A DNA stretch of 64,000 bases from Pegea sp. RAD2-039. Taxonomy: Eukaryota; Chordata; Thaliacea; Salpida; Salpidae. The position numbers were made by a program, and so were the translations under genes. This document shows, piece by piece, positions 1-64,000 of the stretch. Below the pieces are notes generated by a model. It was not told the origin of the DNA. It saw only the letters and a list, made by a program, of their open reading frames with translations, and did not search any database. Positions within the stretch are counted from its first letter, which is position 1. Every line of letters begins with the position of its first letter. The stretch is from the NCBI GenBank assembly GCA_034620365.1, contig JAQGEQ010000071.1:1116001-1180000 (forward strand). Reading direction: 5' to 3'.

Positions 1-3000
1 CAGAGCAGCAGCCTTGAAAGCGAAACATGAAAATAACCGATCTCTCGCCCTGGAATATTTCCGCACTTTGAAGGTAACTATCTGATGAAAGAAATCTCGA
101 TTTTCAACTATCTGTGCAAACGACATTTCTATTTTTACATTTTATGTAAATTTTCTGTATAATTCAATTAGCAACTTTCTATGATTTCATTTACTAACTT
201 TTTTTATTGTCTACTAGAAAATCGATTGTGTTATACAAGCAGCTAAAGAAGGCAAATCAGTTGATCTGTCACAAATGCCTCCTCAAATATCAGTTAGTCA
301 GCCTACTAACAGTTAGTTACTTGCATTTTCTTATTCAACTAATTATTTACTACTTTTCACATTTTAATATTATGCTTAAAAATAGTATTTCTAATAAATT
401 ATTTATTTCTTATGACAAGTAATTATAGTTGTAATTAGTTTGATTTATTCATTGAAAAATGTTGTGTTTTGATAGTTTTTAAGTTTGTTTAAACTGGTTG
501 ATGAAATAAAATAGAAATTTTTGATTATTTTTATGATGGTAGATACTAATTTCTTTTTATTTCTAAAAGTTTTAAATTAAGTAAACATTTTTTTTATCTC
601 ATCTAGAAATGATTAGTTGTAATTTCAACTTGAGAAAACAATTTTTTTAGAAATAATTAAATTAATTGAAATATTTTCAAACAGAAACAGAGATGCCAAG
701 AAGATCAATCGAAGAAAAAATAGTTGCAGCTCCTACTACAAGTAGTTCATCTACTACAGGTGCATATATCAAAACATTTCTTTATTTCAATACCACAATG
801 TTTTAACTTCAATTTTTTCAAGTTAACATTTCAAGTTAGTTAAAAATAAATCAACTTGTAATCGATCAAAACAACATTTGATTGATTTGATGGATTTTAA
901 TTACAAATTTGTTTTTTATCACTAAACGTAGCCACTGAAAGCACTATGCAGTCGATGCCAACTACTTTGGATGAGCATTTAGTGGCTCGCTTAGAAAAAT
1001 ATCAGTCAACAGCTAATGAAGCTAGCAAACAAGGCAATAGTGGCAAAGCTCGAAGAATGATGAGAATTGTGAAGCAATATCAATCTGCTATCAAATCACA
1101 TAAAGCTGGAAAAGTGATTGATTTCAACGACCTTCCGACCCCACCAGGGTTTCCTCCGTTTCCAGGTAACAACTTTCTTCAATTTGATCAAATTTCCTAT
1201 TTTAAGTGACCTTTGTAAGAAGTCTTTAGGTTGAACCTTTAACCTACTAAAACTAACTAATGTTTTTTTGTAAAACTTGGAAAGGTCAGGATGTACAAAC
1301 AAATGAGATTAATTTGTTGCAAAGAGCTGCTCAACTAGCACAGGAAGATCCGGAAGTAGTTGCTGATGATGAAGAGAAACAGGTCATTAAATCTGAAAAC
1401 AATTTAATCAGTTGAACAAATTTCATTTCAATCCAACTTTGTTTCATTTTACTTCTTTTTAGAGTCAACTCTCAACGAGCATCCAACCAACAACTTCACT
1501 CCCTAAATCTCAACCATCCACCACAAAACCAGAAAGTAAATCTACATCTTGTGACTCATCAAATTATTCTGATATTTTTACTTACAGGCTCCTACAACGC
1601 ACAGCTGAAATTTCTGATTAATCGTAAAGATCAGTTCAAGCAAGCTACATTAAAAGCAAAACAAGATGGGAATCGGGAGCTTGCTCTTCAATACTTGAAG
1701 AAGATGAAAGGATTTGATCCTTTGATATCAGCAGCTAAATCAGGAGTCAAGGTCTTCATCATCTCTTCAATTTATTGATCAAATGTTTTAGAAAATTTTA
1801 TAAATTTATCTTTCTTGTTTAATTTATGTCCGTCTAACAGCGCGATAGAAACTTTGATTTGAGTCACCATCTAAACTAGTTCGAATCTTACGTAGGTTAC
1901 AAAACTTAAATAGCACGAATCCAGTCGATTTAGCACCTTGACTCGTAAAAAATTCTCGGCTAAAGAGCCAAAGAAAACGTACAGATAGATCTTGTGCTTG
2001 GTGACCGACATGATGGCTGTATAATTTTTACGATCTTTAATCACAACAGGTGGACATCTCAAAAGTCCCTCAACCTCCTGTCCTCTCAAAATCCAAGGAT
2101 GACTTTGTGATTATCGAAAAAAGTAAAGTGGAAAAAAAGATTCCAGTTACAATAGATGCTAAAAATGATGGGGAGTTGTACAACAGGATCACATCGATCT
2201 TGAAAGATCAAGTCAAAGTAAGTTCTTCTCGATGATTTTCATAAAAACTTCACGGTGATCACATTGTTTGTAGAAAGCGCGCGCTCATTCACAGCTGATG
2301 ACGTATGCTGGTGACGTCAGAACCGTTGAAGAGTGTGATTCTCTCGCCACGTCATCACAAACGGATCTTGATTACGTCATCAGCTGCCATCGTCATAAAG
2401 ATCCTCCTCCAAGATTTTACTACATAGAAAAGTGAGATTTGGTTTCTAAACTCATCAATTTCCACTCCTTGCATCTTTAGGACCTTAAAATCTGTTGAAA
2501 TGAATCCAAGAATCAACAACAACGAACTGGAAGTGAAAATTGTTCAGTGCATCGGCGTCGCAAATGCGGTTCGCGATAACAAGACCTACGTTGAATGGGA
2601 ACTCCCGTTTCCGCATGTAAGACTCATCTGATCTTTATCTCATCCGTTTTTGATCTCTATTTGATTCTTATCACTTTATCGTTTTTGAGCAGCAAAACCC
2701 AATAAAAGGACAAACAGAAGAAGCCAAGTTACCACCCGGTCCACCAACCACCCCTCTTCTGTTTGGGACCACTGTAACTGTCCCATTTAATCGTAAATTG
2801 AAGTCCAATCATCGAAACATCCGGACCAAATCTCTAAAGATTGCTTTGATTGCAAAAGGGTAAAAAGATCAAGTAGAAATCACCTCATTTTTATTATCTT
2901 CTTCTTACAGTGGATTCTTGAAGAGCTCTAAGGTCCTTGGATCTGGAAGCGTGAAGTTATCTGTCTTGGAGGAGTCTTGCACCTTACATGCAATCGAGAA

Positions 3001-3776
3001 GGTTTTATGTCAACATGTTGATGATTGTTGAAAACATTTTGTTGTAGTTGACGAGTGGTAGTGGTGACAGTGTAGGCAAAATAGAAGTTGTGTTGTCTTT
3101 AAGAACTCCTCTAAATGATGCTGCTCCTAAGATGATTAAAGAAAGATGGTTGATTGTAGAACAGGGGGCCCGTTTTAGGACTCCCGATAAACCAACTACT
3201 TCTACTTTTAATAAATCCCAGGCCCCAAAAGCCCCTGTACCAGCCTCTAAATCCCCATCAACTCTTTCAACTGTAAAGTTAGTTACATCTTCACTTATCA
3301 GATGTCTCCTAATATTTTGTGGATTCTTTTTAGTATTTCTAGCATGGAAGCAGCAGCTGTCGATTATAAACTAATTTGCGCTCAAGTTGAAGCGTACAAG
3401 AAACGAAACCAACAAATTCCAAGAGAACTTTTACTGGAAGGTAAACAAATTAAGAATAATATTGAATTCACGCGTAACTATCTGCGTGAAGGAGGTGCAT
3501 CGGCTCGCAAAGGTTTGTTTTGATGTCTTTACTAACAAATAGATTTAAATTTGTTTGTTTGATTGTAGAATACCAAATTTGTTTAACTCAGCAACATAAA
3601 TTTCTAACTCAACAAGTAGAGCAATATCAAAGAAGTGGAAAAGTGGTAAGATGCTTTCTAAGACATTTAAATAAATTCTCTTCTATGAACTAATTTCAAG
3701 TTCTTTTTAGAATAAAACAAAAATTTCACTAAAAAAGCGAGATGTCATTGCCGTAGAACTGAGTAAATTTAAGTAA
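1..3776 (+). CDS. CC2D1: CC2D1A/B-type protein, 5' end cut by the window
   Basis: Coiled-coil and C2 domain protein 1 (fly Lgd) binds the ESCRT-III subunit CHMP4/Shrub and acts in endosomal sorting; some members also act as transcriptional repressors. Exons I can join in frame: 1-73, 218-311, 685-759, 932-1165, 1285-1382, 1463-1535, 1588-1751, 2050-2217, 2274-2431, 2481-2616, 2693-2859, 2911-3001, 3048-3277, 3334-3512, 3569-3645, 3711-3776. Three DM14 repeats are visible: at 1-290 (ALKAKHENNRSLALEYF), 960-1165 and 1590-1751 (ATLKAKQDGNRELALQYL). The C2 domain lies in about 2450-3180, and the C-terminal coiled coil in 3334-3776 ends at TAA. The N-terminal part, with at least one more DM14 repeat, lies outside the window. 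Introns are 50-370 bases. The 3272-3333 junction is the least certain; I used a GTTAGT donor at 3278 because it keeps the frame. I cannot tell CC2D1A from CC2D1B; invertebrates usually have one gene. Confidence 0.9.
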
Positions 3777-5978
3777 ACAAAACTTCCCAACATCTAACTC
3801 TTTTACAAGCAAATATTTTTATGTTTCTTTTTTCTTTTAATCGTGAGTTGATTCGTGATTAAAATCGAGAATTTATTTAAACTTTAAAAAGCATGACTTC
3901 TCTTATATTTAGTACTACTAACAAATGTGCAATTTATCAAGTAAGATCTATTTACAATTTCTAATTGTAATTAAAGATAGAAAATCTAATGTTGTTAATA
4001 TCTAGTTAATAATACATAGTAGTCATAATTTCATTAATATTTCTCTAAATTGAATAGTTTTTAATATTTTTCATTCTATCTCAAATTAAACCTTCTGCGT
4101 TTCACATAATAGCATTTATGTCATTTTCTTTCTTTGTGTTGTATTTTTCTCATAATTTCTTATAAAATTACTCTTTCCAAAGAATTCTGAAGTGATCTTA
4201 AAATGAAATAGACGAAATATGACGAGGATTTAGAACGTTGTAAACTTTTCTTAGTTACTTTTAAGCATTTAATCACTGACTTCTTTTACACGTACTATAT
4301 CATCTAATGATACTTGTGGAATTTCTATGAACACTTTCAACAAATGATTTAAATTAAAAAACAAATATTTAGTTTGAGGCCTAGAAATCTTAAAACTTTT
4401 ATACTTTGAATCAACATTTTAGATTTCAATTATGCTAAATATATGATTTGGATTGATTAAAAGTAACTTTGAAAGTTTTTACAAGTGATCATTGGTTTTA
4501 AGATATACTAAATAGTTCAGATTTTCATAAAAAAATTCATTCTAAATAGTTTGGTTTCATGCTGAATTGTTCATTGGGGAAATTAGTAATAAATCTGGTA
4601 AATATCTCATTATAAACATTTTTTTGTATTTAAATTAAAATTCTATTACATGCTGTAGTTTTAAATCTTTTTATATCTAAACCATCTGATGTTTCTTATT
4701 TCTATGAGATTTATTAACATCTGAAAATACTTTACAGCGAGAGTTTTAGATAAAATTTCAAGTTTTGTTACAATGTACAAAAAACGTCAAATTTTTATCA
4801 TTTAAAATCAAGCAAATGACTAAAGTAATGCTATTCTATTTCAATTGATGAATATTTAAAGTTTATTTTCAATTTGTTGCTTTTTATCATTATTTCCATT
4901 TGCACTTTGAAATTACAAGAAAAAGTAAATAAAGAAATAATTAAAATGCAGAATGTTTGAAACAATCTCCCTCTTAATTCCAGTTACATCAATTGACCCC
5001 TGTTGTAAAAGTGACAAATTTATAGTCAAAATTAAACCACATTACTTTACAATAAAAAACGGTAGAAAATAAAGCTATTTAATTTAAATAACGATGTTAC
5101 AACAAGCTTAGTTCATTATGAAACAACTTTGGTGTTGTGCAACAATTTTGAGGATACATAACTACCTGATGAATGGAGAAATAATAAAATTGGTTGGAGC
5201 TGGTCTTGTGGGTATACTCCAGGGTAATGGGGTGGAGTAACTTATTCCCTGAGTATTATTAGTGATCAGTGTAATAACGATTTATAATACTTAAACAAAA
5301 AATCTTACAGGATGGAAATAACTTCCAGAGTATATAGACGAACTGTTCAATTCATTATTTCTCAGTGCTGAAAAATTAATTACTGCTGATTAAATTTAAA
5401 AAGAAAGATGTGTTCAAAATTTTATTTGAAATTAAAAACGATGCTTTTAAAATAACTCAAAATATGACAAGTTTTGGTTCATTAGTAATTCTAAGTCATT
5501 TAGTTTGTTAATTTTTTTCAACGCTGAAAATTAAAATAAGCTCACGTGAATTAAAGTTGAAGTGACTGGAATATCCGGGTAAACGAACGAAGCTGGTGAA
5601 GATGAATACAAATTATTTTTCTTTATACCAATAACTGAAACTAGTAGCTACCTGTTCAAACTTTTATTTTGCTTAAGGAATGAAAGCATGTGCATGTTAC
5701 TTAGAGGTGAATTAAATTCTAGATGAAGCTGACTTGAGTGCTTCAACAAATCTTTAGAGTTTCTAAAGTCATCTAAAGAACACTTATCTTAAAAAGTTGT
5801 TATCTGAGTCTAAGACAAAAATAATAATAATAATAACAAGTTGAAGTAGGGAAAAATTTTAATGTTTTTTATCCCTAAACTTGTACTTATTATCGTTAGA
5901 TTTCTTCATTATTTACATCGTCTACAAAACTTGGATTAAACATTCCACAATAACTTTTATCAGATATATTAGTGGCAA
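3777..5978. other. AT-rich intergenic spacer
   Basis: No convincing exon on either strand. This is the 3' flank shared by the convergent CC2D1 and Dmbx-like genes. It holds a short ATA/ATT trinucleotide run near 5820-5835 and a small patch of higher GC near 5190-5260 with no open frame. Confidence 0.6.
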
Positions 5979-7704
5979 CTATACAGAGTCATTATAATTT
6001 TTCATCTTACGTGTTTTTACTTCATCTTCACTTCTGTTTCCAATTTCAAATTGTAACTTTTCTTTTCGTTGAGTTTTTCGAACTTTTGCTCGACGGTTTT
6101 TAAACCAAACCTGTTTGTAAATTCCAACATTAAAATTTTGAAAACTTTCTTAAAGTATACAGTTGAAAACTAAAATAACTTTAAAATGATTGATGGAAAC
6201 AAAGTTGTCGGAAGCAGAAAGAACCACAACTGTTGGAGTAAGTTACAAGGACTTGGATTAATTGCTTTCTAATTTGGTTTTTTTCTAAGTGTACTTGTTT
6301 GTTTAACTAATTTGTAAACATTTTTGTCAATGGTTTTTGACAACAAAGTAATTACAAAACCAAACATGTTTGAACAGATCTTTATTTTTCTTCACAACTT
6401 TAATCAGAGAAAGCTTTCATTTATTTCGTCAAAGTGAGAAAATAATTTCAAGAACTTAAAAATAAATGAATTAAGTTTGTTTGGTTTTCCCACACATGTT
6501 AAATGTGAAGAGGTACTTATTTCAAAACTCGAATGTATCACCTGGATAAAAAGAACTCAGAGTGTTTCAAAATAAGGATATAAATCCTTAAATATCAAAT
6601 GGTCGTTCAATTTTAATTGGGGAAATCAAATATGTACAAGAGTTTTTGAATTGTTTAGAACTGGAAACATAAATAGGGAGATTTCATAAAAAAGAAAACC
6701 ATAATGAGGTGTTAGCACTGGTGTACACCTATGGCGCTTTTATAAATTGTCGTGTTCATAATTATTCAAAAATGATTTTTATGAAAATAAATGATTGGTT
6801 TTGAGTCTATAACTTTGTTTTTTCATCTCTTAGTTCTGAATTAAACTGTCTTTTTATGAGTATACTTATTCTATTTATTTTTGTAAATTTTGATAACAAC
6901 TAATTTATTTGTTAAATAGAAAATGTTCAAAATACAAATTACATTTAATTAGAAGTATTTAAATTTAAACTTAGTTTTTCTTTATTTCTTATTAGATTTT
7001 GATGCCAGCTTTTAAACCTACTTGTATTCTTGCTTCGTTCAAACAGGTTTGAGCTGCCAGATTCTGACGAGTATGAATATCAGGGTAACAATCTTCACAA
7101 AAACTTTTTTCCAGCTTTCTTAATTGATCAGATGTAAAAAATGTTCGTGATCTTCTGCGCTTTGTCGGTATACTGTAAGTCCTTGATGATATCCCGGATC
7201 CTATGTAAAAAATTAAAACTTTGAAACAAGTCTTTTAATTTTAAGATATCTTTCTGAGTTTACATTCTCCTCATTTTTAAGCTTTGATATATTTTAGCTT
7301 ACGTTTATTCCTTTAACAAGTAAAGCCTAAATATTAACAGTTTTTAGGTGTAACAAAATTTTGCAAACGTTTAATGAAGTTTTTACTCCAAAAAAGAAGC
7401 TAAATGTACATTAAAACCAACCAGATGTAACAAATTTACTAAAATATAAAACACTGCTTCTAGAAATGTAATTCAAATTTCGATCCCATCAATTAAAAGC
7501 CTCAAATCAAAATGATTCATCATTCTTTTATACTATTGCATTAACTTAGAATTAAAAGTAAAACTTATCAGCCTATAACTCACCAAATGACGTTGATAGC
7601 GGAAAAGCATATGCAGGCTGGGTATTTGGTAGTTGAGCATGTTGGCCAAGCTTGAAAGAATAAAAATGCTTAGAAAAATCTAAGTTATTAGTAATAGACT
7701 CCAT
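5979..7704 (-). CDS. K50 paired-like homeobox protein, Dmbx-like
   Basis: Three exons join perfectly in frame to give 143 residues: 7584-7704 (ATG at 7704), 7022-7200 and 5979-6110 (TAG). The homeodomain starts [13 protein letters not shown], continues through [14 protein letters not shown], and its third helix reads [16 protein letters not shown]. Lys50 and Ala54 give Otx/bicoid-type DNA binding (TAATCC). The intron falls between residues 46 and 47 (Gln/Val), the classic position of the PRD class. The pattern RRSRT..FT..QL..LEK.F and RRAK.RK.QR is closest to what I know of Dmbx; Pax3/7 has a similar first half but Ser50. It is much shorter than vertebrate Dmbx1 (about 380 residues), with 43 residues after the third intron boundary and no OAR motif. 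It should act as a nuclear transcription factor. The PRD-like assignment is secure; the Dmbx orthology is tentative because helices 1 and 2 are divergent. Confidence 0.75.
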
Positions 7705-9149
7705 GATTACTTAAACAAGATTAGTAAGCTTAAATCTGTCTAAAAAAAGATTGTTTTGTAATAACTCTTCAGTAAACAATTTTTCCTTAAGTTTTGATGA
7801 TAATAAACACTCAATACTAGACAACATAAATACTTAAAAATAGCTCGATCACCTATTTGTGCAAATGTAATTATTACAACCTTTATACAAACAAACCTTC
7901 TTCAAACCTTTCAAAATTATTTAAACCATTAAGAAAAAATAAGTTCAAATAGAGATGCTAATCTGTCAGTTTCACGACTTGTGAGAAATCATTTGGTCAT
8001 TTTTATTTCCTACTTTTATAACGAATAAAAGCATTGTTTGCTTTGGGGATAATCCTGGAGACGAAAGAGCGAGTCCTCAACATGTTAAATCATTGTCATG
8101 TAACTGGTTTTAAACCATTTGAAGCAGTGAGCGCTCGTAGTCTGACGCCTGTAACAAGTTGAACAACAGATTAAATTGTTTTGCTGTTGTCGACTAATTT
8201 TTTTCTCATTGTATACCTAACATAGATATCAATCATTGTTCAACAATTAGTTACCTCGTTCAAATTCTCGTTATACTAAACCCGTGATCCAATGAGATTG
8301 TTGTATGTTTTGCTTCTGTACTTGTCACTAAATCTATTAAAAAGCCATTTCAGAAAGAATGGATCTTTAACAAATCAGTCAAATTAAATGTGAGTTTTCA
8401 GAAGATCACTGACATCATTAGATGCCACTAATATTTGCATACATTGGAAAGTTTTAATTAGAACATATGATAAAGTCATATTTTTTAATAATAATTTTTA
8501 AGTATAATAAATAATAACTATTATTTTTAAATGTTTTGAAATATTCTATATGTACGTATAAAACTATGTGATAAATTATTAAATATTTCAACTTGGTTTT
8601 GATAACTGCAGACCAGAAGTTCTCTTGAATATTCTAATCATGAATCTATATATCAGAGAAATGTATCTCTCGTACTTGAACAAATACGCAACAATACAAA
8701 TAATAACAACTGTAAGCTCATGAAAAAGTTTGATTACGACTTACCATAAATCTGTTTAATGTCTGGTATCTGCAATAAATTGTTTGAATTGGACAAAGAC
8801 CTTGTGATTATTTTATCCTCTTGTAGGTTATTCAGTACTTTTAAAAACAAACACCGATTCATCTTTTGAGCTTAAATATTGAATGAGACTTGTGTTAAAG
8901 TGTTTAACTTGCTTATGCAACAAGGATTGTTAGAGATTTGTTTTTATGAATAAAATTTTGTGATGTAATCCATTTACAAATGAAAAGTATATAATGAAAC
9001 TTTATAAAAGATATTATCTTACACGCAAGCTTTGTTATAACCCAAGTTTTATACTTTAAAAAACCTCAATTGTTTATATGTAAAAATAAAATAAGTTGAA
9101 CCGTTATAATATTGCCGACATTGTCATTCCTAGACTGTGATTATTTTTA
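7705..9149. other. Upstream region of the Dmbx-like gene
   Basis: No exon is recognised. At 8035-8165, about 340 bases upstream of the start codon, there is a patch clearly richer in GC than its surroundings. It contains GGGATAATCCTGG, a TAATCC core of the kind bound by K50 homeodomains, and nearby GAGCGCTCG. It is a candidate promoter or enhancer by position and composition only. Confidence 0.3.
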
Positions 9150-9352
9150 CTTTTTTATGTTGTTAACATTCCATGTAATTGTTCACTATTATTGTTGTTG
9201 GGACTTCTGAAATACTAAGTGTTACATCTTTTTCTTTCTACATTTCCAACTTAATTATATATAATAGATATTATTTGTAAGAATGTGTGTTAGCGAGAGA
9301 TACTCTTTTCGGCACTCTCCTTCGCGTTTATTGTAATAAATAAATAAATAAA
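9150..9352 (+). mobile_element. LINE 3' end fragment (copy A)
   Basis: This is the 3' untranslated end of the CR1/Jockey-type LINE present more fully at 29794-32990. Shared landmarks in order are ACATTCCATGTAATTGTTCA, a GTTACATCTTTTTCTTTCTA block, GAATGTGTGTTAGCGAGAG, a (decayed) hairpin, CTCCTTCGCGTTTATTGTAA and a terminal AAATAAATAAATA repeat. It is severely 5'-truncated, as expected from incomplete reverse transcription, and the hairpin stem is broken by substitutions, so it is an old copy. Confidence 0.8.
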
Positions 9353-9559
9353 AGTCCAGGTCTTTGAAGTTTGCTTTTTTACTTCAACAATTTGTATATT
9401 CTTGTCTATCTATAGGATAAATGCTATTTACTGAAGCTTTAGCAGTGTTGGTTCAAGTGCTGCATCAAATTTGAAATATAAGCGTTTTGTTCGAAAAATT
9501 TTTGTGCCAAAACTTTTCAGTATATAATCTCCACATTTAAAGAATTACTCTATTTTACA

Positions 9560-10080
9560 TAGACAGGTATATATTATATTGTTATATTATATCATTAACT
9601 TCATACCACATTCTCAAATCTTTTAAGACAAGAAATATTTTGACATTATTAAAGCTTTTTACCTTATACATACTCTTTATAAAAGATACTGCAAAGCTTG
9701 AATCCGTCCAAAGATCATTCAACAGAAAAGCTTTCCATCCAGTAGGCGTGGCAGATCCTTTTTCTCATACGAAAACCGTCTCTATACGATAAATATTAAA
9801 TTATTGTAATATCGACGCCTTTCTTCTGAACTTGTACTACTATTTAAAATTATTAATGGTTATTACTTGACTTCATCAAATACTTTAAAGATCAAAATTT
9901 CCCACATGCCCTCGGAGGCTCTTCACTCAAAGCTAGACCGCTTAACAATTTTTATAACACCCAGTGTAGCAAGACCTTTTTAATAAGTTAACCAAGGTTT
10001 GGAGTTTCCTTCCCAATTTCATTATAGCATCAAAATCTATCACTTTTTTTTTTAATAAAAAAACAACTACAAGATTTACG
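9560..10080 (+). mobile_element. Degraded LINE fragment, C-terminal reverse-transcriptase region (family 2)
   Basis: The plus strand carries a decayed C-terminal (thumb) region of a non-LTR reverse transcriptase with many stops and frameshifts. The same element occurs at 33290-33806 plus 34898-35200: both contain AGATCATTCAACAGAAAAGC, then a TATACGATAAATATTA block, TAATATCGACGC and TTTAAAATTATTAATG. This copy is uninterrupted and shows the original sequence at the place where the other copy received an insertion. It is no longer coding. The stretch 10081-10634 after it is featureless AT-rich DNA. Confidence 0.65.
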
Positions 10081-10634
10081 AGGATTCCTTAACAAGTGAT
10101 ATGTAACACAGTCACTTTCCTCACTTTCTTCTTCTATTTTTTCATATTACATTTTTGATTCATAATCTAAGTTCTTTTATACCTCTAAAGTGTTTCTCTT
10201 CTTTCTGTATTGATCTTAAACTGTGATATCTAAGACCTCCTTTACCCGTAATATTTGGCTTTTGTACACTTTGATCATCTTTAACAAATTCTTTTCTATG
10301 CTGCGAGCTTCCTAGACAAGCTTTGTGACCTTTGAGATTATTAGATCTAGTTTAAACAATCAATTAGAAAAAAATGTATTTTATAAATAAGAATATATGA
10401 TTTTAAAAATTTATATTCGAAGTTTTTTAAGCTTACTGTTAAGCTAAACTGTGACTATACAATATTTTATATCCTTCAAAGAACAAAATAGAAAAAGAAT
10501 TAATCAGTAGTCACTAATCAAACATCTACTTAGACTTTAAATGCTCTTTAAACTAAATAAGTAATCTTTTAAATTGGAATCATAAAAGTACATCTGAATT
10601 TTTAGAAGAATGTTAACTTTATTTTACTATTTAT

Positions 10635-10817
10635 ATAAACATTCCATGTAATTGTTCACTGTTATATGCTTTGAGTGATATCGAAATACCATGTGTTACA
10701 TCTTTTACTTTCTATATTTTTGGCTAAATAGATGTTATTTGTGAGAATGTGTGTTAGCGAGAGGTACTCTCTTCAGGTACCCTCCTTCGCATTTATTGAA
10801 ATATATAAATAAAGTGT
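10635..10817 (+). mobile_element. LINE 3' end fragment (copy B)
   Basis: This is a second 5'-truncated 3' end of the family of copy A, with the same block order (ACATTCCATGTAATTGTTCA through to a terminal AT-rich repeat). Its hairpin is perfect: GGTAC at 10763-10767 pairs with GTACC at 10777-10781 around a nine-base loop. Other copies have GGTGC/GCACC, so both arms changed together here. Confidence 0.8.
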
Positions 10818-11273
10818 AAGAAACTGAGCAATTGAAATTTATTTTTATATAACGCTTATCTGCAGATAACAAATTATCAAGTTCTTACAGCAGCCGCAAC
10901 TTAATATGACTCCAGAGAAATAAAAAGAAAAAGTCTAAAATATCACAGTTTAACAAAATCAATAAAAAAATCGCAGTGCAGTGAAGATAGAAGGATAACA
11001 AAGCTGAGAATATAAAATTATAAAAAAGGGAAAAATAGTCAAATACATCAAATGTCACCAAAATTACTCCAACCATAATTTTTAACTAATTTCATAATGT
11101 ACATTGCATATCAGAATCAGTCTACGACAGCCCTTAAAATAAGATCAAATTTGAAGCATTTACCTCAGTGAGTGGACTAATTACTTTATGTTTTTGTTGA
11201 TCGTTCATGGCAATCCACTACTATTTTTAGTTTAAAAAGTCATAAATATTCAAAGGTTTGATTTTTTCAAAAA

Positions 11274-11568
11274 ATGGGCCAGCGAAGAAAAGGTAAGAAC
11301 TACTGCATGGAATTATTTTAGTATAATTTAACTTTTCAATTCAAAATTTTGCAATTTCAACTTTAACAGATTTATAAGACTTTTTTTTATGTTATTACTA
11401 GTTTAACTAGATTTGTTGCTTCCAAAACTTAATGATTGATCTTAAAGAAAAGTTTAAAAACTTTTGTTAGGAGAAGAAGCGAGTTTTTGTCGCTGGTTTG
11501 TCGAGAAGCTTTTACACTTTGGAGTGATAATACGATGTTTCCCAGCTCTACGGACTCAAATGAGTTGA
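11274..11568 (+). CDS. Possible small two-exon ORF, 38 residues (hypothetical)
   Basis: An ATG at 11274 (MGQRRK) is followed after 19 bases by a good donor (AAAAG/GTAAGAAC). An acceptor ending at 11470 (TTTTGTTAG) opens a frame of EEASFCRWFVEKLLHFGV and onward, to TGA at 11566. The join keeps the frame. The patch 11460-11580 is richer in GC than its surroundings. A second possibility is that exon 2 is coding in another frame from ATG at 11535 (MFPSSTDSNELTNVP) up to a donor at about 11581, which would make this the 5' end of a longer gene whose other exons I could not find. I recognise no family. Low confidence. Confidence 0.2.
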
Positions 11569-14253
11569 CAAATGTTCCAGGTGAATCTTTGTTGCAATTG
11601 AAAAATTCATAAAACTCAAAGGCTTTTAAAGATTTAGTTTAGTTTGAAAGCTTTAAAATATTGTGATTAAAATTATTTCAATTGAAATTAACCTAATTGA
11701 ATAAAAACAATTACTAAATAAATTAGGTAATTATAGGTAAGAGGTGATTTCAAAAAACTTTTTTTCAATCTTTAGTGTTTACACAACATCCATGAATAGT
11801 CTCACTTTTATGTTTCAGTAGGCCGAAATAAAACTTTGAATATCTTTGAATATCAGTTTATAGTAAACTAAATGTTATCAAAGCTTTATTCAAGGTATAG
11901 TTTTGATTCTTTTTAATCTAAAAAATAATTTGTTACATCGTTTAAAGTTTTCGTAAATTTTAACTAAAGGATAATGACATAATTCATTTAATTATATTTG
12001 ATTAATGCATATAGAAATGGAAATTTTACTTTATTCTTTATTAAAGCTTTAATGTTAAGTATCTCACTAATCTATTTGAACGTCAAGTTGTTACTGTTTT
12101 TGAACTTTGTTTACAAGCAGTATCCAGAGATATTTTTAGTTTAAATCTAAAGTAAAGAGACACTTGTTCTAATTTCAGCTCACATTTTTAAATTTTTATA
12201 ATTCTGCTTTTCTTGAATATGAAGTAATAAATGGAAAAAGGAATCTTTACATTTGGAGAACTCATCTTCATATGATCTATTATTTCTACATAGATTTGTA
12301 ATATTGATAATTATATATAAATTTACTAAACTTAAACTATTAGAATCGAAAGTATTCCCATTCTCCGCTTGTAGACAGTAGAGCAAAGATTGAAAAAGAC
12401 TGAAAATTTTGATAAAAGAAATCCATTAAATAAAAATTATCATTTTCTGCACATTCAAAGTCGAAATAAAAGCTTAAAAATTTTAGTGTAGACTCAGCTG
12501 TTTGAAATCTAATTAAGTCGCAAAATATTAGTAATAAACTTCCACAACATCCTTAGATTTACAACTTTAATGTTTATTAGCAGCAATTCTGGTTAAACTC
12601 TCCTTTGAGTATGAAATATTCCATAAATCCAGCTGGCTTGGTATAAAACCTTGCTCTCTAAATTTTAGCGATAATAAGTAGAAATTTACTGAAAAATTAA
12701 GTCTTGTAAAATTATCTTAAACTTCCTGATTCTTTTTTCATAGAAATGTTATTGCTCAAATAATATTAGATATATTAAACTAATTTAGTTAAATGTTAAA
12801 AAACAAATTTAAATTCTAATTGCATTTAAATTGAGAAACTTAAAAATTATATATTATTTTCAGGCAAATGATTCTTAGATTTGACTGTAAAACAGCAATA
12901 CTCAACTTTTTCAACTTTAGGTTTGTTTTGAGGTTACCAAGCTTGAGAAGTTGTCTACATCTTTGTTTAACTGTTTCTTATTTTAAATAAAACTGTTTTT
13001 CTTATTTTTAATATATTTTTGAAGAGTTTTGACTTTCATAAAAGGTTATTAGCTAATCAAATAATGCCTGTGGACTTAATTTTGTCTGCAGACTAAAGAA
13101 ACAATTATCATTAGTAGTCGATTTTTTAAACAAAAATTGTTCTATATATAATAACTTGCAACAAAATTGCTATGTTTAAGCTGCAATCATTTTTTCCGAT
13201 TATATTTTGTTCTAGAATATATATATTTTAGTTTTAAAATAAAAGTTTCTATCTTTACTACTTGCTTAAAACGGATTAAGTTTAGTTTTATGGTGAATCT
13301 AAAATGTGATGAAATTGAACTAATATAATTGATACCTAATTAATTACAAAGCTTGATAAGATGAAAGAATTATGAATAGTTTGGCTTCTCAATTATCTTG
13401 AAAAAATATGATTTTTAAAAAGTAAATTAAGTTTATATAAACGCAAAAATGAAATGCGGTAGCTAAAATTTGACAAATGGTTGAATATAACTTTCAAGTT
13501 ATAACATATAGATCAATTTATCAGAACAATTGAATGTTTCATCCAATCAATAAAAAATTATGTTTCTTAAGAAGTAATAGTCATTCAAATATTTGATAAA
13601 TTTATTGTAAAAAATGAGTCAAAATTAACTTACACTATTTTTCTTATTTTTAAAAAAGTTTAAAAGTTGTTATATCAATAATATAAATAAAAATAATCAA
13701 ATCTATATATGTCTAAATAAAAAATAAACTCATAAACATTATCAAAAATCAATGATTGACGATTAAAATATTAAAGATTACTTTTTGATATATCATTTTG
13801 CAAAATTAATATTTGAAAAAAAAATCATTAATACGATTTTAAGTAAAAAACAGTTTGAATCAATTGGCCATACCAAAATTTTAAGTATATATAATACTAA
13901 CAATACAACTAAGAAAGAATTTTATCACTAGCATTAGAAATCTCAATATATAGCTAGCAATAAGTACAACAAGTAGTTAGAACAACTTTATATAAAAAAT
14001 ATCTTTTAAATAATTTAATATCGTTATAATGTTTAATTATCTTAAATCATCAAAAACCTTGGAACATAAAAACCGAAAAGCTCGATTAACACTGAATAGC
14101 AAAATGAAAAACTCTTCAAAGTTATTTTTAACTTTGACTAAATTTCATTTTAAACAATTGAAATAGCAAAATAAATTCAAGTGAAAATAGAGCGGATGAC
14201 ACAAGTAGATACTAAAAGATATTTATTAGAGTTTGTACAAATGAAAAAGTTAT
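11569..14253. other. AT-rich spacer downstream of Xlox
   Basis: No open frame with coding character, no homeobox motif and no recognisable repeat on either strand. Any Cdx or Gsx gene is therefore not in this stretch. Confidence 0.55.
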
Positions 14254-17200
14254 TTATTTAGTTGAAGAAAAGCTGCTTGAATCATTTATGTGAGATTCTG
14301 GTGATTCAAAATAAGTTATAGAGTTTGAAAATATACCAAGTTGGCTTCTCATGTTTGAGGAGCTAACTCCAGGAGGCAAGATCGAGATTGAATCCTGATT
14401 TAAAGAAGGGTCTGAACTTACATCTGAGTCTTCACTATTCAACTTTGCCGCAGAAATATGTTCTTCTCTTCGAGTTGAAGATGTTCCCATATCTCTCTTC
14501 CATTTCATCCTTCTGAAAGTTTGGTTAAAAGTTACCAAATTAAAGATTTGATTTTTGAAGAAAAAAACTCATCAACGGATAATCATAAGATTGTCTTAAA
14601 TAAGTTGTCAGAAAGATGTTATAACTTTTTAATTTTATAAATAACAAAAAATTAATTTCATTAAATAAATGATGATATTGACACTGAAAACTTGTTTATC
14701 ATTTTAATCGTTAGTTAATAGCGAACTTTATTTCACAAAACTGTAAAAAACAAACATGATAACTGTTAAAAAAAAACTTCTATTGAAAAGCTGTTAAAAC
14801 ATTATTTTGAAGTAAATCAAGTCTTAGTTTTACAATTAGCTTTCAGCCATTGTAGTTAGTAGTTTAAAAAGTTCTAACTTTTTTTATTTTACTGCTATTT
14901 TTATTTTTATCTAATGTTTAATTTTAATCTTTTATTTTCATTATACACATATAAAATAAAATCATCAATATCAAAGAAGAACTTTTACAAGTTATTTTAT
15001 AAAATTATAGTTTCTTGTCAGCATTCTTGTAACTAAATAGAAAATATGCGTTTGAATTGACATGCTATCAATTATAATCAAATAATTTTTCACAATTTTA
15101 GTAAATTATTAATAAAATAAATCGAAGTAAATTTTATGATAAAATTCATTTTTTATTGCAAACGTTCAAGCACTAAATGGTCGACAGTCACACATCTAAC
15201 GCCATTTTTTAATATTTTTTTGTTTAATCTTTCAACACAAGGTTTTTGGTTATCAAGATATTTTTAATTACAAAATATTTTAGCAAATGCTTGAGACTGA
15301 AAGGTAAGTACAAAGCTTATGTCGTTGAAATCTCACGTTTGCAAAGTCAAAACTTGAAACATCAAATCTTTTGATAGCACAAGCTTAAGCAAAAAGTAAA
15401 TTAATGAAATGTTATGCTAATCAGGATGACAATTAAACGTGAGCATTGTAGAACTTTGATCTTTTACTAAATCAACATATCTCTTTTCAACAAAGAGATA
15501 CTTCTGTGTTTACACAACCAACTTTGTAAAGTTATAATTAGTTCAGACTACAAACATCCATTTAAATAAGTATTCTAGTTTCAAATTAAATACAAATTTA
15601 AATAAATCATTGTAACGTTTTATTTACTAAAGAGCAATCTGCAAATACTGATTTATTAAATCAATTTATTTATTTTTCAAATGTTTTCGAAAAGTACAGA
15701 ATAACTTATCTTTAAGTATCTAGAAATATTAACGAAGTTATACATAAACTAATTTGTTAAATTAGATAGAATTTTTCACGTCATTTCAATTAACTGTTTA
15801 TCAAAACAATTATAATTGTGAAGATATTTTTGCTTATGTTCCAAGTTATATCAAATATCCTGCAAAAAATCAATAAATATTTGATAAAGTTAATTGTAAG
15901 CTTATAAATTTGGATTTGCTAATGCTATGTCGACAGCATAAATATTTCACACCTGTTTTGAAACCATATTTTAATATGTCTTTCGGTCAAGTTCAAGCCT
16001 GCAGCCAGTTCAATTCTTCGTGGGCGCGAAATATATCGACTGAAATGAAATTCTTTTTCTAATTCCAGTAACTGACTTCTAGTATAAGCCGTTCGTGTTC
16101 GTTTGTTTTCCTCCAAGGCTGAGAGCTGCGGCGGGATCGACCCCATGGCTGAAGAATAAATTGATACAAGTCATTACAACCAACACTTTTTTGTAATAAT
16201 TTAAAATTGATGAGACAAAAAACTTTAGAATGAACAAATATTGATCGTCAGTAAGCTTTCTGAGTATTTCATAAAAAAATTAATTAAAGAAAAAAATGTG
16301 TGGAATGAATCTTGGCATCAGAGAATAGGCTCTCAAACAAATATTTATCAGCTGATCAAATAGTTAGGAAACCACTGTCAAAGCGAATTTCTTGATATAA
16401 TAAATAATATTTTATTTATCGGTAGTTCAAAGTAACAAAGCTGCCAGAACTTGACATAGTTTACCGAGAGTAAGCGAATATGCGAATTCTATGTGGCAAG
16501 TTCATAGATGTTGCACCTTGTTGTATACTAGAAGAATGATTGATCTAACTTTTATGACTTATTTACCACATTAGTACAAGGCTTCTTCATCGTTGTTCTG
16601 AACTTACAATCAGACATAAGCAAACTCCCCTTATCACCACCCTCTTATTTCATATCTACTGAATTTATGGTGCTTCTAATCACGAGCAAGCTACAAAGAC
16701 ATAGTGTGAGATAAGACAGGCTTTTCGTACTAGACGCAAACCTCAGCGAAATAGTCGAAAAAGCACGTTTCAATAGTAAGCAGACCACCCCTGTTGGAGC
16801 TGTTTGTTTGAAATCTATCTTGAAATTATTAGATTCAAGTTCGTAGTGAATGCGTTGTATGCGTATCTTCAAAGTATCACTTATGTTATCTTCAAATGAC
16901 ATTTTGATACATTTAAAGATGAACTTTATATTTAAGAAGATATTATCGTTTGATGTATAAGCTGTAAAACAATTCACAAGATAGATGCTGTGTTGAACAT
17001 ATCAATGACTAAAACTAATCAAACATTACACTTAGAAACTAAAGACAAGTTACATCTTAATGTACTGAATTGTATATATGCTTACAAGCGGTGGATGAAT
17101 TCGACCTACCTCTAATATACATAGTAGCTCAAAAAAGATAATAAAACAAATAAGCCAATGTTCACGATGCGTTTTAACTTTGCTGAATTATCTTCTTTAT

Positions 17201-20200
17201 TAATAAAAGGTAAAAAAGAATGTTTAGTTAGTCAAGTCGTTTGACTTCTGATTTTCCGATCTTATCGGAACAAGTAAATAATCTTAGCCGAGTTTTAACA
17301 AAAAAGAAGATACAATCTGATGAAGCAGCTCACGTCAAAACTTAAGGTGGGAAGTAAACGGTAGCGTCAATTCTGCTTTGGAAGTTTGAATTATCGGCAA
17401 ACATAGCAAACGACGTTACTTGATAAGCTTACATGGGTTGGAAAAGCTCAATTTGTGCTTTACCCATTGCCTTGTCAAACTGTTATCGAGCCAAAGTAGC
17501 TTTCCGCTTGTAACTAAAGTGTGATGTAGTTGCCGGTTGGTGCGATGTACACCACATTACTTTCTTCGTGTTATCGTTGCTTTTCGATTAGCTGTCGACG
17601 ACAACTCCATCTAAATGTAGATCTTTGCTTTCCCAGATGTTTGAAAGCGTTGAAATACAACGTACAGGACAAGACTGTCAACCAGTTAACTCGTAGATAA
17701 AAGTATCAATTGACAACAATCACAGCTTGCTAACTTACTTGAATTTGTATCTCAAAGTTATTAAGTTACCAGATGTGAAAATTTTCTTAGCTTTTACTTC
17801 AGAAATAATTAATCTGAATTCTTCTTTTGTGAGAAGAATGTAAAAACATTCACCAAAAATTTAAGAGCTTTTTTCTGTAATTGTAATCTGATTTTATGTG
17901 ATTGTTTGAGTATTTTTCCATACTTATTATATATATCAATTATTTAAATATTAAGCTTCTGATCAGAATTGTTTACTTTCATTTTGTTATCTTTTAAATT
18001 CCTTTATTTAAAACAAACAAATATAAATAAATTTCGAACTTAAAAACTTATATCAAATTCAACTTTTAACCAAAAGTCCTTTTTGGACAAACTGTAATTT
18101 TGAAAAAAAATGCATTATAACTTTGTTTCTGCAAAAATGTTTTATTTTTTTAAAGTATAATAATTGCAAAAAATTAAAACTGTTTTTACCAACAAGTCAT
18201 TAGTTCAAGAAATGTAATTTCTTACATGTTTTTAACAACATCTACTGAAATCTAATTTCGGATAAATTTGTTTGAGATTGTATGTTGTAACATGAGTTGT
18301 TTGTAAATGTTAAACACAAACGATTTTTCTTTATTGAACATTTTGAAGATTCATCAATTTAAGAGGCTTGGAAAAAACACCCAACAAAATAGTGTAATGT
18401 TTGTTTTATGGAATTGAAACTCATTTACCAAGCTCTTCATATGGCATAACGGTTTTTAACATATTTTTGTTTGTTTGTTAAGACACTGTTTTAGAGAACA
18501 TTTTATGTAAAGTATTTTATTTCTTCACGCTCTAATTTTTTGCAGCTTTTTGGCAATCTCATTTTAAAAATTGATATTTATCATTCAAATATTGATAGTA
18601 TTTTGATATTTTCATATATAAGACAGATGTAGTCACAATATACCATCAATTTCTTGACGCTCTTTAAATTAGTCATATTGTTGAATAAGAGTTTTGCTCG
18701 ACACTTTTTCATGTAAATTATCAATTAATCAAGATATTTTGATTACTGAAACTAATCTGTATTTTACTTGTAAAAATCAAATAGTTTAGAGTAGAACTTG
18801 AACCGATTGTCTTTTTACATTTGCAACTTTCTAAATCTTATGATTTGTTTAAAATTAGCCAAGTATCATTTTCTAACAGAAAATTAACTTTAAAGATAAG
18901 ATAAATCAAATATTATAACTTTTACTTATATTTTTAAGTCAGCAGCAATTAGTGTAAGAATCTTGATAAGAAGTTTTGAAAACGTGTAAAATTGCTTAAA
19001 AATTTTAATTAAAACGGGTTTTTATTGTAACTACTTAGATAGGATTTTACTTCATAACAAAATATTTGATTTCTTTAACGAATTTTTGAAAAAATCAGAA
19101 GCGACTCATTACAAATTAAACTTTCATTTACAATCAAGCACTTTCACCATACGTAAGTTTATTTCTTTAGGTTTATCAAAATGTCTGTAGTAATGTACAC
19201 ATTATGTTTGTATTTGTCATAATGTATTTAAGCAAATTCTCATTTAAAGTATTTCTACTACTCTGTGCTCTAAACAATAAAAATTTCAAGATTTTTTTTA
19301 TCACCCGGGTTGACAGTTGATTTTGAAGCTTTTAATTTAATTGTGAGGTCTTGTTAAAAACCAGGCAATAAAATTAATAAAAATATCTTACAAGTTTAAA
19401 TAAAACTTGTTTATTAGCACTTCACTTTTAATATTCAGAACAAATAGAAAATTTAATAAACATCATTATTCATAATCCTAACAGTTTTTTATAACAAGCA
19501 GAGATGTATTTATTTTATTTCTTACAAGTGTATTTTCATAAGTGCACATTTGAAATCATATTATAATAATTAAATAAGATTGGAAATAAAAGACAGAAGT
19601 CTTTTTTCTGTCAATATTTTGTAGATGTAACATAATTATGTTTGTGTAACAACTACAACCTATTGAAAAATATCTATCTGTCATTCAATTTAACTTAAAA
19701 CCTAAATCTTACAACAGTAAGCTATTTTGAATACAATATAGACTTACAGAAATACAAATATTTGAGGTAATAAAGAATTGTTATAAGTTATACTTAAATT
19801 TTTGTGACATTTTAAGAATATTTACTTTATTATCGCGGAAACAATTAGTGTTCTATTAACTTATGTTTGATCATCAATAACCAGAAAATTTTTTGTGGAT
19901 GCTTCAAGATATTTTACTAAAAGATTTAATTTACTTTTAGTAATGAAAAATTCTTCAATTAGTTAATGCTTTAATTTAAACTGAAATTGAATAAATATCT
20001 TATCAAGTTATCAAGATAATCACTAATTGAAATTTACTCAAAACCGTTGTACATCACATTCAATAAAAAGCTGTGCAAAATTTCATCAAATTTAAATTTA
20101 GTTTACAAAGTTATTAAAAAATTAAATTATTAAAAATCGACCAGAGAAGAAACAAAAATACTTTCTATTTTTTATTAGTGTTTTGTGTTTTTAGTCATAA

Positions 20201-21962
20201 AATTATTCATAAGTAGACTTAATGACAAAAATTATTTTTTTTTATATTAAAATAATGAAAACTATTTAAGATTATTCAAGAACAAAGTAAACAATTTGTC
20301 AAAATGTCGGCTTCTTTCGGATTATTATTATATATTTTGACAAATTTACATCAGATGTGAGAATTTATTATACATTATTATTATCTCCATTATTGTTAAC
20401 CTAGTTAATAGAAAAAAAATAGTAAAGATTTCTTTCTATTCTCAAACTGGAATAAAGTTCTTACGCCTTGTTACTTAAAAAGTGTTTAAGCTAGTTTGAA
20501 TACTTCAGCTTTACTATCAAATCTTCTTTGGTGAAAATAAATTGAAGTCATGAAAAAAAAAACATTATTTTAACACCTCACATACTGACTTCAAGTTAAG
20601 GTTATATGTAAGAAAAATGTTTTGGAAACGAAGCATATTGTGCAAGATATAAAGATTTGAAGTTTCTTACTGTTCTTTTGTTAAATGATCACAAAAAGTA
20701 ATTACTTATTATATTTGATTTTATTATCTATGTTAAAAAGTTACTGGGACCAACAAATCTTTAATTTATTTGAAATAAGTCTATATGTGCTAAGCTGCGT
20801 ATCAAAATGAAATATTTATTTGAATCTAAAAAAATTTAAGCCTATGTGAAATTAGTGTCTAAGTAGTTTATATTTTGGTTTGTTATTGTTTCAATTTTTT
20901 AATTGTAATTATCACCTTTATATAACAACTGATAATTAATCAAAAATAAGTTTTCGACAAAATATACAACTTTTTTGTAAAAACAGAAAGCTTCTGTTTG
21001 AAGTGTTTTTTTTTCAAAGAAATGATAACTCCTTAAGTTTGATATTTTGTGTAATTACTGATTAACTTAAATCATTTTAAAAACATGATTTATAATGATC
21101 TCTAACCATAAAATTATCATTAAGTAAAAGACTTATGAACATTCAAAATGGTAATTTCATACTCTCCAATTTATTGTACTCCCATAATATAAAGTTCTAA
21201 TTAAGATGTATATTTGAGAAGAGTTGAAATAATCAGCAATTTTTCCTGAAGGCTGATACACAAATAATGAGAAATCATAAAATAAAAACTATTTACAAGT
21301 AAAAATGTTGCACAAAACCTTTGCTAATAACGATTAGATAAAATTTTAAAAATAGATTTATAAAAAACGGAAAGTAAAGAAATCACCTCTTTGCCACTGG
21401 ATCTTCCATTCGTAGTGATGCGATCTTGTATTCTTCATCCATGGAAACTTTGTCTTTCCATCAGTTAGATGACCAAGGTTGTATGAATTAGTGTTTGCAG
21501 CAACTGAACATTGCTTTAAATCTAAATTTATGTGAGTTGGAGCTTCGCTTACTACCCCATTATCATGCAAACTGTTCCAAACAGTTTCACAACTAGAAAC
21601 ACCCGCCTTATGGTTGCTTGTTAACAGCTGCTGGCAGCCATTTTTTAAATTTAGTCTCGAATGATGCAATTCGTGTTCCATTCTTGTTTTTAAAAACTTT
21701 TGTTCATCTACAAAATCATTTTGAGATAATAACCATCTTGTGAATTTACTTTCTCTATTTGTTGGTTTGCTTCCTTCTTGTTATTGAGATATGTGTACGA
21801 ATAATTTCCCATATGGTTTTGAACACAAGAACTTGTAAAATTCCACCTTCTTTCGTCAACTGTTAGTCGACTTAAGCTTCTAGATTTTATTTCTTCATTA
21901 GCTTGTAACATATTAGGATCAGGATAACACAAAGAGTTAAATATTGGAGTTATACCTTGCAT
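14254..21962 (-). CDS. Xlox: Xlox/Pdx ParaHox homeodomain transcription factor
   Basis: Four exons join in frame to 325 residues: 21750-21962 (ATG at 21962), 21387-21696, 15953-16148 and 14254-14512 (TAA). Exon 2 ends with the Pbx-binding hexapeptide FPWMK followed by a linker like that of Pdx1 ([15 protein letters not shown]). The homeodomain starts [20 protein letters not shown], contains [12 protein letters not shown], and has [17 protein letters not shown], with His44, the residue that marks the Xlox family. Xlox/Pdx patterns the midgut and endocrine or nervous tissue in animals. Two oddities. A 53-base intron (21697-21749) must be removed to link the start exon to the hexapeptide exon; the alternative is a frameshift. 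The last intron splits codon 52 of the homeodomain (AAC AG/gt...ag/A AGG), whereas vertebrate Pdx1 has an uninterrupted homeobox. Intron 2 is 5.2 kb, large for this window. Exons 3 and 4 and the hexapeptide leave no doubt about identity; exon 1 is less certain. Confidence 0.92.
16430..17760. other. GC-richer block of unknown origin inside the large Xlox intron
   Basis: This stretch differs from the AT-rich intron around it. The minus strand holds a 110-residue open frame at 16645-16977 and further broken frames up to 17700. Part of the open frame ([18 protein letters not shown]) faintly recalls a laminin-G strand pair, but no cysteines or second motif support that. It could be a decayed mobile element or a pseudogene piece. 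I assign no function. The rest of the intron (17760-21386) is plain AT-rich sequence without features. Confidence 0.25.
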
Positions 21963-22599
21963 TTTGTTTTGAATTTATAAAACGATTTTTTACGTTAAAA
22001 ACTACTTCAATGTTGAAAAAATGGTTTCTGGAACATTTAGATGGATAACAGATTAAAGATTGAAATCGATAAAAAACTAGATATCTACTAGAATAAAAAC
22101 TATTATTTATTTAATGTTAAATTGCAAGAAAAATTTTCATTTCTATACTTGTATAGAAGTCAATTGTTTAAAACTTTTTCTAATTATATACTTTCTCAAA
22201 CTAAGTACTAAAAATATTTCTAAGTCTTCTCCAAAACATATTTAGTCTACTCAAAAAAAATAAAATGAATTACAATCGTTAAAAGCTTGATGGCGATTTC
22301 AGGTTTCAATTTTATTATAATCTTAATTAAGCGCTTGAGCGACACCAAGCGAAAAGAAATTTTCTGAAAATTAAATTTCCAATTTTTTAAATTTGCAATT
22401 AGTACAAACACATATAGGATAAAAAATCAGTAAGCCTTAGAAAAATAGCTTAAACCATACTGACATTCAAAAAAGGAACGTAAATGTAATCTATAAATAT
22501 TTAAAAGAAAAATATTGACCAGAAAATTATTTTCTCTTATATGAAAAAACGGACTTATAACAGTGCTTCAAAGTTCAAAAATAAAAAAAAATTAAATAC

Positions 22600-23820
22600 A
22601 AAGAGTGTATCAAGAAGAACCAATAGAAGCGCGAATCATCAAAAGATGTAGTGATAGATAAAGCCAAACTCTATTGTTCTTCTGGCAAAAGACTCGACAA
22701 GCCAATACACAAAAGGCAAACCATCTCGCACTTTCCATATGAGCAAATGTAGTTGCTAGAGACCCTTCTTCCTTGCTCTTGCTTCTTTATCTGCACCATC
22801 TAGCTCACTAAAGATGTTGACTCCCTTTTAACGATAGCTTTTCTTCCTACAAGTTGACTGCTCATCAATTTCAACAACTCTGTACCTTTTGAGAGCATTT
22901 CTAGAGTCACACGAGAGATTGCCATAAAATACAAATCTGGGTGAACCCTTTTTAGGATCAATTCTAGTCCGAAGAGCTTTACAGTCTCGGAAAAGCAAGA
23001 TGATATTCTTTGTAGCGCCAATTCAGTGTCTGCCACTAAAGTAACCTCGTCGGCGAAAATAAGTGCACGAACCGTGTAGTGAAAAGTTTTAATTTTAAAC
23101 CTTAGATGTCTCAGGTGAGGAGGGAAAGCCATCAAAACGTTACCTAACATAGACTGCGTCCCCCTGGTTAAGGTTTGAGGCTCTATGATTTAGCATTATG
23201 GTGAAGAACATGGAAAAAAGTCTTGATGCAAGCAAACAATCTTGTTTCAAACCGCTTTCTATTATAAACGAAGTGGAAAGGTCATTTCCATATCTTATTT
23301 GCTCTTTTTGACTTTGGTAGAGATGCATCACCATGTTAGTAAATTGTTGGATCATATCCCAGACTTTTAATAAAGGGATTTTCTATGGACAGAAGATGAT
23401 CAAGGTGATAAAGATGTCCTTGGTTTACTTGCAACATTTGTATTAGATTTGATGAAGAACAAATATTTTGTGTGAAGTGCTTCTAACCTGCAACTGCTTT
23501 CAAGAAGAACGTCTTTAGTCATAGAAGGCTTATTCAGCCAAATTCTTACGAGAACTTTGCCTGCAGTCAGATTTTTCCATTTCTTTTTCTAAATGGTGGT
23601 GATCACAGCATCACAAAGGTCGCTAGTTGAGCTAGACGGCTTACGTAGGGTTTTACGCAGCAATAGTCCGCCGTAGTTCCAAATCTCTGCAAGTATTCCG
23701 TCAATACCACATTTGAGTTGATTGATTGCTTTAGTTGTCTCTTCAATAGATGAAAGTTCATCAATCTCCAAAAAGACATATAATACTAGCTCCAAATAAA
23801 ATTAACAAAAAAGGAAATCG
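22600..23820 (-). mobile_element. Decayed LINE with reverse-transcriptase fragments (RTE/I-like)
   Basis: Three minus-strand frames are pieces of one reverse transcriptase. 23589-23795 has the region-0 pattern (IEETTKAINQLKCGIDGI... AEIWNYGG). 23140-23355 carries GLKQDCLLASRLFSMFF, in place of the usual GVxQGxxLxPxLF. 22800-23150 carries IFADEVTLVADTE, where the catalytic FADD has become FADE. The frames are shifted relative to each other and stops are frequent, so the element is dead. No terminal repeats or target duplications can be seen. Confidence 0.7.
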
Positions 23821-23944
23821 GCGAATAAACAAAATATATTTCTTAAATTGACGAAAAACAAGAAAATAATAATAACTCAAAATTAACTAATTCATTTCAT
23901 TAGGATTTACAAACAGATATGAAATATAAAAAGACATCAATTGA

Positions 23945-26900
23945 TCATCAAAAACACACAAAAGTGAAATTCAAAAATTATAATGGCAATTATGAAGATA
24001 AATCAACATTGAAGCATTCTAGAAGGAGTGGAAATGATGATGAGTGTTGTTGGTTGAGAACAAAATATTTAACGAAACTAAAACTTATGAGTAAAAAAAA
24101 GCAAAACTGATAAAGAATGTAATATCATCAACTTAAGAAATACATCAGACACATAAGTAGATGATTCAACCGCTACACATCAGACACGCTTCTTTGTTCT
24201 CTAAGGAGCAAAGAAGAGCAGCTTCATTCAGTTCTTTCATCTTTCCACTCTGCCAAGATCAAAAGAAGATTGAAAAGAGATCAAAATATTTGAAAACTGG
24301 ATTGTTTTGTCACTTTTTTTTTAACAAACTTTTCTTTGTTATTTTCAAATAAAAACTAAAAAGGAAATTACATGATCTCCTGATCCACCATTCACAATCT
24401 TTGTTTCTGCCAACTTTTTCTTATCAACAGTAAACTGAATAGCTTGAGCTGCAGGCTTCGTTCGTAAATAATACATTCCAGTCTTCAATCCCTTCAAAAT
24501 AAATTGGATTTATGATTTCATACAAAACATGTTTACAAGTGTTCAAAAGTATCAAGAAAACAATCCACCAAGAGATTAAAAGTTTCGTTTGATGCTAATA
24601 AACAAAACGGTAAAAATCAAAGAATCTCTTCAAGCAGTTTAAGATAAATTATAAATTGCTTTCAAACAACTACAAGAATATTTTACTTCAAATACAACAT
24701 TTGATGCTTAAAAACCAACTTACAGCTTTCCAACCACAAAAATGCATGCTAGTTAGTCTCGCATAACTTGGTTGAGCAATGTGGATGTTCAGACTCTGAC
24801 TCTGATCTATAAAAGCTCCTCTATCAGCAGCCATTTCAATGATCTTCTTTTGTTTGATCTCCCAAACAGTACGATACAACTCCTTCAAGTCATCAGGAAT
24901 ACAGGGAATGTTCTACAAACAATTGTAGTTTAGACAAAATCTTCAGATTAATTGAATCCGAAACATTTGAAGAAAAAAACTAACTTGAATTGATCCGTGA
25001 TCTGCTATCATCTGTAGTTTAACTTCTTCATTCCACAATCCACGTGATGTGAGATCTTTAAGAAGATGATGATTGACTACCTATCATAAATCATTTCATA
25101 TAAACACATGAAAGTGAAAGAAAAAGTTCATATACTTGAAACTCTCCTGATAAAACTCTTCTATTGTAAATGTTACTAGTGTAAGGTTCGATGGATTCAT
25201 TGTTGCCTAATATTTGAGCTGTAGAAGCTGTTGGCATTGGAGCTAGCAGAAGACTGTTTCGGATTCCATATCTATTAAGATTAACATCTTATATTGATAC
25301 AAATAACTATTTGATCTGTGATCGGCATTATTCAAATAAGTCCATCACTTACTCAGCAATATCTTTCTTCAACTTCTGCCAATCCCACAAATCTGTAGGT
25401 TCAACTCCCCACATATCATACTGCAAGATCTGAAACAAGTTTCAATCAGTTTCATTTCAGTAAAAACTCCACAATTTCAAATAAAACTAATTTTGTGATT
25501 TCATCAAAATGATTTTCGAGTGAGATGTCGTCACTTTTTAGCAATGTACACAAAACTCTTTAATCATTCACAACCTTACCCCTTTGCTAACTGGAGATCC
25601 TTCATAAGTTGAATAAGTTCCTTCTTTTCTAGCAAGTTCACAGGAAGCAGTAAGAGCAGCAAAATAAAGAGTTTCAAAGATTTGAATATTTAATTTGGCC
25701 GCCTCAGGACTTTCAAATGGGAACCTCATAATAATGAAAGTGTCTGCAAGCCCTTGTACACCAATACCAATTGGTCGGTGCAACATATTCGATGTTTTTG
25801 CCTAAAATGTAATATCATCACATGTTAATTACACTAATTAAATTGTAATTATTCTTGATCAGGAATTAAAATTGAAGAAAATCACAACAAAAAATATTGA
25901 TGTAGATGAAATTACTTCAGGAATCGGATAGTAGTTGATGTCAATTATCTTGTTCAGATTTTTTGTTACAACTTTTGTTACTTCGTAGAGTTTCTCAAAG
26001 TCAAATGTATGATCTGCTTTGACAAATCGTGGTAAAGCAATTGATGCCAAATTGCAGACTGCCACCTAAAAGTGAAGCAAAAACACATTTGGTCATCATT
26101 ATCTCTCAAAACTGAAAACAATTAGATAAGTTGTGTTCGCTTTTCATATTTAATTGCAGATCTTTGCATTCAATCAGTAATTTGATAAATACTTTCTTGA
26201 ATCAGAAGTTTTTTCAACAATTTACAAATACTAAAAACAACTTCTGTTAATTTTAAGACAAACTGAAACAAAATTTCGAAAATCTCTCACTTCTTCTGGA
26301 CTTGTATATTCCACAATTTCTGTACAAAGGTTTGAACTTTTAATTGTTCCCAGATTTTGTTGGTTCGATTTTCGATTGCAAGCATCTTTGTATACCATAT
26401 AAGGAGTTCCTGTTTCGATTTGTGCCTCTAAGATTGCTTTCCATAAAACTTGAGCCTTCATAGTACTTCTAGCTCTTCCTTCCTTCTCATACCTTGATAA
26501 CAAATCATCAAAAGAATATCAACAAAATTTTCAACATTTTTAAAACTGGTTAGTAATAAAAGTATCAGAATAATCTGATTGATTTAAATCTTAAATGAAA
26601 ATTGTAATTATGAAAATTACTTTGTGTAAAGAGCAACAAACTCTTCACCCCAAACATCACTTAATCCTTTGGCCTCATTTGGACAAAACAACGACCAACT
26701 TTCATCTTTTTCTACCCGCTGCATGAACAGATCAGGAATCCATAAAGCGTAGAAAAGATCTCGAGCACGTGTTTCATCTTTGCCTATAAAATTTCAATTT
26801 AAAAACATCAAAAAATTTAAATTGATTTTTCTCTTTTCAGTTTTTAACTTTAATTAGTTTAATGATCGTCTAATCGTAATCAAATCAAGTTTTGGTTACC

Positions 26901-28345
26901 AGTATTTTTCTTGGCGTCCAAAAAATCAAATATATCGCTGTGCCAAGGTTCAAGGTAAATAGCAAATGCTCCTGGTCTCTAAGAATAAAGAAGGACTTTA
27001 ATGGAAGCTTGAAGGAGAACAGAATACAAACTTTATGTCCTCCACCATCAACGTAACGTGCAGTTGCATCAAAGACTTTTAGCATAGGCAAAATTCCTGA
27101 TGACTTACCGCCACTCTTTAAAAGAAATTATTCAACAAAATTGTTGACATCAAAAAGTTGAAAATTACCCCTGAAATATAACTTCCAGAAGATCGAATAG
27201 AACTAACAGAAACCCCAATTCCACCAAAAACTTTTGAAATTTTAGCAGATTGTTCAATTGTCTTGTAGATACCTTCTAAACTATCATCTTTCATTGTAAG
27301 TAGAAAACAACTAAAAATGACAGAAAAACAGCAAACGGTAAAACAGTAATAAAAAAAAAGATACAAAAAAAATCTTGACAGAAGTAGCTGATTAGTAAAA
27401 TTTCTAAAACCTTGCTAGTTGAGGAAGATATCTTCCAGAATTAAACAAAGTTGGTGTAGCATGAGTAAACCATTTCTCTGACATCAAATTGTATGTCTAG
27501 AATGGAAACAACAAAATCAAACTTTAGTTAATGTAATCAGATAAGACTAACAATAACTCAAATAAACAATTCTATATTTAGAATCAAGAACTTTTGTTGG
27601 CATCAAAATCACTTACTTCAATAACAGAATCCAAATCATTTTTATGAATACCAATTGATACTCTCATAAGCATATGCTGAGGTCTTTCAGCAATCTTTCC
27701 ATTCAACTTCAGCAAATATGATCTTTCAAGAGTCTATTTACAAGATGAAATTACTACAACTTTTTCATATTAATCTAATTTTAAAAATAAGTATGATAAA
27801 AAATAAATAAAATTATAAAATTTTATAATAAAATAGTCTCAAACCTTTATTCCAAAGTATGTATATGAAAAATCTCTATCATATACAATTGCAGAATTCA
27901 ACATCTAAAAAAATTGATGAACTTTTAAAGAATTTTAAAATCTTATAGATTACATCATAAACTAAAAATTCTCTAATTTCAGAAAAGCTTCATTTAAAAC
28001 TCACATCTTTATTTCTTTTAATTATTTCCATAGTTTCATCTGAAATCAAAGGTGAATGCTTCCCAGTTTCAGGGTTGATATAAGAAAATAAATTTTCCAT
28101 TACACCTATAATAATCAAACAATAATTACAAAGTCTAAAATCATCTTTAAAAAAAGATGTTTAAAAAACTTACTGCTAAATTGCTTAGTAGTTTCTTTAT
28201 GAAGATTTGATACTTCAAGGCGTGCAGCAAGAACTGCATAATCAGGATGAATTGTTGTCATCTGAGCAGATGTCTCAGCAGCTAAGATTTCTAACTCCGG
28301 GGTTGTAACACCTTCATAAATACCACTAAGAACTTTCATTGTAAG
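23945..28345 (-). repeat. Left arm of an inverted repeat (ribonucleotide reductase copy 1)
   Basis: The reverse complement of this stretch matches about 36283-41008, in exons, introns and about 200 bases of 3' flank. Example: the whole intron between exons 12 and 13 and the 3' flank down to the CACACAAAAGTG at about 23960 read almost base for base in both arms. The match is interrupted by one island, about 26980-27445, where only protein-level similarity remains. The match starts at the beginning of exon 3 and does not include exons 1 and 2. Confidence 0.9.
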
Positions 28346-28891
28346 TATGTTCTAAAAATTTATTAAATAAATTTAATTATAATTTAGTATCTTAAAATTC
28401 TTACTTTTATATTATTTATTATTTAGTTATTATACATAAACTAATTTTTCTACAATTATTTATATGAAATTATAGCATTAAACATGAAAATATTTTAATG
28501 AATAGTCTTACAGGTTGTACGTATTTCATATCTAAATCATAACAAAGCTCTTTAATTTTAGAACTAATCTTTGTATTGGAAATTGATTCTGTTCGTCCAT
28601 CTTTAATAAAAAGAAAAAAGATCATGAGAACAGTTATTATAAAATAGTCAGTTTGTTTGTTTCTCAGAAATTAGTAAAAAATATAGTTATTACTGTTAGT
28701 TATTATTTCTTAGTCAGTGAATAAATAAACTAGACTGATATGCAAATTCTGTTTTACTTTATAAGTTATAAAAAATTTGGAATACAGATTTATCACAATG
28801 TAATGATATTCAGATTCTAATCTTGAAAAATTTTACAGATATAGTTTTAATATATTTAAAAAGTTCAAAAACCTTGTTTAGTGACTTTCAT
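24166..28891 (-). CDS. RRM1: Ribonucleoside-diphosphate reductase large subunit, divergent-loop copy
   Basis: Class Ia ribonucleotide reductase alpha subunit: reduces NDPs to dNDPs in the cytosol with the small subunit. The exon lengths I measured match the plus-strand copy: 28873-28891, 28512-28600, 28174-28351, 28005-28105 and so on, 27411-27496 (exon 7), 27169-27310 (8), 27032-27115 (9), 24166-24249 (20). I chose ATG 28891 over in-frame 28918 because MKVTKQDGR then aligns with the family start. Cys218, Asn427/Cys429/Glu431, Cys444, Tyr737/Tyr738 and the C-terminal CLMC pair are present, as are effector-site Asp226, Lys243 and Arg256. Exons 1-2 and residues 210-292 differ sharply from the other copy: Ala245 is Phe, loop 1 reads SGGKSSG instead of TNGHSNG, and loop 2 reads DGGGHK instead of DQGGNK, so Gln288 is Gly and Asn291 is His. 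Nothing else is broken: the frame is open and splice sites are intact. It is either a neofunctional paralogue or one relaxed in allosteric control. Confidence 0.93.
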
Positions 28892-28918
28892 CTTAATCCC
28901 TGTGATCTTCTTAATCAT

Positions 28919-29793
28919 TCCTCAAAAATATTGTTTAAAAGTTTTCTACAAAATAAAGATAGAATTTTTTACAAATTTAAATATTTAGATTAATTAATAA
29001 AAAATTTATTAAGTAATAACTACTAAATGTTTAAGCTTTATTAAAATAGTGAAAACTGTTTATCCACAAATTTTGCGAGAAGTTCACTTTTTTACCAAAA
29101 AATACGAAAACACATAAGGACAGCAAAACTTAACAATTTATTACATATAATGATTAAAAATATAATAATAGAATTTTACGAGCGTGGAATATTACCACAC
29201 TATTTCCAATGGTAAATAATAACTTGAGCATTTAAAGTACTGGCGGTAAGTTACATAACAAAATGGTTTTTATATCTAATTTCTAAAAGTACATTTTCCT
29301 TTTAAAAAAAAAACTTTTAATTACCTGAGTATATATATTAACAGATATTTTCCTGAAAAAGAATAAGTTAATGCTTTTAATAGAATTTATTTTCAAAAAT
29401 ATCTTATTTAGATTCTTACTAGCAAACTTCTGAACATTTTACTAGGGAAAACCATGGTTGTTATGTAACAACTTCAATACAAAAATTCTCACAAAGCGTA
29501 ATTCTTTTTAAATCCAAATTTATACTTGAAAAAGAATTGAAAACCTTTATAAGACTATTGATCTTAAAATGCCAACAGCTCAGTAAACTCTTTACCACTT
29601 TCTGTACAAAATTGAAAATTATGAAAATTAAAACCAGCTTCAGTCTTCATACAAAACCAAAAAATTGTAAAAAAATATTTTTATTACTTATTGGATTTAA
29701 AAGAAGTATTAAAAGTAAACAGAAGGTTTGTAAACAAATTGATTTTTTAACTAACAACTTCATCTAGAATTTGTCGCAGAGTAATGGCTTACT
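28919..29793. other. Upstream region of the minus-strand ribonucleotide reductase gene
   Basis: AT-rich and without recognised exons. No TTTCCCGC or TTTGGCGC E2F-type site occurs here, unlike upstream of the plus-strand copy. An open frame at 29537-29767 has biased lysine/isoleucine composition and looks accidental. Confidence 0.45.
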
Positions 29794-32700
29794 TTTATTT
29801 ATTTATTTTGATAAATGCGAAGGAGGGTGCCTGAAGAGAGCACCTCCCAGTAACCCATATTTTCACAAATAAACTCTATTAAGTTAGTAATATAGAAAGC
29901 AAAAGATGTAATACATAGCATTTAAGTAGTCCCGATACGATATAAAAGTGAATAATTAAATAGAATGTAAATTATATAAAAAAATTCTTTAAATCACCGT
30001 CTAGAAATGACAGTGTTAGCAATATTATAACTGTTTAACCTCTACTTGAACAACGCCAGCGACTCCGATATAACAAAGTCTGATGGCAGCTCATTCTAAG
30101 TACTAATTGTGCGGAATGAGAAAAAATTCAATCTGATTAACGTACTAGGTGATATGGACTTATTAAGATGTAATGTGCGTCGTCTGAATTGATATAACTT
30201 GAATAAGAAATCCATTGATAGAATATTGGTTTAGGACATTTGCAGCTGGTTTACGGTAGAAAACTATAAGTTCAGACTTTGTATGCTGGATTCTGAACTG
30301 CCAATTCGTAGACCAGTTTTCTACAGTGTGTAGTGCAGTTTGAAGTTTTGAAGGATTACTAGATAATAGCTTGGTATCATCTGCATACACAAACACTCTG
30401 ACATAATCTACTGCTACTAATCTTCTGATGAGGTCTTCGATGAAAATTAAAAAGAGAAGGGGACCCAGAACAGAACCCTGAGGAACACCACTAGTGATTT
30501 GACTAGAAGTAGATAAAGATCTTTCTACACCAGTTTGTTGGGTTCTACCTGATAAGTAATCTTCGATCCACTGTAAGATAAAGCTGTTGATTTTTAAGTT
30601 TTTCAATACAGTAACGAACTTAGTGTGTGGGACAGAATCAAACGCTTTAGCAAAATCGAGATATATGATGTCACAGGGAGTGTTACTTTCATAATGGGCT
30701 GTAAGCTCATTGAGAAAGGTGAGATGTTGAGTCAGGGAAGATCTCCGCTTCACAAAGCCATGCTAGACATCAGATATTAGATGATGCTCCATCAAATGAC
30801 TGGTCATGTGATTGTGAATAATAAGTTTTTCAGTTCTGCAGATGACTGAGGCCAATGAAACTGGTCTGTAAATAAGTGTAGTATTTCTAGTACCCTTGTT
30901 AAGTATTGATAGCTTTCTTCTCAATTTGTTGAACTCTTCTTCGTCTCAGTGGTGTTAAAGAGTAGAGATAAATGTAGTGATAAAAAGGAAGTAGTTTTTC
31001 TTAAAAACAACGCAGGGATCTGATCTGGGGTGTTAGAAACTGATGGTTTTAAAGAAGAAACCCTTAGCTACCATATCGACTGTTATGTCAAGATCTATCA
31101 TCTCAGAGACATTTGTAAGAATGTCGGAGTAGGAAAGAGAAGGAGTATTGCCATCATCGGTTATAAAAACGCTAATAAATTGATTGTTTAGCAATTCAGC
31201 TTTATTCTCTGGTTTCATCACAAGCTGGTCGCTGTTATCAAGTAAGGGAGGTATTTGAGATCTCGCCTTAAGCTTGCGATTTATGAAACCAAGAAACGTT
31301 TTCTTGCTAGGTGAAGATAAAACTGCACCTTTTCTTCCTAAATAGAAATTAGAAATAGATTTCTTGTAAACTATACAAAGATCTTTGTACAGAGATTTGA
31401 TGGAAGGGTCTGTTTTAGTTTGTTTGTATAGGAGGTTTTTTAAATGTTGTAAATTCTTTAAATTTTTGGGCAAATGTGGTTTTTTGTCGTCTCTATAAAA
31501 AGATATGAATTTCTCAGTTGACTCTTTAACGATGTTAGTAAACTTTGAGTAAATAGTATTAATTTCTTTGGTAGAGTTGAAAAAATAAATCCAGCCGACA
31601 CCTGATAGAAACTTTTTGATACCATTATAATTTCCTCGATAAAAATTCCGTTTGCTTGAAGTTTTAACGTTCATGAAAAAGTTTGATGGAGCTTCAATCA
31701 TGTTGTGATCGCATATCGGAGCAAAAGGTTCTTTTTGATAACCTATATAATGTTCTGAGAGTTTGATGTGATAAAAAGATCCAAAGTGTTACTACTAACT
31801 TGAGTTGGAAAGTAACCATCTGAGATAGATTATTGGCATTGAGGAAGCTTACAAAGGTATGACTTAAAATGGCTAAATTAGGATTGTCGCTATCCAATTT
31901 AAACAATTTTCTTATAAATGCTGAATTCAGGTTATTCCAATCAATTTTACTAAAATTAAAATCCCCCAAAATATATAACTGAGGACACACAACACTATGC
32001 AAAACATTCAATAAGGCCTTAACAGTAACCCCTTCATAATATTTAGTGGGTGGTAGGTAGGTACATATAAAACAAGAAAGTTTGAACTTTGAGTAATGAA
32101 AATCGAAAGCGATAATCTCAAATCCTGGACAATTAATGGTATCGATCTGAATTCTGGAGATCTTGGATGCAAGCGATCTCTTGTAAATTACAATAACACC
32201 GCTGTCTCTATCATACAGCCTGTCACAACGCAAAACACAAAAAAGATTACCGTCAACCAGAAAAGAATTAGTATACAACGGTTTCAACCAAGTTTCAATA
32301 ATAAAAACAAATGTAAAATCTTGAGAAAGCAAAAGAACTTTTAATTTAAAAATTTTGTTAATAATCGACCGCGCGTTGATGAACATACCTAATGTAGTAG
32401 AAGAATTGTCTTTTTGACGCTTGTGAGATTTGATATTAGGCTTCTGTAAGTTTATATCTTGGGCTAGAAGGATGGTATTCCAACTGTGTGCGGAGAGAAT
32501 GTGAAAAAGAAGATGTGGGACCAGTGGTTATTTTTCACTTCTGTTTTTTGAAAAAACCTTGACAATTCTCAAAGCCAATGGTGGACCTCGAACTTTGTAT
32601 ATGAAATCAGTTGGTTGTTCCTTTTTTTCACAAGGCGATTATTTTCTAAGGGATCATCGTCACATATATCATGTGCTACTCTAATGAATTAGAATTTTTT

Positions 32701-32990
32701 GTCAATCCTTAGTTTATATAGCTTGGCAAGAAACTTGTGTTTGTCCCAATTTTCCTGAAATGTCACTTTCAACAGTCCTTGATGATTTGAGATTTTCGCT
32801 CCAAGTTTGGTGATTGATACCTTTGGAACATCCACAAAACCAAGGCTTTGAGAGCACATTTGATTAAAAAACTTACTGTCATCATTTTTATCAGTCTCAG
32901 AGGCATTAAAGATGATGACATTGTTTTCTCTGTCGTCACCGCAAAAACGACTTGGCAAAAACTACAAATGAGAGAAAATGGTCCGTAATT
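29794..32990 (-). mobile_element. CR1/Jockey-type LINE, nearly full length but frameshifted (copy C)
   Basis: Read on the minus strand. 32689-32958 is an ORF1-like RRM fold (ENNVIIFNASETDKND, then LLKVTFQENWDKHKFLAKL). 31694-32386 is an apurinic endonuclease with NARSI, IIETWLK and the GDFN catalytic motif. 31033-31701 is the linker to the reverse transcriptase. 30163-30753 is the reverse-transcriptase core with DFAKAFDSVPH, SGVPQGSVLGPLLF and the catalytic VYADD. The frames are offset, so it is not autonomous now, but motifs are well kept, so it is fairly young. The 3' end has a hairpin (GGTGC/GCACC at 29826-29844) and a short AAATAAATA tail. It lies in the spacer between the two ribonucleotide reductase genes. 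The clade is inferred from motifs and the non-poly(A) tail. Confidence 0.85.
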
Positions 32991-33289
32991 TAGTGGTTTA
33001 TTTTTGTCACCTTCCTTATGAACTAGGATAATGATGGAAATCTTCCATTTTGAAGTTATGTAATTGGAGGATAATGAGAATTTAAAAGCATGTCAGACAG
33101 GTTATATCATAGAATAGATAGATCTTCTAATAACGTTGGAAGAAATTTGTTCAGGTGTTCAAGTTAATTTGTTCTTGATAATGTGTACGGCAGTGAAAAC
33201 GTCAAATTCAGTAATAAAAAATCATCCATAAGATTAGGTTTTCCTGCTTTAAGAACAATCATTTTTACATTTGCACAGTATTACCTACA

Positions 33290-35200
33290 ACTTTGAAGAT
33301 CTCAATTAACACTGATCTGTTTCGAGATGTTAAAGTAGGGATATAAATACAACACAATCTAGCTTCAATCCAGACATTTCAAGCTCACCATCAACAAATG
33401 GTTCACCTGTCAATAAATAAAACTTCAGGCTCTAATTCAATATCACATGATTTTTACTAAAAAACAATCAAAATTGCCATCGTCAGGTCATTAAATATCC
33501 GGGAATCTTCATCTCTCAAGACTTTAAACAAACTCACCACACAAATTATTTCTTCAGAATGGTTCATTAACTTCATACCATATTCTAAAATATTCTAAAA
33601 TAAGAAATATCTGGACACTGTTAAAACTCTACATCGCATTCATCCGTCCTAAATTATAGTTCAACTCTTTCGTATTGAGTCCACACTTTAAAAAATTTTT
33701 ACAAAGCTTGAATCCGTCCAAAGATCATTCAACAGAAAAGCTTTCCATCTTTTAGGTGTGGTATACCCTTTTTCATGCGAAGACTATCTCTATACGATAA
33801 ATATTATTTATTTATTTATTTATTACAATAAATGTGAAGGAGGGTGCCTAAAGAGAGCACCTCTCGCTAACACACATTCTCACAAATTAGATCTATTTAA
33901 CGTGTAAACGAAAAAGCATATGACAATGAAGAATTGCACAGAATCATAGTATTGTAAAAGAGAAAAATTCACAGTTTAGAAATGGCAGTGTTGGCGATAT
34001 TATAACAATTCAGCTTTTTCTTGAACAGCATAAGTGATTTTGACATGACAATCTCTGATGGCAGATTGTTCCATGTACTGATTGTGCGGTATGAGAAAAA
34101 ACTTAATCTGGTTAACGTAGCTGGTGGAGTGGGCTTATTAAGATGTAATTTATGTCTTCTAAGTTGATATAACTTGAGGGAGGGACTAATGGAGAAAAAG
34201 TCATCAAACTGAAGATCAATTAGGTTTAAAATAATTTTAAAAATCAGAATAAGGTCGTATTTAATTCTTCGGATTTCCAAAGTATCTAGATTGAAGAAGC
34301 TGAGACGATGCTTATAACTCTCGTATTTGATATTAAGTTTCCTGCAAACCAATCTCGTAAATGTTGCCTGAACAGATTCGATTTTTCTGATATCACCAAC
34401 TTGATATGGCATCCATGCACTGACATTGTATTCAAGAATAGGGCGTATGTACAGTTTGAAAAGGTTGACGTAAAACCATGGATCTTTAGAATTAAAAGTC
34501 TTTATGATGAGGTGGACAAGCTTGATAGATTTTCCAAAGATTCTGGAAACATAACTGTGCCATTTGAAGTCAGATGTCAGAGTAATGCCGAGGTCTATGA
34601 CTGAGGATACTCGTTCAAGAATAGATCCATTGATGTAGTATTGGTTGCTGAAGTTGGCAGCTGGCTTACGGGAGAATGTTACAACTTCAGACTTTGTTGG
34701 CTGGATTTTAAGTTGCCAATTCGCAGACCAGTTTTCTACAATATTTAGTGCAGTTTGGAGTTTTGAGTGAGAACTAGATAATAGCTTGATGTCGTCTGCA
34801 TACACAAACACACTGACATTGTCTACTGTTATTAGTCTTCTGATGAGGTCTTCAATGAAAATCAAAAAGAGAAGTGGACCCAGGACGGAACCTTGAGATT
34901 AAATTCTTGTAATATCGACGCTTTTTTTCTGACCTTGTACCACTATTTAAAATTATTAATGCTATTTTAACTTCATTGAATACTTTAAAGATAGCAATCT
35001 CCCATACATCCTCTGAGGCTCTTTAGTCAAAATTAAAGCGCTCAACAACTTTAATAACTGCCTGTGGAGCAACAACTTTTTAATAGGTTAACCAACTTTT
35101 GGAATTCCTTTCCCGATTTCATCACCTCATCAAACTTTATCGCAATTTTAAAAATTTTGTTAAAAAATAAGATTTAAGTAGTTTGCTTGACAAGTTATAT
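33290..35200 (+). mobile_element. Old family-2 LINE fragment split by a later insertion
   Basis: The plus strand at 33290-33806 and 34898-35200 together equals the fragment at 9560-10080 (shared AGATCATTCAACAGAAAAGC, TATACGATAAATATTA, TAATATCGACGC). It encodes a decayed reverse-transcriptase C-terminal region with many stops. It is interrupted at 33807-34897 by a piece of the other LINE family. The tract 33000-33290 also has LINE-like character on the minus strand, but I could not place it. Confidence 0.65.
33807..34897 (-). mobile_element. 5'-truncated CR1/Jockey-type LINE nested in an older LINE (copy D)
   Basis: The minus strand keeps a 298-residue open frame (33969-34865) from the end of the reverse-transcriptase palm (VYADDIKLL) through the C-terminal region (RPILEYNVSAW, then LEIRRIKYDLILIFKI). 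It then has the 3' end with hairpin GGTGC/GCACC at 33843-33861 and a TTTATTTATT tail. Comparison with the empty site near 9790 gives a four-base duplication, ATTA, at 33803-33806 and 34898-34901. The truncation begins in the PQGS motif. It is a near relative of the element at 29794-32990, and the long open frame suggests a recent insertion. Confidence 0.85.
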
Positions 35201-35639
35201 ATAGCACAGCCAGTTTTCTAGCTTTATTCTTCTATTTTGTCATATTAGATTTCAGATTCTTAATTTTGTTTTATAATTTACGTTTTACATATACCTATAC
35301 ACTGTTTTTATTCTTGCTGTTATAATCTTAAATTGTGATATTTAAAAGCTTTCAATTTTCTCTTCGCTCATACTATTTTGTTTTTGTTCGCTACAAGAGC
35401 TTTTTAAATGTGTAACTCGCGCGTTAAATAGATAAAGTAATTAACTTAGCATCAGAAAAGCCAGACACTAAATGACTAAGCCACAATGATAAAAACGACA
35501 ATTAGAAAATAGATCCATTTTTTTAGATTATTTAGCTTTTATTTTTGTTCAAGGTCAAAATGCATTTTGATACAGTAGATTTTTAGTGTAGACCAAACAC
35601 TTGCTTTTAAAAAAGTATTTAAACTTATTGGCTAGTTAA

Positions 35640-35657
35640 TCACGTGACATTTCCCGC
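35640..35657 (+). promoter_or_regulatory. E-box plus E2F-type site upstream of the plus-strand RNR gene
   Basis: TCACGTGA (35640-35647) is a palindromic E-box, and TTTCCCGC (35650-35657) is a consensus E2F site; they lie three bases apart about 235 bases upstream of the start codon. E2F control of S-phase ribonucleotide reductase genes is established in animals. A strong acceptor (a run of T ending TTACAG, at 35838) between this site and the ATG suggests a 5' UTR intron or a trans-splice site. Confidence 0.55.
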
Positions 35658-35890
35658 TTTGAGTTTACCGGGTGTTATGATCATTTATCAATTTCAAGCT
35701 AAAGGTGTTGGTGAACTCTCCGGGTTGTTTGCTTTATCAATTTAATATATCTTTAAGTTTTAGTTTAAACTTGAATATTTCGAAGGTTATTATTTTAGAA
35801 GTAATAAATAATTTTTATAAAGTAATTTTTTTTTACAGATTTATATTTAATCTAATATTTTAATTTAAATACTTTTTCTGATCTATAAAG

Positions 35891-38800
35891 ATGTACGTTT
35901 TCAAACGAGGTAAGAACTTCATCCATAAATGTTATTAAAAAATGTTTATTACTTATTAACCTTAATACTTTTTATATTTTTGATAAATTCATAATTAAGA
36001 TAAACTGATGATTGACAGAAACTATTTATATTTATTAAATATAATAACTAATTTGTAATTAAATTAAAGATGGTCGAAAGGAAGGAGTAAACATTAATAA
36101 AGTAACATCAAGAGTTGAAAAGCTTTGCTATAAGCTGAATATGGAATATGTTCATCCTGTAAGCTGTTTGATTTCTTATATTATTATGTTTTTTAAGGAC
36201 CATAATTTAATTAAAAATTTATAATAAAGTAAATAATAAAGTATTCAAGTTTATTTTTTATTCTAGGAAAAAATTACAATGAAAGTTCTTAGTGGTATTT
36301 ATGAAGGTGTTACAACCCCAGAGTTAGACATCTTAGCTGCTGAGACATCTGCTCAGATGACAACAATTCATCCTGATTATGCAGTTCTTGCTGCACGCCT
36401 TGAAGTATCAAATCTTCATAAAGAAACTACTAAGCAATTTAGCAGTAAGTTTTTTAAACATCTTTTTTTAAAGATGATTTTAGACTTTGTAATTATTGTT
36501 TGATTATTATAGGTGTAATGGAAAATTTATTTTCTTATATCAACCCTGAAACTGGAAAGCATTCACCTTTGATTTCAGATGAAACTATGGAAATAATTAA
36601 AAGAAATAAAGATGTGAGTTTTAAATGAAGCTTTTCTGAAATTAGAGAATTTTTAGTTTATGATGTAATCTATAAGATTTTAAAATTCTTTAAAAGTTCA
36701 TCAATTTTTTTAGATGTTGAATTCTGCAATTGTATATGATAGAGATTTTTCATATACATACTTTGGAATAAAGGTTTGAGACTATTTTATTATAAAATTT
36801 TATAATTTTATTTATTTTTTATCATACTTTTTTTTTAAATTAGATTAATATGAAAAAGTTGTAGTAATTTCATCTTGTAAATAGACTCTTGAAAGATCAT
36901 ATTTGCTGAAGTTGAATGGAAAGATTGCTGAAAGACCTCAGCATATGCTTATGAGAGTATCAATTGGTATTCATAAAAATGATTTGGATTCTGTTATTGA
37001 AGTAAGTGATTTTAATGCCAACAAAAGTTCTTGATTCTAAATATAGAATTGTTTATTCGAGTTATTGTTAGTCTTATCTGATTACATTAACTAAAGTTTG
37101 ATTTTGTTGTTTCCATTCTAGACATACAATTTGCTGTCAGAAAAATGGTTTACTCATGCTACACCAACTTTGTTTAATTCAGGAACCATGTGCCCTCAGC
37201 TTTCAAGGTTTTTAAGTTCTGCTGTTTAAATCTATATGTTGAAATTGGTTTTAACTTTTTGTGTGAATGTTTTAATTACTTGAATCTAGCTGTTATAATC
37301 TATTTTTTTTATCTTTATTCAGTTGTTTTCTGTTGACTATGCAATCTGACAGCATAGATGGAATCTTTAAAACTTTAACTCAGTGTGCTTTGATCTCAAA
37401 AACTGCCGGTGGTATTGGTCTTGCTGTGCACAACATACGTGGCAGCGGCAGTTATATCTCTGGTGTAAGTTAATTCTCATATTGTTTGATGTTCAAATTT
37501 TGAGTTATTTTTTTAGACTAATGGACATTCAAATGGACTTCTACCTATGCTGCGTGTTTATAACAATACAGCTCGCTATGTTGACCAGGGAGGTAATAAG
37601 GTTAGTTTCTTTTTATTCGTCTGATAGTATGAGTTTTCATAACAGAAAGATTGCAGAGATATTTGATCAACAGAAACAAGCCAGAAGGTTTAGTCTAGGG
37701 GTGTTTAGAAAATACACATTTTTCTCAGTGCTAGCCTTTATACTCAAAATGTTTTTTAAAAGATTAATATTTGTGACATTTATATAAAAATTGTTGAATG
37801 TTTAGTAAACAAAAAGTAGAAAAGAGACCAATAGTCTCATACTTTTGCTATTTATAACAAGTTGAAATTTGAATAATTTTTTTATAAATTGAATAAAATC
37901 TCACTTCAAATTTTTAGATCTAAATTTCGATAAAAAATTTTGAAATTGTAATTTAATATTCACTTTGTGATCTTATTCTTAGAGACCGGGATCATTTGCT
38001 ATTTACCTTGAACCTTGGCACAGCGATATATTTGATTTTTTGGACGCCAAGAAAAATACTGGTAACCAAAATATGATTTGATTACGATTAGACGATCATT
38101 AAACTAATTAAAGTTAAAAACTGAAAAGAGAAAAATCAATTTAAATTTTTTGATGTTTTTAAATTGAAATTTTATAGGCAAAGATGAAACACGTGCTCGA
38201 GATCTTTTCTACGCTTTATGGATTCCTGATCTGTTCATGCAGCGGGTAGAAAAAGATGAAAGTTGGTCGTTGTTTTGTCCAAATGAGGCCAAAGGATTAA
38301 GTGATGTTTGGGGTGAAGAGTTTGTTGCCCTTTACACAAAGTAATTTTCATAATTACAATTTTCATTTAAGATTTAAATCAATCAGATTATTCTGATACT
38401 TTTATTACTAACCAGTTTTAAAAATGTTGAAAATTTTGTTGATATTCTTTTGATGATTTGTTATCAAGGTATGAGAAGGAAGGAAGAGCTAGAAGTACTA
38501 TGAAGGCTCAAGTTTTATGGAAAGCAATCTTAGAGGCACAAATCGAAACAGGAACTCCTTATATGGTATACAAAGATGCTTGCAATCGAAAATCGAACCA
38601 ACAAAATCTGGGAACAATTAAAAGTTCAAACCTTTGTACAGAAATTGTGGAATATACAAGTCCAGAAGAAGTGAGAGATTTTCGAAATTTTGTTTCAGTT
38701 TGTCTTAAAATTAACAGAAGTTGTTTTTAGTATTTGTAAATTGTTGAAAAAACTTCTGATTCAAGAAAGTATTTATCAAATTACTGATTAAATGCAAAGA

Positions 38801-40794
38801 TCTGCAATTAAATATGAAAAGCGAACACAACTTATCTAATTGTTTTCAGTTTTGAGAGATAATGATGACCAAATGTGTTTTTGTTTCACTTTTAGGTGGC
38901 AGTCTGCAATTTGGCATCAATTGCTTTACCACGATTTGTCAAAGCAGATCATACATTTGACTTTGAGAAACTCTACGAAGTAACAAAAGTTGTAACAAAA
39001 AATCTGAACAAGATAATTGACATCAACTACTATCCGATTCCTGAAGTAATTTCATCTACATCAATATTTTTTGTTGTGATTTTCTTCAATTTTAATTCCT
39101 GATCAAGAATAATTACAATTTAATTAGTGTAATTAACATGTGATGATATTACATTTTAGGCAAAAACATCGAATATGTTGCACCGACCAATTGGTATTGG
39201 TGTACAAGGGCTTGCAGACACTTTCATTATTATGAGGTTCCCATTTGAAAGTCCTGAGGCGGCCAAATTAAATATTCAAATCTTTGAAACTCTTTATTTT
39301 GCTGCTCTTACTGCTTCCTGTGAACTTGCTAGAAAAGAAGGAACTTATTCAACTTATGAAGGATCTCCAGTTAGCAAAGGGGTAAGGTTGTGAATGATTA
39401 AAGAGTTTTGTGTACATTGCTAAAAAGTGACGACATCTCACTCGAAAATCATTTTGATGAAATCACAAAATTAGTTTTATTTGAAATTGTGGAGTTTTTA
39501 CTGAAATGAAACTGATTGAAACTTCTTTCAGATCTTGCAGTATGATATGTGGGGAGTTGAACCTACAGATTTGTGGGATTGGCAGAAGTTGAAGAAAGAT
39601 ATTGCTGAGTAAGTGATGGACTTATTTGAATAATGCCGATCACAGATCAAATAGTTATTTGTATCAATATAAGATGTTAATCTTAATAGATATGGAATCC
39701 GAAACAGTCTTCTGCTTGCTCCAATGCCAACAGCTTCTACAGCTCAAATATTAGGCAACAATGAATCCATCGAACCTTACACTAGTAACATTTACAATAG
39801 AAGAGTTTTATCAGGAGAGTTTCAAGTATATGAACTTTTTCTTTCACTTTCATGTGTTTATATGAAATGATTTATGATAGGTAGTCAATCATCATCTTCT
39901 TAAAGATCTCACATCACGTGGATTGTGGAATGAAGAAGTTAAACTCCAGATGATAGCAGATCACGGATCAATTCAAGTTAGTTTTTTTCTTCAAATGTTT
40001 CGGATTCAATTAATCTGAAGATTTTGTCTAAACTACAATTGTTTGTAGAACATTCCCTGTATTCCTGATGACTTGAAGGAGTTGTATCGTACTGTTTGGG
40101 AGATCAAACAAAAGAAGATCATTGAAATGGCTGCTGATAGAGGAGCTTTTATAGATCAGAGTCAGAGTCTGAACATCCACATTGCTCAACCAAGTTATGC
40201 GAGACTAACTAGCATGCATTTTTGTGGTTGGAAAGCTGTAAGTTGGTTTTTAAGCATCAAATGTTGTATTTGAAGTAAAATATTCTTGTAGTTGTTTGAA
40301 AGCAATTTATAATTTATCTTAAACTGCTTGAAGAGATTCTTTGATTTTTACCGTTTTGTTTATTAGCATCAAACGAAACTTTTAATCTCTTGGTGGATTG
40401 TTTTCTTGATACTTTTGAACACTTGTAAACATGTTTTGTATGAAATCATAAATCCAATTTATTTTGAAGGGATTGAAGACTGGAATGTATTATTTACGAA
40501 CGAAGCCTGCAGCTCAAGCTATTCAGTTTACTGTTGATAAGAAAAAGCTGGCAGAAACAAAGATTGTGAATGGTGGATCAGGAGATCATGTAATTTCCTT
40601 TTTAGTTTTTATTTGAAAATAACAAAGAAAAGTTTGTTAAAAAAAAGTGACAAAACAATCCAGTTTTCAAATATTTTGATCTCTTTTCAATCTTCTTTTG
40701 ATCTTGGCAGAGTGGAAAGATGAAAGAACTGAATGAAGCTGCTCTTCTTTGCTCCTTAGAGAACAAAGAAGCGTGTCTGATGTGTAGCGGTTGA
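35891..40794 (+). CDS. RRM1: Ribonucleoside-diphosphate reductase large subunit, canonical copy
   Basis: Twenty exons join to 797 residues: 35891-35909, 36070-36158, 36267-36444, 36513-36613, 36714-36773, 36885-37001, 37122-37207, 37323-37464, 37517-37600, 37983-38061, 38178-38340, 38469-38670, 38896-39045, 39160-39381, 39532-39608, 39690-39825, 39881-39976, 40049-40237, 40470-40589, 40711-40794. The model reproduces the residue numbering of human and yeast enzymes: Cys218, Asn427/Cys429/Glu431, Cys444, radical-relay Tyr737 and Tyr738, and the C-terminal CLMC shuttle pair. The N-terminal ATP-cone starts MYVFKRDGR. The specificity loops are canonical: TNGHSNG (loop 1) and DQGGNKRPG (loop 2), with Gln288 and Arg293 kept. 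It is the likely housekeeping S-phase enzyme given the upstream E2F-type site. It faces away from the minus-strand copy across a LINE-filled spacer. Confidence 0.97.
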
Positions 40795-41008
40795 ATCATC
40801 TACTTGTGTGTCTGATGTATTTCTTAAGTTGATGATATTACATTCTTTATCAGTTTTGCTTTTTTTTACTCATAAGTTTTAGTTTCGTTAAATATTTTGT
40901 TCTCAACCAACAACACTCATCATCATTTCCACTCCTTCTAGAATGCTTCAATGTTGATTTATCTTCATAATTGCCATTATAATTTTTGAATTTCACTTTT
41001 GTGTGTTT
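36283..41008 (+). repeat. Right arm of the inverted repeat (ribonucleotide reductase copy 2)
   Basis: Matches the reverse complement of 23945-28345 from the start of exon 3 to about 210 bases past the stop codon, interrupted by the island 37150-37982. In that island, introns differ in length and sequence (about 830 bases here against about 460 in the other arm) while the exon lengths stay the same. The arms diverge again after about 41008. Confidence 0.9.
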
Positions 41009-41790
41009 TCGTGATATTTCTATGCGTTGTATGAAGTAAAAAGTTTCTGGAATGGAAGCGTCTCTTTCTGAATATATTTTTATGATTAAACTAATCAAAT
41101 TTGTTGGTAAATCTTTCTGTTTATGTTAGGATGATGAAAAGATGAAACTTTTTGTCCTGAATATTTTTATTAGTTTTTTATGAGTAGAGTCCTTCCTACT
41201 TTTTGTTTAAAAATTTCTATCATATCAGCAGTACAATACTTGTTTCGATAAATTTTGTTATTTTTATAGATTGTAGACCAATTTTGTAAACTTTATTTAA
41301 ATTGTTTCATATCAAAGTTGATTTATTTTCCCAACTAAACATCTTAAACTAGTTTTTATAAATATTGAATAATCTCTTAATATTTTGCAAACTTTAATTT
41401 GACAAAAATTATTAAATAAATTAGAATTTTTTGATAAGTAACTCTGATTTCATGATAATTGAGGATTTGATCAAATTCAAAACATTAAAAATAGTTTTTA
41501 TATTAATGAATCCTTCAATCATCAATTCATCCCCTTTACATGGAGTAATTGTTCAGACGTTTTCGCTGACAACAGTTTTTTTAATGTTTTAAAGCAGTTT
41601 TTCTAACTGAATCATTTGAAACAATTTTTATCCATCTTCCAAAAACATCTTAAAATGCTGAAAAAGTTATTTGTTAAAATCTATTAGTTGTATAGTCTAT
41701 TTTAGAAATAATATAAAAAGTACAACGTAATAATCTTCTAAATAGACTGTTAGTTCAATTGTTGGATATTTTCTGCTCAATGGTGACACC
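41009..41790. other. 3' flank of the plus-strand ribonucleotide reductase gene
   Basis: AT-rich, with no exon and no repeat recognised. It includes the unmatched flank immediately beyond the inverted-repeat boundary. Confidence 0.5.
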
Positions 41791-42152
41791 ATCTAAAAAC
41801 CTGAAGATAGTCATCAACGATCGTAAGTTTTCTGTCTGGGTTTACTCTCAAGGCGTTTGCTTCTTTTGAATCACAAGGCGGTGGTACTATTCGATAATTG
41901 GAAAGATATTATCCGCGCTAGATATAGCACTACATCCTATACGGCTAGGTGGTTTGAACTTACCCGTGCAAACTGAAATGGATTTGTGGCTAATCGTTTT
42001 AAACGCTTATCTATCAAGTTTCCAAACTATTAGTTGAAGGCTAGGTGACAACATGAACAATTTTGGTAGGTTATATATAAGTAAGAAAAATGTGTTAGCG
42101 GGAGTTGCTTTCTTTAGGCACCCTCCTTCGCATTTATTGTAATAAATAAATA
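41790..42152 (+). mobile_element. LINE 3' end fragment (copy E) with GC-richer leader
   Basis: 42085-42152 has the family signature: ATGTGTTAGCG, a hairpin (GTTGC at 42104-42108 against GCACC at 42118-42122, one mismatch), CCTCCTTCGCATTTATTGTA and an AATAAATAAATA tail. The preceding 41790-42060 is richer in GC than the surroundings but does not match the 3' region of the other copies. It may be older LINE or unrelated repeat sequence. Confidence 0.6.
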
Positions 42153-45100
42153 TTATTATCTGAAATATTTAAACCTCAAAAAATCATTAGTTTGGTCTAA
42201 TTTTCATCAAAACATAATTATAGTTTCTAAAGTTCACAGTCAAAATTAAATTATAGCTATCTCTTAAAAGTTAAACAATTTTATTTGTTTTTAAACATAA
42301 TTACTTTAAATGATTTATCAAAAAAAGTTTATAAACAACACTAGATTAAAACTTTTTCCCAATAGCAACTTTATTTAGCATTCACCAAATTCAAACAAAT
42401 TTTAGAATCATCATATCACAGACATTCTAATTCACATCATCTATTTCCATTCGATTTTTCAATAGCAAGAAGAAACAGTAATTCTATAAATTTTAAATAT
42501 AAAAAAATATTAATTGTTTATGACCAAAGGGTTTTGATGTTGTATTCCAAAAAATATATTTTAGCTTATTTTGAGAAGGTTGTTATAAATAATTTTTAAT
42601 AGAATGTTTTGCTATAAATTATATTTGTCGCTAGGTAGAGATAAAGAGCTATCAGCAGCTGAACGTTATACTTAAGTTACAACAGATTAGTAAACTAGTA
42701 AATTAGATTTTGTTATAGTAATGATAAGATGAAACCATTAACGTACAATATTTTCAGAAGACAAATAAATAACATTTTTGAGTAGTTTCTCCTTTTAATA
42801 TGATAAAAATGGTTCAAAATAATCATCATAAGAAAAATATTTATTGGCATTTTTGAATTTTATTTAAACACTTTAGTGAGCTTTTCTAATGTTATTTCTT
42901 AAGAACATTTTTTTAGTTTTTTATATGAGTAAGATAATTTGCATTTATTTACTTTTAACTAAACTAACACTTTCAGTGCAACTTTCTTATAAATGTTTTT
43001 CATTAACTCATTTCAATTTGAATACACCACAATCATGAACATATATCATTTATAGAAAACACAAAATTTATTTATTTACTGCCATAAATAAATTTATTCA
43101 ATTTTTGCCATTATCAGCATATAACGGAAAGGTTGATAGTAACTGCAATTAGTGGTTTATGTGTTTTTAAACGTCAACATTAATCTAAAATATTACCCCA
43201 TTTTAAAGTGGATTTTTTATATCAACAATTTAAAACATAAAAAGTCAGGACAAACCTAAACCTTAATTAGCTGTTTTTGAACAATCAAATATCTTTGATA
43301 TATTCAACAACATTTACTTTGCGTCTAATACTCTTTAATGCAGTGAAGTAAAATTAAGCCAAATTAGGGGGATTTAAAGTAAGTGTTTTCTTGTTAATTG
43401 ATAGGATCATAGAGTACGTTGATGATTTAAAATGATTCATTACAGCAAATAGTAAAACTAAACAGATTACTTTTAATACAGTAAGAAGACAACTTTGAAT
43501 CAGTTCATACTTTTTAATAATAATTAAAAATACGCAGAATGCGTTTTATAGTAAAACATTAAACAATAAAAATGATGTCTCGCATCTACTAAACCATTTA
43601 AAAATTGACTTAATATATGCTACATACATTCTCACTTCAAACATTATCACTTTTCATGATCTTTCATTCTTGAACATTAAGTATTTGTGATAGTTTACAC
43701 ATTCATTATTAGTTACAACATATTTTTTTGGAAAAAAGAAACAAATTTGAAGCTTGACAAATATACTTTTACCATTTTAAATAAAAAATTGTGAGTTTCA
43801 TTCAGAAGAGAGTTTTTAATCTTTTCAAGTCGACTAGTTCACCAAATGAAGTTTAAATCTATTGTCAAAATGGTTCAATCTATTTATGGCCGGGATTATC
43901 TAATCCTGATTCTTTATACGAATAATTGCTAATATACTGGTCTAATATAATATATTGTAATCTAATATAATAGCCAAATTATTATTTCATTTATTTTCCG
44001 TTTGTTGATTAAATTTTATACAGCAATTTTAAACTCATTTGTTGTAGATTTTTGATAATTTGAAATTTGGGGTTTAAAGTTACTATAATAAATAGTAAAA
44101 ATTAGATTGCCAAAAATTTTATACAAATTCATTTGTCAAACGTTTATTGAGTTAGGACTTAATAATTTCACAGATTAAGTTTATAGGATTTTTATATTTT
44201 AATCCTTATAATTTATATTCTATATAAAAGTTATCTAATTTTGTAAGCTTTCAGTTCTTATTCTTGTAATTAAATTTACCAAAACTCATACAAAAATGAA
44301 ACGCAAGAAAATAAAAATTTACATTATTTAAAAAGATTTCAAGTTGAAAAAGGCTTCTCTTCCTTTTGTATCAGACAGAAGATACTAAAAAAATAGAGTA
44401 GAAAAAATTACTCGGAGTAACAAATGATAAATTTTGGTTTAGCAGTAAATTGTTCATAATTTGTTTGATTTGTCGATAAATGTGTGCAATTAGAAAAAGT
44501 TTATTTGAAGCCCGTTAAAGGTTGTCAAAATCAGAAGTTTTAAATGACTTTATCTTGAAATGGTAGTGTTTACACTACAGCTTTGTTAAAACAAAAAAGT
44601 GTCTTGTTAGGTTTACATTTAAGATGAACAAAGAAATTTGATGACACTTGGAAAGTTTTATTTTTATGAATATGTATTAAACATTTAGTTGCAAGTGTTT
44701 AACTTTTACAATCATTAAAATAATAGAATATTATGTTGCAGATATATCAAATAAGAATTTGTTGTGATAAGCATCTGTAATTTTTAAGTATAAAACAGCT
44801 TCATAACTTCATTTAAAAATCCTCACTTAGTTTTTGTTGCTAAATTTACTAAAAGTGGAAGTAAACATGTTAATTTGTTATATTGGTGAAAGACTATGTT
44901 ATTTAAAGTAGTTGAAAATTGCCTTTGGCAAAAACTACGCAAGTTTTCTTCTTTTATCGCAAAGTCAATAGTTGAGGAAAGTGTTCACTATATTAGCTTC
45001 ATTGTTTTTTCATCTTGTGTTTGATGCGAGATTTCAGCTTAAAAGCTTTGACTTGACCCTTTAGGGCAAGCAATATGTTTGTGATGTTAAAGCAAAAGAT

Positions 45101-45192
45101 TGTTAATATTTGTTGACTTGGATAGGTTTGTTATAGGAAAGTTTGCAAACTAGAAACTTTTTATGCAATTATTTGTCGTTTCTCCATTAAAA
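42153..45192. other. AT-rich intergenic spacer
   Basis: Three kilobases with no open frame of coding character and no recognisable repeat. The promoter of the CCP gene should lie at its right end. Confidence 0.5.
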
Positions 45193-48100
45193 ATGAACTC
45201 AAATCAGCTCTTAAATACTATCATATTGCTTATTATCCAAAGTACGTTGAATCACAATGCATTTGGACAGGTTATAATTGGTAGGTTAAAATAGCTATGA
45301 GTTTCATTTTTATTATAACAAGATGTTTAACTGGTTTGGTTTGTCTTAGATAGAGTAAAATTTGTTTTAATTAAATTCCAGTTTTACTAAAAACTATAAA
45401 AATAATTTCCTTTGATGGCATTCGCTAACCACAAAGCTTCAATAAAATATCTTGTATACAGCATTCTATTTTGCTGTTAACTTTTTGTTCGGAAATAAAA
45501 GTTGGTTATATAAGATAATTGCTCAAAGCTTTTTATTCGATTCTGCGAACACAATTTAAATGAAGGTTTAAACAAACTTTATCAGTCTGAAAATTATCTA
45601 AGGTCTCTAAGGTAAAGGTAAACAGCAACAAATAAAATCCTCTGAAATCTAAAACGACTTTATTATAATATTTATAATACTTGATAAAAACTAGCTCTTT
45701 ATATTATTATAGCTCTTTAATGTAGTTGTGAAAATGGTAAAACTTTAATATATTTTAATTGTAAGGTTAAGAATATGACGTTACCATATAACTGCTTATT
45801 AAAAAAAGAGTTCAATCTGTTAATATCTTTAAAAACAGAAGCTACGCTTTCGGAAAAATGCTCAGAAGATATTCAAAACATAGCTAACTCAAAACTTGGT
45901 ATGTTTTGTACAAATGGAAACTTAGTTGGTTCAGCTTGTATATTTGCTTGTAAAGATGGATTAACGATATCCGGAAGCTCAGTAATAGTGTGTGAAAGGA
46001 ATTTGAAATGGTCTGAACAAATTCCTACTTGTACAGGTATTTATTTATGATTATTTTTACAAAATATTTATTAAATTTTAACAAATGTGTGTTTACTTTT
46101 CTAATGACGAGTAAATTAAACGTTCTTATGGAAGATTGAAGATTTTTCAATTAATAGTTTTTTATACAAAAAGTTTACAATCTTTAATTTTTAATTTATT
46201 TTGTAAACATATAAACCAAGGATTTAATTTCAGCCATCTTCTTATTGCTTTAGCTCAAAGTATAAATTGATTTTCTTATATATTCATGATGTGTAAATCA
46301 TGATAAAAACAAATAAAACCAAAAAAACATATTAAAGTTTAAAGAAATTGTTGTTTAAAAGAAGCTTTTTCTGTATTTATTTAATTTTTGTTCAAACAGT
46401 TCTAAGCAATTACCAAAATAAACTCTTAAATTTTAAATCAAAAAGAAGTAAAACTGAATAAAGAAGAATTAATATTTACTATAAAAAATGTTTAAAAAAG
46501 TAAAGTAAAGAGATCTTAATGATTTCTTACTTATTAAATAAATCTGTGAAAAAATTCAATTTTTTTTTATTGTTTTGTATCATTTACTTCATATAATCGT
46601 TATTAGACTAACCGACAAAAATATCTTCAACAAAACATCTTAATTAGTTAGTTTCAAGACAGTCATTTGCTGTATAGAAACTTTTAATTGGTCACTGTTT
46701 GTTTTGTGACTTCAAAAAAATTGTTTCAATTATTTTACAGAAAATGTTGACAACATTTGTGAAAGAAAGTTAATAACACCAGAAGATGGTTGGGTTTTGT
46801 GTTCTAATGAAAACCAGATTGGTAGTTCATGTCTATTTGGTTGCAATAAAAATCTACAATTAGTTGGAGAAGAAAAATTAACTTGTAAAAGTGATCGTAA
46901 TTGGAACTTTATTGAGCCAGTTTGTAGTGGTAAGTTTTATGAGTATTCAGTTTTTATTAAAAAGAAAGTATTCTTGTTTTATTAGTCATGCTAAGCGCCT
47001 TGAAATTGAAGAACGGTTCTTCCATAAAACTATTAAATTAAAAAAAGTTTTATTTTAATGAAATTGTTTAACAATTAAGGTATTCGTTTGGCCATTTAAT
47101 ACAATAACTTGTAAAATGATTGATTCATTTTCACTTTTTTTAAGTTAATCAAATAATTTCTTTTCTGCCTGATTAGATAGTAGATTAAGATTAAAAGATT
47201 TGTTCATAACACGATAAAATTGTGCTTATAAACACAAATAAATCCTTTCTACCTTTTGACTAATATAACAATGCAATAAGTTCAAGTTTTGATGGAAAAT
47301 TATTAACGGGAAAGATGTTTGTTCAATTCTTATAAAATATTGTATAAATATTAATGGTTTTTATTTCTAAAGATTTTGTGTATAACATTTTTTGAATAAA
47401 ATGTTTTTGAACACGGAAATCATAGAATAATTATTTACACATAATATATAAAAAAATAGCTTCAAAAATTTATTTGATAAAATCAAGTATTAAACGTTTT
47501 TTATATATCGATTATTCATCATTAACATTCATTAGGCTCAGAGATTTTCAACAAAATATATGAAAATATAAACTCTTTTACTTTTACCAATTCGTCAGCT
47601 TATTTCTAAAAATTAATAAATAATCACTCATTTATAATAAGTTCGTAAACTATTTTAGATTTAAAAAAAAGTTAATTAATTGAAGATCTAATAAAACTCA
47701 TAGCAATGGTTAATAAAAATATAATTTTTGTTATGAGACCATTTTAGTCAGTTGTGATAAACCGTTTTCCGTAATTATTTTAAAATAAATCTATGTGGTT
47801 TATTTTTGAAAATAGATCTAGGTAAAAAAGACAAAATTACATTTTGTAGATTGTTTCTTACCTTTTTAAATTTAATTTGTCTAAAAATTTCTTAAGTTAC
47901 AGTTTTACAAAACAGTTTTAAAATAAAGTTATTATTAAGTTATTATTATTACCATAAGTAATATTTTTTTAGAAAACTTCTAATCAAAATTTATTATATT
48001 TTAAAACATTTGAATAATATATGATTGTAATAATTTTCTTATTTATAATATTGGTGTAAAGCTTGAAAGTCTGTAAAGTTATTAACTGAAAAACTTAGAA

Positions 48101-50541
48101 TATTACAAAAAAGCAAAATAGTTACAAATAAAAATGAAACATAAACTTCAGAATGTTAAGTTCAAATCTTTAGATTCATTATATAGAACTGGAATTCCTT
48201 AAAAATCTCTTAAATTTTTGCATCGTAAGTATCAAATTAGTTTTATAATATTTTCCAATAACTGTACAAAATAAAAATTGATTTTGCGAAATTACTGCTT
48301 AAAAGTTTTTACTTCAATTAATTAAACTCAAAGCTGATTAAATCCACATTTAAGCAATTATTAGTTAGTGAAATATTTTAATCATATAACCTTTTACAAG
48401 CAAAACACAATATCTGAAATAATTGTTGTAATAATTGACTTTAAGTTTAATAATTTTCGACCTTAAAATTATTCCAGTAAAAAAGTTATCTTTCATAGAA
48501 AGATCTTCTATATGTGATATGCTGAATGAAAATATCGAAAATGGTTACGTTTCATGTACTCTTTCTAACGCGCCAGGAAGTGTTTGCGACCACTTTTGTA
48601 ATGAGGGCTACATATTAAGTGGTTCAATTCGCTTGTTATGTAAAATTGACGGTAATTGGTCTTCAGTACCTCCTACATGTGTACCAAGACAAGGTGATTT
48701 GTATTTTAGCTTTTAATTATTTCAACTTTCTCATACTTTTAAAGAATTACTTTAACTGCTTGTAATGCCCTAAGCCGCTATATGTTTAAATAGAAATGTT
48801 AAGAATGTTTCAAAATATCAACATTTAATTATTGTAAGCTGATTATAAATTTAATGAGCTTATTATAGAATTTCTTCTTAGTCATATTTAATTAGAATTT
48901 TTCAAGGTGACTTTTTACTAAAAAAGTCTCGTAAAATTTAATTTAAATGTTTATCAAGCATTCATTTTTAAATATAATCTTAAAACATGAAAGTCAGCGG
49001 TTCACTTTTTGTATATTTTCTTGAGCATACATTATTAGTCAAAAGTACTAAACAACCAAGTTTTAAGTGATGTATTTTTCTATTTAAAAACACGGAAAGC
49101 AATTATGTTGATCTTTGTGGCTTCTACAAGCTGAAAATGATGTAACATATACAGAAATTAATAGTAAATTTCCCCTAATTGTTTTCTGAAAAATAAACTG
49201 AAGAAATCCGTGTCTGTTAAACAAGCAAGCATTTCAAACATTTTTCGGTTTGATACTAAGCTGCATAAAAGCAAATTATTGAAAAATTGTTCCAAAATTG
49301 ATTTTTAACAGAGGTAACAAGTTGTAAGCCTCAACTTAGAGTACCACAGTTTGGTTTTATGGAATGTACAATGGGAAACCAAATTGATTCGATTTGCTCG
49401 TTTCGATGCAACGAAGGATTCGGAACGGAAGGTGAAAGATTCTCACTTTGTCAGAGTAATGGTTCTTGGACTTATCCTTCGCCTAAATGTTTTGGTGAGG
49501 TTTTCTTATAAAGATAATAGATAAATATCAATAATATTATCTGGAAAGTATGTAAACAGAATATAATATCTTTTTTATTTAATTAAATACGCCTTAAATT
49601 TTTTTCTATTTTGATGTTAATAGTAGTTTTCAAAAGTATATTTTGCCAATAAAAACATTGCAATTTTTTCAGTGAAAAATCTAAGTCTTGGTGATTTTGA
49701 TAATAAAATGACGAATAAAAAATATTATAAAAATTCGTTTTGAAACTACTGAAGTTTTTCTTAATTTTCAGTTGGAGACTTAAAGAGTTTTTAAAGAAAT
49801 TAAAAAAAAAGTTTGAAATATTTTAATGGTACCATGTGAAATGAATTAATTTATAAAACAATGAATATCGTTGAAAATCATGTTCTTATATATTACATAA
49901 ACAAAGTTTATATAAAAGTAAAACTGTTTATCCACAAGATCTTAAAAACAAATAAATAAAATACAAAATAGTTAAAATTTGATCAAATCATTCAAATAAC
50001 CGATGACAACATTACTTTCAGATCTTATTTATTATTTCTTTTGGTTTTATTTTGTTATTAACAATAATCTCCTTTAAATGAATAGAAATGAGATGTCCAA
50101 CTCGCAATGGAGATTTAATGAACGTAAAAGTCCTTTGTACAAGTGGAAATAGTATTGGTAGCCTATGCAGATTTAGTTGTAGATCAGGCTACAAGCTTGA
50201 AGGAGAAGAATTCTCTAAATGTGTTGGAGACGCTTCTACTAAATCTGCACAATGGACGAATAATATTCCCAGATGCATTTATGATAAAAGTAACTTGAAA
50301 AATCTTTTATTTTTTTATTTGTTTGAATAATTTAAATTTAAGTAAAACAGATTGTTCTTGAGGATATTAGATATATTTCAATTTGCTTTTTTATTAACTT
50401 TGCCGAACAACTTCAGGTAGGGTTACTACATCTACAAATTTATTTCCTACCTGGATTTTATGTCTGACACGAAAAAATAGGAAAGAATGTCTTCAAAGGA
50501 TGATATTATATTGTTTATTATCAAAAAGTAGATGCCTATGA
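45193..50541 (+). CDS. Secreted protein with five CCP/sushi modules
   Basis: Seven exons join in frame to 400 residues: 45193-45280, 45839-46036, 46741-46929, 48478-48693, 49312-49494, 50086-50289 and 50417-50541 (TGA). Exon 1 encodes a signal peptide (MNSNQLLNTIILLIIQSTLN). Each of exons 2 to 6 is a single CCP module in phase 1-1, the exon arrangement that lets such modules be shuffled. Each module has six cysteines with the selectin-like pattern C...C...GS.C.F.C...G...C...W...P.C, for example VGSACIFACKDG, IGSSCLFGCNKN and IGSLCRFSCRSG. The last exon is short, basic and without a clear membrane segment; it is the least certain. CCP modules mediate protein-protein contact in complement regulators, selectins and many invertebrate immune or adhesion proteins. 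No lectin, EGF or protease domain is present, so the role is unknown. Introns are larger here (up to 1.5 kb) than in most other genes of the window. Confidence 0.8.
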
Positions 50542-52400
50542 TCATAAACTTAATCTTGGTAAAATTAATCGAATAAATAAAAGTTATTAAAATTTCTGAT
50601 TTTTGAATAAAATTTTTTATCGATATTTGAAATTCACTTTGCGACTAATTTCATGAAGGTTTACTAAGAAGTTCGTATTTCATGATTAGTAGTCTCTATA
50701 AATCAAGAAACTAGAATACTGTAATCTTAATTAGTTCAATTGTTATGTTGCAAAGTACAGAATAAAGTAATATTCCCATGAACAAAAGGCCCTATGTAGT
50801 TATCCACAAACCTTATAAAATGATGATTTATGGTTTAGTATTCACTATAAACTTGTTTGATTAATATTTTTCTAATTACCATAAAAAATTAAATAGTATT
50901 GAAGATTAATTTTTTTTTGCATTTGCAGTTCTGATTGTGTTTTTATTAAGTTCGTGTAATTTGTATTAAAAGATTCAAATATTTTTCAATACAAGAAATA
51001 TCAAACTGTTAAGTTAAATTTTATTGAAGCATTCGTTATAAGTATAGTTATAGAAATTAAGAATTAATCTAGGATTTAATCATTAAAATAATTCAAAAAC
51101 TAGAGTCAACAAAATTATTTGTTTAAAACATTATATATTTACGAAATTCAAAAGTATACCGATCATGTAATTCATCAATTTAACAAAAATATTTGCAAAA
51201 AAGAACTATTTTCTTTGAATAAGATAAAAATAACTAAAAGTATCTAAATTTGACAAACTTGGATATTTAAAGAGTTCCTTAATTTTGGTAATTAGTTATC
51301 AAAATAATAAAGAATATTTTACTGGTTTATTATAGGTAGCTTAAGAGTCACGTGACTAAACAAAGCCTTGGGCTATTTTTTCACGGTTGAAATAATTTAA
51401 ATTTTAAAACACAGCATAAATTTTTGATGAACAAATAATTAGCACTTGTTTGTACAAAAATAGTTAACAGCCAAGCATTGTTTACTCCAACTTATAAAAG
51501 CACACGAAAAAAACTACTATAATAGTCGTAGTATAATTGCATTATATTTATAGTGTTTAAAAAAACTAAACAAAAACTAAAAAGACTTTTATTTTTGTCA
51601 TAAGTAGTGAAATTTTAGTATATGAAAAATGAATGTTGATGAAAATAGAAGATCTTCGTTCATTTTAGCCAACTTGTTCGAATACTGAGTTTTAAAGTCA
51701 GATTTTTTTTATATTGAATTTCCTTGGTAAAAAGCAACATTAAAATTTCTTTTGACAAAATATTCATTCAAACATTTGTTAAGATGATCATTCTTCTTTC
51801 AAGAACGCACTAAAATGGAGCTGAAGTCATTTTACAAGATGTCGTTTCTACAAAATCCCACTTTTAACACTTCTTAAACTTTTTTACGATACTGTGTCTT
51901 ATTATACAAGTTAGTTTTTTTCTCCAAAATAAACATTGGAATTTAGTTAGTCGCAACTGAATAACTTACAGACCTTGAAGGGTTCAGGCTGTTACTGAAT
52001 TATAATCAGCTCTCTACAGTTGAAAAACTACAGCACAACTTCAAGTAAGTTTTTTTTATATTTATGAAAAAGTCATTATATTTAATAAACCAAATTAGAA
52101 AACAACGTTATTGAAGCAGCATCTCAATTTAAGCCTAAATAAAGAAATTTAGGCTATGACCCAAAGTATCACATCTAATGGTGTTACTTGCCGATACTGT
52201 TGATTATATTGCGTGCCCTACTTATAGTACTAGAAGAACTTTCATTTGCGCATACTTTGGTACCTACCTTCATCTTGATACATTAACCTCTTAAATAAAT
52301 CTCTAAAATATTTCAGATAATATAATAGAAGAGGCCTATTTCGGCTGAGAATAGCCATACAGTATATGCTTTGAATGATGATTTAAAAACGAAGGAAAAC
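50542..52400. other. AT-rich intergenic spacer
   Basis: Nothing recognised on either strand. Confidence 0.5.
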
Positions 52401-53560
52401 ACAGTAAGATGCAATAGGAAACCTTTGGGGCTTTTTTTTCAAGTCGGCTTTTCTTCTCTATCCTTCATTCATTTGTGGAGTAGAGAGCGCCAACTAGAGC
52501 AATCTACTCCAAACCCTCCTAATTACTGGTATTGATGTTGAGCGATTTCATATCGCGCTTGCAAGTATCTTTAAAGCGAAAAGAACGCCTATATTGCGTT
52601 TATCTTTTGCTAGCTCCTCATACAACAGACCCTTTGAGATCTGTCCCTTATCCATCCGAGCCAGCAAAGCTTTTGCTTGCTTAGCATACCTTGCATTGAC
52701 GTCAGACCGGTGCACCTCAAGATTTTCTTGTTTGAGATCTTTTGCTGTCAGTTTAAGACGAGGAGTTTAAGAAGTGTATACTTTAGGCAAAGGCTTTATA
52801 GATGGTAGTCTTGATTTTGATAGCTTTGATAACTTTGGAGAATTCCAAACCCTGGAGGCGAACCGTGCAGATGTATTAGATGCTTTATCAATGCGACTGT
52901 TGATCTCGGCTTCGATTAATGCTGATAATAGTATTTTTGAGCCGAGACAGACAAAATACTCTATAGACTTAACATCACAGACATTGATATTGTTTGGCTG
53001 TGGAACGTTAACACCTTGGCTGAGAACTTTTGTTTATCCAAAAAAATTTGTCTTCCAAAGTCTGTACTAGCTGATGAATATCGGTCTACCAGCATCTGTA
53101 CGTACGCGCATAACTTCTGGAACCAAAATTTTTTCTAACATTATTATATCGTGCAGAAGAGGCGTTCCATTGTATCCAGTGCGGTGTTTTTCATGGTGTT
53201 GTGTTGGGAGTAGGGAAGTAAAAAATGCTCCACCCATCTCCCTAATTGTTTATCTCTATCGTACAAGATGTCTCCTGTAGTTGCAAGGGAGTAGTTAAAG
53301 GTTTTGTAGGTCTGGTTGCATACCTAAGACCATTGTAAACGGATATGGTGTGACCCTTTGCTGCTGTAGCTTCAGTCTTTTCGCTTTTGCAAAGCCAAAA
53401 CTCGTTAGTATATTTTCTTCCGGCTGTACAAATGTCTTTCTAGCCTTCCGCAAATTGCTGAGAGTTGTTAGGCTAGGTTTATGCTAGCTTTGCTGCGTGC
53501 GCTTAGCGAGGGGAAGTAACGTATCGATGTTTTCTTCAAAACAGTCTTTGTTATTTTGAT
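52400..53560 (-). mobile_element. Decayed, internally deleted LINE (RTE/I-like)
   Basis: The minus strand starts near 53560 with linker-type sequence and a degenerate RWVEHF motif around 53210. It then jumps, at about 53080, to the post-reverse-transcriptase region (VKSIEYFVCLGSKI, EINSRIDKASNTSARF, RVWN) and ends with GRPFLRFKDTCKRDMKS-like sequence near 52560 and an ALYSTNE-like C-terminus near 52480. The catalytic core with the YADD/FADD motif is missing, so the copy was deleted internally as well as mutated. It is much richer in GC than its flanks. Motifs read through several frameshifts, so the boundaries are approximate. Confidence 0.65.
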
Positions 53561-54364
53561 TCTCCATTTCAAAAACGTTTAGTGCACCGTCATATATAAG
53601 AACAATCAACAACCAAAACTAATTACCTTCTTATATTTTTCTATATGATCGAATATATTTTTAATTTTGCTTTTAGTACATTTGATACAAAAATTTGAAA
53701 TAATTCTATTCGAATAAATTACTTTTGAGTTAATTTCCTTCGTCTCCTTAGTATAAAACTGTTATTGACAATACTCTAGAATTTATTTTATAAATGTTTA
53801 AATGTTTTATGTGTAACATTTATGAATGCGCCCATTATAGGTGTCAAAAAGTTGGCTTCTTTTTCGTAATACTACTTGTTGTTAAACTTATATTTGATAT
53901 CAGTTTTTAATTATAGTTCTTATTTTTTTATGTTTTATCAAGTATCTATATGTTTAAAAAACTAAAATACAATTTTTTAGAAATAGAATTTAATATAACA
54001 GAACATGAAAGCTTATAAACTGTATTAAATTACTTTAAAATTAGATAAGTAATGTAATAGTTGAAAGATCTGAATTTTTTTATTATTTTACTTTGTAGTT
54101 TGTATAAAGTAATTCATTTTTTACAAAAAAAAATTACTTTTTTAGTTTGTGTTTAGTAAATCATAAATTTTTCTGTCTTAAAGATTTTGTCAATTATTTA
54201 ATGATACATTTTTCATATACACCGTTTAATAGTTTTACAAACATCTGTTTGTTATTAAAACTTTTGTGCCAAAAATATGACTTACACATCAATATGCTTA
54301 ACAAAAATCTAACAAAAATTTTATAGAGTTTTTAGAAATAAATATCATTATATCTATAGCAGTA
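53561..54364. other. Upstream region of the nicotinamidase gene
   Basis: AT-rich with no exon recognised. Acceptor-like AG sites (TTTTATAG, GTTTTTAG) lie shortly before the start codon, compatible with a 5' UTR intron or trans-splicing. Confidence 0.35.
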
Positions 54365-55953
54365 ATGGTTAAACAAGCCTTAATTGTTGTTGATATGCAA
54401 AATGATTTTTTAACTGGAACATTATCCTTAAAAGAATGTCCTGCAAAACAAGTATGTTTATAAATAAGATTAAATCTTTTGTTACTAAATTTATTTTGAC
54501 TAAATAATGATTGGTCATTAGAAATTATATTGTTATTTTGTGTAAAATTATCTGATAACTTCTCTAGTAGACAATAGATTTTAATAATTAGCTTTTGTAT
54601 TATAGCTTATATTTATTGTATTTTTTTTGTAAATTCAAACAAAAGTAACTATAATTACTTGATGTTTTTTTTTTAAATTAAGGATGGTGTTAAAGTTGTT
54701 TCTATTATCAATGATATTATTAAGAAAAAGAATTGGGATTTAGTTGTTTATACTTTTGATTGGCACCCGAATAATCATATTTCATTTGTCACAAATGCAC
54801 AAAAGTATGTACAACATGAAAAATCTGAGGTAGACTTAATGTTGATTTTAATTTTGAGTAGAGATTTTTAAATCTAGACATGTCATTAAAACTGTTCTAA
54901 TTTATACTCAATAAATGTTTCAACGCATTTAAAGTATGCTACTGTGTTTAATACAAGTTATTTCATAGGCATCAACAGCCAAAGCTGAAATATATGATAA
55001 ACTTACTTTTAACATTGATGGTTTTGCTCAAGAACAGATTATGTGGCCTCCTCACTGTATACAAGAGAGTTGGGGCGCTAAACTACATAATGACTTATAT
55101 GTAACAGATACTTATTTTTCTTATTTTATTCAAATTAAATTAGTTTTCTGAGTGTTAAATATTTGTAATCTCAAAATTTGTTAATATCAAAGCTGATATG
55201 ATCAAAAGTAAATGTATAAATCTCTATATAGATAAGTCCTAATGGAGTGAAGATTTATAAAGGAGATAATAATACTATTGATTCTTATTCTGCTTTTTTT
55301 GATAATGGCAAAGTTAAAGAAACTAAACTTCGTGAAGTACTGCTTGAGCATAAAATAGATTCTACTTATATTTGTGGTGTAGCTACAGATGTATGTGTCA
55401 ATTTCACAGCTCTTGATAGCCATGAAATTGGGTTTGAGGTACTTTGAATTTATTTTTTAATTTGCCATGGTTAAACAGATGTTTAATACAATTTTTTTAA
55501 TTTAAAAATGTTTCACAAAATTTACCAATTACTTGTGTTGTAATTTTTTGTGAAGAAAACTATAATCAATTTTAGCTCATTTAATATTTAGTGTTGAAAG
55601 TTTTCAAGTAATTGCAAATATTTATCAACTGATGATATAGATATTACTTTAACACTTTATATTGTTTATTTTAAACATATATAATACTATAATTAATGTA
55701 AATAGTATAAGTTTCTTTTCTGTTGTTAAACTTAACATATGGGAATTTATATTCAAAGAATAACAATTATCATTTTTTTAGTAAAAGATTTTTTAAACTT
55801 TGTATTTACTGATAAATTTCTTTCTACCAGACCCATGTGTTTATTGATGCTTGTGCAGGTGTTAGTCTCACTGGAATAAAAGAAACTTTGGAAACTTTTA
55901 AGAGTAAAGGAATCAAAATTATTACAAGTGATTGTGTCAGTAATAATATTTAA
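54365..55953 (+). CDS. Nicotinamidase (isochorismatase fold)
   Basis: Hydrolyses nicotinamide to nicotinate in the NAD+ salvage pathway used by invertebrates (yeast Pnc1, worm PNC-1, fly Naam). Five exons, all phase 0, give 231 residues: 54365-54451, 54683-54829, 54969-55100, 55232-55438 and 55831-55953. Visible signatures: the N-terminal strand ALIVVDMQNDFLTG with the catalytic Asp; FDWHPNNHISF with the metal-binding Asp and two His; WPPHCIQ; the catalytic Lys in VKIYKGDN; and the catalytic Cys in GVATDVCVNFTAL. All required residues are present, and the length is close to that of compact members. No targeting signal is visible, so it is probably cytosolic. Vertebrates lost this enzyme, which helps place the organism. 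Confidence 0.95.
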
Positions 55954-56705
55954 ATAATTATTTTGCTTGTATATTTTTCATGTGGCTTAAATTTGTTTTT
56001 TTACTTTAAATTATTAATAATTTTTATTTGATACAATATAAATTAAGACTTTTATTTAAAGTTTTATTACTAGATATCAGTTATTAATCTAGTTTATTTT
56101 TAGATAATTTTAATTTTTTTTTGTTATTTTCTTTTGCTTCATAAAATCTTTAAATCATAACCCTACAAATTACTCAGAATTATTATTTTTTTAGATTTAA
56201 TATGTGTTGATTTGGAGTAAACACGACTCTTCTGTTTTTACGATTCAGATGATTCTAACTAAATATTTTCAGATTGAACTTTTCATTTTTTAAAATTATT
56301 TTATTAAACTATTTGGCAGTTAAATATTTCATTTACAAATCTGGAGTGAGCTGTCACTAAAAATGTTTCATTTTTCTATTGCACTTTTTATAAGAGTTTC
56401 TTGCTACAAATTGTGTATCATAAGTTTGAATAATAATCTAATAAAATGATTTCAATTGTACAATCTACTGTAGATGTTTGCTTGTGCCAAATTAACCTAT
56501 ATTTTGTGTAAAATTTGTTAGATCATTTGCTTTAGCTGTTTAAAGGTCCTTGCCTATACTATTATTACAAAAAAGTATATATAAAACTCACTGTTAAGAA
56601 TTTAAAAAGCTGATGAGCTTAGATTTTCAATCACAGTATCTTATGTAATCTACAACTTTTATAATTGCACTTGTTTGTAAACGGTACATCAATTATTTTT
56701 TATTT
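55954..56705. other. Shared 3' flank of two convergent genes
   Basis: Contains the 3' untranslated regions of the nicotinamidase gene and the beta-lactamase-like gene. No exon or repeat is recognised. Confidence 0.5.
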
Positions 56706-59700
56706 TTATAAGATAGAGTACTTTTTATGTTCTAAATACAACGTTTGTATTATATCGAAAATTAAGTCTTCAACAGATCCAAAATCTTTACTGTCGCAGA
56801 GTATGGCTCCGACAATAATATCTCCATCGTGATCAGCTATCGTCTCTCCCAAGGGATACATTAAAGGACTAATCTGTTTCACGTCATCTGGATCATTCAC
56901 TGAAGCACCATTTGATTTGTCGAACAAAATCATCAAACCGGCTTCCCCTTCTTTCTTTCGTGTGCTTTTATATAAGGCTTGTATTTCAGGCCGGTTCTTT
57001 ATAAAAAAAAGCACAATAATTTTACTTATTCAAAGCGATGATATGTTAAAGCTAAAGTGGTTTACGTTTGGAGTATTTTGAAAATCGTTATAATATCTGA
57101 AAATATTCCATCCTAGCACAGTTGAACTTTGTTTAATCTCTCTGGCAAAAGGATTTTGTGATAATCGAAAGAAAGCTGGATCTGGGTCTAGCTGGGTAAA
57201 AATGGAGCTTGCCTAAAGTCAACAGTTTCAAAAAGTATAAATTAGAAAAGTTGAATACAAAGTAGAAATTTTACATCTACCGTTTGATGCTGTAGTGGTT
57301 CTATAGGCAGGTTGTCATCATTCTGAAAAACAAAGCGACTTTTTAACACAACTTTCATCAACCAAATAATCCGACAAGATCTCATGTAATATAGGAAATG
57401 AATAATTTTGATAAAAATGTAAAGTTAGCTTTCGTCCTTACCGTAATACATTGCGCCATTATATTTCCATATTTGACCAAATCACTCAGAGTTGAACACA
57501 TTCCATAGCATGCACGGCCATAACCGAAGCCATGTTCAGAACTTCTATTTCCTCTAATTATATGGCTTTGAGGACTAAATAATCTTATCCAGTTAGACTT
57601 TGGTCTATTTAAACAATAAAATTGTTATGAAAATATTTGACTAACTCAAATTATGTTTTTAAAACAGTAAATTTAGAAGTATTACTGATTTATTGCTTTA
57701 GATACAGTCAACTAAAAAATATAAAAAGCAAACATATGGGTATGAGCTACCAGCTATAACTATGCAAAGTAAATACCAACATAATGATAAGTACCTTTTT
57801 GCATCTAATGCTAAATGATCATTTTCAATAAAGTCAGTATCATATAAGCCCATTTTAGCTAGCTCGTCTTTTACATCTTCGATAAAGTTTTGTTTTGTAA
57901 CTGCTTCATATATTATTGCAAGTAATTGGTACCCATAATTAGACTCTATACTTTTGGTACCTGGCAAATAAACCTTAAAAATCTCAGTGTTAATTAATCA
58001 AAATAATCTTTTAACACAAAATCTAGTTTCTGACTTTGCAACAACTATCGGATGAGTTATACATTATTAATTGCTGACTATTCTAAGAACTCTAATTTAT
58101 AGAAGAAATATTTTAAACGAGTTTCTCCTAACAGTAATTAGACATAGTTATACGTATTTACCAGGTACAAACTCCAGGCCATTTAGCCTTATAAAGGTCG
58201 TAATAAAACCACTAAAATTTGAAAAACCATAATCTCCTTGGTCCCTAGTGTTAGTATCCACAAGATTCGCTATAACTTCAAATCGACTTTCTTCGGTTTT
58301 TATACCAGAAGAATGTTGTAAAAGTTGCCCAATACTTACCTGCTGGCCTTGATAAAGTCCGTTCTATAAAACAATTTCAAATTTACATGTATTGAGAAAA
58401 ATTATATAAAAATGAATAATTATTAGTAATTGCTGTCTCGCTCTAATATTCTTGTATCTCTTTTTACAATCTCGATTTAGTAGAGTATATAATAACTTCT
58501 AGTTCTACAAAATCTGATGACTTAAGTTCAGTTGTTCAGAATATGCTAAGCTTACAAAAATAATTTATTGTATTAAGTAAAAGCAGTTGAAAGCAGTTTT
58601 CATGTAGTTGATAAATTCGTGAAGATCTATATGCGTATTTCTAATTGCAGATAGCCCAGTTTTGGATTAACTAAAAAGTTCAAAAGTGTGTTTACATTTC
58701 ACAGCTAAAGTAAAATATTTTTTTCGGTAAGTTTCTACAACTTCGAATACTTCTTTTCAGTCAGAACAATTTTAAGCTTCAATTTAAAAACTGTTGGCTT
58801 TTAATTGTTTGTCTGAAAGTAAACAACTCTTGTTGAAAAGTATCTCCCTAGATAGTAATCAGCATATTTTGTTGATGAAAAGCTGTTGAAAATATTTAAA
58901 AAACAGTATTTTTCTATTTTCTAATGAACGGTCAGTGGTCATATTACAGCTTAAGGTGTTTTTGTTTTTCTGGGCCTTTATATCAGAATGAAAACAGTAA
59001 TAATGACTGCAAACTTTACATTAAAAAATTATAAGGTTTGCTAATTACCAAGTCTTGTGCCAATCTTATTGGTGGTAGACGACTACCTAGAACTTCGTGA
59101 ACATTGGTATCTAAGCTTAATTTGCCTTCTTGTATCAGTTTCAAAATCATTAAGCTTGTAAACACTTTAGTAACATTTCCTATAGGCCCAACCATATCAA
59201 TGCTTGCTTCAACAGAATCATCCACGTCTTGATTTCTATATGCTAAATCATATGATGTTGTTTTAAGTTTAAAATCTTTTTTTTTTGAACTTGCAACGAG
59301 TTATCATATATTTTTTAATTAACTGCAGTCAATTTTAGTTTAGTTTTCTACACTGCTTGTTTTATCTGAACTTTAAATGAAATCAAGTTACAGTACATTG
59401 AGAAAATGTTTAATGTTTCATGACTTTATAACAAATCAAACCGTTTATAATTATTTTTGAATAAAACCAATTTTCTCATTAAGTTTATATAAAAATAATT
59501 TAATTATTTTTGATTATGATTTCTGCCAAAACACCTTAATGTTTCACAAATCTACCCACCTTGCTTAAATACCATTTGACCATTAATTGATACTGCTGCA
59601 GCAAAACAACCTTCATTCACTCCATCACTAGAAACTTGATGGATCTTATATACTCTATTAAGCCTTCTTTTGATTACATCAGAAGCCTAGAAAATTTAAA

Positions 59701-60332
59701 CTATTTCATAATTTTCAATTCAATAATGAAACTGATTTCAGATAAGTTTAGTTGAATGAGGAATTATTAGCTGATAAGGTATAGAACTTTAATAGATATC
59801 ATATTGTTGGTTTTTTTCTGGAATTAGTATTCAAAATAAGTACATTGATCTGTTTTGTATGATAGCTTTAAACGTTCTTTAAATTATAAACAATAAACTG
59901 AAAATATTAATAATTATATATAAGCTCATGAAATTTAGATGAAATAAACAAAATACAAGTAAAGCTACTAAGTTAGCCTGTTTAATACCACTAAAAATGT
60001 ATAAGACATATTTTTACATTTATTATATCTTCATGGTCATCCATTATATTCGGAAACTCATCCATGTATGGTCTAAAAGCATCTTGACTTAAAACACTGT
60101 CAATCTTGTGTATGGGATTCAAAAGATGTTGTAAGGGACTAAATGGGTCCCTAAATTGTCTACGATATTCATCATTAACTTCAGAAATATTTAAACTTTT
60201 TTCATCATTTTCATAAACTAAACTCTCACATTCAAGCTTTGGATGGAAATTTTGCAAGCTTTTTAAGCCAACTAAGTTAATCAAAAATGGCTTTAAAATA
60301 TGTCGCATTGATTGTTTTAAGTATTTACTCAT
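56706..60332 (-). CDS. Beta-lactamase-fold (LACTB-like) protein lacking catalytic residues
   Basis: Nine exons join in frame to 559 residues: 60018-60332, 59560-59686, 59049-59275, 58162-58363, 57795-57960, 57442-57604, 57281-57322, 57066-57212 and 56706-56996. The fold is that of the serine beta-lactamase/LACTB family: VTKVFTSLMILKLIQEGKL, VSIGQLLQHSSGI, LEFVPGTKSIESNYGYQLL and GMCSTLSDLVKYGN all fall in the expected order. However, the active-site Ser-x-x-Lys is Asn-Val-Thr-Lys (GNVTK), the Tyr-Ser-Asn motif is Glu-Ser-Asn (IESNYGY), and no His-Thr-Gly-Gly or Lys-Thr-Gly motif is seen in the last exons. The frame is open and introns are well formed, so this looks like an expressed pseudoenzyme and not a decayed gene. 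The 105-residue exon 1 is acidic and has no clear signal peptide or membrane segment. The exon 3 acceptor (A-rich) is the weakest junction. Confidence 0.82.
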
Positions 60333-62241
60333 GGCTTAAACTTTAAAAATGTAAACATGACTTCAAAATAAAGATACCGCACATTGCTATCAAAAGTTAA
60401 ACAGCCTTAATCAAGAATTTGTTTTGGAAAAGTAGTTTATAAGTATTATGACATCACTTTAACATACGTTTTTGGGGAATTTTAAGAAAGTCCTGATATT
60501 TTAGTTGTAGTTCAATTTCTACTAGAGTTAGTTTCTACTTTTGTTATCTTCTGCTTTAGTTCTTCGAGGCAGTTTATCTGGCTGCTTTCAAGTTTTTCGA
60601 GCCTGTGTTATATAAAATCAAGTATATATAGATGTAAAGTAGTATTGCTTCGTGTTGGCAATCGCTTGTTTCATGCCCGCTTTATAATAGAATAGAGCTC
60701 TCTTAAAGAGTAATTATAATTACAGAATACAAAAGACGTTAGTGTCTAAAAAGCTGTAATAGACAACAAAATCTCATCTAAAATATTTAAGAGAGAAACA
60801 AAGCAGTTTTTATTAGAGCTATAGTGTTTGCTCGGTGAAAAGTAAATGAAATTTACCTGCCTTACAAATATATCTAGCTGATTAAATATCTTTATACTTT
60901 TTATAATTTAGTTTCTTTTTATTGATTCTCCAACTTTCTTTTTTAAGATACTTTGTTTTGTAACTTTCCTCTAAACTGGTTTTTCATACATTTGTATAGT
61001 TTTGCATCAACCTCAGGATTCGTCTGTAAGTCAAGTTTAGCTAGGTGTTGCTTGCCAAGAAGTTTTTACAATTCAAGCTTGTAAATCAGCTTATCTATTT
61101 TTTATTATATTTATCATTGAATTCAAAAAATATTCAAAAAATTTGTTATGATCGGTCATGCAGTTCTACTTTGGTTGTAGCTCTAAAACTTAAAACTGAT
61201 GCATTGAATATTGCAAAATATTAAAAAGACAAAAATAAGTCTTCATTAAAAGAATTTTTATTATCAATAATTTTAAAAGATAATATTGTTTTTGAATTGG
61301 ACAATAAATTTAGAGTTTCTAGATCAACTTTGGTGTGAGCTTATATGGGTATCAAATCATAATTTCCTTGAGGCGTTTCTCATTACTTGAGCATTAAATA
61401 GTTTAATACTGAAGTTTTAAATGTATTTTTACAATATGAAAGTAAAATTATTATTGTCAGAAGTTTTATATCAAGGATTTATCAAAATTTTCAACAAAAT
61501 TACAGCTTATTTTTAATTTTATTTCAAAGAATTAATTTAGTTTTGCTTTTGTAACTATTACGTTTGTAATATATATAATCAATAATGTATAATCTCATTG
61601 ACAATAGTTTTTTAATTATAAAAAATTATTAATTTATATATTCTATAACATTATTTAATCGTTTGTGTGTTTAATTTTTCATGATTTTTGAATATCAACT
61701 ATTATATGAAAAAATAATTAATTAGATTCAAAAATGACTTTTTATATCATTGAAATTCTACAAAATATTTGCAACAAAATAATCATAAAATGTTTAACCT
61801 TCAAAATTTTGTGATCTTTGTATACTTATAAATATCAGATTATTAATTTAATGTTTTAATACAATTTTAAAAAGGTTTTTTACTGGAAACATTTTTTTAA
61901 TGTTAAAATTGTTGATATCATCTCAAAATGCTGTCTTGAACTTAAGTTTGTTTGATTAAAGTTTGCAAATCTGAAAAAAAATTTGAAAACTTTTTTTTAA
62001 TTATAATGATTGAAAAAATATTTATAAATCTTTCTTGATTTCTTTCATAGTTGTATCAACATATATAAGTCTAATTTTGAGGCTTAGAATAAGTTAAGAT
62101 AGTTTCTTGATTAACCTTCATTAAATTCTTTTATTTAAAAACTATTTTGTGCTGTTTTATGTCAATACTTTTCAAATTGTATATAAATAATATATTATAG
62201 TTTTAATATATTATAGTTTTAAGGATATACTTGGCAAAAAA
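60333..62241. other. Intergenic region between divergent genes, with one possible orphan exon
   Basis: Mostly AT-rich. On the minus strand, 60512-60602 has an acceptor (ATAACACAG) followed by a 29-codon open frame with leucines spaced as in a coiled coil (LEKLESSQINCLEELKQK) ending in TGA. No partner exon was found. It could be a 5' untranslated exon, an orphan exon of a decayed gene, or chance. The remainder shows nothing. Confidence 0.25.
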
Positions 62242-62850
62242 ATGAATAGTTCACTTAAATTTGGTGTTCCTAATATTAATTTGGAAGAAGTCAGTGCTTT
62301 AAACCATAATAGGTCAATAACATTTGTGAACACATTCATTAGTAGAACTTCTGACTTTCTGAATAGGTATGCATCTAAAGCTGAAGAAAATCTATCTGCT
62401 CAAACACTAGAAATGCAAAAGTTAGAGATAGCAATAAACATTATTGAAGAAAAACTTGCCTCTATTCCAAGTCTAAAAGATTTTAAAGCTACAGCTGTAA
62501 TAGAACAAGAAAATAATTCAACAACTAAAACTGAAGAAAAGTCTGTTCAAAGTGAAGAACCAAAACCATCAGATACTTTTGTTGAAGAAAAAGATGCAAA
62601 CACAAATTTAGAATCAACTCAGCCAGTTGAAGAGAATTTTATTAAAGTTAAAGATGATTCGAGATATTCTAAATATTTCAAAATGGTTAATGTTGGTGTA
62701 CCTAAAATGGCTGTTGAAAATAAAATGAGACAAGAGGGCCTAAACCCTGATTTGTTGGATACACCTGATGCCCCATGTCCTCAAGAAGAAGAAGTTAGTG
62801 ATTTTAGTGGTGATGATAGTGGGTCTACAGCAAGTGGATTTAGTGATTAA
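62242..62850 (+). CDS. WASHC3: WASH complex subunit 3 (CCDC53)
   Basis: A subunit of the WASH complex, which activates Arp2/3 on endosomes and supports retromer-dependent sorting. A single open frame of 202 residues, without introns. The N-terminal helical region ITFVNTFISRTSDFLNRYA, then EIAINIIEEKLASIP, forms the conserved coiled coil. A low-complexity acidic/Thr-Gln linker follows. The conserved C-terminal block reads DDSRYSKYFKMVNVGVP, then MRQEGLNPDLLDTPDAP, and the protein ends in an acidic Ser-rich tail. Length is close to human (194). It is followed 198 bases later by cyclin C on the same strand. Confidence 0.95.
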   Translation: MNSSLKFGVPNINLEEVSALNHNRSITFVNTFISRTSDFLNRYASKAEENLSAQTLEMQKLEIAINIIEEKLASIPSLKDFKATAVIEQENNSTTKTEEKSVQSEEPKPSDTFVEEKDANTNLESTQPVEENFIKVKDDSRYSKYFKMVNVGVPKMAVENKMRQEGLNPDLLDTPDAPCPQEEEVSDFSGDDSGSTASGFSD

Positions 62851-63012
62851 ATTTTGTTCTTATTAAAACTTAAACTTGTGCAATCATTTGTAATTTTTTT
62901 ATCTTATTGTTTATTTATCATTTATTCATGTAATAATTGTCTGTCCATTTTATTTAAATAATTTAATACTAGTAATTGAAAAGTATTACATGAAATTACA
63001 ATTTATATAATT

Positions 63013-63024
63013 TGTGTCATACAG
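63013..63024 (+). promoter_or_regulatory. Candidate 3' splice acceptor just upstream of cyclin C
   Basis: TTGTGTCATACAG ends at 63024, 24 bases before the cyclin C ATG, inside the 198-base gap after WASHC3. As the coding sequence has no intron, this could be a trans-splice (spliced-leader) acceptor of a two-gene operon or the end of a short 5' UTR intron. The polypyrimidine tract is weak. Confidence 0.25.
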
Positions 63025-63048
63025 GTTAACTTTATTAGTAGTTTTAAT

Positions 63049-63879
63049 ATGGCGGGAAATTTTTGGAAAAGCTCCCATAACCAGCAATGGATTTTTGATA
63101 GAGAACACATAACTTTTCAAAGAAAAGAAGATTTGAAAATATTATCTGAAACTGAATATCAAAAAGTTATGATTTTTTTCACAAATGTCATTCAAAGTAT
63201 TGGAGAAGCTGTGAAGGTGCCCCAGCAAGTAATAGCTACTGCTATAGTGTATTTGAAAAGATTTTATACAAAATATTCTTTTCAAAGTTGTGATCCTTTA
63301 CTATTAGCACCGACATGTATATACCTTGCATCAAAAGTTGAGGAGTTTGGACCTCTATCTAACACTAGACTCATGACAATGACACAAAATGTGATCAAGC
63401 AAAAATTTTCATATGCATTCAGTGAGTTTGGATATAGCATAAAGCAGTTATGGGAATGTGAATTTTATCTAATGGAGCTTGTAGATTGTTGCTTGGTAGT
63501 TTATCATCCTTATAGACAGTTGATACAATATGTGAATGATTTAAAAATTTCTGATAGTAGTGATATACTTGCAAAAGCTTGGAGTATTTTAAATGATACT
63601 TACCGCACAGATGTCATTCTTATGTATCCACCTTACATGGTAGCATTAGCAAGCTTGCATATGGCGTGTACATCTCATGGTGTAGAGGAAAAAGTCCGTG
63701 ATTGGTTTGTTGATTTGAACGTTGATATTGATAAATTAATGGAAATTACTGTTATTATTTATGATTTACAAGAAATTTGGACGAATTTTGATTTAAAATC
63801 TGAAGTTGAAGGACTGCTTAAAAAAATCCCGAAGCCATGTTTAACACTAGATAGCAAACCAGATGTAAACACATCTTAA
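63049..63879 (+). CDS. CCNC: Cyclin C
   Basis: Partner of CDK8/19 in the Mediator kinase module; nuclear, regulates RNA polymerase II transcription, with stress roles at mitochondria in some animals. A 276-residue intronless frame starts MAGNFWKSSHNQQWI, almost the family start. It keeps the cyclin box: VPQQVIATAIVYLKRFY, LLLAPTCIYLASKVEEFG, FSYAFSEFG, LWECEFYLMELVDCCLVVYH and NDTYRTDVILMYPPYMVALA. Length is near human (283). Human cyclin C has many introns, so the intronless state is notable. The 3' UTR continues past the window end (63880-64000, nothing else recognised). Confidence 0.97.
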   Translation: MAGNFWKSSHNQQWIFDREHITFQRKEDLKILSETEYQKVMIFFTNVIQSIGEAVKVPQQVIATAIVYLKRFYTKYSFQSCDPLLLAPTCIYLASKVEEFGPLSNTRLMTMTQNVIKQKFSYAFSEFGYSIKQLWECEFYLMELVDCCLVVYHPYRQLIQYVNDLKISDSSDILAKAWSILNDTYRTDVILMYPPYMVALASLHMACTSHGVEEKVRDWFVDLNVDIDKLMEITVIIYDLQEIWTNFDLKSEVEGLLKKIPKPCLTLDSKPDVNTS

Positions 63880-64000
63880 CATTTTGTTTTTTCTCAAATT
63901 TTTCTCTTTTTTATTTACTATGTTTTTATGTAAAACTGATTACATTTATATCTCAGCTTTTGGATAGTTTTAGTAAATATATTTTGAAATTGTTTCATAA

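What the first reader, a model, noticed from the sequence alone, without database searches (positions are those of the whole stretch)
23945..41008. Inverted pair of ribonucleotide reductase genes, homogenised except at allosteric modules
Two complete large-subunit genes form an inverted repeat with arms of about 4.5 kb that match in exons, introns and 3' flank. Divergence is confined to exons 1-2 (outside the arms) and to one island spanning exons 7-9. In that island introns differ in length and sequence, so the islands look like old paralogous sequence and the rest like recently converted sequence. The islands coincide with the ATP-cone and with effector loops 1 and 2, while all catalytic residues sit in homogenised or conserved positions. 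Selection keeping two allosterically different enzymes in the face of gene conversion would explain this.
Basis: partly seen in the sequence, partly recalled or inferred. Interest (0 to 1): 0.88.

Follow-up and report, generated by a model that had tools for sequence, protein, structure and literature searches.

The report
Ribonucleotide reductase twins with divergent regulation
An animal genome carries two head-to-head copies of the enzyme that makes DNA building blocks, kept almost identical by DNA copying between them except in parts that control the enzyme, which suggests a natural pair of the same machine with two different control panels.

Summary
Gene A (- strand, 28891-24166) and gene B (+, 35891-40794) are intact 20-exon, 797-aa class Ia large-subunit genes with equal exon lengths. 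The arms are near identical through exons, introns and about 215 nt of 3' flank (0.40% difference over 3037 nt, 1.10% over 907 nt) and stop sharply at codons 1 to about 39 and 210-291. Synonymous divergence is 0.017 in the arms and saturated in the islands (pS 0.74): old paralogues partly overwritten by gene conversion.

The islands hold the N-terminal half of the ATP-cone, the alpha-dimer helix, and loops 1 and 2. B is near canonical there. A departs at positions almost invariant in 94 reference R1s: Q288G, A245F, N270S, R6Q and, isolated inside an arm, D57E. Catalytic residues and named effector contacts are the same in both.

Published Gln-to-Ala mutants at this place shift the enzyme towards purines, so A is best read as a purine-biased R1 with altered feedback, sharing one R2 with B. 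That step is inferred. Selection is plausible but unproven: no related animal genomes were held for segment trees, and passive exclusion of diverged DNA from conversion stays possible.

The parts
24166..28891 (-). Gene A: R1 large subunit, 20 exons, 797 aa, divergent regulatory modules
   Evidence: model; 1332 bits to human RRM1, chain 3hnc_A; Pfam ATP-cone, all-alpha and barrel domains in residues 1-346
35891..40794 (+). Gene B: R1 large subunit, 20 exons, 797 aa, near-canonical regulatory modules
23951..26988 (-). Homogenised right arm in A: exons 10-20, introns, about 215 nt of 3' flank
   Evidence: 0.40% difference to 37973-41009
37973..41009 (+). Homogenised right arm in B: exons 10-20, introns, about 215 nt of 3' flank
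27433..28339 (-). Homogenised left arm in A: exon 3 to mid exon 7; holds the D57E difference
   Evidence: 1.10% over 907 nt
36279..37185 (+). Homogenised left arm in B: exon 3 to mid exon 7
28340..28891 (-). Island 1 in A: exons 1-2 and head of exon 3 (residues 1-39, half of the ATP-cone, part of the cone-cone interface)
   Evidence: exon 1 donor weak
35891..36278 (+). Island 1 in B
26989..27432 (-). Island 2 in A: residues 210-291, dimer helix, loop 1, loop 2 (VDGGGHK, Q288G)
37186..37972 (+). Island 2 in B: residues 210-291 (VDQGGNK)
28892..35890 (.). Spacer between the facing 5' ends, with remnants of non-LTR retrotransposons (30163-34898)
   Evidence: RVT_1, Exo_endo_phos_2; 82% repeat

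Best explanation
A duplication gave two head-to-head R1 genes. Gene conversion between the inverted arms, probably more than once, keeps the catalytic barrel, the substrate and radical-path residues and the C-terminal redox tail the same in both (shown as sequence). Two stretches escape and stay as old paralogous sequence: the N-terminal half of the ATP-cone, and the dimer-helix, loop 1 and loop 2 block (shown). B keeps near-normal regulatory residues. A is a working R1 whose control is altered: without the loop 2 glutamine (Q288G) it should lack the hydrogen bond that favours CDP/UDP and so lean towards purine substrates, and with R6Q and D57E its dATP feedback should be weaker or different (inferred from mutants of other species). 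Both use the one R2 found (inferred). Selection for keeping two regulatory versions removes converted islands (inferred).
For: Mosaic divergence: dS 0.017 in the arms, saturated in the islands. Arms of different age: 10 of 907 nt against 11 of 2674 nt, p=0.024. Both ORFs and splice sites intact. Constraint on the islands. Of 57 regulatory or alpha-alpha interface positions taken from the papers, 22 differ between A and B (22 of all 56 differences); 8 of 796 circular shifts reach that. A alone departs at Q288 (94 of 94 references, one of these letters set by me), R6 (91 of 92 with a residue), D57 (86 of 93), A245 (93 of 94), N270 (92 of 94). A loses 20 of 63 conserved sites in island 2 against 19 of 307 in the arms (p=1.5e-7); B loses 10 of 63. 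Published: E. coli Gln294Ala keeps ADP/GDP and loses CDP/UDP activity; yeast Gln288Ala as sole R1 gives a severe S-phase defect and beside a wild-type R1 raises dGTP/dATP over dCTP/TTP (PMC4728125 passages). D57N removes dATP inhibition (PMC5819950 passages). One R2 locus.
Against: No expression, enzyme or population data. The named effector contacts (226, 243, 256, 263, 264, 287) and R293 are the same in A and B. 0 of 14 active-site positions differ, but 400 of 796 shifts also give 0, so that contrast carries no weight. Island 1 runs into the diverged 5' flank and need not be a protected island. Diverged DNA resists conversion by itself, so persistence does not require selection once islands exist. 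A loses more conserved sites than B only at p=0.059, and partial relaxation would give the same. D57E is a conservative change about 17 codons from the island edge, beside a synonymous difference. The site list of the position test was drawn up after the islands were known. PMC4728125 states that the loop 2 Gln is unlikely to be strictly conserved beyond characterised enzymes.
Confidence: 0.55

Rival explanations
1. Passive mosaic: the islands are stretches too diverged, or with introns too different in length, for conversion to start or heteroduplex to survive. They persist without selection for two regulatory types, and the copies are kept for dosage or for different promoters.
For: Island edges are sharp; intron 9 is 53 nt in A and 382 nt in B, intron 7 is 100 against 115 nt; the 5' regions show no clear similarity, so expression may differ.
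Against: It does not explain why the diverged part lies on the regulatory and alpha-alpha interface modules (8 of 796 shifts), why A alone loses near-invariant regulatory residues while keeping frame, or the isolated D57E inside an arm.
Confidence: 0.25
2. A's regulatory block drifts under relaxed constraint (low-expressed or partly redundant gene), while conversion from B rescues the rest.
For: A's end branch in the island tree is 1.02 against 0.21 for B; A loses 20 of 63 conserved sites in island 2.
Against: pN 0.28 against pS 0.74 in the islands; 43 of 63 conserved sites and the named effector contacts kept; neutral simulation keeps frame and splice sites in 0 of 3000 runs at 0.5 changes per site.
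Confidence: 0.12
3. Partner choice (compatible with the best explanation): the islands set which alpha subunits pair. A and B form preferred A-B dimers or mixed rings, or avoid each other, much as yeast Rnr1 and Rnr3 form a cross-talking complex.
For: The islands cover the dimer helix 228-244, and A and B differ at cone-cone interface positions 12, 15, 16, 23 and 37 (interface from PMC5819950 passages; differences). Four charge reversals between A and B in residues 1-40 (23, 24, 28, 32; count, sites); 1 of 140 reference pairs of similar identity reaches four, mean 0.86. Both copies lack F15 and D16, each present in 84 of 94 references.
Against: 0 charge reversals in island 2. K/E swaps cost one base. 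The 140 pairs share sequences and are not independent. No complex was modelled.
Confidence: 0.25
4. Artefact: the inverted arms are a mis-assembly or two haplotypes.
For: Very high arm identity; no reads available.
Against: Islands saturated at synonymous sites; real differences in both arms; retrotransposon-bearing spacer between the copies.
Confidence: 0.04

Closest known systems
Class Ia ribonucleotide reductase large subunit (human RRM1, yeast Rnr1)
   Same: Same domains and similar length, catalytic cysteines, radical-path tyrosines and C-terminal CLMC; best solved match of A is human RRM1
   Different: Two copies in one genome, one of them with Q288G, A245F, N270S, R6Q, D57E; both lack F15 and D16 of the cone-cone interface
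Yeast Rnr1/Rnr3 large-subunit pair
   Same: Two R1 paralogues in one cell with different product balance: Rnr3 complexes make less dGTP (PMC5673236 passages; its reference list carries the title of Domkin 2002 on a cross-talking Rnr1/Rnr3 complex)
   Different: The passages seen say nothing of homogenisation or regulatory islands; here 673 of 676 residues outside the islands are identical
GOT1p1/GOT1p2 of the copepod Tigriopus (gene conversion with islands of divergence)
   Same: Paralogues with highly diverged regions in the face of apparent ongoing conversion (PMC3728101 abstract)
   Different: Different gene; here the islands map on known regulatory modules of a well-studied enzyme, in an inverted head-to-head pair
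Herpesvirus class I enzymes without specificity control
   Same: A few natural class I enzymes are reported to lack specificity regulation (PMC3267527 passage)
   Different: Viral; not compared residue by residue here

Membership tests
Class Ia R1 (RRM1/NrdA) | ATP-cone, all-alpha and barrel domains over Pfam cut-offs | tested here: met
   Residues 1-346 of A and of B: all three over the cut-off; the barrel family also matches the later exons of both
Class Ia R1 (RRM1/NrdA) | Catalytic C218, N427, C429, E431, C444 and Y737, Y738 | tested here: met
   All kept in A and B; 94 of 94 references at each. Roles partly recalled, partly from the passages
Class Ia R1 (RRM1/NrdA) | C-terminal CxxC pair | tested here: met
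   CLMC at 792-795 in both, aligned to human CLMC for A; its role is recalled
Class Ia R1 with standard specificity control | Loop 2 glutamine (288) and arginine (293) | tested here: not met
   B has both; A has G288 and R293. A is an R1, but is not filed as one with standard specificity control
Class Ia R1 with dATP feedback | D57 and cone-cone interface D16 | tested here: not met
   A: E57, T16; B: D57, N16. The effect on feedback cannot be tested here
Gene pair in concerted evolution | Near identity of introns and flanks with sharp edges against old paralogous sequence | tested here: met
Gene pair in concerted evolution | Homogenised parts group by species, islands by copy | not testable with these tools
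   The genome tool holds no relatives of this genome (output); tree with distant references unresolved
Rnr1/Rnr3-like cross-talking pair | Mixed A-B complex with its own activity | not testable with these tools
   No expression or protein data; one R2 locus found

The most novel reading that the evidence does not exclude
The pair is one two-mode enzyme system. Conversion acts as upkeep for a common catalytic chassis, while two regulatory and interface cassettes specify a balanced, feedback-controlled R1 (B) and a purine-biased R1 with altered feedback (A). These mix into hetero-oligomers through reciprocal charges at the cone interface, so the dNTP balance is set by the A:B ratio.
Probability: 0.2. 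Interest if true: 0.82.

Novelty: new variant of a known kind. Interest (0 to 1): 0.64.

Why it matters
If true, nature has run the loop 2 glutamine experiment beside a matched control: two R1 proteins with 673 of 676 residues identical outside the islands, differing almost only in regulatory parts. That makes it testable in one organism how dNTP balance follows from the loop 2 glutamine and the ATP-cone. It would also be an example of gene conversion that unifies a catalytic body while sparing regulatory modules.

Tried and rejected
Horizontal origin of A's island from a virus or bacterium: not supported. A and B share island states rare in the 94 references (K233 3 of 94, S258 1, S263 4, L273 1). 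The island tree pairs A with B but with weak support (35/61), and the AU test does not reject B with human apart from A (p=0.267; 35 rows = A, B, human, yeast, 11 of 12 viral rows, 20 of 80 bacterial rows). A sister relation is likely, not shown. A scan of viral contigs for a YVDGGG..K motif gave 2 stretches, neither an R1 by tblastn. A first viral scan with A and B alone matched 50 stretches and no relative.

Third R1 copy as donor: none found in the held assembly. Missing exon 1 in A: a 19-nt candidate with the right phase was found at 28891-28873. The 95% figure for the 3' flank (I3) was an ungapped-alignment effect; it is 1 mismatch in 363 nt.

Organism: Wnt genes are present, so an animal. 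Searches for an arthropod and a nematode cuticle family gave nothing but had no positive control; COX1 was not found. No species is named.

Papers: library searches for an R1 pair of this kind or R1 with gene conversion: 0 papers; 10 listed of 1,262; 10 of 52; 13 of 13; 12 of 31, general. I saw titles and starts of abstracts; none described such a pair. Two searches for Q288A gave 0 papers. This is not proof of absence.

Full report
OBSERVATION. Two R1 genes lie head to head. A: 20 exons from 28891 down to 24166. B: 20 exons from 35891 up to 40794. Each encodes 797 aa, with equal exon lengths at all 20 exons and GT..AG at all 19 introns. The inverted repeat was found by repeat search and by BLAST.

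DIVERGENCE PROFILE. Per exon and intron: exons 3-6 and 10-20 are 96.6-100% identical and introns 3-6 and 10-19 are 98.2-100% identical. Exons 1, 2, 8 and 9 are 58-68% identical, and exon 7, split by an island edge, 88%. Introns in the islands differ in length (intron 9: 53 against 382 nt). On one alignment the left arm has 10 mismatches in 907 nt; the right arm with 3' flank has 12 mismatches and one gap column in 3037 nt (11 in 2674 plus 1 in 363). Left arm against the 2674-nt part: p=0.024, which suggests separate conversion events. Edges are sharp: inside exon 7 near codon 209, ten bases before exon 10, and about 215 nt past the stop codon. Arms have dS 0.017 and dN 0.001; codons 1-36 have dS 1.48; codons 208-292 have pS 0.78, beyond correction.

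WHERE THE ISLANDS FALL. Human numbering runs without gaps to about residue 765. Loop 1 is 255-271, loop 2 is 286-295, effector contacts are D226, K243, R256, A263, G264 and D287 (PMC5819950, passages); [quoted passage not shown] The internal island is 210-291; the first is 1-39. Of 57 such positions (with I18 and D57 of the activity site) 22 differ between A and B; the pattern slid round the protein gives 22 or more in 8 of 796 shifts. None of 14 active-site or radical-path positions differs, which 400 of 796 shifts also give, so that half of the contrast carries no weight. The list was drawn up after the islands were known.

WHAT CHANGED IN A. Against 94 references (80 bacterial, 12 viral, human, yeast), A has G at 288 (Q in 94 of 94; the yeast letter was set by me, and the viral set is biased at this site by its search pattern), F at 245 (A in 93 of 94), S at 270 (N in 92 of 94), Q at 6 (R in 91 of 92 with a residue) and E at 57 (D in 86 of 93). 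B has the common residue at each. D57E is one of three residue differences in the arms (57, 193, 296). Both copies lack F15 and D16 (84 of 94 each). The named effector contacts and R293 are unchanged in A (at 263 both copies have S where human has A), so A probably still binds effector; what is lost is the glutamine that passes the signal to the substrate base. At sites conserved in at least 85% of references, A keeps 43 and B 53 of 63 in island 2; both keep 65 of 70 in residues 59-209 and 223 of 237 in 293-740. A's excess of losses over the arms is p=1.5e-7, B's p=0.017, A against B p=0.059.

IS A A DEAD MODULE? pN/pS in the islands is about 0.38, with N against S p=2e-11 in island 2. A neutral simulation from B's island kept frame and three GT..AG pairs in 4 of 3000 runs at 0.3 changes per site and in 0 of 3000 at each of 0.5, 0.75 and 1.0. 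A is therefore constrained, though faster (end branch 1.02 against 0.21).

FUNCTION, INFERRED. E. coli Gln294Ala keeps ADP and GDP reduction and loses CDP/UDP activity. Yeast Gln288Ala as sole R1 gives a severe S-phase defect, and beside a wild-type R1 it raises dGTP/dATP over dCTP/TTP (PMC4728125 passages). A beside B resembles that last experiment, so A is predicted to be purine-biased and tolerable because B is present. D57N removes dATP inhibition, and D57 bridges two arginines of the activity site (PMC3267527 passage; the arginines are not named there). A has E57, and Q6 and K21 in place of R6 and R21, so feedback is expected to change, in a direction that cannot be read from sequence.

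PARTNER CHOICE. Residues 1-40 carry four charge reversals between A and B; reference pairs of like identity have a mean of 0.86, and 1 of 140 reaches four (pairs not independent). Island 2 has none. This keeps open that the islands decide who pairs with whom.

ORIGIN. A and B share island residues that are rare elsewhere, which favours a split inside this lineage. The tree agrees but without support.

COMPARISON. Yeast Rnr1/Rnr3 is the nearest functional precedent (PMC5673236 passages) and Tigriopus GOT1 the nearest evolutionary one (PMC3728101 abstract). The listings of five library searches showed no R1 pair of this kind (only part of the hits were listed in 34, 56 and 63). PMC4728125 warns that the loop 2 Gln is unlikely to be strictly conserved beyond characterised enzymes, so Q288G alone may not be unique.

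VERDICT. Conversion over old paralogues is near certain, a functional regulatory split is likely, and selection as the keeper of the islands is plausible but unproven.

Noticed in passing
window 30163-34898 (-): Remnants of non-LTR retrotransposons lie in the spacer between the two genes; two stretches of 284 nt are 82% alike (30199-30482 and 34614-34897).
   Followed up: partly
window 10639-10813, 29794-29968, 33811-33899, 42086-42152: A short interspersed repeat of about 60-175 nt recurs in both orientations around the gene pair (79-94% alike).
   Followed up: no
gene A and B residues 15 and 16: Both copies lack F15 and D16 of the cone-cone ring interface (each in 84 of 94 references), so ring formation may differ in both enzymes, not in A alone.
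   Followed up: partly
introns of A and B: Several intron acceptors end in AAG rather than CAG or TAG (4 of 19 in A, 3 of 19 in B by the models).
   Followed up: no
window 62191-62850 (+) and 62980-63879 (+): A WASH-complex CCDC53 subunit frame is followed closely by a cyclin frame on the same strand; cyclin C by my recall of its sequence.
   Followed up: no
window 35820-35890 and 28892-28960: A T-rich stretch ending in AG lies some 50-55 nt upstream of each start codon, as for a 5' UTR intron or a trans-splice acceptor.
   Followed up: no
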